Below, piece after piece: positions 1 to 64,000 of a DNA stretch of 64,000 nt; the first letter of the stretch is position 1, and each line of letters opens with the position of its first letter. Location: positions 134,247,282-134,311,281 of the forward strand of contig CP136062.1 in assembly GCA_032622095.1 (NCBI GenBank), given 5' to 3'. A model generated the notes under the pieces. That model was given only the letters and a program-made list of their open reading frames with translations. It searched no databases and was not told the origin of the DNA. Origin of the DNA: Siphonodentalium dalli (taxonomy: Eukaryota > Mollusca > Scaphopoda > Gadilida > Siphonodentaliidae). A program made the translations under genes and the position numbers.

Positions 1-655
1 TCGTATTTAAATGGTACTTTAATTACCCCCCCCCCCCTTCCCCCATTCTCCCCAGTTATTTGTTTATCAAACATGGACAGATATAAGATCAGATCTGACC
101 TGTGTATTAAATAAGATTAAGTGTTTCATAACAGGGGTGTATGGTTTTCAAAAATATATGTAGTTTATACAATTCAAAAGTATTATCTATATAATGTTAT
201 ACAGACATAATATGATGGGGATGCTGGCCCCTATGACCACTAAATCGTTCATATAAAAGAAAGTAAGTTAGCCCTCATTTGAATGGTTTCACACATTACA
301 ATGTTTTACAAGTAGCTTGGGCACTAAAAGCCACAACCTTCAATGTTAATCTTCTGAGTGCTCTGTGGCCCCTAAAATTCAATCAACCATGAAAATGTGA
401 ACAAATGGGAAAATAAGGTTCCTGGAAATACTAACATCTACCATATTGATTTTCAAAACAAGTCATCACTTACAATAGTCATGTATATTTATCTGCCTGT
501 TTCCCCATTGCATAGATAAATCATATTGGCTATCAGCTGTTGTTTTAATTTTGAAAGCACGTGTCTGAAGGGTTAATATATTTTTCAAAAATCAAGTAAT
601 CAGTCAATACCAAAATTGATAGAAGTGAATAGTGTGCAAAGATACTCAATATATA
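1..655. other. No recognisable feature
   Basis: AT-rich sequence with a poly-C tract near 27-37. No coding signal or repeat shared with the rest of the window was seen. Confidence 0.5.
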
Positions 656-1403
656 TTAACTCTTTCGCTGCCACCCCGCCACACGGACATACTCCCCAGT
701 GCCAAGCATTCTGGGTGTAAATACAAGTATTTTATGTATATGTGGGTAATGCAATGACTATCGGGTAACTATCGGTGTATTTAGTTGAAACTTCAAATGT
801 GGGTATATTTGACAATGACCTATCACCTGCCCTGACGTGGAGACCCATTCAAGGTCAAAGCCTTTGGGTCACGTGCCATTGGCGGCCATCTTGGATTTGC
901 TTTAATTTATGTTTTTCGGTAATTTTTTTCAATTCATATATGATTAAATGTTTGTTTTTTGTTCTATTGTTCTATCCCATTAATTAATGCTTCACCAGTT
1001 AATCATATTCCGGCTACTATTCCGTATTTTTCACCGACCTCATTCCGACAGAATTTTTGGACGCTAAACTGATCAGCAGAAAGGAGGCCGCCAAGTCAAT
1101 TATGATGTTTATTTTCCTCTCATATATCGCATCCCATGCACCAAAAGTTAATTTGTCAATGGTATATTCTGGCTCGGACTGTACTCATAGAACTTCAGGA
1201 GTAGCATGACTTTGACTGACCTTTCTTCTAAATTGTCGGCGCACACCAGCACTCTGCATAAAATAAATGAACCCCCGTTGTAATGCAACAAAACAATATA
1301 ATTACGATCCGTAAACCAGGTGCACCCCCGAACTCGCATAAATGCGTATTTGGCAGCGACTGGGTAACTCGCATTTATGCGAGCTTGGCATCGAAAGTGT
1401 TAA
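656..1403. mobile_element. piggyBac-like non-autonomous element with TTAA ends
   Basis: TTAA lies at both ends (656-659 and 1400-1403). Just inside are imperfect inverted ends, CTCTTTCGCTGCCA on the left and CACTTTCGATGCCA as the right-end complement. A second inverted pair, around TTTGGCAGCGAC and ACTCGCATAAATGCG, sits near the right end. No transposase is present. The TTAA target plus a C(C/A)CTTT terminus is what piggyBac-superfamily MITEs show. Confidence 0.6.
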
Positions 1404-2019
1404 GAGATATGAGGAAGAGTCCATGTACATTATAGCATGTGTCTATGGAAACCTTGGAAAGGGTTAATTATTTTTGAAGCAAATTAAAGGAATTTAGAAG
1501 ACACATATAGGTGAGGGGGCCCTTATCTCACCCTGTAATGAAATTTCAAGAATAGGAAAAACACCAGTCTTGTGCTGCCATTAATCAATTTGACAGTTAG
1601 AATAAACAAACAGCCAGACACCAGTGTTGTTTATCTTGCTTGACCCACCAGAGCTCTGTATCATATGTCATCACTCATTTCATAACAGATTTCACTTGGA
1701 ATGACAACATCTATAAAAATCCTCTCATATACTCTGGATGTTGGATGATCACATGGTAATTTATTGATATCATTATATTACATGAAACTATTGCAATAAA
1801 ATCTTCATATTTTCAAAACAGGATATCACACCTAATTAATCATATAAAACTAAAATAAATGAAATTGTCAATTTTTTTTAATTATTTAATTTTTTTTTTT
1901 ATTGTTTAATATTAAAGTTCAAACAAAATTTAATATCTGTATATGCTAAATTTAGCAAGGAGCTAAATCTAAAAAAAATGAATTTAAAAAAAAAAAAAAT
2001 TCTCTCGAAAAAGGGTCAT
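1404..2019. other. No recognisable feature
   Basis: AT-rich spacer with T- and A-homopolymer runs (about 1872-1900 and 1985-2001). No gene seen. Confidence 0.5.
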
Positions 2020-2138
2020 AACTCCTTTAAAATTAATCGGATCAAACCCAAATTCGAACTCGATCTGTATTATGGGCTGAGAAACAAAATCGATCGGATA
2101 GAAAATGTTTGAGTTATCGCATTACTCGTAAAGTGTCT

Positions 2139-2172
<34 letters not shown>

Positions 2173-2253
2173 GGACAGACAGACGGACGAACGACGAGTG
2201 GTCAATCCGGGCAACGACACTATGTTTACCATACTATGGTATGGGTAAACATA
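2020..2253. mobile_element. Helitron/pearl-like element, microsatellite and 3' hairpin part
   Basis: A core-like segment (GGGTCATAACTCCTTTAAAA...) runs into a (GACA)n/(GACG)n microsatellite (~2135-2195) and ends in a hairpin at 2221-2253 (TATGTTTACCATAC / GTATGGGTAAACATA). This order (core, GACA microsatellite, terminal hairpin) is that of bivalve pearl elements and other Helitron-like non-autonomous elements. Confidence 0.55.
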
Positions 2254-2839
2254 AAAACGTGTCGTAGGCATGGATAAATATCCAACATCACATTAAAAAT
2301 ACAAGTAAAATTGCAAGTTCGGTACATTATATGATTAGACAACAAAAATATTATTTGAAAATAGCCAATTTAACACTGAACATATGTACTAATATCCAAA
2401 TTATTGTGAACAAAAATGGCGTCCCAATTTTTAATGAGGCAAATGTACATAACATACGGATATACATATACACATGAAGGAGACCAAACTGTATGTCAAC
2501 AATAGTACCACTTGTCAACAGCTGAGTTAATTGAGTGAATGCTGTAAATTAGATCATTTCTAACCAAGAAAATTATTTGTTTTCGAGAATTTTCAATATC
2601 AAGTCAAAAACTAGATTTTCTTTTTATAAGCATTTCCAAAGAAGTTACCGGGTACCATTTTCATTTTCAAATTTCCGATAATCACCTTGAAACAATGCAT
2701 AAAAGCCAATAGCTGATCTTTGGCCTTTTACCTGAAGCTCTCACCTGTGTGTCATGGAGAAATATAGTTTTCAAATAAATCCATCGATTTTCCTCATAAA
2801 TGTGCAAAATTTTCAATAAAATAAATTTTAATTTCTGGG
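2254..2839. other. No recognisable feature
   Basis: AT-rich spacer; no coding signal or window-internal repeat seen. Confidence 0.45.
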
Positions 2840-3335
2840 AACAATCATTAAATAAATCTTTGCTCCCAATTGTCTACTCTGTTGTTAAAACACAGTTTTA
2901 TTTGATCAGACACAAGAATAATCAGTAAATTCTAAGTCTATGAAGTTATCATCCAGAAAACTAAATAATCAGGAAATTCTAAGTCAACAAGGGTCATAAC
3001 TCAAGTAAAAATGAGTGGACTAAACCAAAATTCAAACTTGGCCTATATTTTCATGTGAATAATCCATATATTAAATTTGAAAATAATCAGATAATTAAAA
3101 CCAAAGTTATCGTCCGGTAACCAAAATAATCAGCAATTTTTAAGTCGACAAGGACCATAGCTCTGGTAACAATGGACAGACACCACATCCCCCCTGGCAC
3201 CTCATATTTGAACTTGACATGTGCCCCCTAACCAATAAGCTCACATACCAAATAATAATTAATTACAACTGAAGATATCATCCGGAGACCATCTGGGATG
3301 CACAGACTGACGGGGTACAACTAAAATAATAGCAT
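2840..3335. repeat. Tandem core repeats of a Helitron/pearl-like element
   Basis: Two to three degenerate units share 'AAGTC(A/G)ACAAGG.(C/T)CATA(A/G)CTC' followed by 'aaaatgagtggac' and end in 'AGTTATC(A/G)TCCGG'. The related phrase 'aagggctgtaattctggtaaaaat' recurs at 9850-10060, so the families share an ancestor. A short GACAGAC remnant lies at 3174-3182. Confidence 0.45.
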
Positions 3336-3556
3336 TATATTTCATTATTAACAAATAATAGTGACAGATTCCCTCGCACTATCCTTAAACATGAACCTGA
3401 ATGAGAATTATACTGGAAACATGTGCTGACTGGAACATGTAAAAATCTTAACTTGCCATACAGTTAAAGTTAAAACTTCTATATCTACACAGTGAGGGAT
3501 GAGTTTATTACTTGTCAATGATTATACAATAATCTATCATCGAGCGTATGATGAAT

Positions 3557-4732
3557 GAAAGTGTCAATGACACTGTAGCTCAACTTGGGAAGGATTTTTT
3601 TTTTATGAGCAATGAATGGAATGATAAAGAAGAAGGAAAGTAAACTAGAGGTCACTCCGAAGATTCGCATGAAGTATGCTGATGATCGGATGAGGGATGT
3701 GGTCTGTAGGGTGCGCCAAATGATTTAGTCATATAAAGAATAAATTGCTGACGGCCATATTTTTCAATGAATTTCGGTAAAAATAGGAGGCTACCATCTA
3801 GATGTCACCCTGAAGATCCATATGAAGTTTGGTGATCACCAGAGGAGGGATGTGGTCTGTAAGGTGTGCCAAAGGATTTATTCATGCAAAGAGTAAAAAT
3901 CAAGATGGCTGCCTGCTGCCATGTTTTTCATCGAAAATTGTTCAAATTCGATAGCTCCCATCTAGAGGTGATTCTAAACATGCCTGTAAATTTTAAAATC
4001 AATTCTCCCATAAATGCGGGCTGCGAGGTGTGCCGATGGAATCAAATTAGAAATCCAAGATGGCTGCTGGTGGCCATTTTTTTTAACAGATTTCGGTCAA
4101 AATAGGAAGCTCCCATGTAGATCCAAATAGAAGTTTGGTGACGATCGGATGAGAGATGTGGCCTGTAGGGTATGCTGAAGAAATTAGTAATACAAAGAGT
4201 AATTTCCAATATGGCCGCTGGCAGCCATGGTTTTTAAAAAATTTCAGTCAAAATAGTAGGCTCCCGTCTAGAGGTCCCCCGAAGATCACTATGAAGTTTG
4301 GTGATGATTGGATGAGGGATGTGGTCTGTATAGGGTGTGCCAAAGGATTTAGTCATGCAAAAAGTAAAATCCAAGATGGCTGCCGGCGGCCGTGTTTTGC
4401 ATCAAAAATCGTTCAAATTCGATAGCTCCCATCTTCAGGTGATTAAAAATGATCCGACAATAAATAAGGGCTGTAAGGTTTGCCGATGGATTCAAATTGG
4501 AAATCAAAGATGGCTGCTGGTGGCCATGTTTTTCATCAGACAAATTTGATAGCTCCCATATATAGGTCACCCTGAAGCTACATATGAAGTTTGGTGAAGA
4601 TCGGATGAGGGATGCGGCCTGTAGGACATGCCGAAGGAAATTGATGATGCACGGATGTCCGCATGCACACGCGGACGACAGATGCCAACCCATGGCAATA
4701 GCTCAAACTTTACATGGTAAAGTTGAGCTAAT
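3557..4732 (+). mobile_element. Y-family element, copy A (YY1-motif tandem modules)
   Basis: The left end has the small palindrome AGTGTCA-A-TGACACT followed by GTAGCTCAACTTGGG. The right end is a hairpin, GCTCAAACTTTA / TAAAGTTGAGC, ending GAGCTAA. Between them a ~165-200 bp module repeats several times: a 'gaagtttggtgatgatcggatgaggga' part and a palindromic part around CAAGATGGCTGC...GGCCATGTTTTT. There is no transposase. Other copies lie at 36884, 53217 and 59368. Confidence 0.7.
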
Positions 4733-4934
4733 AATGACCCAGTGTAAAATAATTACATTTGACCCAGATCTGACAATTTATAAAACGGAGCAAAATGTTC
4801 TCACTAACTTTTTCACTTAAGTTGTTGATGTCGGACTGATGACGTCAACCGGGGACTTAAGTCTAGGAGACGTAATTCATGTGCAACCACTTAGTGCAGT
4901 AGTACCGATAGCTGTGATTTATCTATATGCACAT

Positions 4935-5243
4935 GTGCAATCCACCCCACTAAATCATCAGACAAGCCTGAGTTTAGTGTGCCTGTTATTTGCAGAATGA
5001 GGTCCCCAGAGGGTGAATTTAGTGACGCTATCCTGCATAACGACACATTGCATAATCGAGGTTCCCGATGGGTGTACAATATTCACAATTTGGGAACTTC
5101 AATCTGAGTCTATGATATCTCCCATAGCAGATGAGGCCATGTATATATAATGAGGTCCCCAGAGTGTGAATTTGGTGATGCTAGCCCACTGTGTGGGATA
5201 GCATCACTAAATTCACACTCTGGTAATCTCATTCTGCAAATGA
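4935..5243. repeat. M5 foldback repeats
   Basis: One partial copy lies at about 4935-5075 and one clean hairpin at 5147-5243. The arms read AATGAGGTCCCCAGAGTGTG...GATGCTA and their complement TAGCATCAC...CACACTCTGG. Related copies are at 10470-10552, 51365-51475 and 51655-51775. Confidence 0.6.
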
Positions 5244-5433
5244 CAGGCACACTAAACTCAGGCTTGTCAACAGACCTCAGTTCACGAGTAAGTTCATCAT
5301 TATCATTTGGTTTCTACATCTGGAATTATCATGTCATCAACATTTACACACATTTTCATTTCCTTGATCCCCAATATATTGTGTGAGTGATCTCTTGCCT
5401 ACAACACACACTTCCAACGGTCTGTCTCTGATT

Positions 5434-5646
5434 CAGTAATACCCTAAATAATCGACTCCTTAACCACAGCGGAATTATGGGTAACTTTTCAGGATTTAGT
5501 CGGAAATACGGCTTGTTGCCATTCATTGGAAAGCTCTCAGTGAGAACTTTCCGATGAATGGCAATAAGCCATATTTCCTACTAAATCCTGAAAAGTTACC
5601 CATAATTCTGCTGTGGTTAAGGAGTCGATTATTTAGGGCATTACTG
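5434..5646. mobile_element. M4 foldback MITE, complete
   Basis: 213 bp, almost wholly palindromic with ~105-bp arms. The ends are CAGTAATACCCTAAATAATC and its complement. Other copies in the window are flanked by TA, as in Tc1/mariner-type insertions. Truncated copies are at 42465-42587 and 43582-43689. Confidence 0.7.
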
Positions 5647-6194
5647 TAATACTTCAGAGATTACATCCAGTCTGAGTATGAGAGTTTTGAGATCCACTGT
5701 TTGAAATGTGCTCAGTCCTTGTGATTCTATATTGGGGTGATCTAGAAGCATGTTCTTCATCGCTGAAAGTAACACCATAATGTTTCTCATTTGAGCTCCT
5801 TTCTCAGGAATCTTGGTTCTTTAATTTTTCATTTCTGATAGCTCTCTTTAGGCTGAAGTAGAATTAGTGAATTATTCGTGTGATTCTGTTTTAAATAGGA
5901 GACAAATAGTCCAATTGGGGGACAAAAATGTCCAGCCCGATTCGAGGGTTCGTGTATCTCACTGACAGCCACTATGGTGATCACAATTAGTTTATAAATA
6001 ATAAATACTCACAATAATACCAAATACGGTATCATAGTTGCCAAACAAGTCATACATAGAGATTTGTTCAGGGCAGTTTGTACAACGTGTGAGTGTCATT
6101 GGAAGATTCCATTATGGTGATTATTGATGACTCCAACAGGAAATTTCCCAAAACGTGTAACCAGAAATTAAAACAATCATCTAATTGGTATGGT
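5647..6194. other. No recognisable feature
   Basis: AT-rich spacer without coding signal. Confidence 0.45.
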
Positions 6195-6515
6195 GTTATC
6201 ATTTCCAAGGTCATTATTCCAAAGGTCTGTTATTCCGAAGGTCTGTTATTCTGAAGATCAGCTATTCCGAAGGTCTGCTATTCCGAACGTACACTTTACG
6301 GACATAATCCATGTGACTAGAATGATTTATAAATCGCCTATATATTATGCATGATAGACATAATAACATACTGCTGGGTACTATCGGTGGAATATAGTTC
6401 CACTTACAAATATTGGACAAAATATAAAAACTTTCGGAATAGCGGACCCTCGAAACGACAACTGCAAGTTATGACGAGGGTCCGTTATTCCAAAGGTTCG
6501 TTATTCCGAAGGTCC
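6195..6515. repeat. 16-bp TATTCCGAAGGT minisatellite in two opposed blocks
   Basis: Degenerate units TTATTCCGAAGGTCTG run from 6225 to about 6290. After a short spacer, complement-oriented units (CGGAATAGCGGACC, ~6436) and more forward units (6480-6515) follow. The same unit builds the arrays at 8322, 55115 and 56445. Confidence 0.6.
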
Positions 6516-6711
6516 ATTAGATTGTTTCTATATGATAGCATGCATAATTATGGTCATTGCATATTGATACTTTTGGCAACGAAACAATGATAGTAAAGTA
6601 AGAACAAACAATGATCACCCCAATTTTAAAAGCAACTTTTCGATTTCAATTTAAACTTGAATTGCTTACAAGGAGTTCAATAATCGTAACTCTATATAAT
6701 TAGTTGCTTGT

Positions 6712-6860
6712 AAGGCCAAAAAAAAAAGATAGTATGTTTCCGATAACGAAGTGAAAAAATTAGGGTAGGTAGGTAGGTAGGGAAATTTTATTTTTTTATT
6801 TTATTTTGATATTTTTTATCCAGCTGCAGAAATATTGAATTACCTCGACCGAAAATGACA
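6712..6860. repeat. Dispersed repeat, AAGGCC-A(n) / TGTTTCCG type
   Basis: Begins AAGGCCAAAAAAAAAAGATA, then TATGTTTCCGATAACG and a GTAGG tetranucleotide run (6765-6781). Related copies are at 16915-17060 (same strand) and 7812-7915 (opposite strand). Possibly a SINE or small MITE; class unknown. Confidence 0.45.
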
Positions 6861-7811
6861 TAAAATGCCAACTTGTGTTGTGGGAAAGTATTACTTGATA
6901 AACACAGCACTAGGAAATATACATTAAGATTGATGAAAGATCAAACTTACTTCATGCTTTAATAAGGATGTTATTTATTTTTCACATACCACATTTTATA
7001 AATTTGGCTATAAACTTGGTATGAGATTGATGTCACTAACTTTTATAAGAATTTTACCCATAATACCGCCATTATACCATACTTGTATTGTGACAACAGC
7101 ATCCCATTGTCTAGAGGTAGCCAGTGCACCCAACCTAGCATACCTGGTTTTTGGAAACAGTAGCTGTACCCCTAACATATGTGGTCATAACCTATATACA
7201 TGTATATATACAGATACACACACGTCTGTTTATAGTGTTCCTACCGGTACTCTCAGGCTCCAAATAAAAGTGCAGGCCCAAATAATAGTGTACAGGAAAA
7301 ATTCCATTGAAAGTTAAAACAGTGCAGACCCAAATAACTCTGAGCAAAACATCAACTTTAGTTTAATAATTGTATAGTACATGTAGGTCAAGCATAGTAA
7401 TCAGCATAGTATGTGTCATGTAGAGTTTTATTCGATATTGACATGTTCACATGTACGCCATATACTTTTCATAGCCTCAAAATTAATAAACTTACAGACT
7501 CAGATAAGCACTGTGCAGGGGGGGGGGGGGGGATTTCCCAAGAAAATAATAAATGGGCATGCATGTTTATTTGGAACTCATGAATATGTTCCATAAGTCC
7601 CAAACAAGGCATACTGGTAAAGCAGGCATGAGATCCACTCTCTTGAAATTAAAATTGCAAGATTCATGCCTATCAATCCACAACCCATCACACACCTGTG
7701 GCTTTTGAGACAACTGTCACACTTCATGTCACTTATCACAGGCTTATGTTAGAAACCATGTGTTTTGCACCTAATGATTATCAATATTATCAAGCATTAG
7801 CGGTAAAATTT
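6861..7811. other. No recognisable gene; poly-G tract
   Basis: AT-rich sequence with a poly-G tract at about 7518-7531. The open frames here are short and have no recognisable motif. Confidence 0.45.
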
Positions 7812-8117
7812 TTGACTTTTTCTCAAAATATCAATAAAAAGATTAGGGTCAGCGGGTTATTTTTAGGGTCGGTTGATGTACGGAAACATAGTATCTTTTT
7901 TATTTGGCCTAACCATTTCGACCATGTATCTATGTGAGCAATCCCCATACAGCTGCGTCCCTTTTCTATGCTCCGCATAGCAGTGACTAGTTCGCTGGCA
8001 GAGGAACGCATAGCAGTGATTGGTTAGCTGACAGAGCTTGTGTTGCGAGGCGACTGAACTCTGCCTTGCAGCTTCCAGTCGCTGGAGCTGAAGTAACTCC
8101 GATGGCACGTCAATTAT

Positions 8118-8310
8118 CCCTTTCAAAACAGGAGCTGTGCTGGTGCAGCATTAAATATCCTGTGCCAGTGCATTATCTTATATATGCAAGTCTCCCATCG
8201 GGAGCATCGCACATATAAGAGAATGCACTGGCTTAAGGTCAAGGTAACTATTGTTAGGCCAATGTATTCTCTTATATATGCGAGGCTCCCTATGGGAGAC
8301 TCGCATACGT
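8118..8310. mobile_element. piggyBac-like hairpin MITE, decayed copy
   Basis: Contains 'GAGCTGTGCTGGTGCAGCAT' and two ~65-bp hairpins (8165-8231 and 8258-8310) built from GTGCATTCTCTTATATATGC and its complement. The left TTAACCCTTTCATG end is degraded and the right end is replaced by the 16-bp array. Confidence 0.55.
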
Positions 8311-8321
8311 AACATAATGGG

Positions 8322-8405
8322 GGACCTTCAGAATAGCGGCCCTTCGGATCTTCGGAATAGCGGACCTTCGGAACAACACAACATCAGAATAGCAGACCTT
8401 CGGAC
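8322..8405. repeat. 16-bp minisatellite block (GGAATAGCGGACCTTC)
   Basis: Four to five degenerate units of the CCTTCGGAATAGCGGA type abut the decayed piggyBac-like hairpins. Confidence 0.6.
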
Positions 8406-9052
8406 TGTACTCATCATTTCCCCATTTTCATGAATGAAACATGATATGTTTTTGTATTTATTCCATAAACCAACTACATCAAGATACCAAAAATTTATTT
8501 CTGGTGACAATTTTCATCATTATATATTCTGACAATAATTTTCAATCACTGAAGGCATGGCGAACTGTGACCTGCCAAAATATCATGACAGCATCTGCAG
8601 ACGTCAGATAAAATATTGCCAGATAGAATCCAAAGCAGTTTTTACTTACCCAACAAAAAGTCAAGATCTAATATCACTGAGCATGATATGTAAAAATAAA
8701 TTGTAAACATAGAAACAAGGAATACCATGGTAACACACATTTTGGAGCTATTTAACTAGTTGATTTGCGAACCTGCCAACAACTATTTTTTTAACGAATA
8801 TGCCAAAAAGATACTCTTCTTAGCGCGCCATCCTTTTCAGGCAGAGTAAATAAAGACTTGCAAATAAAGTATTACACCCATTATGACAGTGGTATTTAAT
8901 ATATTTCAATTTCCAGGCCATGTCCACTTTGCCCATATTGGTCTATTAATAATGAATTCATAATTCTTTGCCTCACAAGTAAAAATAAGAGCAGTAAAGA
9001 CTACTCTATGCTTTAAAAAATATTCAACTTAACTCATTTCCAGGTAAGAAAG
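8406..9052. other. 3' flank of the Schlafen-like gene
   Basis: Minus-strand AATAAA signals are present as TTTATT at about 8457 and 8495. No further exon could be supported, although one on the minus strand cannot be excluded. Confidence 0.35.
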
Positions 9053-9145
9053 TTACTCTGAAGTTTGATCATACCTTTTGATTTCATCTTCACATTTCTG
9101 TCTAATATCCTGCCTTGTTAATGCAGCAATTTCATTCATGGTGTA
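9053..9145 (-). CDS. Exon 5 (probable terminal exon) of the Schlafen-like gene
   Basis: Encodes YTMNEIAALTRQDIRQ and a short charged tail ending at TAA (9053-9055). The 'EIAALTRQ' helix is the usual C-terminal element after the AlbA_2 fold. A GTATGA inside the exon (from 9074) could instead be a donor to an exon I could not find. Confidence 0.65.
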   Translation of the reverse strand, partial: YTMNEIAALTRQDIRQKCEDEIKRYDQTSE

Positions 9146-12100
9146 CTATAAAAAGAAATCCAAATGTGAGCATATTGGAGAAAAAACAATATGATGAATT
9201 CCAGGGAACAATTTATATTTTTACAATATAAATCTACATATTCTTTTCCATTTTCAAAAGTTTGCATAGCATTTTCCCCAATATCTCATATGGCTAAGTT
9301 TAAAATATCTACTTATATGTGCGATTTTGTCTCAAGAAACACTTGCAACAAACAGCAGTGAAGACAGCTAGTTTTGTAAAATGTATGGCCTCGGTAACAT
9401 TAATTACAGGATGTTGGAGAATAATTTTTCTCTTCTACAATCAGTTCATCATGTTCAAGACACACATATAACCTACCGGTACTCAGTCTCAGTGCCAAAA
9501 AAACATATTTCTTGCTTGTTTTATTTGGCTTTATTGTCATTTCATGCAGCCATAAGGCCATATCAAGATGTCAGTTTTATGGGTGGAGAAAATATGTACA
9601 TAAGGTTAACTGGGAAATTACTCTATAACCACTACCCCCCGAAAGCAACAAGTGCAATGCCAAGCATGACATATGCCTCCTGATGCTCAATTTAGAGAGT
9701 GGGCAATGGATGGAATTTTTTTTTTCATTTTCTAAACCCAAGAAGTGGGTATCCATTACCCTTAAACTGGGCTATCAACACACCAAAGCATAACCAAATC
9801 CGATGATCCATGCTGAAGGTACAAGCTGAAATGTTCATAGAGACAAAATTGAGAAATTCCCAAGTCAAACAAGGGCTGTAATTCTGGTAAAAATGAATGG
9901 AAGAATCCTGTAGTAAGTCGGTATATTTCCCCCCGAGCTGTGTTATCAACATACCAAAGCACAACTGAATCAGAAGATCCTTGCCCAAGTTACAAGCTGA
10001 AATGTTCTTTTGGACACAATATTCACAAACAAGGGCCGTAATTCTGGTAAAAATTAATAGAGGAAACCCGTAGTATGTGGATATCCTTTCCTCCAACCTG
10101 TGCTATCACCATGCCACAGGACAATGAAACCCCATAATAAAGACATCCACAGCATACTGTTTGTTATGGACCCGTTTTTCCAGCAAAGGACCATAAATCT
10201 GGAAAAAAATAGTGGAAAAAACCTGCACTATGTGGAGATCCTTTCCACAATGCTGGTCTACCGGCATACCAAAGGACATCCAAATTGGACTATCGATACT
10301 TGAGCTGTGTTGTGAAATGTTTGTTATGGAAGGACGGACGAAAGGTCTCCACTATTTACCCCCCGAATCCTCCTTTGGAGGGCTGGGGCATAACTAGCTC
10401 AGTTATACGAAACAGATTACCTCTGCAACTGGGGAACTTCAATCTGATCATAGATCTCCCATAGAAGTTGAGGTATAAGCAAAATGAGGACCCCAGAGGG
10501 TGATTTGGTATCATAAATTCACCCTCTGGGGACCTCATTCTGCAAATGACACACACTATTTGCAGGCTTGCATTACAACATATACCTGTGTGACTGATGC
10601 TTGTCTCCTGAAGAACACAAGACCTTCTTCATTCTCATGCAGAGGGTGCATGTTAAAGAAGCAGCTTTTATTTCCCTTGTTTCGATGATCATCCGGGTCC
10701 CATGGATGTATGATGATTTCTATCACATAACTTTGTGGCAGGATACCCTAAGTGTGAGGAAAGATAACCAAATATATTTATTTCCTGCAGGATAACTATT
10801 CAACGGAAAATTCAACCAACATAACTGAACCCTCTTTTGAAAGCCCTCCTGATCATGATGCCAAAGAATCCAATAACCCATGGCTGAGATATAGAGTGGA
10901 CTGACGGAAATCCAACATTTTCAGATAAACTCTTGAATGGAAAAGGCTAACAATGCCAATGAACCCTCTTTTGAGAGTCCTCCTCGTGTCAGGCCTACAT
11001 ACCATACATTTCATTGAGATCCAATAACCCATGGTTGAGAAATATGAGCGGATGGATAGACGGACGGACGAATGTAATCCAGTATACCCCCCCATCTTTT
11101 GGATGGGTGTATAATAAATCAATAAATATTGAGATCTTTGTGGAAAAATGGTATCAGTGTATTAATAAGCAGCAATGTTAGTGTCAGTTTGGGTAAAGTA
11201 ATTTTGATCCATAAGCATCTGAGTCAAAACTGTGATCACACAAACTTCTGAAATGGTGTTACCAAATATAGTACACCCCATGTGGTGACGTTTAATGATT
11301 GGTTAAACTAGAGTCACATGATATAGATATGTAGCAATCACACCATGGGATGCAGAAAATGCAATGCAATTGATTGGATGATACTGATCAATCGATACTG
11401 GGCAGAAATTGTCTTTCATTTACTTGTAGGGGTAACTGACCGAAGAAAAAAAAATTCAGCTCAGAAATCAAATTTAGACGTGTTTCAACGTGGTCATTGT
11501 GAGGTGCATCCTCTGCAGAGCGGGCATACGGGTGGACAAACTGATTACTTAATACGACTGTTTTTTTCATTCAGCATATAAATAACGGTATAAAATTATG
11601 TGACCTGGCTATACTCTCACACTATTAACCTAAACAAGACAAACCCTCAAATCAGAAGCACGATCGATATACTCACACAGTTAAATTCCGATCGATATAC
11701 TCACACAGTTAAATTCCGATCGATATACTCACAGTTAAATTCTGATCGATATACTCATACAGTTAAATTCCGATCGATATACTCACACAGTTAAATTCTG
11801 ATCGATATACTCACACAGTTAAATTCCGATCGATATACTCACACAGTTAAATTCCGATCGATTTACTCACACAGTTGAATTCCAATCGATATACTCACAC
11901 AGTTAAATTCCGATCGATATACTCACACAGTTAAATTCCAATCGATATACTCACACAGTTAATTTCTGATCGATATACTCACACAATTAAATTCTGATCA
12001 ATATACTCACACAGTTAAATTCCGCAACAGATTCTTTGTCACACCAGCAATAATTGTAAGTCTTAAATGTGTGGGGATTCATTCGTCTTGTTTTGTCAAC

Positions 12101-15100
12101 AAATTCACTAAAATGAAAGAAATAATTTCCATGGACATCACAAAATGAAACCTAAGGCCAATCATGATTAGCGGATGTGATACCCAAACCTCTAATCATA
12201 CCAGTGACCACAATCTAAACAGTAATCTAGAAGTTAAAACACTAATTGATCACTACATACACGGAACGACATGAGAGGATGAGTGAGCTTATCAATGCGG
12301 CACGAGTGCCAGTGCAGAAGGATAGAACAAGTGGTGCAGCACCCATCCTAAAATCTATTAATTGAAAAGCAGACTAACAAGGTTTATTCAGAAACAAACA
12401 TGGCTTGTTTTGTCATGTGTGATGATGCTTTTATTTTATAGTTCCGGTTTCGTGGTTTCGAAGTGTCATTTACGTCATATGACATCAACGTTGTCCGATT
12501 CCACATATATATGGTGAATCACTTGAAGAATAAGACACACGATCAGGCATTTAATAAAAAACTGAAATGCCATTTGAACAACATATCCTAATGTCACGAA
12601 TCTAATTGGATTTTTACTTACTCTCAAGTACACCATCATGATTCCATCATATTTGTTCAAATTAGTTGATGACATACAGTATTGCATGTTGCTTGCCATG
12701 TAAAATACATCAGTGAACTCAAGGTACAACATAAAAAACATGTTTTTATTCAGAATTAAACATAAACATCTGCATGTTAAATTGTAGAGTCACTTTCTTT
12801 TTAAAAGTGAATTTATGGTTTCAGGATAATAATTACAACATCTTGATCATTTGGGTACTTTTTTATGCCAATGATGGCTATTTCCCAATAAAATGTATTG
12901 AAACACTTACACATATAAGTGAGGGAATTAATCTAACAAATGAAGACTCTGATTTCATGTTATACATGTACATATCAATATCACATAACATAACATAAAT
13001 TTAAACATTAAGCCAACAATTCCACTTTAACCTTTTCATGACTGGAGCTTCCTGAAATTTTGCGAAAACTGTGTGCCAATGCATTCTCCTATATATGCAA
13101 GTCTCCCATTGGGTGTAACTATATTTACCTTGTAAGCCAGTGCATTCTCTTATGTATGCAAGGCTCCCTATGGGAGACTGGCATAAATAAGGAATGCCTG
13201 GCACAGTATCTTTAATGCTGCACCAGAGCAGTTCCCATCATGAAAGGGTTAACAATACAGATAGAAGTCCCTGTGGACACAATAACATAATAGCACCTAC
13301 ACACCTTTTGTTATAGGAACACAATTTGGTTATATCATCTGCAGTAGCATCTGGTTCTGCAACAGGTATAATTTTTACTTTGTACCGGTGTTCTTTGACT
13401 TCTGGCGTGTAGCAATGAAACAGGTCCTTAATTGCTCCGAGAACATGATCTTTCTGTATAAAGAAAAAAAGTCAGTGATCATCCATTTATTAGGTACTAG
13501 ACCGGGTTAAGGGGTTTCCACACGTTAGCTATGTCAGGAGGTGTAATGTTTAGACTTACATAGAAAACTACTTAATTGTTGAGCTAGCTAGTGCACCATC
13601 TGAAAGAATGTATGCTTATCATCTGAAGACCACATCAAGCATATTCTATAACAATAAAAATTCCAAAAAAGATGACTATAATCATATTTTTAGAAGGGAA
13701 ATTTTGGGAAGAGCGTTCTCAGCAAGAATAACAAAATTATTGGAAATGAATAACTGCCATAAAAAGTACGTGATCTGAACTATTAAATGGCTCCAATGAC
13801 AATTTAATAGAGAGCAGCACTGCTTCAATACTGTTGGTTTGTGCAGCTTATTTGTGCTGGAAAATTTTAAGCATAAAAATGTGTCAATAAATACTTGAAC
13901 TACCTCTATACAAGCATTATATCCACCAGAAAGACAATGCATTGAAGTCATAAATAATACAACCTTGAACAAAATGTTTGGGTCCCAAACAAAAACAGCC
14001 ATTTGCACGGCATGGAACAGAAAAGAATGTTCCCTGTTAGTCTATTCCTGATATGGTATAAATACAATTGAAACAGCTGTCAAATGGCTGTGACCATGGA
14101 AAATATTATTCAGAGCTTATCAAGCGGTATATCCATATTTCGTCAATTTGTCAACCTATCTTATACCTCCTTCCAAATTATGCATATACCGGTAGTCTGA
14201 GACAGAATTTTGAAACTCGAATGAGCCATGTCCGTTTAAAGTATATTTACATATTATGATTGCTTTCTTATTCACTATAACCCTTTTATAAATGGGCTCT
14301 TGTGTTGCATACTACATGGCTCATACAAGGGTGATGGTGGGATGTAAATTGAATTTTACTCGTTGTAACGTCTCCCTGATATAAAGTGACTTCTCCCAAT
14401 TTGAAATCTCTAGGAATAGCGACCTGTCATGTACATTTCGAGTCCTGTTGCTGTTGTAGACACAATCCGGGTTTCTTTGGGTACTGTCGTCCAGTGTGAT
14501 AATGATACTGAGGGCCAAACAAGTAACTAACCTGGTATAATGTCAGTCGCAACCCTACAACAGTACCATTATCTGTTATACCAAGGTAGACTGTTCCCCC
14601 ATTACCAGTATTCACAAAACCATTTAACGCTCTGTAAAAGACAAAATACTTGATGTATTATAACAAGTGCAGCACACTTTTTGCTGAGGTTTATAAATTT
14701 TCAGAGGTGGCTTAATTTGAAAGATGTTTTTATCCAGCCTGCAATGACTGAACAAAACTCGTTGAATGTGGATGCCCTTGCTTTACTAAGCCACATAGTG
14801 GCACTGACAATATGTCACATAGGCGGTGTTGAGATTTGGGCTGTGCCATCCCATTAAAGGGATGGGCGGCATTCGTTGTAGGTTATAATTTAGAAATAAA
14901 ATTTATCAAATTATGATAATTTCCTAAAGAATCTACTAATAGTATACCATAATGATGATATGGATGCAATATTATTCACAAAACATGCTTTGTGTCAGAG
15001 AACATGCAGGTTGAGTGTTGTTTAGTTTCTCACAAAAAGCATGTGCATTGTATATAAGCAGTCAGGATATTGTGTCAGTTCCTTATTTAGATTTGTGCAC

Positions 15101-16823
15101 ATTCTACGTTGGTTGTAAAACCCCTAATTTGGTGCGCCCACAACTTACAACTCACAATACTATCATAGTAAATTCCTTATTTGGTGTGTGATGTAATTAC
15201 CATAGGTTAGGAGAAAATACTAACTGGATTGAAAAATATTCATCTCTTTGCCAGAACAATTATATTATGCACACATTTTCTGTCTGATCATTTCCCAATC
15301 ATGAAGTAATGTGGATTAGCTGGATTTTTAACTGACAGTGGGTGGTATGGGTCGATTGATGTAAAATTTGGTGTGATTTGAATGCGATTGTTGATGGTGC
15401 CAATAATTTGATCTCGCCTTCCACAGTGCAACGGAACATATTCGTTGGACGATCCGGTAGTTCTGTGTGCTTGTCTATAAACAAATAGTTCTGTAACGTT
15501 TTTAATGTTTGTTTACATAACAAAGCATACAAACGTGACAATAACATACAATATACGCAATATTTATGATTGGTATGAGAACAAATTCTGTCTGTTATAT
15601 AATATTCTTTCTGTTTTTGGAGGTTTTAGCAGATGTGACTATTTTAACAGCAATACCCACTGTGAAGGCTGCCGAATCTTTAATCATAACTATTTTTATA
15701 ATAGCATAAAAGTAGCATTGGGTGTTTGAGGCATATATTCCATGATGATCATCAGGGACTTGGAACATGTAAGTAGAATCAGAGAAAGAGGGCTTTTAAA
15801 TATGCAGTGGATGTGGGGAAAAAATTGCCCCCACTCATATTGTGAGGTCTAGCTTCAAAAACAATTTATTTTGTCAGCAGTAATTATGTGAATTCAGGCT
15901 ATAATCACAGTACAATTTGAATGCATTTATAGTTATATATACCTGTTAATTCAATTGTGTATAATATCATTAACCTCACAAAAGTCAAAGTTTTTGCCAG
16001 AGAAAACTACTTCAAATTCAGAGATAAAATGGTTGACTAACGCTGATAAATAATACCAATGCAGGTGCTCTGAGACTGATGGTCAAAGAGCAATTGATTC
16101 ATACAGCAGTAATATGTAACAAAACATTCAATTAAACTTTGATTGAATGGTAATTGATAGGTATCATCATATTGAAAGTGGTTCAATTAAGTTTTTCTCA
16201 AGGTGTGAATCGTTTTATGAATATGTTATAACCTGCTTGTACAAGAATTACAGATCAAGGCGCCAATAATCGATTAGAGTTAACTATGGAAAGTTGTGGA
16301 CGAATTTGTGCCAAACCTAGCTATGCTTAATGGAATATTACAGATTTACACACATCTTCGAGGTTTGATCCCTACAATACAATATTCATCACTTTAGGCT
16401 GTAATGAATAAACTGAATCATCAGCCATGACATGACTATATATTATTATGTTTCTATCGCTATAAACAGTGGACAACGATATCAAATCTGTCGAGAGCAG
16501 CATATCACAGACATATTCTGATGAATCATTACAGCTTCAAGTATAACAAGTCAAATCGAAAATTCCAAGAATTCTTGTATCGGCATCCAGCTTTGTATCA
16601 GCCAAATTAATTGCAGCTTGCTACAATGGCTCTGATATTTATTCTACCTTGAGACAGCCTTCCTTGATGCCCGTCCGTCACTTGTGGCTTCCTGTGTCCA
16701 CGGTGGTAATTCCCCAACATGTAAATTTCTGTGGCCTTTAAACTCATGAGTTGCATCTTCTTCAAATGAGATTATAGAATCCTGAATGTAGTATCGCTTT
16801 GCTATCAATGGAGTGTTATCCAT
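9053..16823 (-). CDS. Schlafen-like AlbA_2 domain protein, 5 exons
   Basis: Coding exons on the minus strand are 16648-16823, 14532-14631, 13301-13453, 10586-10747 and 9053-9145, giving 227 residues. Seen: an N-terminal segment with HEFKGHRN (residues 26-33), then the core ALNGFVNTGNGGTVYLGI (60-77) followed by DNGTVVGLRL, the region around KVKIIPVAEPD, and a late FFRRQASV strand (about 188-195). This order is that of the AlbA_2 domain (PF04326) of Schlafen and Schlafen-like proteins. Known of the family: AlbA_2 domains bind or process nucleic acid, and vertebrate Schlafens act in antiviral and growth control; the closest architecture is the short SLFNL1 type. The start is the first ATG after an in-frame TAG (16833-16835); an upstream coding exon cannot be excluded because a possible acceptor lies just before it. 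The stop assumes the last exon is not spliced at an internal GTATGA. No helicase domain is seen. Confidence 0.72.
9740..10395. mobile_element. Helitron/pearl-like element in Schlafen-like intron 4
   Basis: Three to four tandem ~125-180 bp core units share 'GGGC(T/C)GTAATTCTGGTAAAA' and 'CTGTG(T/C)TATCA(A/C)CAT'. A GGACGGACG remnant (~10331) and a terminal hairpin, CCCCCCGAATCCTCC / GGAGGGCTGGGG (~10358-10388), follow. Confidence 0.55.
10470..10552. repeat. M5 foldback repeat
   Basis: Hairpin with arms GAGG(A/T)CCCCAGAGGGTGA and its complement TCACCCTCTGGGGACCTC. It abuts exon 4 of the Schlafen-like gene. Confidence 0.6.
10586..10747 (-). CDS. Exon 4 of the Schlafen-like gene
   Basis: Encodes residues 144-197, GILPQSYVIEIIIHPWDPDD onward, ending FFRRQASVTQ. 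The alternating hydrophobic VIEIIIHPW strand and the 'FRR.AS' strand fit the second half of AlbA_2. Acceptor CACTTAG, donor CAG|GTATAT. The exon sits between two repeats. Confidence 0.75.
10850..11113. mobile_element. Helitron/pearl-like element with GGAC microsatellite and hairpin
   Basis: Two core units carry AATCCAATAACCCATGG(C/T)TGAGA (about 10866 and 11020). They are followed by GATAGACGGACGGACGA and a terminal hairpin at 11083-11113 (TATACCCCCCCATC / GGATGGGTGTATA). A reverse-oriented relative lies at 49209-49450. Confidence 0.55.
11661..12024 (+). repeat. 28-bp minisatellite, about 13 units
   Basis: The unit is CGATCGATATACTCACACAG plus TTAAATTC. Most units are exact or differ at one or two sites; one unit is 4 bp short. 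There are no spacers of varying sequence, so this is not a CRISPR. It lies in intron 3 of the Schlafen-like gene. Confidence 0.9.
12025..13026. other. Intronic sequence, no recognisable feature
   Basis: Part of intron 3 of the Schlafen-like gene. No coding motif seen. Confidence 0.45.
13027..13252. mobile_element. piggyBac-like hairpin MITE
   Basis: TTAA at 13027-13030 and 13249-13252, then CCTTTTCATGACTGGAG inside the left end and TCATGAAAGGG before the right TTAA. Internal hairpins are of the GTGCATTCTCTTATATATGC type, one partly lost. Same orientation as 39127-39390. Confidence 0.75.
13301..13453 (-). CDS. Exon 3 of the Schlafen-like gene
   Basis: Encodes residues 93-143 (KDHVLGAIKDLF...). 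The acceptor is TTTATACAG. Two donors are possible: GTGTGT at 13304 and GTAGGT at 13300. Only the second keeps the frame of the next exon, so it was chosen. Confidence 0.75.
13454..14531. other. Schlafen-like intron 2
   Basis: Spacer between exons 2 and 3 of the Schlafen-like gene. Nothing recognised. Confidence 0.5.
14532..14631 (-). CDS. Exon 2 of the Schlafen-like gene (AlbA_2 core)
   Basis: Encodes residues 59-92, including FVNTGNGGTVYLGITDNG, the glycine-rich core that is the most recognisable AlbA_2 signature. The acceptor is TTTTACAG and the donor is CAG|GTTAGT. Confidence 0.82.
14632..16647. other. Schlafen-like intron 1
   Basis: About 2 kb with no supported exon. 15480-15660 weakly resembles the repeat pair at 45284/61632. 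Confidence 0.45.
16648..16823 (-). CDS. Exon 1 of the Schlafen-like gene
   Basis: Encodes residues 1-58 plus two bases. It begins MDNTPLIAKRYY and carries the EDATHEFKG motif that opens AlbA_2 domains. The donor is AG|GTAGAA, leaving phase 2; the next exon supplies A to complete AGA (Arg59). Confidence 0.7.
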
Positions 16824-16914
16824 CACAAGTTTCTATTTACGGCATGGTAATGGTGACTAATATAATTAAATCTGAAAGAATAAGATCACATATATATCAT
16901 TTGATATATTCATA

Positions 16915-17060
16915 TAAGGCCTAAAAAAAAAGACGTTTGTTTCCGCTAACCCGACCGACCCTATTTTAAACCCCCGACCCAAAACATTTTATTGCCATTG
17001 CAAAAAAACAAAATGGAAAAAAACAAAAACAAAAAACATATTTTTATTTAAAAAAAATTT
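16915..17060. repeat. Dispersed repeat, AAGGCC-A(n) / TGTTTCCG type
   Basis: Begins AAGGCCTAAAAAAAAAGACG then TTTGTTTCCGCTAACCCGAC, followed by A/T-rich runs. Related to 6712-6860. Confidence 0.45.
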
Positions 17061-17402
17061 AATATTATTTTTTTCAATTTAGGTTCCAATTCATATCATA
17101 ACAAGATGCAAAACATTTATATATATTGACATTAAGAAATTTAAGTTTACAAAACGATTTAAGTTTAACAGTTGGAGTCATACTGTAAAGTATGTTTGGC
17201 TTTATCTAGCTTTCATCTGTGAAAACTTCAAATAGTTTCAGTTCAGGTTTGTTATCATTCAGCCTTCAGACTTCAGTATTTCAATCAAATACAGTACAGG
17301 AACATTAACAATTTGATCAAATCAACCTGGTTATCAGGTGGGATCTCATAATACCAAACGAAAAATTAACATAGAGATTAGTACTATAAATAGTAATTAC
17401 TA

Positions 17403-20400
17403 ACTTAATAATAATAATAATAATAATAAGGTTTATAGTCACGACTCCACAAATGTGCTCTCGGACTTAACAATATACACATAAAACATATACAACACAA
17501 TACAGATATACAACATAAACTGCGGCTATTTCTTAACTTTACGCAATGTGGGCCGAGGACCAAATGCATGCCACTTCAAACAGGTGGGTTTTAAGTGTGG
17601 ATTTGAACTCATTTATGGTTTGTGGAATCCTTAAGTGATCAGGAAGTAGATTCCACAACTTTGGGCCAGCCACAGAAAAAGCGCGATCGCCGCATGTAAC
17701 CAGATCCCCAGGTTTATAGACAAGTTGATTTGCCCTGGCGGACCTGAGGGGTCTGACGGGTTGATAGCGCTGAATGAGATCCGACAAGTACGATGGTGCC
17801 AGATTATTTAAACACTTATAAGTGAAAAGCAAGACCTTAAAATGGATCCTCTGCTCAACGGGAAGCCAGTGTAATTTGGCTAAAATTGGAGTGATATTAT
17901 CAAATTTCTTTGTTTTGGTAACAATCCTAGCAGCACAGTTTTGTACAAGCTGAAGTTTCCGAATAAGGTATGTGTTGCAACCAAATAAAAGTGAGTTACA
18001 GTAGTCTATACGGCTTGTGGTAAATGCATGAACGAGTTGTTTGGCCGTCTCTTCGGCGACCACATTTCGCACCCTGCTGATATTTCTCAGGTGACAATAT
18101 GCCAATCTGCAAACTTGCATTACATGCACCTCCGCAGATAGATTGTCATCCATCATATACCCCAGGTTGCGGACCATAGTCGACTTAGAGACTGCACTAT
18201 CTCCAAGCACAATATCGTGGGTAGTTGCTTTCTGCAACTGATGCGGTAACCCGATATATATCAGTTCAGTTTTGTCAGGATTGAACTTAAGGAAATTATC
18301 AGTCATCCAGATTTTAATATCAGATACACAGTGCTCTAGGGATTCTCTGGCTGGAATCTCACAACCAGGGTTGAAATGAACGTAGAGTTGGGAATCATCC
18401 GCGTAAAAGTGAAAATTCAGTCCATGATGACGGATTATGTCCCCCAGCGGTAGGACGTAGATCACATAGAGCATGGGTCCAAGCACAGACCCCTGTGGCA
18501 CACCGTACTTAAGTGCAAAAACATCCGAGTGAACGTTGTTCACTGTGACACTCAATGTACGGCCGTTCAGATATGACCTAAACCAATCTAAGGCTACACC
18601 AGTCACACCGAGTCTGTTTTCAAGTCTCTCCAATAGCACAGCGTGGTCGATGGTGTCGAAGGCGGCACTGAGGTCCAGTAACACCAAGCATGACACTTCC
18701 CTTTGATCCATTGACATAAGCAAGTCGTTTTGGACCCGAAGAAGTGCAGTCTCAGTGCTGCTATTTGGACGATAGGCAGATTGAAACACTTCCGACAAGC
18801 CAGTGGACGACAAGTATTCGCGGAGTTGTTTGGAAACAACCCTCTCTATCAGCTTTGAAATAAAAGAGAGGTTTGAAACCGGTCGGTAGTTATACTTAGG
18901 ACCTCGACATCAAGCCCTGGTTTCTTCAGTAGCGGCGTTACTAAGGGGGTGTTTATACATTACCTGGCGAAGATCGCATTCGCTTTAGCCGGCAGCGATA
19001 ACAATAGAGTGTTTATACTTCGCCGGATAAGAATTACGGCTATCCGGTTACTCAGCTATACGGTTTTCAACTTTTGGATAAAATGATTTAGTACAAGCAC
19101 CTGATTGTCGTATGGATTCTAATTCGCTCTGCGGTTAAGTTAGATGTTTATCTGGGGTCATGCCGTCATGGGTGATTTCCTTTCAACAATTAACTCGAAC
19201 AATATTATTGTGTAATCGCTGATAGACCAGCCCGCTTTTCACCTGTGTATATATTGGTCAGTGTGCCAGTTTGATTGTCTCTAATCAGCTGTCAGGTCGG
19301 TGGTCACGCACCTTGGTTATAAGCTATTATTATAAATACTAACCGATGATGGTACACGTACTCTGCATGTGCATGGTACATTTGTTGCGCATTCGAGGGA
19401 ATTAATTCATGTACATGTATGTCCATATATATATATGGAGGAAATGGGATGGCACGTTTCTATGGATTCAAACTTAATGGACAATTAGTTCAATAATCTA
19501 AATCTGAGTGTGGGACTGTTCATCTTTGGAATTTATCGACCGACCGTGGTTATGGCAGGTGTGAGAATTTTTTTTTATCTGAACCCTGAAAATTGCAAAA
19601 CCCTAGCATTCAGCCTTAATATTTCCAATTGTTGGACATTTTCCAAACTTGACACACCTCTAATAAGGTTGGATCATTTCCAACTGATGGTCATTTCAGT
19701 CCAACAATTTGGTAAAAAAATAAGCAAATGTTGCCTAAAGAAATCACCAATAACAAATTGTTCAAAAATAAAACTACGAGAACAATTTCAACATATTGCT
19801 GGTGTCAAATGTCCAACTATTGCCGTGTCAGGTATGAAATTTCCAGCTTTTGAATATTTTGATTAAAGTTGGGATGAGACACCCCATCGCCACGGCCCTA
19901 TATACATGGACATGGTGAACGCCCGAGTAAAATTCAAAACATATTTTATTGTATAATGTGCAAACGGAAAATGTGTCACATTTGATTCGCGATGTTGAAA
20001 CTTATATATATAATATAAAATCCAATCCGAATGATTAGACACCAATTTGTAGATGTATGCGACGAAAAGATCTCAAAACTGACAATGGCCATGCTTTTGG
20101 TGCGACACTCACTTCACAGGCTGTATATGAATCCAAACAAACCATTAACAATGTTTTTTAAATATCTATAAAATTACCAATAGCAATACCTGAAAGTTTG
20201 AGTTGGATATTAATAATTTCAGCATTTCCATTTCTAAAAAGTTTCATTTCACTAATACTGCCCATGCAACCATATCTCTAACAGGAAGCGGCTAGATGTT
20301 TACAGGTGTACAGCAATATCATATTGCAGTTCAGTGAGAACTAAAACGAAAACTATTAACAAGTAAAGGAGACACATGAATATATGCGTATCTTCGCCGG

Positions 20401-21195
20401 CGATGTGTAAACACTCTGCCCAACCTTCGCCGGCTAACGGGTTCGCCGGGTAACGGCTTCACCGGCTATGTGTAAACGTCACCTAAGGCATGTTTCATGG
20501 TGGATGGGAAAATGCCACTATCCAAAGAACTGTTTACAATATTCATCAACACGGGTGCTCGTGCTGACTTACATGTCTTCAATAACTTTGTTGGTATAAT
20601 GTCGAGAGGGCACTGTTTTGATGGAGATTTCGATATAATTTCTGACAGCTGATCAGATGTGAGTGGCTAAGCTTGAAACACGTCAGTTTTTTCAGTCCCC
20701 TTGATGAACCACTGGTCTGAAGAAATTCCCAGCTGAGTGTTCCATTGTTGCTAACCATATTGCATCGGATGTTCTCAATTTTGTTTACAAAGAACTTCGC
20801 AAATATATTGGCAAGATCGACCGATGACGTATACTGAGGGAGTGGCGAGGACTTGTTTTTGTGAAGTACGTAGTTTATCATGTCAATAACATCAGATAGA
20901 ACTTTAGGCCGTTTTGAGTTATCGCTCACGAGGTCAGCAAAATATTGCCGCTTGGCCTCGATGATAAGTTTATTGACACAATTTCGTTGTGTCACGAACA
21001 ACTCCCTGTGAATCTCCAGTTTTGAGGAACGCCATTGCAGTTCGAGATTTCTACGACGCACTTTCTCTAATCGGAGGTCGTCATTAAACCATGGAGATGA
21101 TTTACGGTTCACCATGGTTTTAGTTTGCGAAGGTGCAAAACTGTCAACCAACTCCTGGGCCACAGAATTGAAGTTTTTAACCAGCGCGTCGACTG
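17403..21195 (-). pseudogene. CR1/L2-like LINE, 5'-truncated, frameshifted, split by an insertion
   Basis: The minus-strand reverse transcriptase reads SAYRPNSSTETALLRV, LLDLSAAFDTIDHAVL, GVPQGSVLGPMLYVIY and FYADDSQLYV (YADD catalytic box), with the C-terminal region intact to a stop at 17539. The linker domain upstream (SPWFNDDLRLEKVRRR) lies at 20579-21180. At least two frameshifts are visible, near 20665 and near 18898. The endonuclease is missing: the copy stops at ~21195 against a Y-family fragment. The 3' end is a (TTA)n tail (17407-17430 on the plus strand), typical of the CR1/L2 group rather than poly(A). The element at 18947-20482 interrupts the reading between 'KHAL' and 'VTPLLKKP'. 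Confidence 0.88.
18947..20482. mobile_element. TIR element inserted in the LINE, 5-6 bp target duplication
   Basis: Flanked by CTAAGG on both sides (18941-18946 and 20483-20488). Removing the element and one flank restores the LINE reading exactly. The ends are inverted and imperfect: GGGTGTTTATACATTACC on the left and GTGACGTTTACACATAGCC as the complement of the right. The subterminal regions on both sides are rich in (T/C)CGCCGG motifs. The inner 118-residue open frame at 19510-19866 is not recognisable. Superfamily uncertain. Confidence 0.75.
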
Positions 21196-21818
21196 AAAGA
21201 TCAAATTAAAATCCAAGATGGCTGCTGACGGCTATGTTTTCCAATGAAATTCAAAAATATTTGATAGTTGCCAAAATCCATATACCATATTTGACAAAAA
21301 TCATTAAATGCATTGATTAATCCGTCGATAATGAATATGGTCAGATCAAAGAATTTGACACATTTACCAAAGCGACAAAGGGGTTTGATCGTACATACTA
21401 TGGAACTTCCGTGTGGATGTTTGATCCATACTACCCTCAGAGTCCAAATAAGCGTATAGTGTGGAATACTAAGTAAGAGTACAGAATGGACAATTCTGCT
21501 GAACCCAAAAAGAGTAAAGGGTGGAATAACAGTACAGGATGGCAACTTCCAACATGGAAGCAAGTCAGTTGGAAATGCTATATACCATCAATCATATACA
21601 TGTATATTTCTCATTGCTCTGTTGTTTGTTATAGGAGTTACCAGACAGACTTCCAGCACTATGTTATCTTTTCTTGACCTGAGTGATGGCTTAATTTCTG
21701 ATAGGCATGCGGTATAGCCATGCAGCCTGATGATCCCAACTTTAAATAAACATACAAACCCAAATAAGCACCATGCATACAGGTCAGTTTACAAATTATT
21801 TAAAAATCTATGACATAT
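21196..21818. other. Spacer with a Y-family fragment
   Basis: 21205-21245 has AAATCCAAGATGGCTGCTGA and the complementary ATGTTTTCC half, a fragment of the Y-family module. The rest is unrecognised. Confidence 0.5.
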
Positions 21819-22351
21819 ATTTAAAGGTCCCCCATAATTTGTTTTATGTTACCATTCTAATAATGATCAAAAATACGATAAAACTCCTCTCAATTACTAT
21901 TTCAATGGCTTCGGGGGTCAAAAATATTTGATTCGAGTCGAGGAAGTCACCCATCAAAGCTGAGATTTGTTAGATATCGATTTTAGAAATCTATTATTTT
22001 TCATTATCGGGAATTCTTTCTGGCCCAGAAGACAGTCAAAATTTTGTTACGACTTGATTATAGAGTTATCCATCCTTGTCTGTTTGAATAGAGTTTTGGC
22101 GTAAAATCTTGAGCAGGTTACCAAATTGACGGCAGTTATTAGTACTCATCTCGAGCAATTAACAAATTTCAAAAATCAATATCTAATAACTCTGAGCTTT
22201 GTTTGATGGGTTCCTTGACTCGAATCAAATATGTTTTACCCCCAAAGCCAAAGAAATAGTAATATAGGACCCTCTGATCGGATTGTTGTTGTTGGAATCT
22301 GTTGAGATGGGGACCCTCTTTACGGATTGAGTACGGTACCTTTAATTTCTC
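21819..22351. mobile_element. M6 palindromic MITE, copy a
   Basis: The two halves are inverted copies: TTCGGGGGTCAAAAATATTT...GATTCGAGTCGAGGAA against TTCCTTGACTCGAATC...CCCCCAAAGCC. The right end reads CGGATTGAGTACGGTACC then TTTAA. Copies b and c are at 36382 and 52205. Confidence 0.65.
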
Positions 22352-22544
22352 TCGTATCGAGGATATTATTCAATGGAACACCGTATTAAAAGAACATCCG
22401 GTCTCTTCTGACATTTTCTCAAAATATTGCCACATACATCGTGACACTGGGTGGTAAATAACTACCATATCTAACATATCAGAAAGATTTCATGTGATAC
22501 ATTATATAGTCGTGAAATATACCTACTATTTTGCAACTGACAAG
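22352..22544 (+). promoter_or_regulatory. Immediate 5' flank of NUDT15
   Basis: Probable 5' UTR/promoter of NUDT15 by position only. No TATA, initiator or other motif could be assigned with confidence. Confidence 0.25.
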
Positions 22545-22702
22545 ATGTCAAAAGAATCATTTGCAGCGAAAATTAGACCTGGCGTCGGCGTGGCGGTGCT
22601 CTTGAAAAATATACATCAACCAGATTGTATCCTGCTTGGACAGCGAAAAGGGATAACAGGAGATGGACTATTCGCTTTGCCAGGAGGTCATCTCGAATTC
22701 GG
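22545..22702 (+). CDS. NUDT15: NUDT15 exon 1
   Basis: Residues 1-52 plus two bases of Gly53. The donor GG|GTAAAT lies inside the Nudix box. Confidence 0.92.
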
Positions 22703-25700
22703 GTAAATGTAAAAAAAAATTAAATACATAACCCACAACTCCATGCGAAACAACTTCCCTGGATTTCCTCTCCAAATTTCTGAAAAACTAATATTGATTT
22801 TAGAAGCACCGATAGTTCTAGTTCTGAAGTATTGGGGGGGGGGGGGGGGGGGGGGGGGGGTAGGCCTAATCCCCGGGAAATTTCAACCGCACCCGCTCTC
22901 ATGAAGTTGGAATCTTCTAACTCATCTCAAGTTGTCCAACTGTTGGAAATTTCTAATCTGACATTGCACCTGCACCATGAGTGGAAATAAAAAGAAAACG
23001 ACCGAAAGTTAAATTCCGCAAATGTCGGGGGTATATATATATATATATATACTAGAAGGTGACCCGACTTCGTCCGGGTTTGACCTTGAATTGTCTATTT
23101 TGAAGGCCAAGGTCAAGTGGGGTCACGATTTGACCCGTCCAAAACAGTGCCCGAACAAAAGTACCCGACAAAAGTACCCGTCGAAATCCATCCGGTTTTA
23201 CCTGATTTGACCTTGAATTGACCATTTTGAAGGTCAGGTGGGGTCAAACACCAACACCCCAAAAATGGTGGAAATCGGCCCAGCGGATACCGGGAAATCG
23301 GCCCAGCGGATACCGAGATACCCTATGCATAAAATTTCGTCCGTAAAAATCCGCCAGTTTAACCCGATTTGATTTCCACTCAAGTATATAAACGCGCCTC
23401 ATATACACACGCTCATTAATTATCAAGTTTCAACGTAAAGATAAATTACCATCGGTGCCCGAGATATCGCCAAGACATCTGAAACAGTCAAATGCATCGG
23501 CCGGTTAAGCGTAGGGTTGAAACGATTACTCGACTAGTCGTAGACGACGCTGAAATGTCAGAACGTCGACTCTGAATTTTGCCGTCGACTAATCGGAACA
23601 TAGTGTATTAGTTCCATGTATAACGTTTTCAAGATCGATTCCGACATAAACGGTGTTAACTGCGTGTAAGTTACAGTAAGTTTTACGTTTGGTGACACCC
23701 GGAATTGACAGTGTTACTAGTATAGACACACACAGTGACCCGACTATTAATCGAAAGAATGAAATTGACAACACAATGTCTCACTCGTCGTTTGAGGTCA
23801 AAGACATCACTGCGACATGATGGCAATGATTGACGCGGCTTTATCGTTTGTCGGAGACCGCTTTGATCTAGACACTGTGTATATTTCAATTGATCAACTG
23901 AAGGTTGCTTAAGGTGACATCATTGTTGCTACCGTATATAAATGATACTGACATTAAGAACTGGCTATCGTATTCTACAACATAGCCTATTCTATAGGGC
24001 GTATTTAGTCGGAACATTAACATTTTATAGTGACACCGCTTGGCACCGGTTTATTGGTGATCACGTGACTAAACGAAATCTCGAACGCAGATATTAAATT
24101 TAAAACCTGTATAAATGATCGAGTTTCTAATTATTATCCACCACATGTCTAATTATATAATTACATTCAGTGTGTTGGATAAATATCAAGATGTTTACAG
24201 TATTATTTCCCAAATAAATTGGTGTCTATGCAGGGAAATGCGCTACGCAATAGACCGTCATCGCATCAGTCATCAGTGTACGCCATGTACGATGAATTTT
24301 CCGTACCATGTTATGTTTGAAAGTTTTGATATCGGGTACCGACTAGTCGACGCAACGCGACTTTTGGGTCTCGACTAGTCGACTCTGAAATTCACTAATC
24401 GTTTCAACACTAGTTAAGCGTTAACGTGATCTAACGTTATGACCTCTAACGACGTCATAGAAGTTACGCATTGTTTTTATCCTGATGGAAGATATAGTAC
24501 CACTTCTTCTTGATAATTGAGGCAGATAACTAAAACGGATGCATACGAATTATATATCGTTGGAAAGAGGAAACACGAAAGATTCTCACAGTGTCATTAT
24601 TATGACTGGCATTTTATTATTCGCGCTGTTTCGAATCGATTTGTAAGCACCGAACTCAAATGAAAGTCCCGTAACACAGCGTAAAAACAGATTTGACGTC
24701 GGCACGTGAAAAGTTGACCTCGGATCTGAAAATCAATAGGCCTATGTTACTCCTGACCCGAAAATACCCCCACATACCAAGTTTCATCGAAATCGGGTCG
24801 GCCGTTGTCGAGTTCATCGATTACACACACACAAACAAACAAACAAACAGATCTTCCAAAATATATAATAGATATATTTTTTAGACAAACCTATTTCCCA
24901 TGGTCTGTATATTCGAAAATGTGCAACTCCCGCGAGTTCCGATCCCAGAACATTTGCTATAAACGTGTAATAAACGTGCTATATGTAACTTATAACATAT
25001 TTTACCAAAATGAACTATGTAAGTATGTTGTACCACACAAGTTGTGCAGAGCGAAGGCAGTTATGGATTTTCATCCCATGGTCTATTTATAAATAGAATA
25101 TGCATGGGACAACACGCGTGCGCGTACGACGTGTGAGTTTATAGTGCAGCTTATATACTTTTGCTCACTTTTTCCTTTTAAGCGAAGAATGGATTGAATG
25201 CGCCGAGCGGGAGCTTATGGAGGAGACAGGACTTAAAATGAAAGATGCTTGCGTCGCTACAATAAATAACACAGTGCTTCTATCAGAGAAATATCACTAC
25301 GTTACCATCTTTGTTAGCGGACAACTCGACACTGACTATAAAACAGAAGCAGAAAATCTGGAGCCCCACAAATGTTATGGTGAGAATTTTACATGCCGCG
25401 CTTCACACTGAAACCATCATGTTAACATTTAAAATGCTAATGCAGTTATATATACTACTAGAAGGTGACCCGACTTCGTCCGGGGTTTGACCTTGAATTG
25501 TCTATTTTGAAGGCCAAGGTCAAGTGGGGTCACGATTTGACCCGTCCAAAACACTGCCCGAACAAAAGTACCCGACAAAAGTACCCGTCGAAATCCATCC
25601 GGTTTTACCCGATTTGACTTTTTAACCCGATTTGATTTCCACTCAAGTATATAAACGCGCCTCATATACACACGCTCATTAATTATCAAGTTTCAACGTA

Positions 25701-28700
25701 AGGATAAATTACCATCGGTGCCCGAGATATCGCCAAGACGTCTGAAACAGTCAAATGCATCGGCCGGTTAAGCGTTAACGTGATCTAACGTTATGAACTC
25801 TAACGACGTCATAGAAGTTACGCATTGTTTTTATCCTGATGGAAGATAGTACCACTTCTTCTTGATAATCGAGGCAGATAACTAAAACGGATACATACGC
25901 ATTATATATCGTTGGAAAGAGGAAACACGAAAGATTCTCACAGTGTCATTATTATGACTGGCATTTTATTATTCGCGCTGTTTCGAATCGATTTGTAAGC
26001 ACCGAACTCAAATGAAAGTCCCGTAACACAGCGTAAAAACAGATTTGACCGCGGCACGTGAAAAGTTGACATCGGATCTGAAAATTGATAGGCCCATGCC
26101 ACCCCCCGGCCGAAAATACCCCCACATACCAAGTTTCATCGAAATCGGCTCGGTCGTTTTCGAGTCCATCGCGATCACACACACACACACACAGACACAC
26201 ACACAGATCTTCCAAAAATATATAATAGACTAGCCGATGAGCCCGACGTTGTCCGGGCTATTCAAAAACCAAATTTCAAGTCGATAGCTCTACCCAGCCC
26301 GACGTTGTCCGGGCTATTCAAAAACCAAATTTCAAGTCGATAGCTCTACCCGTTTCCGAGATCTGGTCTGCGCATGCGCGAAGATGGCGTCGCACGGGCT
26401 CGGCGACCCGATAAAATTCCTATCCGGGGCAAGATACATTCACATACCAAATTTCAAGTCGATAATTGCTCCACCCGTTTCCGAGATCTCGTCTGCGCAT
26501 GCGCGAAGCTGGCGTCGCACGGGCTCGGCGACCCGATAAAATTCGTATCCGGGGCAAGATACATTCACATAGCAAATTTCAAGTCGATAGCTCCACCGTT
26601 TCCGAGATCTCGTCTGCGCATGCGCGAAGCGGTCGCCGCACGGGCTCGCCAATACGACAACGTCCACCGCCTGGTCAAACTACACACACGTACCAAGTTT
26701 CGTCCCGATCGGTCGAGAATCGTAGATTTGTATAAATGACAGACAAACATACAGACAGACAGACAAACAAACAGAGGTCTTCAAAATATATATGAGACTA
26801 GCCGATGAGCCCGACGTTGTCCGGGCTATTCAAAAACCAATTTTCAAGTCGATAGCTCTACCCAGCCCGACGTTGTCCGGGCTATTCAAAAACCAAATTT
26901 CAAGTCGATAGCTGTACCCGTTTCCTAGATCTGGTCTGCGCATGCGCGAAGCTGGCGTCGCACGGGCTCGGCGACCCGAAAATATTCGTATCCGGGGCAA
27001 GATACATTCACATACCAAATTTCAAGTCGATAGCTCCACCCGTTTCCGAGATCTGGTCTGCGCATGCGCGAAGCTGGCGTCGCACGGACTCGGCGACCCG
27101 ATAAAATTCGTATCCGGGGCAAGATACATTCACATAGCAAATTTCAAGTCGATAGCTCCACCCGTTTCCGAGATCTCGTCTGCGCATGCGCGAAGCTGGT
27201 GTCGCACGGGCTCGGCGACCCGATAAAATTCGTATCCGGGGCAAGATACATTCACATAGCAAATTTCAAGTCGATAGCTCCGCCCGTTTCCGAGATCTCG
27301 TCTGCGCATGCGCGAAGCGGGCGCCGCACGGGCTCGCCAATACGACAACGTTCACCGCCTGGTCAAACTACACACACGTACCAAGTTTCGTCCCGATCGG
27401 TCGAGAATCGTAGATTTGTATAAATGACAGACAGACAGACAGACAGACAAACAAACAAACAGAGGTCTTCAAAAATATATATGAGACTAGCTGGTGGGCC
27501 CGACTTCGTCCGGGCTATTCGTCCGGGCTATTTTTGGATTTCTTTGCCATAAACCTGACTATATGATCGTATAATTATATATGAGCAAGGACACGGTCGC
27601 ATGCGAAATTGGACCCGATTTGACCTTGAATTGAACATTTTGAAGGTCAACGTCAGGTCGGGGTAACGATTTGACCCGTCCAAAACACTCCCCGGACAAA
27701 AGTACCTAGGTATCAAATTTCGTCGAAATCCGTCCGTTTTAATTACCCGATTTGACCTTGAATTGACCATTTTGAAGGTCAATGTCAGGTCGGGGTCACG
27801 ATTTGACCCGTCCAAAACACTCCCCGGACAAAATTATCCCTAGGTATCAAATTTCGTCGAAATCCGTCTGGCAGTTTTCCCGGCCATTGCTGATAAACAG
27901 ACAGACAAACAGAAGTCCCAAAATATATATTAGACTAGAAGGTGACCCGACTTCGTCCGGGCTTTGACCTGAATTGACCATTTTGAAGGTCAAGGTCAGT
28001 TGGGGTAACGATTTGACCCGTCCAAAACACTGCCCGGACAAAAGTTCCTGACAAAACTACCCGTCGAAATCCATCCTGTTTTACCCGATTTGACCTTGAA
28101 TTGATCATTTTGAAGGTCAAGGTTAGGTCGGGGACACGACTCGACCCGTCCAAAACACCCAGTGGACAAAAGTAACCCTATGTATCAAATTTCGTCGAAA
28201 TCCCATCAAAATTCGCGATTTGACCTTGAATTGACCCGATTTCAAGGTCAAGGTCACGTCGCACGGGCAAATGAATAGGCTTATGAGACTCCCCACACGA
28301 AAGTATCCCCACATACCATGTTTCATCGAAATCCTGTGATATTCGGCCGTTTGACCTTGAATTGACCCGATTTCAAGGTCAAGGTCACGTCGCACGGGTA
28401 AATTAGTAGGCATATGTCACTCCCCGGCCGAAAATAACCCCACATACCGAGTTTCATCGAAATCGGCTTGGCCGTTTTCGAGTCCATCGATTACAGACAC
28501 ACACACAGACAGATCTTCCAAAATATATAATAGACTAGAAGGTGACCCGACTTCGTCCGGGCTTTGACCTTGAATTGTCCATTTTGAAGGTCAAGGTCAA
28601 GTGGGGTCACGATTTGACCAGTCCAAAACACTGCCCAGACAAAGGTACCCGACAAACGTGCCCGTCGAAATCCATCCTGTTTAACACGATTTGACCTTGA

Positions 28701-31700
28701 ATTGATTATTTTGAAGGTCGGGGTCACGACTCGACCCGTCCAAAACACTCAGTGGACAAAAGAAACCCCACGCATAAAATTTCGTCGAAATCCCATCAAA
28801 ATTGGCGATATGACCTTCAATTGACCCGATTTCAAGGTCAAGGTCACGTCGCACGGGCAAATGGATATGTTTGTGAGACTCCCCATACGAAAGTACCCCC
28901 ACATACCAAGTTTCATCGAAATCCCGTAATATTCGGGCGTTTGACCTTGAAATGACCCGATTTCAGGTCAAGGTCACGTCGCACGGGGAAATTAATAGGT
29001 TTATGCCACTCCCCGGCCGAAGATACCCCCACATACCAAGTTTCATCGAAATCCCGTGATATTCGGGCGTTTGACCTTGAAATTACCCGATTTCAAGTTC
29101 AAGGTCACGTCGCAAGGGCAAATTAATAGGCCTATGCCCGTTCCCGGCCGAAAATACCCCCACATACAAAGTTTCATCGAAATCGGGTCGGCCGTTTTCG
29201 AGTTCATCGCGAACACACAGACACACAGACAGATCTTCCAAAATATGTAATAGACTAGAAGGTGACCCGACTTCGTCCGGGCTATTCAAAAACCAAATTT
29301 CAAGTCGATTGCTCCACCCGTTTCCGAGATCTGGTCTGCGCATGCGCGAAGCTGGCGTCGCACGGGCTCGGCGACCCGATAAAATTCGTATCCGGGGCAA
29401 GATACATTCACATACCAAATTTCAAGTCGATAGCTCCACCCGTTTCCGAGATCTCGTCTGCGCATGCGCGAAGCGGTCGCCGCACGGGCTCGCCAATACG
29501 ACAACGTCCACCGCCTGGTCAAACTACACACACGTACCAAGTTTCGTCCCGATCGGTCGAGAATCGTAGATTTGTATAAATGACAGACAAACATACAGAT
29601 AGCTCCACCCGTTTCCGAGATATATAGCCCAATGTCATTTGCGGATACCTCGGCCGGTGATGAGTTAACGCGACATCGGCCGGTTAAGAGTTAACGCGAT
29701 CACGTCACGATATGTTGATGGCGTAATATATTTACGCAATGATTTTCGATGAGCGAAGCATGATCCTGCGTTCTTCCCGATAATTAAGGTAGAAACTTTA
29801 AACGTACACCGGCGTGTGATACATCATTGGAAAGATGAAGCGCCACAGATTCTAACCGTGCAAATTATACGACTAGCAATTTATTATTCGCGCTATATCG
29901 AATCGATTTGTGAGCACCGAACTGAAATATATTAGCGCAAAACGGCGTAAAAACAGATTTGACCTCGGCACGTGAAAAGTTGACCTCGGATCTGAAAATC
30001 AATAGGCCTATGTTAACCCCCGGCCGAAAATACCCCCACGTACCAAGTTTCATCGAAATCGGCTGGGCCATTTTCGAGTCCATCGATTACACACACACAC
30101 AGACAGATACACACACAGATCTTTCAAAATATATAATAGACTAGCCGATGAGCCCGACGTTGTCCGGGCTATTAAAAAACCAAATTTCAAGTCGATAGCT
30201 CTCGGCGACCCGATAAAATTCGTATCCGGGGCAAGATACATTCACATACCAAATTTCAAGTCGATAGCTCCACCCGTTTCCGAGATCTGGTCTGCGCATG
30301 CGCGAAGCTTGCGTCGCACGGGCTCGGCGACCCGATAAAATTCGTATCCGGGGCCACCCGGGCAAGATACATTCACATAGCAAATTTCAAGTCGATAGCT
30401 CCACCCGTTTCCGAGATCTCGTCTGCCCATGCGCTGCGCGGGCGTCGCACGGGTTCGCCAATACGACAACGACGACCGCCTGGTCAAACTACACACACGT
30501 ACCAAGTTTCGTCCCGACCGGTCGAGAATCGTAGATTTGTATAAATGACAGACAGACAGAGGTCTTCAAAATATATTATAGACTAGCCGATGAGCCCGAC
30601 GTTGTCCGGGCTATTCAAAAAACAAATTTCAAGTCGAAAGCTCCACCCGCTTCCGAGATCTGGTCTGAAAACCAAATTTCAAGTCGATAGCTCTACCCGT
30701 TTCCGATATCTGGTCTGCGCATGCGCGAAGCTGGCGTCGCACGGGCTCGGCGACCCGATAAAATTCGTATCCGGGGCAAGATACATTCACATACCAAATT
30801 TCAAGTCGATAGCTCCGCCCGTTTCCGAGATCTCGTCTGCGCATGCGCGAAGCTGGCGTCGCACGGGCTCGGCGACCCGATAAAATTCGTATCCGGGGCA
30901 AGATACATTCACATAGCAAATTTCAAGTCGATAGCTCCGCCCGTTTCCGAGATCTCGTCTGCGCATGCGCTGCACGGGCGTCGCACGGGCTCGCCAATAC
31001 GACAACGACCACCGCCTGGTCAAACTACACTCACGTACCAAGTTTCGTCCCGATCGGTCAAGAATTGTAGATTTGTATTAATGACAGACAGACAAACAAA
31101 CATACAGACAGAGGTCTTCAAAATATATATGAGATAATCCCCCAAAGACATATTGTGTGCTTATTATCGATGAGCCCGACGTTGTCCGGGCGACGTTGTC
31201 CGGGCTATTCAAAAACCAAATTTCAAGTCGATAGCTCCACCCGTTTCCGAGATCTAGTCTGCGCATGCGCGAAGCTGGTGTCGCACGGACTCGGCGACCC
31301 GATAAAATTCGTATCCGGGGCAAGATAGATTCACATACCAAATTTCAAGTCGATAGCTCCACCCGTTGCCGAGATCTCGTCTGCGCATGCGCGAAGCTGG
31401 CGTCGCACGGGCTCGGCGACCCGATAAAATTCGCATCCGGGGCAAGATACATTCACATACCGTATATCAAGTCGATAGCTCCACCCGTTTCCGAGATCTC
31501 GTCTGCGCATGCGCGAAGCGGGCGCCGCACGGGCTCGCCAATACGACAACGTTCACCGCCTGGTCAAACTACACACACGTACCAAGTTTCGTCCCGATCG
31601 GTCGAGAATCGTAGATTTGTATAAATGACAGACAGACAAACAAACAAACAAACATACATACAGACAGAGGTCTTCAAAATATATATGAGATAATCCCCCA

Positions 31701-32929
31701 AAGACATATTGTGTGCTTATTATAGTGAATCAACACGGGAGAAGCTTCTATATATATATCGTTTTCATGATTTGGCAAAGAATATATAGTCACAGTTACT
31801 GGACATAAATAGCTCTTTATATTTGGATACCGATTTATAAACTCGATTAAACCCTTATTTTTGGGACTTTATGTCCAGTAACTGTGATATAGTGTAAACG
31901 AGAAATAAGAAATGTTCTTTATCAACAGTTCGTGTATAACTGATCATAAGATGTGTCTCGTTTATTTCATATATATAATACAGGCTTAATTGCGGTCTAT
32001 AATCACTCTAACTTACGGCGTTTACAAATCGTTATGGTCAAGATCCATAGAAAGAAAAGACAATCATGATTCATGACCACCCTATATATAGGGTATCTGC
32101 ATGTCGGAAAGGAATAATGAAGGCAGCATAGATGAATCGGTACAAGTTATCACATCAGAGCTGATCAATAATACCTCCTGATTGAACAACAATACTTCAC
32201 CTCATAATAAAAAGAAAAAGAAAACAAACCATGGTATGACATTGATCGCAAAATTCAATACAGAAATTTGAAACATCTTAGCAGAAAGTTAACACATTAA
32301 ACAAACCTTTTCGATCTCAGGTCATGTACGAGGCAAAATTATAGAACAAATCATCAGGAAGAAACAAAGGGAGTTGCGTTTCTAAGGAAACTGAAGGAAA
32401 AACGATCTCGAAACGGCTGGGGTTAAAAAAAAAATATATTGATTTCCTTATCACAATCAAACAGGAAGTAAAGACACCTTCAAGAAAAATATAGTTCCAT
32501 TTTAAATGTGCCTTTTCATGTTGACAAAATGTCAAAAAATTTCAACCACCCTTACACCAGCCCAAGTTTATCTCACGTACAGTCAACACTAAATAACCCA
32601 ACACAATTTTAATCTGTATTCTAATTAACATAATAATAACATTGAACTTTTTCATTGCGCTAAGCTCGTATGTCACTGCGCGTGCCGATAATACACGTGT
32701 GTCTTACTGAATAAATATGAGGCGGGTTTAGGAGCTACTTATGTGATAAAACATTATTTACAATATTTGCTATAAATAATCCGCCAGAAATATGAAGTCC
32801 AATGTACATCTAATTGTTTTAACCATTCCAGGATGGAGTTGGATAAAATGGTGCGATAAACCACAAAAAGACCAACTGTTCTGGGCACTAAAGACTGCCG
32901 TTGAACAAGGCTACGATCCTTTCAGATGA
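22545..32929 (+). CDS. NUDT15: NUDT15-type Nudix hydrolase, 3 exons
   Basis: Exons 22545-22702, 25183-25379 and 32832-32929 give 150 residues (human NUDT15 has 164). Family role: a cytosolic nucleotide diphosphatase that hydrolyses (deoxy)nucleoside triphosphates, including modified purines, to monophosphates. Seen: [10 protein letters not shown] at residues 11-20, LPGGHLEFG at 45-53, a perfect Nudix box from Gly48 to Leu70 with REL.EE.GL (Glu63, Glu66, Glu67 for metal and catalysis), [11 protein letters not shown], and a C-terminal DQLFWALK...EQGYDPF block. The 14-residue tail of the human enzyme is missing: the stop comes one residue after DPF. Intron 1 splits the Nudix box at Gly53. An in-frame ATG at 22494 exists, but MSKESF at 22545 matches the expected length. 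Introns 1 and 2 hold the large repeat array. No promoter motif was identified. Confidence 0.93.
22837..22860 (+). repeat. Poly-G tract
   Basis: A run of about 26 G in NUDT15 intron 1; length is likely polymorphic or an assembly-sensitive spot. Confidence 0.8.
23051..24873 (+). mobile_element. Helitron/pearl-like unit 1 (carries a hAT insertion)
   Basis: Starts ACTAGAAGGTGACCCGACTT after an AT run and ends with ACACAC/AAACAAAC microsatellites followed by AGATCTTCCAAAATATATAA. The body has TTGACCTTGAATTG...TTTGAAGG(C/T)CAAGG units and a 'cggccggttaagcgttaacg' part. It is split by the element at 23512-24412. Confidence 0.65.
23512..24412. mobile_element. hAT-like element with 8-bp target duplication
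   Basis: TAGGGTTGAAACGATTA at the left and TAATCGTTTCAACACTA at the right are inverted ends. The flanks are the 8-bp duplication GTTAAGCG (23504-23511 and 24413-24420). The uninterrupted paralogue at about 25763-25785 reads CGGTTAAGCGTTAACG and serves as an empty site. Subterminal CGACTAGTCG motifs occur at both ends. No transposase is seen in 901 bp. Confidence 0.88.
25183..25379 (+). CDS. NUDT15: NUDT15 exon 2
   Basis: Starts after a TTTTCCTTTTAAG acceptor and supplies the last base of Gly53. It encodes [17 protein letters not shown], the catalytic half of the Nudix box, and ends at TATG|GTGAGA. The exon is an island of unique sequence between two repeat blocks. Confidence 0.94.
25457..26227 (+). 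mobile_element. Helitron/pearl-like unit 2
   Basis: Same family as unit 1 without the hAT insertion. Begins ACTAGAAGGTGACCCGACTT, ends with (CACA)n microsatellite (26176-26205) and AGATCTTCCAAAAATATATAA. It lies in NUDT15 intron 2, 78 bp after exon 2. Confidence 0.7.
26228..27484 (+). mobile_element. Helitron/pearl-like units 3 and 4 (121-bp core type)
   Basis: Two head-to-tail units (26228-26795 and 26796-27484). Each starts GACTAGCCGATGAGCCCGAC, carries three to four ~121-bp core repeats, then a (GACA/AAAC)n microsatellite and AGGTCTTCAAAATATATATG. Each core holds CTGCGCATGCGCGAAGC and GATAAAATTCGTATCCGGGG. The open frames through the cores are by-products of the repeat. Confidence 0.75.
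27485..29252 (+). mobile_element. Helitron/pearl-like units 5, 6 and 7 (TTGACCTTGAATTG core type)
   Basis: Units 27485-27932, 27933-28532 and 28533-29252, head to tail. Starts are GACTAG(CTGG/AAGG)TG.(G/A)CCCGACTTCG. Cores repeat 'GATTTGACCTTGAATTGACC', 'TTTGAAGGTCAAGGTCA', 'GACCCGTCCAAAACAC' and 'AATTTCGTCGAAATCC'. Units end in ACAG/ACAC microsatellites then AGATCTTCCAAAATATATAA (or AGAAGTCCCAAAATATATAT). Confidence 0.72.
29253..30138 (+). mobile_element. Chimeric Helitron/pearl-like unit 8
   Basis: Starts as the AAGGTGACCCGACTTCGTCC type, switches to the 121-bp core type (NRF1-like motifs at ~29337 and ~29459), breaks at ~29600 (ACATACAGATAGCTCCACCC) and continues as the 'ggccggttaag..ttaacg' body of units 1 and 2, ending in ACAC microsatellite. 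It looks like template switching or recombination between family members. Confidence 0.6.
30139..31689 (+). mobile_element. Helitron/pearl-like units 9, 10 and 11 (121-bp core type)
   Basis: Units 30139-30580, 30581-31134 and 31168-31689. All have the GATGAGCCCGACGTTGTCCG start (the last lacks GACTAGC), ~121-bp cores with GCGCATGCGC and a (GACA/AAAC)n end. Unit 9 has an extra CCACCCG-type insertion near 30354. The last unit is preceded and followed by the same ~37-bp flank. Confidence 0.72.
31784..31898. repeat. Short inverted repeat
   Basis: Arms TCACAGTTACTGGACATAAA (31791) and its complement TTTATGTCCAGTAACTGTGA enclose about 65 bp. Possibly a small MITE. Confidence 0.65.
31899..32831. 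other. Unique part of NUDT15 intron 2
   Basis: Sequence free of the array repeats and leading to the exon 3 acceptor. No regulatory motif recognised. Confidence 0.5.
32832..32929 (+). CDS. NUDT15: NUDT15 exon 3
   Basis: Starts after ACCATTCCAG. It encodes [17 protein letters not shown] then [14 protein letters not shown] and TGA (32927-32929). The C-terminal helix matches the family. Confidence 0.92.
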
Positions 32930-33173
32930 AAAACTGTCCATTTTGCAGCCGTTATGTAACTACTGGCAGTATTGTTCACGTGTTTTATTTTATAAAATCA
33001 TTAATTAAAAAAAAAAAAGGATATGGAAAACTCTTATATTCTATTTCAATTTACCTGTATCCTACACTATAAAACAGTATCATTGTGCATAGGATTTGGG
33101 AGTTCACCTATTTGCTACACCCACTACGTTAAACTGAATGCGATTTATCTGCATATAGGCCTACTTGTAGTGT

Positions 33174-33440
33174 AAGGCCCACTTAATTTTTTAACCCTCA
33201 AATCACATATATAAGATATATGCCATATTATATACCATTTGGAAGAGTAAGCTCCAAAACATTGTATTATCAACTTATCCGGTGTAATAAATTGTGAACA
33301 TGTTGTTTTTGTTTATTTACCGACTTGTTTTTGTGCTCAAGTTTCATCTGGTTTTGTTGTGGAAAGTGTATTATTTTCAATGGAGGGAGAATAACTCAAT
33401 ATTTTAAAGATAGAGTTATTCCCCTTTGATTGAGAATACA
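33174..33440. mobile_element. M2 MITE, truncated copy
   Basis: Left half only: AAGGCCCACTTAATTTTTTA, then 'atcacatatataagatatatgcc' and the internal inverted pair AATGGAGGGAGAATAACTC / GAGTTATTCCCCTTTGATT. Full copies are at 55528 and 58179. Confidence 0.65.
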
Positions 33441-34094
33441 TTTAGAACGTATTCAACATACCCCCACCCGCTTATTAACGCAACCGGTGTATACTGTTCT
33501 ACAAATTTGAGAAATCTGTGGTCCCATGGGGATTTTATAAATAGATAATTGGTTTTTCCAGTTATTTTGGGACGCGTTAAAGTTGTACCGGTACTGCGAC
33601 CCCGAGTCCGATAAAAGCTGTAGTTGGAATGTCCAAGTTCGAGAAAGTCCTGTTGACTATGCCGATGATTTGAGAAGCTTTATTGTTTTAGGATATTGTA
33701 GAAAGGCTAATATGGCCGTGTCAAATTGAGCTATATAGCGATGGGATATCTCGCAGGACAACACATTTCGGGTTTTCGTGGGGTGTGTATTCGCTGGATG
33801 TCTTATAGTTGCAGTGTGTAACTATCATGACCGCGTTCATTGCGTTCAATTTTTAAGTATGAACAATGTATGGGCCATGCACACTTGAAGATTTTATGGC
33901 GGGAACACAATTTTTGATCCGCATTTAGAAGCTTTCTGGTTTGGTGAATGAAAAACCTGCAGTAATAAGCCGTAGTCTTTTGTAATAATTTGAAGGATTA
34001 GTGTGTTTTAACGGAATTCTGGTTTTTAAATCTCATGCGCCTCCACATAATCCTCAGCACATTGAGGGCGATGGAGTACCAAGTAGATGTAGAT
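33441..34094. other. No recognisable feature
   Basis: Spacer downstream of NUDT15; no coding signal. Confidence 0.4.
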
Positions 34095-34400
34095 GTAGAG
34101 ATGTACGTCGCCTTTCTTGTACACGGGTGCCACGTTCGCATTTCTCCAGTCGTCCGGCAATTCGCCAGTTTCGATGGATTTCCGGAAGATATTCGTCAAT
34201 GGTGGAGATATGACGTGAGCCAGGGTTTTTAGGACGATGTTCGGGATTACAATTGGTTCGGTCCAGGCGCCTTTGAAGGTTTCACGTCTTTCAACAGCTT
34301 CGTAACACCTTCTTCGCTGATCTCTAGGTCGGCTATCACATTTTTGGCGCTGGGTAATGGTGGAATTGTATCCCCTGTCTCTCGGGTAAACACGGATTTA
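34095..34400 (-). pseudogene. LINE reverse-transcriptase fragment
   Basis: On the minus strand 34250-34400 reads FKSVFTRETGDTIPPLP and LLKDVKPSKAPGPNQL. After a frameshift, 34095-34240 reads IVLKTLAHVISPPLTNIF and TGELPDDWRNANVAPVYKKG. This is the region just before the RT fingers of jockey-superfamily LINEs. Both ends are cut and no YADD box remains. It is not the same family as the LINE at 17403. Confidence 0.78.
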
Positions 34401-34892
34401 AACTGTTATAATTATAATTTATATTTATGGCTAATAATATGATCTTGGGGGCGTTACCATTTCTGACTATGGTTTTCTTGCAGATTACTATATTTGTTAA
34501 TCTCAAATCTTCGCTCGTGGATTTTCCGCAAGGTACTGCTGAAGTTTCGATGGCCTACAGTGTTATTGACAACAGGTGCGCCGACGTCAAAGCGAAAGTA
34601 GGATTTCCATATTTACCCACGGGAAATTCCAATCTATTTTAAGCATATGAATCACTGGGGGAAAAAATCAGAGCACAATCGTCTTGTTTCGACAGTGTCG
34701 CGACAGTCTCTTTGTGGTTTTGCAGCTTCAATGTGAGTATCTAAGACATTCATTTAGCTCTATTTTAATTTGTATAGTTGCAGTGTGTCCTCAATCTTAT
34801 TATAATCGTTATTAGAAGTGTATTTTTATTAGATTTAATGTTACACAAGCTTTCAAGTTTTAATTTTAATGTGAAATTCAAAGTTACATCCT

Positions 34893-35637
34893 GGTCCAAC
34901 AAATTAGACTATACGGATTAGGGATCTGCGAATCGGGGATTTTGCATCGAATCGAATCTCGATATCGAATCTCCTTTCTGATATCGACATCGAATCGAAT
35001 CTCGAATCGAATCAACTAGTGATTGACATTGTTTACCAGTGTTTATTTCGTGGTCTCATGACGAAAACCTGCAAAATTCACTAGATACTATATAACAATG
35101 TTAATCTCCTTAAACATCCTTTGGAACTTGTGTTTTCTTTAGGAAAATCATGACATAGCAAATCACTCTCATGAAGGGTTTGGGATATGTTGCATTGAAT
35201 TTCTAATTTATACAGTGTGATACAGATTACATATATATGCGGCGAATGATCACAGTGACAGGTTGCGATCGAAGGACATAATTTGCATATTAAATGCACG
35301 TCTATTCTGAACGGCATATATATTACATGACATACGTTGGCTAACCTTGTGCTTCAATTTGTGTGATTTCAGGTCATTTGGCATAGTGTGTTATCTAGAC
35401 GCAAATAACGAGACAACACCGATTCGAAAATATCCGAATCAGCGGACCGATTCGGTGTCAATCTCGAATCGGGTGCCTGATATTGACATCGAATCGAATC
35501 TCAAATATTCGCAGCTCCCTAATTCGGATTAAGAATTATTTTAATATTTGGACATTTACGATTATGAGGAATTAAGATAACATAAATGTCCAAATATTAA
35601 AATATATCTTAATCCGAATCGTCTAATTTGTTGGACT
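34893..35637. mobile_element. Hairpin MITE split by a hAT-like element
   Basis: Outer pieces 34893-34918 and 35530-35637. The left end GTCCAACAAATTAGAC and its complement at the right end pair. The arms continue through TAATATTTGGACATTTA and its complement. With the hAT-like insert removed it is a near-perfect foldback of about 130 bp. Confidence 0.75.
34919..35521. mobile_element. hAT-like element with 8-bp target duplication
   Basis: Inverted ends TAGGGATCTGCGAAT and (complement of right) TAGGGAGCTGCGAAT. Flanks ATACGGAT (34911-34918) and ATTCGGAT (35522-35529) match at 7 of 8. GAATCGAATCTCGAT repeats are subterminal on both sides. 603 bp, no transposase. Confidence 0.8.
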
Positions 35638-35812
35638 AATACCAAACTAGCCATTTTAGCTGCTGATGGCCTCCATTGACCTGTTTAGTGTTATCTAAAC
35701 CAACAAAACTTAATTTACTACCAAATAACACAAAATATAAACAAAATTAGCCTTGATATTTTCTTATGGATGTATAATAACCATGACTGGTATAAATTTA
35801 TCTTTTTTTACC

Positions 35813-36351
35813 TAGATCATGCCATGATTCGAATCTCTACTATGGCTAACACCCGTAGAGATCATATTCCACAAGTACAAAACCTGGTAACTTTTTGAAG
35901 TTTTGACAGGGAACCTTATAAAGTCGAAAAAACAACGCGAGGAATATATTTCTTAGTTATTATCTGTTCCTTAATAATGTAATTCACTGTTGGTGAAGGT
36001 CCCAACTCAAAATTTTACGATTTAAATGACTTTGTGAGCGACTTTTTCTTTGCGCAGCTTACAATTATGGAATATCTCCAGGGTAATAATCAAGGTTTAT
36101 TGTGATATCAGCTCACAAAAGTCACAGAAAAACATGCAATTTCGAGTTCGGACCTTCACCTACAGCCGCTTTGAAAGTATATTATTAAGGAACAGATAAT
36201 AACTAAGAAATATATTCCCCACATTATTTTTCGACTTTATATTAAAGTTCCCTGTCAAAACTTCAAAAAAGTTCCCAGGTTTTGTACTCATGGTGGAATA
36301 TGATCTCTATGGGAATAATGCAGCCATAGAAGAGATTCATGGCATGATCTA
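35813..36351. mobile_element. M3 palindromic MITE, copy a
   Basis: Ends TAGATCATGCCATGA and complement. Flanks TTTTTTACC (35804-35812) and ATTTTTACC (36352-36360) match at 8 of 9. The whole element is a long imperfect inverted repeat. Confidence 0.78.
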
Positions 36352-36745
36352 ATTTTTACCATGCTATGCATTCAGCATTACAGATATTAATGGTACTCAA
36401 TCCGATCAGACAGTTCCCATATCATCAAGATACAACAACAACATTTCTTCAAAATACGTTTTAGTTATCAGAATCGATTTATTGCAACCAAATAATGCTA
36501 ACCACTAGCTGTAAGCTATGGTATCAAATTTCCCAAAACATGTTATTTATCAACATTTTGTTCAGCAAAATATGGCCGTATTGTCACTTAAGTATCACTT
36601 ATTGCCACCTGATTTTAGAGTTATCCAACTTCATCCGCAATTTTGTCCGTGACCATCCGTTTGACCACATTTTTCTAGACCACAAATCATTGCACATCTC
36701 GAGAAATAACAAACTTAAAAAATTGTTATCTGATCACTCTGAGCT

Positions 36746-38293
36746 GGGAGCGAGTCAACTCGTACCCTGACCAACTCGTACCCTGTTATAAAATGCCCGT
36801 TATTTAGTTAACTAAAGCGCTTAAAATTTTTTAAAAGATGCAATATGTCTTAGTCGTGGTGCCGGATCATAGTATGTCCATTATTAGCTCAACTTTACTT
36901 TGTAAAGTTTGAGCTATTGCCATGGCTTTGTCGTCCGTCGTCCGTGTGTACGTGTGTACGTAAGGCGTCAACAATGCAGTCTACAGGTCGTACCTTTGGT
37001 CGGATCATTATGAAATTTGTCATAGCTGTTGACATCAACATTTAGACCAGAATGATTAATTTTGGGGTCATTCGGTAAAAAAACATGGCCGCCAGTGGCC
37101 ATCTTGCATTTCAAAATTCAATCCATTAGCACGGGCTACAGGGCGTACTGTTTGTCTGATCGTCATGAAATTAGTCATGGATGTTAATATTGACATGTAG
37201 ATGGGAACGAGTAATTTTGGGGTCATTCGGCCAAAAAACATGGCGGCCAGCAGCAGCCATCTTGGATTTTACTCTTTGTATGACTAAATACTTTAGCACG
37301 GGCTACAGGTCGTACCTTTAGTCTGAACATCATCAAATTTGTCATGGATGTTAATATTGACATGTAGATGGGAACGAGTCATTTTGGGGTCATTCGGCCA
37401 AAAAACATGGCCGCCAGCAGCCATCTTGGATTTTACTCTTTGTATGACTAAATCCTTTAGCACGGGCTACAGGCCATACTTTTAGTCTGATCATCATAAA
37501 ATTTGTCATGGCTGTTGAAATTGAAATATAGATGGGAACGAGTCATTTTGGGCTCATTCGGACAAAAAACATCGCCGCCAGCGGCCATCTTGGATTTCAA
37601 AATTCAATCCATTAGCACGGGCTACAGGTCGTACTGTTCATCTGATCATCATGAAATTTGTCATGGATGTTAATATTGACATGTAGATGGGAACAAGTAA
37701 TTTTGGGGTCATTCGGCCAAAATACATGGCCGCCAGCAGCCATCTTGGATTTTACTCTTTGTATGACTAAATTCTTTAGCATGGGCTACAGGTCGTACCT
37801 TTAGTCTGATCGTCATAAAATTTGTCATGGATGTTAACGATGACATGTAGATGGGAACGACTCATTTTGGGGTCCTTCGGCCGCAAACATGGCCACAGCA
37901 GCCATCTTGGATTTTACTCTTTGTATGACTAAATTCTTTAGCACAGGCTACATGTCGTACCTTTAGTCTGATCATCATAAATTTTGTCATGAATGTTAAT
38001 AATGACATGTAGATGGGATACAATCATTTTGGGGTCATTCGGCCGAAAACATGGCTGCCAGCAGCCATCTTGGATTTTACTTTTCTCTTCATGTCTATAA
38101 ACTAGTATTAGACATTCAACTTTCCACATTCCTAATCGCTCCATTGACTGTAATACATTAAATTATTCCCTTTCCAAGTTGAGCTACAGTGTCATTGACA
38201 CTTTCATTTAGTTAAAATACCACCGTTTTGTCCCCATGGATTGCTGAAAAACATCAGGGTACGAGTTGGTCAGGGTACGAGTTGACTGGCACC
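36746..38293. mobile_element. TIR element with 9-bp target duplication (Mutator-like?)
   Basis: Flanked by CTCTGAGCT on both sides (36737-36745 and 38294-38302). The ends are ~40-bp inverted repeats containing GTCAACTCGTACCCTGACC and a second CAACTCGTACCCTG. A 9-bp duplication with long TIRs is the Mutator-superfamily pattern. Most of its interior is the Y-family copy B. Confidence 0.82.
36884..38206 (-). mobile_element. Y-family element, copy B
   Basis: Reverse orientation: starts TTAGCTCAACTTTACTTTGT (hairpin) and ends GTTGAGCTACAGTGTCATTG then ACACTTTCA. It has six to seven tandem ~165-bp modules, each with CATCTTGGATTTTACTCTTT, ACATGGCCGCCAGCAGCCAT and GGGCTACAGGTCGTACC. The modules are nearly identical, so amplification looks recent. 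Confidence 0.78.
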
Positions 38294-38385
38294 CTCTGAG
38301 CTATGATGTGTGGGTTCCTCGACTCGAATCAAATATATTTTACCCCCTAAGCCAAAGAGATAGTAATTTAGGAGCATTAATTCGG

Positions 38386-38963
38386 ATAAAACATCTTTAA
38401 ATGCATTACAACTATTTGCAATGTTTTATATAAAAATCTGTTGTTTTTGTTGTTGGAAGTGTTTTTTCGGAAGCCCGAAGGGGCACCCTATCTATTATTA
38501 ATCAACTTATCAGTGATAATCTCCGAGTCTGAATGATACAATCACACAAATCATCATACCAGATAAAAGAGATTATCCTTGGTAGCATCCGGGCTTTTCC
38601 TAGTGACAGTTGTAGACTATTGTTCCAATAAATTGTCTAAAATTTCCAAGTTTGAATAGTGATTATTTCAAGTGTGAGGATCCCTCAAGATTTAATTTTA
38701 ATTTTTTGTCAATTGGTTAATGTATAAGTGCACGATGAACCATGGTTTAGTAACAGCAGGCAATAAATTGGCTTTCTGACCAGCTGGAGTGGCAATTTAA
38801 ATACTTTATTTTTCTCTATGGCAGGGTCACAGTCCCTATTCTAAATATGCTCAGGGTAGGATAATCTGTACACACAATCAGCTCACCCCCTTGCTATAGT
38901 GTTGGTGATGTAGTAATAACATCCTAATTAAATAATTACCTGGTTGTACCTTCCATTTTTCAG
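38386..38963. other. Immediate 5' region of ALPK1
   Basis: Holds the likely end of a 5' intron; the CATTTTTCAG acceptor ends at 38963. Promoter and first exon not identified. Confidence 0.35.
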
Positions 38964-38981
38964 ATTTAACTCCTTACAAGA

Positions 38982-39039
38982 ATGGATAGGAGAGAGAGCA
39001 TTCTACCAAACTTTAATGTTGATGTTAATGTGTCACAAG
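38982..39039 (+). CDS. ALPK1: ALPK1 coding exon 1
   Basis: Begins MDRRESILPNFN; 19 codons plus one base. Donor CAAG|GTGAGC. A CATTTTTCAG acceptor at 38954-38963 suggests the exon starts with 18 nt of 5' UTR, so an upstream non-coding exon is expected but not located. Confidence 0.8.
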
Positions 39040-42000
39040 GTGAGCTGAGCACATATCTAGTTCTGAATATGCTCTGTGACTTGCCAAAATATTTGGCAAA
39101 CAAGTACTCAATTTCACAGTGGTCGCTTAACCCTTCCATGTCTGAAGCTTCCTGAAATTTTGCAAAAACCCTGTGTCAATTAATGCATTCTCCTATATAT
39201 GCGAGTCTCCCATAGGGAGCCTTCGGATATAAGAGAATGCATTGACCTAACAATATTTACCTTGACATTGTAAGCCAGTGCATTCTCTTGTATATGCAAG
39301 GCTCCCTATGGGAGACTCACATATATAAGAGAATGCGTGACACAGGATATTGAATGCTACACCAGCACAGCTCCCACCATGAAAGGTTAAAACATGCATG
39401 TCACGAAGGTGAAAATTAGGAAAGTTAGTACCTAGTCATTTACAACAGGTAGTTAATCTGATTTGTATTTGAGACAGGTAGGGGAACTGTGTCTGATGAT
39501 GATGTTTATACAACTAGTCACCTTTCTGTTGAGGTCCCTGTGTGTAAGTTGATATACCTTATCTTTAACCCTTTCATGGTGGGAGCTGCGCTGGTGCAGC
39601 ATTGAAGACCCTGTGTCAGTGCATTCTCTTATATATGTGAGTCTGCCATAGGGAGCCTCACATATATAAGAGAATGCACTGGCTTACAAGGTCAAGGTAA
39701 ATATTGTTAAGCCAATGTATTCTCTTATATATGCGAGGCTCCCTATGGCAGACTCACATATATAAGAGAATGCATTGGCACAGGGTTTTCACAAAAAATT
39801 CAGGAAGCTCCAGTCATGAGAGGGTTAATTATATTGTGAGGGTGTTTGGTTTATTGTTTTATGATAATCCACCAGAGGAAGGATGAGAATATACTAAACC
39901 TAACAATTAGCTCCTGCTGGAATGTATTTATTTGTGGTTATGTGAATTTCGCCCAACATGTAGATGCATTTCAATTAAATTCAACGAAGATCAATCATCT
40001 TCATTATCTGAAATGACAAGTTCTGTTTGTTTAATTTATAATGTGTGTGTAAATTTCTAAATCAACGAAAGTCTTTAATTCATTAATGCCAAACCCCTAG
40101 CAAATTATATAGCCTGGCTGCCAGCCCCCATGAGCGATGTTATGACATATTATTATATTAGCATCAATCAGATACCATTTTTGAGTCATCTTCTGGCTGA
40201 TGGATGATGATTTCTAATGGCAAGTTCACCACACCTGTTGGTTTCATGGATATAAACTGATGGACGCTCATGTCTGCTGTAGACATACATTTGTGCTTTA
40301 ATATTTTAATGAGTTATTGCTAACTCTATGTCAAAATAAACTTGGTCGATGCCTTCATCTGTTGACATTGAGGCCCGTCTGAATATTGTCATCAAATTGT
40401 CCTGTTTGGACGATGTGATAATTATGTGATACTGCAGACTGTAACCACATCGTTGCCATAAAGCAAATATATTTTTAATTATAAATTTCCAATTTAATCA
40501 ATTAGCTAATTATTTCACTGTAATTGGTATCATTTTTTATCATAATGAATAGCACAAAAAGGGGGAAAGGAATAAAGTGAAAATATAACAACTTTGGTGA
40601 ACGTTATAATGCCATCACCTAGAGAGTTAAAATAGCCATTTAAACCAGTTGTTTAAACTAATGGGAATAAATGTTCCATAAAGCATGATGAATTTTGGTC
40701 CAACATCATTTGTCAACTTCTAAAAGAATTTGGCAAAAAAAAAATTCATTGGGCAAAATAATTGGCAAATGTGAATTGTGAGTCAGCGTGGACCCTGTTC
40801 TAGTTGTGTATTACCAATATTCACTTATCCATTATGTAAACTCATTGGTTGTTCATGATATGCCAAACAAACCTGGATCACATCAAAGCTTCTAATATAA
40901 AAAAGCTATAGTACTAGCTGAGTTGAAGGAATATCTCAACAGCTTTTTCGAAACTCATCAAGCTTCGTTCACAATGATAGCAGCTAGTGAATATTTTACC
41001 AACCAATGAATATGAATCATTCTGCTCTTGTATTATATGTTCTCTGTCTGTCTTCTGCTTTTATTACCTAATCACCCCTCCAATATGAGTCCAAATGAAT
41101 ATTCCAATGTATACTTTTATAACTGAATGGGAGCATTTGGATATTTATTGTAAACTTCTGATATATAATAACAAATAAGAAGATTGTGTGTAATTGTATT
41201 GTTGTAAATTGATTCTTTGCAACCAGAATACATCTTTATTTGTTTCTATTTAGATGTGCTAGCAGAGATTTATGGCCATGACATTGATTCAGCTGTGCAG
41301 AATCCATTGCGATGTTTGGAGGCATGGTTCGCTGTCCTGCCAGATAACATCCAAGAACTAGTTGTAAATGCCGAGGCACAGATGTGGCCATTCCTGCCCA
41401 ATGATGTCAGCCACAACTGGATTTTCCAGAAACATTCTAAGTTTACTGACATATCACACATTGAAATTCTGCTGGTAAGTAATTATCCAATCTCTTATTT
41501 AGAGGGACTTGAATGAAAAAATATCATAACAGTTTATAAACCATCATCACTATGAAGAACATGGAAATATATATAGATTTGTGTCTTATTTTTTATAGCT
41601 CTCTAATTATGAGATATCACATGTTAAAGATGGATTATCTCTTTAAATAATAAATTTTAAATAGTTTCGTGGTTGGAAAATAATTGATATGAACTGAAGA
41701 CCCCTGTCCGGAAAAGCTTCTATCAATTAATATTGATTTTATTTCGAATATTAAATCGGGACCGTGTATGTGCCTATTTTTAGAACAGACCATTCGGATG
41801 ATATAGAGCACTGGGCTGTTCCCATCATGATGGCTGCGCACCGAAATCAAAATATGCCAGATTGATTATGTGTATTGTGTTGTTCCACATATATAAGCGA
41901 TAATGAGTATAATTAACGTTTATTTGTGACAAAATTGTACAATAAAATTTCTGGTCTCTGTTAACAGTAACCACTATTGTTCGTTAGCCAAACAACTACA

Positions 42001-45000
42001 CCTTTTTAGACTAGAAAATATTCTAAATAAAATTAATATTAATCGATAGAAGCATTTCTGGACAGGAGTCTTTGATTCAGATCTAATATTTTATACCCCG
42101 GTAACTATATAAAACATGTTTACAAAGAGATAATCCACCTTTAAAGCCATTGTTCGGTTTGTTATGTCAAAAATACTGTTATTAAAGTGCCTGCCATTTT
42201 ATCAACAAAAAACTTGGCAAATTCTGATAAAATCATGAATGTTTATATAACAAAAGATCAGAGAAATGAATAATATTCCAGAAAATGTAGATTTTCAGCA
42301 AAACATTTGATTTACCATGTCAATTTGTGATGTTTGTTGATAAAGTGACTTGCACTATGCACTGTAACATTAATGTTTACATAACAATAGTTTCAACATG
42401 TAAAGTCTCGTCACCAGAGAGTTGTCAGTATTAAAAATAAGAACAAATTTAAGTCCATATACAGTAATGCCATAAATAATCAGAGAGCTTTCCGATGAAT
42501 GGCAACAAGCCATATTTCCGACAAAATCCTGAAAAGTTACCCATAATTCTGCTGTGGTTAAGGAGTCGATTATTTAGGGCATTACTGTATTTCTCCATTT
42601 TCTTCGTATAGTGATGATGGTTGTACAAACTTTTATGATTTTTCACATTTGCCCATTGCGATTGCCATGTCACTTTAATTCCTGACTAGATTCTTTCATT
42701 CAGTTCTAAAACGAATAAATTCAATTTGGAATGGTCCAAATTTCATTTGTATAAAGATCATCAGACCATATAGGTGGAGAGAATGCCCTATTCATCCCCA
42801 TTCATTCATTTTAGGAATGTTCGGATAATTAATAAGTTGAACGATTATTTAATATCCAATATTTAATTGGCATAATATCTTTTGTTGACAGAGATGTCTT
42901 GACATGGCAATACAAGCTAAAGAATTTGAAAAAGCTGCAGCCTTGGCATTTGTCATCGACCGATTCATGTACAGATATGGTGGATCTTCAGTTCTGCTCA
43001 ACATTGTTGATAAAATTTCTCAACTGGCTCCTAATGTTGTCATAGCACCTCAAGTTATCATCAGAAAGGCGAGAGTAATGAAAGATAATGGAAATCTACA
43101 TGGCGCGATGAAAGTACTTGACCAGATGATTGATCGAGCAGGTATTAAACAACTTATGAATAGTAAATAACTTGTCTGCCCATTACAACACATTGAAATT
43201 TGACAATACATTTTGTACATTGTACTTTGTCATACTTTGGGTAATCTTGCCTGTGAATCTTCTACATTTGCATAAAAATTCAGTTGACGGTAACCAAATT
43301 GTTGTTAAAACCAGATAGTGAGTTTGTATTAATTTTATATTTTCACTTCTGTCAATGAAATTGAGAAAACACTAATTTTTTAAACTTTTGCCATGACCTT
43401 GTTTTTACTCAAAACTGTAGTTTTATATAAATAATGCATCCCGGCCAACTATGCCTAAACAGTGGTCCGCAAAGGAAAGTAGTTCACCTGTCGCTCATGG
43501 ACAATACTTTCTCTCTTAAAATTCAACTCCAAACCCTGCATTATCTATTGAATATCACATTATATATCATATCAACCTACCGGGGAGAGCTTTCCGATGA
43601 ATGGCAACAAGCCATATTTCCGACTAAATCCTGAAAAGTTACCCATAATTCTGCTGTGGTTAAAGAGTCGATTAATTAGGGCATTACTGTACATTGCCTG
43701 CTGGTTCTCTAATGGTTTTGAAGAAGAAGGTTGTGCTGTTTTTCGATTTTGGAGAGGGACTTATTTTGACAATTCGAGAGTCTATCGGACTTAATGAGCT
43801 TATACCGGTACATTTTTTTTCAGAAGGCAAATGGGATTACAAGAATGAGAACCAGTATCTAAATGTTGCTACAGTGTGTATACAAATCAAAGGCCACATC
43901 TATCATAATCTTGGTAAGTATAAAGTTTGTGTAGAAAAGAGATGTAATTATTGGAGTACCAGTATTAATTTAGAGATCATATTATCAGACTTGGCACATG
44001 GAAAGCTGGCAAAGTGATAATTACAAATTCCATGATTCATTTTATTCAACTTGCTAGTTCTTCATTGCCATATTATTGTCATCAAATTACAGCTGTTAAG
44101 TCAAATGTCGGTAACTTGAAAACCCCACTTAATTTGAAGTCATTGTCTGGTCATAGCTGATTCTGTGTGAAAAGTCAATAGAATAAACATGGTTAAGTCG
44201 AAGGACGATAAATCAAAATTCCTGTTTCAGGGAAACAAAATTTAGTCCCAGCCAGCTTATAATTTCATAACACTAATTTAACTATACATTGTTTGTTGAA
44301 CTTATCATCTGAACATTTCAATGAATATAAATCCTTCTGGTCTTGTATTATCTTTTTTTTCTGTCTGTCTTCTTCTTATATATCCTGAACACACCAATCA
44401 ATAACAGATTATTCCAATATCCACCGTTGTGTGGGAGAATCCATTTTGTATAGATGATACCCTGATGTGATTGCAGTGTATAAACACATTTGGCTCAGAT
44501 CACAGACATATAAATCGCAAACCGACTTTTATGTGTTTGTGATTGGCACAAATGATTTCATATTGTGTAATTATTATGTAAGATAATGTCATCCCAGTGA
44601 AATGGGACGACCTGAAAATGAGTTGGAAATATTATTAAATATCGGGAAGTGTTGATGTCATTAATTTTGCTGTTGTACTAACAACATTGTAATTCCTACA
44701 TTTATTATCACTTCTGTGCCAAATTTTAAAATGCTATAGAAATGAAGTGGATGTAACTATTTAGGAAATTAATGTAGTTTGTGTGCATTTTTGGAGTGAT
44801 AATGCGTTGTCACGGTGACCATTGGGCACATGTGTGAAGCAGTTTACACCAAATTGCTGTAACGGCCACAGTGCATTATCCCTCAATAAACCACACCCAA
44901 ACTACCATTTTCGAAGTAGAATTTGCTGATAATTTTCTTTTCCGGAAGATAAATTGAATATAATATTTGATAGAATTTTATGAAACAGGTTATATGGTTT

Positions 45001-48000
45001 TCATATGAAAAAGTCCAGTATGTGGATTAATTACATGATAATACAGGTCAAGTTCAAATTTGGGTCTCATCCGACTATTTCTGACACAGATATGACCTTT
45101 TTCATTTCAGACCTTTTGCCATCGAGGAGGAAGTTTTTTAGTAGCAGAAATAGTTTCTTCATGCCAGAAATTTTGACTTCTTTGTTCTTAAAAAAGGCAA
45201 TGACCCAAAAAGCCAACAGTCCAAAAATCCACCTCTTTTTATTCTGGTGTCTAATCAAATATGTTAACAATATTGACAGTTGAAAGGTACGGTTGGCCTT
45301 GGCAGTGGGTATCCTGTGAAAATATTTCCACCCGTCAAAAACCGCCACAAACAGAAAGAACATAAAAATGTAGACAGACTTTATCCGTATACAAATAAGA
45401 AATATCGCATAAACAGTATGTTATTGTCATATTTTTTACCATTGCTATGTAAACAAAAGCATAAAAAGTTACTTTTCTGGTGTTTGTTTATATTATGATG
45501 GTAAACATAAAGAGCGTTCTTTGTGGGTGAATTCCTGATATAGAACGAATAAAGAGCGTTTATGCCATTTGTGTGTGATTAGTCAGTAGCATTTTGCTGT
45601 CCTCTGTAACCCAATCAGGCTCTTGCTTAGGTAAAATATAGTAAATCTTTATGATAACATGCTGTTTACGCAATGGTCATGGTATATATGAACGAAACTG
45701 TATGCGTTTTAATTATTTTTTTGGTTACAGTGATTGGAACAAATATGAATATTTTCGACAATTAAGGCCTCACGTGCCTTTGAAAGCAAAGTTAGATTCA
45801 AGGATTGTTCCCAGAATCAAATTTTTCATTTCTAAAAGGTCACTGGTCAAATAAAGCCACCTTATTCGGGGGGACATGCGGCCTAGCAGCCTTTTATTTA
45901 TATAACTTGTTCCATATTTATTTCCACAATATCAGCTTAAATAATATTTACAATATGGAGAAATCTTATACCATGCAGCACATTAAGATATCCCAATAAT
46001 CTACCTCTAATATACAATCGATCAATTTAATCTATGGTTGCACGTCGTTTAAAAAATATGCCCAATTATTCTACCAACTGCATTTAGGTCAACAATATGT
46101 GATGAGCAACGAACAGGATTTAGTGTAAAAAAACACAGGCTATCTTTTTATTCAGTTTAATTTATTCAACTATTTCTATTTTCACATTTTTCAGGGTTAT
46201 GGAAGGAAGCTATCGGTCCACTTGTTCAAACAGTTCATGGCTTCAATCAGCTCAAAGATGACAAGGGAACTTCAAGCTCCTTAAGTTTACTGTCACGGTG
46301 CCTCAGTAAACTCAACAATGAGGAGTATCAGCAACTCAAGCGTGTATATAGCTTCATGTACAACAGCCCCTTCTATGAAGCATATTATTGTGGAATGGTT
46401 GCATTGTACTACGCTCCAATTGATAACCTGTTTATGGCAAAACATCAGGTGATTTATATTAAATTCACATACATTGATGCTACTCAAGGGCCTTAACATT
46501 GGGTACATGTGGACGATTATAAACCTATAGATTTTTAAAATCTGTTATTTTTTACCACCAGGAATATTTGGCGGCTGGCAAAAATCAGCTGACTTCTTAC
46601 AGAAATAGTACAGGCATGCATGCCGTTATGGGATGTCACTGCTCGATATACCATCAGCGCATCGGTGGTGATAGAAAATTAGTTCAGTATTAAAAGATGA
46701 TGAAAAGTGTCGCCATCAACAAGAATATGGAATATTGTGATAGTTGATGTGCGGATACATGCATTATACTTATTTATGAATCGGTAATCATGTTTTATCC
46801 ATGCATATATTCATGTTATATGGCACCATGCTGGTTACAAATGGAGTTTACATTCGTGATAACAGTTGTTGTGGAATTCCAATTTGAATTAGGAATCACC
46901 ATATATGGAAGTTGTAAATCACACTCGCTGACCTCAAAACTGCCAAGAAACTGTTATTGTAGGATTTTTACGGCAAATATGATATGATGATTGGTATTGT
47001 TGTGAGTATTTTTAATGGTAATAAACTAATTTGGATAACTAAATTTGCTTTTGGTGAAATTCCGTTGTTGTAGTAACTGGATGATAGAGGGACCATCAAA
47101 TCAGATTATGTACCTTTAACATGTCAGTTTGTGAGTGGAAATTCAGATTATGAAGCAGTGAATTATTATTTCTCTATCTGTTGTAGCTTGTTGCTGATGA
47201 GAATCTCCTGATGTACACTGTCAATCTTGGTTCACAACAAGAGAATTTGCTGCATACTGTTCTGCATGATCTGAAAATCAGTTTGCGAGCGCACAAGTCT
47301 ATTGATATCCTACAGGCATCAGAACAGTTCTATGAGTTCATCAGAGCGGTGTTTGTTGCAAGTCTTATTCTACATTTATCACCGTATGCAATGGATGGTA
47401 AACTTAGCTCATACTTTGAAGATGTTAGCCTATTTTTATACCAAGAGTATTGTAGAAGACATCTAGCCGGAGAACATCGTGGGAGAACAGTGAAGGCAAT
47501 GAATTCTGCTTTGACGTTGTTAGGAATTGAAAGTCTGGCCGGAAGTGAGCTCGTTGAAGAGAGAACATCGGGACAACCTTCAGAGAAATCTACAACTGAA
47601 GAGGGTCCATCCGATGAGGAAGCCAACAAAATTGAGCCTGATGAGTCACATGACACAGATTTAAAGTCCAAAGATACGTCATCCTGGGTTGATGGGATAA
47701 AGGTTGAGAAAATGGTACGCCATCTTGCTGGAACAGTTCCAGTTAGGAGAGCAGTTCAGGTTGATAAAAGCAGACAAGACAAAGCCATTACTGTAGCAGG
47801 AGATAGCGTGGATACTATTTGGAAGGAACTGAGTCACCATGGATGCAAGTATGGTAGGAAGTTTGTCGGTTTGCCTGCTGATCCAGAAGAATATCTTGCT
47901 AAATTTGATTTGAGACAGATCAGGAATATTGAGTCCATAGATGCATCTGTAGAGATTCAGCCAGTTGTGAATGTTAATGCCACAATACTTTCGACAACAG

Positions 48001-51000
48001 AAAGTGGGAACATACAGTCATCTACAACAAAACTGTCATCATTGTCTTCAGATTTGGCTTCAACAATCTCGTCACCTGCGGAAGACTCCAGTCTGGCATC
48101 AACAGAACCAAGTCCATCAGGTTCCGACAGTCAGTTGAATTCATCTAATTCCAGCAGTGCTTTAGGCGATCTCTTTCTGCCAATGAACAAGTTTTATTCC
48201 AATAGTGTTGCTATCCTCAATTTTGTTGACTCCGCTGGACACTATATCCCAGTATCAAGGCAGACCAACACAGGAATAATTGCACACCCTGCTATCATCA
48301 AAGAACAAACTCCTGTTGTTCGGAAAATCTCCAGTAGCAGAGAGAGCGGTGACATCTCTTCAGTTAGTTCATCCACTGATGTCAGTTCAACAAAATCATC
48401 TATTCTTGATTTGCCAGACTCAGCGGAAGAATTATGCCAGACATTTGAGAGTCTTGGGATTGGTTCAGGAACATCATCCACTGATCCTGCCGAATTCTTA
48501 AGCAGATGGCAACCCTCTGCTAAACGTACGAAGGACGGATACACAGTACAACGTAAATATATATTTTGACTTGATTTTTGGATTTTCCGTGCAAAGTTTT
48601 TCATTTTGTGGATTCAACAAAATAGAATACGTACAGTTCAATTATATAATGCTTGTAGACTTCATGATGCAACCCAATTGAATTGATTGATTTTTTGTGG
48701 CATGGCTCACATGATCAGGAGATTTATTCCTTTGTAATTATGCAAGAAAACATAGAGCAATTAAAAAGATTCAACTGAAAAATTGAATTTAAGAGATATA
48801 TTTCTAATGAAGAAGTAATTCAAAATGGATTTAGAAAAATAGTTATTGCATAGAAATCCGTAGTTGGCACTCTACATCCCTACATTTGTTGCCGAAGATG
48901 CCTTAGATGATGCTGCCATGAAAATAACTTGATTAACTTGCATTGGACGTCACCTAGAGAAAAGCAAACTATAGAACAGTTTTCATTGTGATTTGTTCTC
49001 TGGTGTTTATAAACTTAAAATAAATGTTGATCCCAACTATTTCAGGATCAAACTTGTGGACATATAATCCAGAAAATGGACAGTGGAATGGGCAGAGTAC
49101 CCTGGCTATGATTGGTCCAGAGATCCCTGTGGAGAAAAAAGGAAATTGTCGTAAGGTTTATGAAGTGAAGTTCCTTCATCAAGATGAACCACTGGGAAAG
49201 TTAGTATTTTTATACCCCCAATTTTTGAGAAAAAAAATGGATGGTATACCGGATTGACTTTGTCAGTCAGTCAGTCCATCTTGACATATATCTCAGCCAT
49301 GGGTTATTTGATTTGGATGGAATATGGGATAACTGTTCAACACTGGGAGTGCTTTCAAAAGAGCTACCCGTAGGGCACAATGGTGTTTTTCACATGTTTG
49401 TCCCACTGCATCTCGATCTCTTCAGCCATGTGTTATAATATCTATCTCAATGAAATTTGGTATGGATGTTCACAGTCACAAGGGTTTTCAATGAAGTGTT
49501 ATTGATGTTCGCATTTCACCATTATGCCTTGGATTATTTTATATATGTGTTCCGTCCTGCTCATATTTTGATTTGCCATGGCAAGGATGTATGCCAACAC
49601 CCGAGGTGCAACCTCTTGTTCCATCGGATTCCATCCATCTGAGACCAAATATGTAAGGCTACAATAAATTAATGTGATGTGGAACACTCCGCTTGGGCGA
49701 CTCGGTGGGAATAGAGAATAAACCTGCTCAAGCTGGTTCTTCTCATAATATTTTGTATCCAAATTCATTAATTGGCAGCAGACAACGCCATTCTTATATA
49801 TGGATCATATTCAGTGACCCTCATTGGCAGAATCATTGTCGTTTGTTTATTGGCTTATTTTTATATATAAATTCGTCCCAAATTAAGGAGTAAATATTTA
49901 TAATTACACGTACTTCAAACGTTGTGTTTTCTGAAGTGGTATTATCTAATTTATTGAAATATTCAACAATATTAAAGATGATCTATCTCTTTGTAAACAT
50001 GTGTTATAGTTACCAGGGTATAAATATTATATATGAATCAAAGACCCCTGTCCCGAAATGCTTCTATCGATTAATATTGATTATATTTCAAATATTTTCT
50101 GGTCTAAAAATGCGTGGTTGTTTAGCTAATGAATAATATTTGTTACTGTTAACAGAGACCAGAAATTTTATTGTGTAATTGTGTCACAAATAAACATTAA
50201 TTAGACTCATTATCGCTTATAACTATGGAATAAAACAATACAGACAATCAATCTGGGACATTTGATGTTCGGAACGTAGCTATGGGAACACTCTAATGAT
50301 CTCTATCACTACATGGTATTGCCTGAATGGTCCATTCTAAAAATAGAACAACAAAGTGTCCATTTAAAATCATCTCATTTAATAATAAAATATTTGAAAT
50401 AAAATCAATATTAATTGATCAAAGCATTTCCGGATATGGGGGTCTTCAATTCATATTTATTATTTTATATCCACGCAACTATTTCAAAATTGTTATATGA
50501 AATGATAATCCACCTTTAATTTATTGCCACATTCCTCCTGTTAGCATAGATTCTAGGTACTCACTTGTCTGTTTGAGTTACTAAAATAAGCACACAATAT
50601 GTATTTAACCATTTTCAGGTATGTGGGTAAGAGATACATATTAGAAAGATCACCACAGCAGTATCTCCAAGACACTATATGCCAGATGCTTGCTCGATAC
50701 TATGTCACAAGCTTCAACCAGAAGTTGCAGACCTTGCAAGGCAACCAGTCTACATTCCAAGTATACTATCTCCCAGTCTACCATCTACAGATGCTGTCAG
50801 AAACTGGTAACCTGGAATACTGTGTCAACGTGGAGCCTTTTCTCAAAGGGAAATTTGAGAAAATTACAAATAATCTCAACCATCGAAATGATACTATGAC
50901 TATGGTAAAGGGAGATGAGTTGAGAGACATTTCAACCGCTATATCGCATTATTCCTATTGCATGACACAAGGTCATTTGATGCTGGTTGATATCCAGGGT

Positions 51001-51207
51001 TTTATGCCATTGGATGGGACTGGTATTGTGTATTTAACAGACCCTCAGTTCCACACTGTATCTTCATCTACAGTCTCCCTGGATAAGTTCTGCACTGCAG
51101 ATCATGGGAAGAATGGAATGGATTCATTCTGGATGAACGTTCATCCCTCCTGTAATAAATTCTGTGGCCTTTTGAGTTTGAAAAGACCAGAATCACAAGA
51201 CCGTTAA
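38982..51207 (+). CDS. ALPK1: Alpha-protein kinase 1 (ADP-heptose sensor kinase), 8 coding exons
   Basis: Exons 38982-39039, 41254-41474, 42892-43141, 43824-43913, 46195-46448, 47187-48552, 49046-49199 and 50619-51207 join in frame to 993 residues (human ALPK1 1244). Known of the family: ALPK1 binds bacterial ADP-heptose in the cytosol through its helical N-terminal region and phosphorylates TIFA to start NF-kB signalling. Seen: sensor-region blocks MWPFLPNDV, IAPQVIIRKARV and VCIQIKGHIYHNLG within residues ~20-291; a Ser/Thr-rich acidic linker within exon 6 (to residue 746); and an alpha-kinase domain from ~747 to the end. The domain shows YVGK with Lys802 (aligned by eye with human Lys1067), VDIQG (Asp922), LTDPQ (Asp939, Gln941) and a HPSCNKFC zinc-type cluster (His973, Cys976, Cys980). 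A possible 5' UTR splice acceptor ends at 38963. Introns 2, 3, 4 and 7 carry MITEs and other repeats; the exons are undisturbed. Confidence 0.93.
39127..39390 (-). mobile_element. piggyBac-like hairpin MITE in ALPK1 intron 1
   Basis: TTAA at 39127-39130 and 39387-39390. Ends CCCTTCCATGTCTGAAG and ...CACCATGAAAGG. It contains two hairpins of the TGCATTCTC(C/T)TATATATGCGAG type. Opposite orientation to the copy at 39565. Confidence 0.8.
39565..39828 (+). mobile_element. piggyBac-like hairpin MITE in ALPK1 intron 1
   Basis: TTAA at 39565-39568 and 39825-39828. Left end CCCTTTCATGGTGGGAGCTG, right end CCAGTCATGAGAGGG. Two near-perfect hairpins at about 39615-39684 and 39712-39779. Confidence 0.82.
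39829..41253. other. ALPK1 intron 1, remainder
   Basis: About 1.4 kb of AT-rich intron with no other repeat shared in the window. Confidence 0.45.
41254..41474 (+). CDS. ALPK1: ALPK1 coding exon 2
   Basis: Residues 20-93, DVLAEIYGHDIDSAVQ onward, ending HIEILL. Acceptor TTCTATTTAG, donor CTG|GTAAGT. It holds the conserved MWPFLP block of the N-terminal sensor region. Confidence 0.92.
41624..42144. mobile_element. M1 palindromic MITE, copy a, in ALPK1 intron 2
   Basis: Ends TTAAAGATGGATTATCTCTT and CTTTGTAAACATG-type complement, finishing CCACCTTTAA. Internal inverted motifs include CCCCTGTCCGG(A)AA.GCTTCTATC and AACAGTAACC. TTAA borders both ends and may be the duplicated target. Confidence 0.75.
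42465..42587. mobile_element. M4 MITE, deletion derivative, in ALPK1 intron 2
   Basis: Left CAGTAATGCCATAAATAATC is followed directly by one arm (GAGCTTTCCGATGAATGGCA to GGGCATTACTG); the other arm is lost. TA borders both ends. Confidence 0.72.
42892..43141 (+). CDS. ALPK1: ALPK1 coding exon 3
   Basis: Residues 94-176, RCLDMAIQAKEFEKAAAL onward, with IAPQVIIRKARV, the best conserved stretch of the ADP-heptose-binding region. Acceptor TTGTTGACAG, donor GCAG|GTATTA. Confidence 0.93.
43582..43689. mobile_element. M4 MITE, single arm, in ALPK1 intron 3
   Basis: GAGCTTTCCGATGAATGGCA through GGGCATTACTG, 135 bp before exon 4. Short open frames here are by-products. Confidence 0.7.
43824..43913 (+). 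CDS. ALPK1: ALPK1 coding exon 4
   Basis: Ninety bases, residues 177-206, with YLNVATVCIQIKGHIYHNL. Acceptor TTTTTTTTCAG, donor CTTG|GTAAGT. Confidence 0.93.
45284..45603 (+). repeat. Dispersed repeat R, copy 1, in ALPK1 intron 4
   Basis: About 320 bp that recurs inverted at 61632-61957. Shared landmarks: GGGTATCCTGTGAA, AAACAGTATGTTATTGTC, GCATAAAAAGTTACTTT and ATTATGATGGTAAACATAAA then GAGCGTTCTTTG. Class unknown. Confidence 0.7.
45604..46194. other. ALPK1 intron 4, 3' part
   Basis: Unrecognised intronic sequence before exon 5. Confidence 0.4.
46195..46448 (+). CDS. ALPK1: ALPK1 coding exon 5
   Basis: Residues 207-291, GLWKEAIGPLVQTVHG to FMAKHQ, helical repeats of the sensor region. Acceptor CATTTTTCAG, donor CAG|GTGATT. 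Confidence 0.92.
46449..47186. other. ALPK1 intron 5
   Basis: No repeat or motif recognised. Confidence 0.45.
47187..48552 (+). CDS. ALPK1: ALPK1 coding exon 6 (large linker exon)
   Basis: Residues 292-746. It finishes the helical region (LVADENLLMYTVNLG, then FYEFIRAVFVASL) and carries the whole low-complexity linker: an acidic stretch (GPSDEEANKIEPDESHD), serine-rich runs and DPAEFLSRWQP just before the kinase. Human ALPK1 likewise carries a long poorly conserved linker here. Donor CAAC|GTAAAT. Confidence 0.9.
48553..49045. other. ALPK1 intron 6
   Basis: No repeat or motif recognised; the frame would read a further five codons into this intron before a stop. Confidence 0.5.
49046..49199 (+). 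CDS. ALPK1: ALPK1 coding exon 7 (start of alpha-kinase)
   Basis: Residues 747-797, SNLWTYNPENGQW to EVKFLHQDEPLG. Acceptor CTATTTCAG, donor AA|GTTAGT. The split AA + G codon gives Lys798. Confidence 0.9.
49209..49450. mobile_element. Helitron/pearl-like fragment in ALPK1 intron 7
   Basis: Begins TTTTATACCCCCAATTTTTG with an inverted partner AAAATGGATGGTATA, then GTCAGTCAGTCAGTCCATC and ATCTCAGCCATGGGTTATTT, the reverse of the core at 10850-11113. Confidence 0.55.
49640..49910. repeat. Old dispersed repeat related to the 485-bp unit
   Basis: Shares ATGTGATGTGGAACACTCCG, CAACGCCATTCTTATATA and CATTGTCGTTTGTTTATT with 62590-62830. Diverged, in ALPK1 intron 7. Confidence 0.55.
49972..50519. mobile_element. 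M1 palindromic MITE, copy b, in ALPK1 intron 7
   Basis: TTAAAGATGATCTATCTCTT ... GATAATCCACCTTTAA. Same internal inverted motifs as copies a and c. It ends 99 bp before exon 8. Confidence 0.75.
50619..51207 (+). CDS. ALPK1: ALPK1 coding exon 8 (alpha-kinase catalytic part)
   Basis: Residues 798-993 with YVGK, LEYCVNVEPFLKGKF, LMLVDIQGF, YLTDPQFHTV and the HPSCNKFC cluster, then TAA at 51205-51207. Acceptor CATTTTCAG. All motifs of an active alpha-kinase are present. Confidence 0.95.
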
Positions 51208-52204
51208 AAATAACTACATGTGTTCTCAGGCAATACTATAGAGGTTTCAGTTCTAGCTTGTGGCTTGTAAGGTAAATGACAGGATAACATAGTGACAGTG
51301 AATTCGAGACAACAAAACCTAATATTTGTAATTAGGAAACATCTCGTTACTAAGGCTGCAAATAGTGTGTGTCATTTGCAGAATGAGGTCCTCCAGAGGA
51401 TGAATTTAGTGATGCTATACCATACGGTGGGCTAGCATACCAAATTCACTCTCTGGAGACCTCATTCTGCTCAGGCCTCATCTTCTGGGAAGTATCTATA
51501 GTCTAAAATTAACATTGTTTTTAGTTACTTTTTCCCTTCTGTTCAGTTTCTGTATCCCATAATTTGCAGGAGACAAAATGCATAATCGAGGTGACTAATA
51601 GGTGAACATCACCATTTACAACTGGGGAACTTCAATCTGATCCTATGTCTCCCATAGCTGTTGAGGTCTAAGCAGAGTGACGTTCCCAGAGGGTGAATTT
51701 GGTGATGCAAGCCTGCCGTGCGGGATAGCGTCACTCATTCTGCAAATGACAGACACACTATTTGCAGGTTTGCTAATTATACTGATTTTAAACAACACTT
51801 TGGTTGTCTAATAATGAGAGTGTCTGCAGAAGTGATAACTCTGTAGATGTTAGTATAAAGAACTTGTGATAATCAGTTGAATTATAATTGGTTTTAATTT
51901 TGAAGGTTCAATCATCTTAGTTGATTCTATTATTATGACTAAATCTGACCTATCCTCAAATTAGATTGAACTGATCGGACACCTTGCGGAAATGGCAGAT
52001 TAATGCCTACAAGTTACAGGCCATAATCTACAAGCAGAACCTCTGTAATATATTGAAAATTTATGAGGAGGAGAGGCTATCTGTATTTTTGATCAGAAAT
52101 TCCAAAATTAATTAATGTGTAGATTATTTTTTGGAATAAAATCCTACAATTTTCAAAGGTATACAAGCTCATTTTCAATGCATTTTAGTCATTAATGATG
52201 CATA
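51208..52204. other. 3' flank of ALPK1 with M5 foldbacks
   Basis: Contains two M5 hairpins, about 51365-51475 (GAGGTCCTCCAGAGGATGAA and complement) and 51655-51775. AATAAA at about 52134 is a possible polyadenylation signal, unsupported by anything else. Confidence 0.5.
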
Positions 52205-52868
52205 ATCTGAATTAGTGCTCCCAAATTAGTATTTCTTTGGCTTCGGGGGTAAAAAGTATTTGATTCGAGTTGAGGAAACCACACAAAGCTCAGAGTGATC
52301 AGATATCAATTTTTGAAATTTGTTATTTCTCGAGATATGTAATTTTTGGGCCTGGCAAAAATTTGTCAAGGCAACGGTCTCGGACAAAATTGCAAATTAA
52401 GATGAATGACTCTAAAATCTAGTGGCTTGGTGTGTATATATTTGACAATCTGGCCGTATTTCGTTGAACAAAATGTTAATAATAACACGTTTCGGGCAAT
52501 TTTATACTATAGTTGACTGTGGTTAGCATTATTTTCCGGCATATTAATCGATTCTGATAACTAAAGCGACATTTCAAAAAATGTTGTTGTTGTTGGAATC
52601 TGATGATATGGGACCATCGAATCGGATTAACCCTTTGAGTGCCAGGGGCCGATCTCGTCAGCCCTACAAAATAAGTCTGTTAAAGAATATAAGAATAAAT
52701 TATTAAAATTGTAAAAAATTGTAAAAAAAAAAAAATTGTTAGGCCAATGCATTCTCTTATATATGCGAGGCGACCTATGGTCGACTCGCATATATAAGAG
52801 AATGCATTGGCACAGGGTATATGGGTTGATACAAAAATCGACCTGGCACTCAAAGGGTTAAGTACCTT
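52205..52868. mobile_element. M6 MITE, copy c, with a piggyBac-like insertion
   Basis: TTGGCTTCGGGGGTAAAAAG, GATTCGAGTTGAGGAAAC and the right-hand GTTGTTGTTGGAATCTGATG are the M6 landmarks. The final GGATTAAGTACCTTAA is opened at its TTAA by 52627-52861. Confidence 0.68.
52627..52861. mobile_element. piggyBac-like hairpin MITE with perfect TIRs
   Basis: TTAA + CCCTTTGAGTGCCAGG at the left and its exact complement CCTGGCACTCAAAGGG + TTAA at the right. One near-perfect hairpin lies at 52743-52811. The best preserved member of the family. Confidence 0.88.
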
Positions 52869-53216
52869 AAATATTTAACAGAAACGTATCTAAACTTTTC
52901 TTGGAAAATTCCAAATTGGCGAAATTCAGTATCAAATTTGTTTGAGACCGGTGTTGGTTGATGAAGGAGATGCCTGAGAACACAGAAATTAGTTGGTCAT
53001 TCTCATTGTTTTTGTTTTTTGGCACAAGTACATGTACCATTATTGATCTATTGTGTGTGCCTAATTATTGATGACGCAACATTTTATAACATTATCTGCT
53101 AATTGTGGTGTGGCATGGCAATCCAAATGATGTAATGAATATGGATGCTGGAATAATCTCATTCATGGAATCATGGTGACAAAACATTTAAATTTCCAAT
53201 CACTTTTTAGCTCAAC

Positions 53217-53777
53217 TTTACTTTGCAAAGTTTGATCTTTTGCCGTGGGTTGGTGTCTGAACGTCCGTCCATCAACAATTTCCTTTGGCACACCTTACAG
53301 GCCGCATCCATCATCTGATCGTCACCAAACTTCATATGGATCTTCCGGATGACCTCTGGATGGGAGCCATCTATGTTTCCCGAAATTTGTTAAAAAACAT
53401 GGCCACCAGCAGCCATTTTGGATTTCAAATTTGAATCCATCGGCACAGCCTGCAGCCCCCATATATTGGAGAATTGTTTGAAAATTTGCAGGCATGTTTA
53501 AGATCATATCTAGATGTGAGCCATCATATTTGAACAATTTTCGATGAAAAACATGGCCACCGGCAGCCATCTTGGATTTTACTCTTTAGATGACTAAATC
53601 TTTTACACCCTGCAGCCCACATTTATTGGTGAAATGTTTGAAATGAATATTATTTCATCTACACAATACAAGTCCTTTACTTTAACTTTTTGGCTTTCCT
53701 TCTTCTTTATCATTCTATTCATTGCTCAGCAAAAAATAAACCTTCCCAATTTTAGCTACAGTGTCATTGACACTTTC
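53217..53777 (-). mobile_element. Y-family element, copy C (short)
   Basis: Starts TTTAGCTCAACTTTACTTTG and ends TAGCTACAGTGTCATTGACA CTTTCA. About two modules with ACATGGCCACC...GGCAGCCATCTTGGATTTTA. Confidence 0.72.
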
Positions 53778-53847
53778 ATTACTGTACTTACTAGGTGTAC
53801 GTTTTGTAACAATGAATCATACACAATTGTGATATCTAGATAATATG

Positions 53848-54362
53848 TAGATCATGTCACGAATCTCTACTCTTAGCTACGCATGTAGAGATCATATTCC
53901 ACCAGTACAAAACCTTGGAACTTTTTTAAGTTTTGACAGGGAACCTTATAAAGTAAAAAAAATAACATGGGGAATATATTTCTTTGTTATGATCTGTTCC
54001 TTATTAATGTACTTCACTGTAAGTGAAGATCCCAATTTGAAATTTCACGATTTAAGTGACTGAGCGATATTGCTTTGCATCGTGTACAATTATGGAATTT
54101 CTCCTGGGTGATTAATTCAATGTTTATTGCAATTTCGGTTCACAAAAGTCACAGAAAAAAATTCAATTTAGAGTTGGGACTTTCACCTACAGTTAAGTAT
54201 ATTATTAAGGGACAGATAATAACTAAGACATATATTCCACCCCGAGTTATTTTCGACTTTATAAGGTTCCCTGTCAAAACTTCAAAACGTTCCAAGGTTT
54301 TATACTGGTGGAATATGATCTCTACGGGCGTTAGCCAGAGTAGAGATTCATGACATGATCTA
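53848..54362. mobile_element. M3 palindromic MITE, copy b, exact 9-bp duplication
   Basis: Ends TAGATCATGTCACGAATCTC and complement. GATAATATG is repeated exactly at 53839-53847 and 54363-54371. Open frames across it are by-products of the inverted halves. Confidence 0.82.
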
Positions 54363-54371
54363 GATAATATG

Positions 54372-55094
54372 TTGTGACTTATTTTTTGCTATTCATATAT
54401 TATAGATTTTATAACCATATAAATGCTTATATACTGAAATTATTTTTTTTCATTTATCATTTATCAGATTTGTTGACATATAAGTAGTTTAGACTTTCCC
54501 TATTACATGTACAAGAACCATGAGTAGCCTGATAATTTTTGTGATTAAAAGAGTTTCTCTATCTATGCAGTGAAGTATCCAGCGATTGTTTGGGGACACC
54601 TGTTTTCGGCAATACCAAAGACATGAGCGAGGGAGGTTTGGGAGGGGGTATCCACCTGCTGATGGTGGGGGGGGGGGAATTCTCCCCCTGGATGTTTTTT
54701 TAAATCCAATGCATTGAGAGCTAATCTAGAGCTCTTGGAGTCAGTATTTTGAATTTGACTGAGAGTTCACTTTGATCAAGTTTCTGAAGCATAACTTTGG
54801 AATTTTTTTTATATATGTATGGATTGGAAATGCTTATAAGTTATTGTCAGATATTTTTTTGTTTGTTCAATGGATTATGCTAATCCTGCTTGAAATGAGA
54901 CCATTATCACTGTAATTCATATAATAGGCTATATTTTCTAAAATTCAAGTGAGAGACACATTAATAATATACTAGTAGTACAGAAATAATGTCTATTAAG
55001 TTACATGTAGTAATTACTAGTAGTACTAATCTCTACTAGTATGTTAATTATTCATTTGGTATCATGAGATCCCACATGATAACCACAGGGGCCT
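54372..55094. other. No recognisable gene
   Basis: AT-rich spacer with a poly-G tract at about 54668-54677. Nothing else recognised. Confidence 0.45.
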
Positions 55095-56612
55095 GTAACG
55101 CGCTCCGCTGTCCGGGTAGGGTTCTCTATTCTGAAGGTTCATTATTCCGATGGCTCGCTATTCCGAAGGTTCATTATTCCGAAGGTTCCCTATTCCGAAG
55201 GTTCATTATTCCGAAGGTTCGCTATTCCGAAGGTTTTCTATTCTGGGCGTATTTAACCAGAAATGAATCAAAATTTGCACCCCACCACAAAAACCACACG
55301 AGGAATGAAAAATACGATTACGCTAGTATACATATATAGTACATTTATACATCCACTTCTAATTCCCAAATTGTCCTAGATATCGGTTATTAATAGCAAG
55401 AAAAGAGTATCAGTTTATCGTTCATTATGGAAAGTTAAAAACACGATGACTGAAATAAACTACATGTAAGAGATATAGTTTTTCCGAACTGGCAATCTGT
55501 ATTTGAAGAAAAAAAACATCAACATTCAAGGCCCACTTAATTTTCGAACCCCCAGATCACATATATAAAATATATGCCACTATATATACCATTTGAAATA
55601 TGAAGCTCTCTAACACTGTATTATAGCTTATCCGGTGCAATAAACTGTGAACATGTTGTTTTTGTTGAGTTAACGCAGGGTTAACGACTTGTTTTTGTGC
55701 TTAAGGTTCATCTGGTTTTGTTGCGCAAAGTAAAGTGTATTATTTTCAATGGAGGGGGGGGGGGGGGGGGGGTAACTCTATATTTTAAAGATAATGTTAT
55801 TCCCCTTCAATTGAAAATATATTAGGTTGAATTCTGTTGCATTCTGAGATCCATGACATATAACGGGGGAATCTTTTTATGATTTAAGATGTTTTCTATT
55901 TCTCTAGGGGCATCTTCTGATACAGACGTTTGGAATGGTGATGAACTATATATAGTGTTTTAATCATATTTTATGGCACAGATTGTGTTTAAAACCTGAT
56001 ATCAAGGCACTATAAAAAATAGCTGATGACTCGAAAATTAAGTGGGCCTTACAACTCAATACAAATTCACAATTGCAGTTAGGTTCAACTCATACCCGTC
56101 TATTCAACGACATTCTGCTTCGCAGTATTCATTAAGAGTTATAAACCTGCTGTTTAATCCCGCCTTTAGCTGGCGTATTGTTGCCTGTAAGATTATTGAG
56201 ATATAACGCCATACGCGATGACATTAAATCGCATGGAAAGAGCAATTGTGTGGACTGCCTGACGTGAATATGTATTGGAAAATAACGTCATACGTAATGA
56301 CATTAAATCTCAAGGAAACCCGCGAACAAATAAAAAATAACATTTATTGTTTCAATGTTTTAAGTTATTTCCTTCATAAAAAAGAGTCTTCGTGATAAAG
56401 AACCCTCTCAATACTTGAATATATAATTAACCTTTTAAAAAAAAAAATCTTCGGAATAGCGAACCTTCGGAATAGAGAACCTTCGGAATAGCGAACCTTC
56501 GGACTAGTGAACCTTCGGAATAGTGAACCTTCGGAATAGCGAACCTTCGGAATAGCGAACCTTCGGAATAGAGACATGTTCCCCCGCGTCCGCCCCCTTT
56601 TGCACTGCCCAT
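55095..56612. mobile_element. Foldback element with opposed 16-bp minisatellite termini
   Basis: The left terminus (55115-55240) is an array of TATTCCGAAGGTTC(A/G)(T/C) units. The right terminus (56445-56575) is the same array in reverse. G-rich ends lie outside (CCGGGTAGGG; complement of CCCCCGCGTCCGCCCCC). The interior includes the complete M2 MITE. Confidence 0.6.
55528..56050. mobile_element. M2 MITE, copy b, complete
   Basis: Ends AAGGCCCACTTAATTTTCGA and complement (TCGAAAATTAAGTGGGCCTT). Internal poly-G tract at about 55756-55772 and inverted pair TATTTTCAATGGAGG / CCTTCAATTGAAAATA. Confidence 0.8.
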
Positions 56613-57235
56613 ATACGCCGAGTAGTGTGGAGTGCCGGATGATCACGAAACTTTGCATACATGTATGTTATGTGCATGTATGCGCATGCGCAAAATTAAA
56701 TCGATGTATGTGCATGTATTTATATGCATGTTATTGATTATGGGCGAATATGTGTGAATTTGTGCATGTTTATGTGCATGTCATCGATATGCATGTTAAG
56801 GTGGTGAGTAAGATTATGGTTCTGATGGCGACTGGAGGAGCGTGAATGCGTGTTCGCTCTTGTATGTATACATGATGTGGATGTTGGGAAAGTAAACCCA
56901 ATATATTTTCAAATTTGACCGGAGACAGGAAAAAAAAAATGTGATAAAATGTGGTGTCTGCTACCGTGGATCGAGGTAATCGTGAATAGTTGTATCCTGG
57001 ATTTTGGAAAATTATTATATGGTATGTATGAACCCGAATTATGTAATGAAAAATTTGTTTTTCTGAGGTTTTTGTGATGAAAATATATTTTTTGGAGGTT
57101 TTTGTTCAATTTTGTGTTGAAATTTTTTTTTTTTTAGTTTTGTGTTCAATCAACGTTCCAGAGGTGTATGTCTGAATACATAAAAACAAATTTGGGGAAA
57201 AAAACTGATTTTATTGGGAACTTTTTATTTTGGTT
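56613..57235. other. Spacer rich in (T)GCATGTATG motifs
   Basis: 56660-56800 is a degenerate run of TGTGCATGTATGTGCATG type and contains one isolated TGCGCATGCGCA. No gene seen. Confidence 0.5.
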
Positions 57236-57680
57236 TCAAATTTTTTTTTTTTTGTTGGCCCGCGTGATATATCTAAATACTCGGAACGATAAGACGAATT
57301 CAATTCCGTAAAAAAAAATTCTATATCGCACATACCGTTTTCTCAAAGATGTTAGTAGAACCTGGCAGAACCCCAAAAAAACATAATTTGTTTTAAACCC
57401 GATATAGGTCGTGTGACCTATCAAAATACTCGGTACGATAAGACGAATCCGAATATGCAAAAACAAAAATTGTTTTCTGTGTTCAGTAAATTTACGAGTT
57501 AAACGTGCAGGTTTGCTGATTGCAGCCGCCGCAAACGCCGCAAAACGCAACCGCCGCAAAACGCCGCCGCCGCAAACGCCTCCACCGCAATGACGTCACT
57601 ACCAACGGTGAGGGAACCTCTATTTTTTTGGAGCAAAATAACATGACATGTGTACCATTATTATATTGTTTTATTATATT

Positions 57681-58178
57681 AACTATTCACTGTCATCCGC
57701 TTTGTGATCACTGTCACTTTCACCGGCTTTGTCGACATCACTGCCTCTTTCGTCCGAATTGTCATCACTTTCGTCAGAAGTGTCATTTGTTTCGTCCATG
57801 AATTTTTCTAGCAACGGTTTGTACTTTAATATTGACATTTTCACTGCATCACGATCTTCATAACCATTATTCAAATATTTGTCGACTTTATCCATGACTG
57901 TTGTGCAGAGTCCCATTGCGCAGCTTCAGATACTCTAATATTGTCCTAGCATAACCATTCATAAATTGCCTCATGTCTTTACTTTTAAGGTCCTTGTCAG
58001 CTTGTACTTTTGCTTCTTTTTCTGTTGAGCCATTTTCCTTATACGTTTCCACTTTATCACTCCATTCTTCTTGTGTTTTACCTCTACTCTCATCACACAC
58101 ACTTTTGAAGTATTCATCTTCATTCAATTTAATTTTCTTATTCTGACCACAGATGGCAGAGTTTGTTTTGTGGAATTA
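57681..58178 (-). pseudogene. Frameshifted ORF, unknown acidic protein
   Basis: On the minus strand 58178-57890 reads without stop (QNKKIKLNEDEYFKSVCD, WSDKVETYKENGSTEKEAKV, LKSKDMRQFMNGYARTILEY). Near 57915 the frame changes by one base and continues as VMDKVDKYLNNGYEDRDA, KMSILKYKPLLEKFMDE and a Asp/Ser-rich tail to a stop at ~57683. Both frames have protein-like composition, so this looks like one coding segment with a single frameshift. The 5' end is cut by the M2 copy at 58179. I do not recognise the family; it may be the C-terminus of a transposon protein or a host-gene exon. Confidence 0.5.
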
Positions 58179-58635
58179 AAGGCCTACTTAATTTTTGAAT
58201 TCCCAGATCACATATATAAAATACATATACCATTTGAAAGAGGAAGCTCCAAAACATTGTATTATACAGCTCATCCGGTGTAATAAACTGTTTTTGTTGA
58301 ACTACTGACATGTTTTTTTTTATCTGGATTGTAGTTCAAATTGAATTTTATTCAATGGAGGGGGAATAACTCTAAATCATAAAGATAGAGTTATTCCCTT
58401 TCCATTGAAAATACATTTTTAGTTTGAATACTGATTCTGGGAGCCAAAAGGGGGTAAACATTATATGATTTCAGCTGTTTTCTATTTCTCCATGGGAATC
58501 ATCTGAGGCACAAACGTTTCAAATGGTGATGAATTGTAGTATATTAATCATATTTTATGTCATAGACTGTTATTAAAACCGTATATCAAGGCACTATAAA
58601 AAAAATAATCAGTGACTCGAAAATTAAGTGGGCCT
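58179..58635. mobile_element. M2 MITE, copy c
   Basis: AAGGCCTACTTAATTTTTGA ... TCGAAAATTAAGTGGGCCTT. Internal inverted pair TCAATGGAGGGGGAATAACTC / complement. Confidence 0.78.
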
Positions 58636-58662
58636 TTAAAAAGAATTATCAGTATTTATAAA

Positions 58663-59190
58663 TTAAAGGTGGATTATCTCTTTGTAAACAGGTATTATAT
58701 AGTTATCGGGGTATAAAATATTAGATCTGAATCGAAGACTGCTGTCTGGAAATGCTTCTATCGATTAATATTCATTTTATTTCGAATATTTTCCGGTCTA
58801 AAGAGGTGTGGTTGTTTAGCTAACGAACAATAGCAGTTACTGTTAACAGAGACCAGAAATTTTATGCTGTAATTTTGTCACAAATAAACATTAATTATAC
58901 TCATTATCGCTTATAACTATGGAATAAAACAATACAACCAATCAATGTGGGACATTTGACGTTCGTTACGTAGCCATAGGAAGAGCCTAATGCTCTCTAT
59001 TGCTATATGGTATCACCCGAGTGGTCTATTCTAAAAATAGACAAATAAACGGTCCCAATAAAATATTCGAAATAAAATCAATATTAATTGATATAAGCCT
59101 TTCCGGACAGGGGTAATCGGTTCATACTTATAATTTTATACCCACGCAACTATTTCAAATTTGTTATTTAAAGAGATAATCCATCTTTAA
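58663..59190. mobile_element. M1 palindromic MITE, copy c
   Basis: TTAAAGGTGGATTATCTCTT ... GATAATCCATCTTTAA, 528 bp. It sits 27 bp after an M2 copy. Confidence 0.78.
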
Positions 59191-59367
59191 ACATAGATAT
59201 GTAAACTAAACTATCATAACATCATAGACAATATTGACTTCTGATCAGGGTGTATCATGGTCATATTAAATCTTTTTTTATTATAAAATTCAACAATGAA
59301 TGCTACTAATTTGTACCCATGTTATACAATCTACAGTGACATATATCAAGGAACTTCAATCATAATG

Positions 59368-60542
59368 AATGTGTCAATGACAATGTAGCTCAACTCGGGG
59401 AGGTGTTTATTTTATGCTGAGCAGTCAATAGGATGATAAAGAAGGAAAGTCAAAAAGTTTCAGTAAATGGATTGTATTGTGTAAATGAAATAAATTTTAT
59501 TTCAAACATTTCTCCACTAAAGTGGGCTGCAGGGTGTGCCGATGGATTCAAATGTGAAATCCAAGATGGCTCAAGGCGCCCATGTTTTTAACAAATTTAG
59601 GAAGAATAGGACAGCTTATATCAAGAGGTAACACCAAAGAACCATATGAAGTTTGGATGAGGGATGAGGCACATAGGGTGTGCCAAAGGATTTAAAGAGT
59701 AAAATCCGAGATGGCTGCTGGCGACCATGTTTTTTAACGAAATTGGGGAAATATTGTTGGCTCCCACCTAGAGATCACCCTGAAGGTCCTTATGAAGTTT
59801 GATGAGGATCGAATGATGGATGTGGCCTGTAGAGTGTACCGAAGGATTTAGTCATGCAAAGAGTAAAATCCAAGATGGCCGCTGGCAGCCATGTTTTTTG
59901 ACGAATTTCAGAAATAATTGACGGCACCTAGTCGTCATCCCAAAGATCCTTATGAAGTTTGGTGATGATCGGATGAGGGATGTGGCCTGTAAGTTGTGCT
60001 GAAGGATTTAGTCATGCAAAGAGTAAAATACAAGATGGCTGCCGGTGGCCATGTTTTTAATCAAAAATCTTTCAAATTTGATAGCTGTCATCTATAGGTG
60101 ATCCTAATCATGCCTGTAAATTTCCATAACATTTCTTAGATATATGCTGGCTGCAGGGTGTGCCAATGGATTCAAATTTGAAATAATCGATGACTTCCAT
60201 CTAGATGTCACCCCGAAGATCCATATAAAGTTTGATGATGATCAGAAGATGGATGTGGCCTTTTGGGTGCGCCAAAGGATTTAGTCATGCAAAGAGTAAA
60301 ATTCAAGATGACTGCCAATGGCCATGTTTTTTTTTATTATCGAAAATCGCTAAAATTTGATAGCTCCCATCTAGAGGTGATCCTAAACATGCCTGTAAAT
60401 TTTCAAAAACTTCTGGCGGCCACAGGGCGGCCATGTCTTTTAACAAATTTCGGAAAAATCCGATGGCTTCCATCTATAGGCACAGACGACAAACGCCAAC
60501 CCACGGCAATAGCTCAAATTTTACAAAGTAAAGTTGAGCTAA
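59368..60542 (+). mobile_element. Y-family element, copy D
   Basis: Starts AATGTGTCAATGACAATGTA then GCTCAACTCGGGGAGG. Ends GCTCAAATTTTACAAAGTAA AGTTGAGCTAA. Five to six modules with ATCCAAGATGGC(C/T)GC(T/C)GG and GATG(A/G)GGGATGTGGCCTGT. Confidence 0.75.
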
Positions 60543-61631
60543 AAAGTATCAGGCTATCTGTTCTTATAGTAGGAAAACTTTAAACTACCAGGAAAAAATA
60601 GAGTTATCTTGTGGACTGGCAATAATATTCTATAAAGAGCACAGCTAAATAAGACACGCTGAACCTCTTGGGGAAAATCAATTTATTGTACCCAGTACGA
60701 TATTCAACAAGAAAACTAAGATGCATGCATCAGGTCAGCCATGAACTATTTAGCATAGAATAATTCAGTTCGGTTGCAGTTTCACAACGTTACAACTGAC
60801 ATTCGATTACACCTTGAATGTGGAACTATGTAAGAGTGAATATTAATGTTCTAAATCCCATGTTTCACCTTTAGTGGTAATGGGGTCGTACTTTATTAAC
60901 ACGCAAGTAGTGTAATTAAGTACGGGTAATTAGAAGTAACAAATCGTTTAGTTTCTATCGTATCGGCTAAAAGGGGTGAGCAGATTGCTGATGATGAATG
61001 CTCTCGTTAGCTGCCAATATAATGTGCATATTTGCCCCGTTACGTTTATACACTGTAGCATTGGCGGGCCAGAGTGTGTTGACATGTTAAGTTCATTAAT
61101 AACAGATCAGCAGGGATTTGTCGTGATAACGTATACGTGGAAATATGCTACCTAAACGGTTAAATTAACGGTTGATCTATTACACCACCGTGTATACTCG
61201 GTTTAAATAGGTATATTATATAGGGACGTGTGCTCAATTTTGGTGCGGACCGATGATAAAAAAAAATCAGAGGTAAATGTCGGCGGGCGGGAGGGCCATT
61301 TTTTCAATAATTTTTTAAGAAATTGAACAGTTGCAGCAGCAGCAAAAAAAAGGGTGTACAATTGGCAAATGATGAGGGGCGGCGTGACGTGTAACTAGGA
61401 TTGAAATTAGATATTTAATTTGGAGATTATTCGATGAGGGATGTTATATTAATTATATTAAAGGGACGAGGGGGCTTAGTTGTCGAAAATATTCATATTT
61501 GTTCCAAACACCGTAAACAGAAAAATATTAAAACGCATACATTTTGGTTCAAATATACGATCACTATCGCGTAAACATCATGCTCACATAAAGACCTACT
61601 AAATTTTACCTAAACAAGAGTCTGATTGTGT
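60543..61631. other. No recognisable feature
   Basis: Over 1 kb without coding signal or shared repeat. Confidence 0.45.
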
Positions 61632-61957
61632 TATAGAAGGCAGCACAATGCTACTGGCTAATCACACACAAATGGTATAAACGCTCTTTATTATTTCCAA
61701 ATAAGGAATTGAGCAACAAAGAACGCTCTTTATGTTTACCATCATAATATAAAGAAACACCAAGAAAGTAACTTTTTATGCTTTGTTTACATAACAATCG
61801 TCAAATTTACGACAATAACATACTGTTTATGAGATATTTCTCATTTGTATATTAACAAAGTATGTCTATATTTGAATATTATTTTCGTTTGTAGCGGTTT
61901 TTGACAGGTGGAAATATGTTCACAGGATACCCACCAAGGCCTTCCGTACCTTTAAGG
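61632..61957 (-). repeat. Dispersed repeat R, copy 2
   Basis: Inverted partner of 45284-45603. Two extra short fragments of the 'AACAAAGAGCGTT' motif occur at 61715 and 63817. Confidence 0.68.
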
Positions 61958-62219
61958 TATACTGCAACTTTGTTTCTTGTCAATAGCAGAATACATAATG
62001 CTATTAAGAAGTGACACAAAACACAGAACATTTTTTTTAATTATAAGTATTGAGCAGTGAGAAATATTTGAGTCGAGGAAACCAGTAACGAAAGGCGATA
62101 TTAACATGATTTCTGTCAGCGAATAATTGTTTACGTTCCAATGAATATTAAAATGTACTGAAAACAAACTGCTAATGGGTGCCAGACTTTCATAAACACA
62201 AATTATGTATTAATGGTGT

Positions 62220-62490
62220 AACGACATATTTCGTTCTTAATTGTCTAAAAAAAATAGGGGATGGGGATGTTTGGATCTCTAGTTTAACGACATTTTTCGG
62301 TCTTTAATAGTTTAATGACATTTTTCGGTCTTTATAATATCTCAAGATATAGGGGGTATTTGGATCTCTAGTTTAACGACATTTTTCGGTCTTTATAGTT
62401 TAACGACATTCTCGGTCTTTAATATTTCAAGATATAGGGGCCCTTAGTGGGTATTTGGATCTCTAGTTTAACGACATTTTTCGGTCTTTG
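62220..62490 (+). repeat. Degenerate minisatellite (AGTTTAACGACATTTTTCGG)
   Basis: Six units of TTTAA(C/T)GACATTTTTCGGTCTTTA, partly in a higher-order unit with AAGATATAGGGG...TATTTGGATCTCT. Confidence 0.8.
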
Positions 62491-62560
62491 ATAGCAAAAT
62501 GGAAGAAGTACATCTTTGGAAAGATGTGGTGGCCCTAAAAAGGAAAGTTGTTTGGTGATC

Positions 62561-63529
62561 TTGAAATGCAGTTTTTCTGAACAGTCTTCCTTGATTAAAG
62601 TGATGTGAAACACTCCGGCAGACAACGGGCAGAGTGATCAAATAGAAATTAAGAATAATCTTTCTCAAAGTAGTTATTTGTTACGAATATTAATCCAAAT
62701 GGATGATACACAACGTCATTCTTATATATTAGTTAAATGCAATGACTCTCGATGGCGAAATCATTTTTGTTTAATTATAGCCGATAGTTGCGCCCCGAAT
62801 CGAGATGTAAATATTTACAATTTGGAGTAGTTCAGACGATGTTCTCTATGAAGTGGGGTGGTAGATTTTTTTGGAAATTTTCAGTGATGTTAGTAGAATG
62901 ATAACATTCCCCAGGTTGGCAAAGTGCCTGAGCACTAACTTATCAATTTCTCGCACCCGAAAAAGTCCATAACAAGTCCATAATATGTCTTTAAGCATAT
63001 ATATAAATCTCCGAAAACCAAAATTCTAAAGCATTAAACGATTTCTTGAAATGCAGTTTTTCTGAACAGTCTTCCTTGATTAAAGTGATGTGAAACACTC
63101 CGGCAGACACCGGGCAGAGTGATCAAATAGAAATTAAGAATAATCTTTCTCAAAGTAGTTATTCGTTACGAATATTAATCCAAATGGATGATACACAACG
63201 TCATTCTTATATATTAGTTAAATGCAATGACTCTCGATGGCGAAATCATTTTTGTTTAATTATAGCCGATAGTTGCGCCCCGAATCGAGATGTAAATATT
63301 TACAATTTGGAGTAGTTCAGACGATGTTCTCTATGAAGTGGTGTGGCAGATTTTTTTGGAAATTTTCAGTGATGTTAGTAGAATGATAACATTCCCCAGG
63401 TTGGCAAAGTGCCTGAGCACTAACTTATCAATTTCTCGCACCCGAAAAAGTCCATAACAAGTCCATAATATGTCTTTAAGCATATATATAAATCTCCGAA
63501 AACAAAAATTCTAAAGCATTAAACGATTT
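62561..63529 (+). repeat. 485-bp tandem duplication
   Basis: Copies 62561-63044 and 63046-63529 differ at only a handful of sites (for example GACAACGGG/GACACCGGG, TATTTGTTACG/TATTCGTTACG, GGGGTGGTAG/GGTGTGGCAG). No ORF runs through both. Part of the unit is related to 49640-49910. Confidence 0.92.
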
Positions 63530-64000
63530 GCTATATTTCCAGGGCATATATTTCATCTGATTTTGCGAGAATCCATATATACTTTTTCACGAGAATCCAG
63601 GGTAATTTGCGAGAATATTTACGAGAATCTAGATTTGGATTCTCGCCGAAATATAAGCCCTGATTTCACTCTGAAGTGTGCCTAAATGGCATAAATTGTA
63701 CCGTGGTTCCCATGTTCGCCAAAGTGGCATAAATTTATTTCACGATAATACTAATTTTAGGCATTCATTTATATCACTGATATCAGGACAATAAATAGCC
63801 ATTTCCATTGCATGGAACAAAGAGCGTTATTGTTTATCGGTGTTGTTTTTGGAAGTGGTGGTAGTTAAATTTTATACATTTCGACCCCCAATAAGTATTT
63901 CCGAACAAATGAATTATTAACAAGCGTGACATGACATCATTGACGAAGATAATTAACACCGATCTACAAGCAATTAAAGTCTTAAAATGAGCTAAAATTT
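63530..64000. other. No recognisable gene
   Basis: Includes a short cluster of GCGAGAAT(C/A)(C/T) motifs (63563-63645). No coding signal. Confidence 0.4.

Follow-up and report, generated by a model that had tools for sequence, protein, structure and literature searches.

Human ALPK1 is the closest described system. R150 is needed for its activation (PMC11614533), and the same is reported for R153 and K233 (PMC10723048). The hydroxyl group of T237 holds the sugar and shuts out human nucleotide sugars, and the variants T237A and T237M answer to UDP-mannose and ADP-ribose (both PMC11614533, section 3.5). Small changes of the pocket therefore shift the ligand. In a human ALPK1 variant, Lys1067Met abolished signalling.

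ALPK1 and TIFA are said to be absent from invertebrates (PMC11573728), and the evolutionary account of that paper places heptose makers among protostomes and sensors in vertebrates only. According to PMC12457700, neither TIFA nor ALPK1 is present within invertebrate lineages. ALPK1 occurs as a Swiss-Prot name in a snail transcriptome table (PMC5693929), and beyond this table no other mention of an invertebrate ALPK1 was found in the open-licence literature, as far as its accessible text goes. Judged by its sequence, the ALPK1 of the scaphopod Siphonodentalium dalli described here contradicts the vertebrate-only claim of PMC11573728 and PMC12457700.

The genome searched comprised 2.23 Gb in 9 contigs, and the gene was read from positions 38700-44400 and 45900-51500 of the window (the whole stretch of 64,000 nucleotides that was analysed). 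Between 38982 and 51207, eight exons, with a GT donor and an AG acceptor wherever these are expected, splice in frame to 2982 nt encoding 993 residues (Table 1). The initial annotation had proposed an in-frame model of eight exons and 993 residues; re-reading returned the identical extent, with GT-AG at all borders. The sensor blocks it had quoted (at residues 144 and 194) and its kinase motifs (K802, D922, LTDPQ at 937 and HPSCNKFC at 973) were all found as stated. The start codon is the first ATG past an in-frame TAA (38967-38969). Because the AG upstream of it follows a pyrimidine run, which was also read directly, a further 5' UTR exon upstream of exon 1 is suggested.

Table 1. Positions of the ALPK1 gene and of the TIFA-like candidates (positions in the window unless a contig or locus is given)
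Feature	Position	Strand	Content
Probable splice acceptor AG of first coding exon	38962..38963	+	Read directly
Exon 1	38982..39039	+	Begins with the start ATG; residues 1-19 plus the first base of codon 20; donor gtgagc; without homology support
Exon 2	41254..41474	+	Residues 20-93; sensor domain begins; F66 = human F61
Exon 3	42892..43141	+	Residues 94-176; IAPQVIIRKARV block; R151, R154 = human R150, R153; R117
Exon 4	43824..43913	+	Residues 177-206; WDYKNE and VCIQIKGHIYHNL blocks
Exon 5	46195..46448	+	Residues 207-291; D228, K230, S234 = human D231, K233, T237; F286 = F295
Exon 6	47187..48552	+	Residues 292-746; probable end of sensor domain, then linker
Exon 7	49046..49199	+	Residues 747-797; alpha-kinase region begins
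Exon 8	50619..51207	+	Remaining alpha-kinase: K802, D922, LTDPQ, HPSCNKFC; stop TAA
FHA-like candidate on C2	C2:139502090-139502230		Within a 548-residue frame
FHA-like paralog on C1	C1:266625558-266626091		395-residue frame; ATG 372 codons before stop
Frames of the two related FHA-like proteins	L026 2295-3941; L042 859-2046	both -	

Several other features were observed in the window. Intron 1 of the gene contains nested inverted repeats (39182-39791; arms up to 110 nt, 93% complementarity) that look like short mobile elements. Two exon-like frames on the forward strand gave weak NUDIX matches (22458-22703, E 0.0075; 25145-25408, E 0.0028), both below the cut-off, and probably belong to one Nudix hydrolase gene. 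A weak match to Schlafen AlbA_2 on the reverse strand (14430-14657, E 4.7e-4) was also below the cut-off. A 456-residue open frame at 17542-18909 on the reverse strand is a retroelement with a reverse transcriptase (RVT_1, E 3.3e-30). Several tandem arrays with a unit of ~122-131 bases lie at 26316-31537, and because of them many chance open frames occur there on both strands.

The best PDB match of the kinase half of the predicted protein was ALPK1 (9j4p, E 1.8e-40), and that of the N-terminal half (residues 45-256) was the ADP-heptose-binding domain of ALPK1 (5z2c, E 1.7e-30). The next family was eEF2K (E 2.4e-7). The kinase is closer to ALPK1 than to eEF2K; ALPK2 and ALPK3 were absent among the PDB matches and are thus outside that comparison. 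In Pfam, the alpha-kinase alone was found (E 1.1e-34). Given these E values for both halves and for the Pfam domain, the similarity to ALPK1 is beyond chance. K802 aligns with human K1067, and D922 sits in VDIQG. Human K1067 and V1092 are kept in the kinases of both S. dalli copies (the second copy is described below), each of which is identical to the human kinase at 83 of 225 residues. The kinase had been called 'apparently active': the known catalytic residues K802 and D922 are intact, and activity is predicted on this basis. At the level of sequence, the analysis confirmed that this invertebrate ALPK1 is real, complete and under constraint and that it retains most known ligand contacts.

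Searched against the genome, the Pfam alpha-kinase model gave six matches: the window gene, its copy on contig C6, a locus at C2:202.53 Mb and three pieces at C5:151.30 Mb. The kinase at C2:202.53 Mb matched 4kuj best (E 3.4e-18), with ALPK1 at E 2.4e-4. The three pieces on C5 carry the VVDVQGVGDLYTDPQIHT motif, which we take to be of the eEF2K type.

The origin of the genome was assessed as well. A homeodomain search with a limit of E 1e-8 gave 28 matches. Fourteen loci were read, and the closest Hox-type matches among these form one cluster (C7, ~77.3-78.8 Mb). One of its genes, with a KLTGP tail, is presumably Lox5-like; two others we take to be Lox2/Lox4-like and one Post2-like. Because a single Hox cluster contains Lox5- and Post2-like genes, the genome is considered lophotrochozoan, and the single weak match of the Ig C1-set (E 4e-4) fits this reading. 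The assignment as an invertebrate ALPK1 in the initial annotation is thus borne out by the best matches of both protein halves and by the Hox cluster. The mollusc haemocyanin model PF14830, which had no positive control anywhere, found nothing in the genome, and neither did hemerythrin at E up to 0.001. Two homeobox frames 47 kb apart in the cluster (C7:77673389, L032; 77720567, L033) are identical over the 86 residues listed, which suggests that they were duplicated recently or that the assembly is faulty here. The invertebrate side of the ALPK1 survey was this one genome; ALPK1-like names may exist for further invertebrates in sequence databases.

Nine human pocket residues were scored. Four were derived from papers (R150, R153, K233 and T237); the other five, F61, Q67, R116, D231 and F295, are presumed ADP-heptose pocket positions, reportedly those of the 2018 structure paper. 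The human sequence used for the alignment agrees by eye with the PDB chain where this is shown. The initial annotation had linked an origin of ADP-heptose sensing before the vertebrates to the preservation of the ligand contacts. These are largely preserved: F61, R116, R150, R153, D231, K233 and F295 are retained (7 of 9, five of the nine positions being presumed), and the substitutions are T237S and Q67I. Compared with a background of 73 of 208 identical residues over human 40-259, this corresponds to a rough hypergeometric p of 0.0099, with F295 lying outside the background stretch. Of the four paper-derived positions alone, three are identical; R150, R153 and K233 are all kept (3/3, chance p 0.042). 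The second half of the sensor aligns weakly with the human protein (24 of 164 identical). As the alignment past human residue 259 is weak, the assignments of F295 and S277 are uncertain; S277 aligns with Glu in both S. dalli copies within this unreliable stretch.

A second full-length ALPK1-like gene was found on contig C6 (57859111-57880444), with the sensor matched in four pieces and the kinase in one. Nine exons were delimited, with a product of 1032 residues; the first exon of this gene was not found, and one linker intron has a weak donor (GTTTGT). The best PDB match was ALPK1 at both ends (E 5.2e-39 and 1.1e-16). The exon borders were set at GT/AG sites close to where homology to the window gene ends and are therefore not wholly independent of the window model. 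All six comparable introns of the two genes agree in codon and phase, which supports the window exon model. The two copies are identical at 176 of 403 sensor residues (residues 20-430), 119 of 289 linker residues and 155 of 245 kinase residues. The sensor domain probably continues into exon 6. The linker had been described as wholly diverged: it is indeed unlike the human linker, but its identity to the paralog means that it is not unconstrained. Over 937 aligned codons, the first position differed 406 times, the second 295 times and the third 604 times. The excess at the third position argues for constraint, and both copies look old and constrained. The C6 copy keeps only four of the nine human pocket residues (p 0.23), with F61M, Q67F, K233H, T237A and F295Y. 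It probably reads another nucleotide sugar or serves another role. Its divergence at T237, which is altered in one form of ROSAH syndrome, is a natural experiment.

A search for TIFA in the same genome, suggested with the initial annotation, returned weak TIFA-like candidates only. With human TIFA and E up to 10, there was one unconvincing match (C3:119760832-119760993, E 4.39). It was rejected because its frame reads as a NIPP1-like FHA, presumably that of NIPP1/PPP1R8. An FHA search gave 21 matches; 20 loci were read, and the C2 locus alone appeared TIFA-like by eye. Six further FHA exons were also compared with both profiles (TIFA and the two FHA-like proteins of Table 1). Among the matches listed (E up to 13), the C2 frame was the sole FHA exon beside TIFA. 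It aligned with TIFA columns 9-131 at E 0.032-0.042 (short copy of the frame) or 0.17-0.34 (longer copy), and hhalign gave P 0.0016 and a probability of 15.8%. The NIPP1-like exon outscored it on the TIFA profile (18.6 vs 11.2 bits) and reached P 2.3e-5 in hhalign, over only 35-46 columns of the FHA core. As this control exon scores as well, a TIFA-profile score alone means little. Searched alone against the PDB, the C2 candidate had no TIFA match, and the C1 protein had no match at E up to 10.

The C1 and C2 proteins are 35% identical, and no third copy was found in the genome. Their joint profile had TIFA as its best PDB match (E 0.071 over 88 columns) and gave 63.8% and P 6.6e-5 against the TIFA profile in hhalign. 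With 15.4 and 12.2 bits, the two proteins beat 4000 shuffles (maximum 5.7). Pfam FHA scored 21.1 bits on the C2 protein in the genome search (cut-off 20.7) and 17.7 bits on the whole frame, and did not match the C1 protein at E up to 5. The TRAF6-binding motif P.E..[aromatic/acidic], which human TIFA carries at 176, is absent in both frames. An acidic Thr stretch precedes the FHA-like part in both proteins; a Thr of C2 stands opposite TIFA T9 in one hhalign comparison only, and the later profile alignment begins past T9. The C2 candidate lies 5.2 Mb from the window ALPK1, which may be chance because their shared contig makes up 10.5% of the genome. Both proteins are weak TIFA-like candidates, not TIFA. 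Rel-homology exons were found at two places (C5 and C6). The bacterial-type heptose nucleotidyltransferase model TIGR02199 found nothing in the genome at E up to 1; its 14 control genomes were exclusively prokaryotic, and it matched in 12 of them.

Most likely, an NDP-heptose-gated kinase is older than the split of protostomes and deuterostomes. The window ALPK1 likely senses NDP-heptose, and from its sequence we infer that it answers to ADP-heptose. Judging by conservation, the helical N-terminal domain would bind microbial NDP-heptose in the cytosol via conserved Arg/Lys residues. Binding would turn on the C-terminal alpha-kinase, of which the residues are seen and the activity is predicted. 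The kinase would phosphorylate an adaptor, speculatively the two TIFA-like FHA candidates (C2:139.50 Mb; C1:266.63 Mb), and a defence response would follow. On this view, the sensor would already have existed in the last ancestor shared by protostomes and deuterostomes, or earlier. As a whole, this explanation (heptose gating, adaptor phosphorylation and defence, all before that split) is moderately probable. The Rel-homology exons and the negative TIGR02199 search also count in its favour; Q67I, the weakly aligned second half of the sensor, the unconvincing TIFA match and the TRAF6 motif missing from the candidates weigh against it.

A heptose pocket is favoured because R150, R153 and K233 are kept and T237 is replaced by Ser. 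The same positions bear on the possible, though unlikely, reading that a true ALPK1 uses its N-domain to bind a different nucleotide sugar, which might be made by the animal itself, and that heptose sensing is a later vertebrate refinement. The response of human T237A and T237M to UDP-mannose and ADP-ribose (PMC11614533) would agree with this, as would T237S and Q67I in the window copy and K233H and T237A in the C6 copy. However, D231 is kept in the window copy along with R150, R153 and K233, and Ser at 237 retains the hydroxyl. It is improbable that the N-domain is now a scaffold and that this true ALPK1 has a role apart from microbial sugars: the pocket residues are kept above the domain background, even if the genome has no convincing TIFA, the candidates lack the TRAF6 motif and the linker is likewise conserved between the two copies. 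A contaminant, a vertebrate gene or a chance splice model is hardly credible. The gene sits inside a 235 Mb contig, the kinase is far from identical to the human one (83/225), and a second full-length copy with the same introns exists on another contig.

The heptose-gated ALPK1 thus remains the preferred reading. Its extension to a bilaterian NDP-heptose pathway, in which the window copy would be the heptose reader, the C6 copy (K233H, T237A) would read another sugar and the adaptors would be free of the TRAF6 motif, is rather doubtful. If true, cytosolic NDP-heptose sensing would be a bilaterian, not a vertebrate, immune pathway. The age of ADP-heptose sensing becomes testable with one expression construct.

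Compared with known systems, the two FHA-like proteins have TIFA as their nearest, if weak, PDB relative and may resemble it in an acidic Thr stretch, but they have a long Pro/Gln/Asn-rich tail and no TRAF6 motif. By sequence, eEF2 kinase (E 2.4e-7) and Dictyostelium myosin heavy chain kinase A (E 1.8e-6) also have the alpha-kinase fold, but their matches lie far below that of ALPK1 and leave the N-terminal half unmatched. The C6 paralog shares the whole architecture, the comparable introns (6/6) and the kinase residues with the window gene; it differs in its pocket (4/9), lacks the Y[RK]NE stretch and has two extra linker introns. Human ALPK1 (5z2c, 8zd3, 9j4p) differs from the window protein in most residues (identity ~35%, 73/208, over human 40-259; 37%, 83/225, in the kinase), in a dissimilar linker and at T237S and Q67I, and the S. 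dalli genome has two copies. The order of sensor domain, linker and alpha-kinase is the same in both proteins, as are R150, R153, K233, K1067 and V1092.
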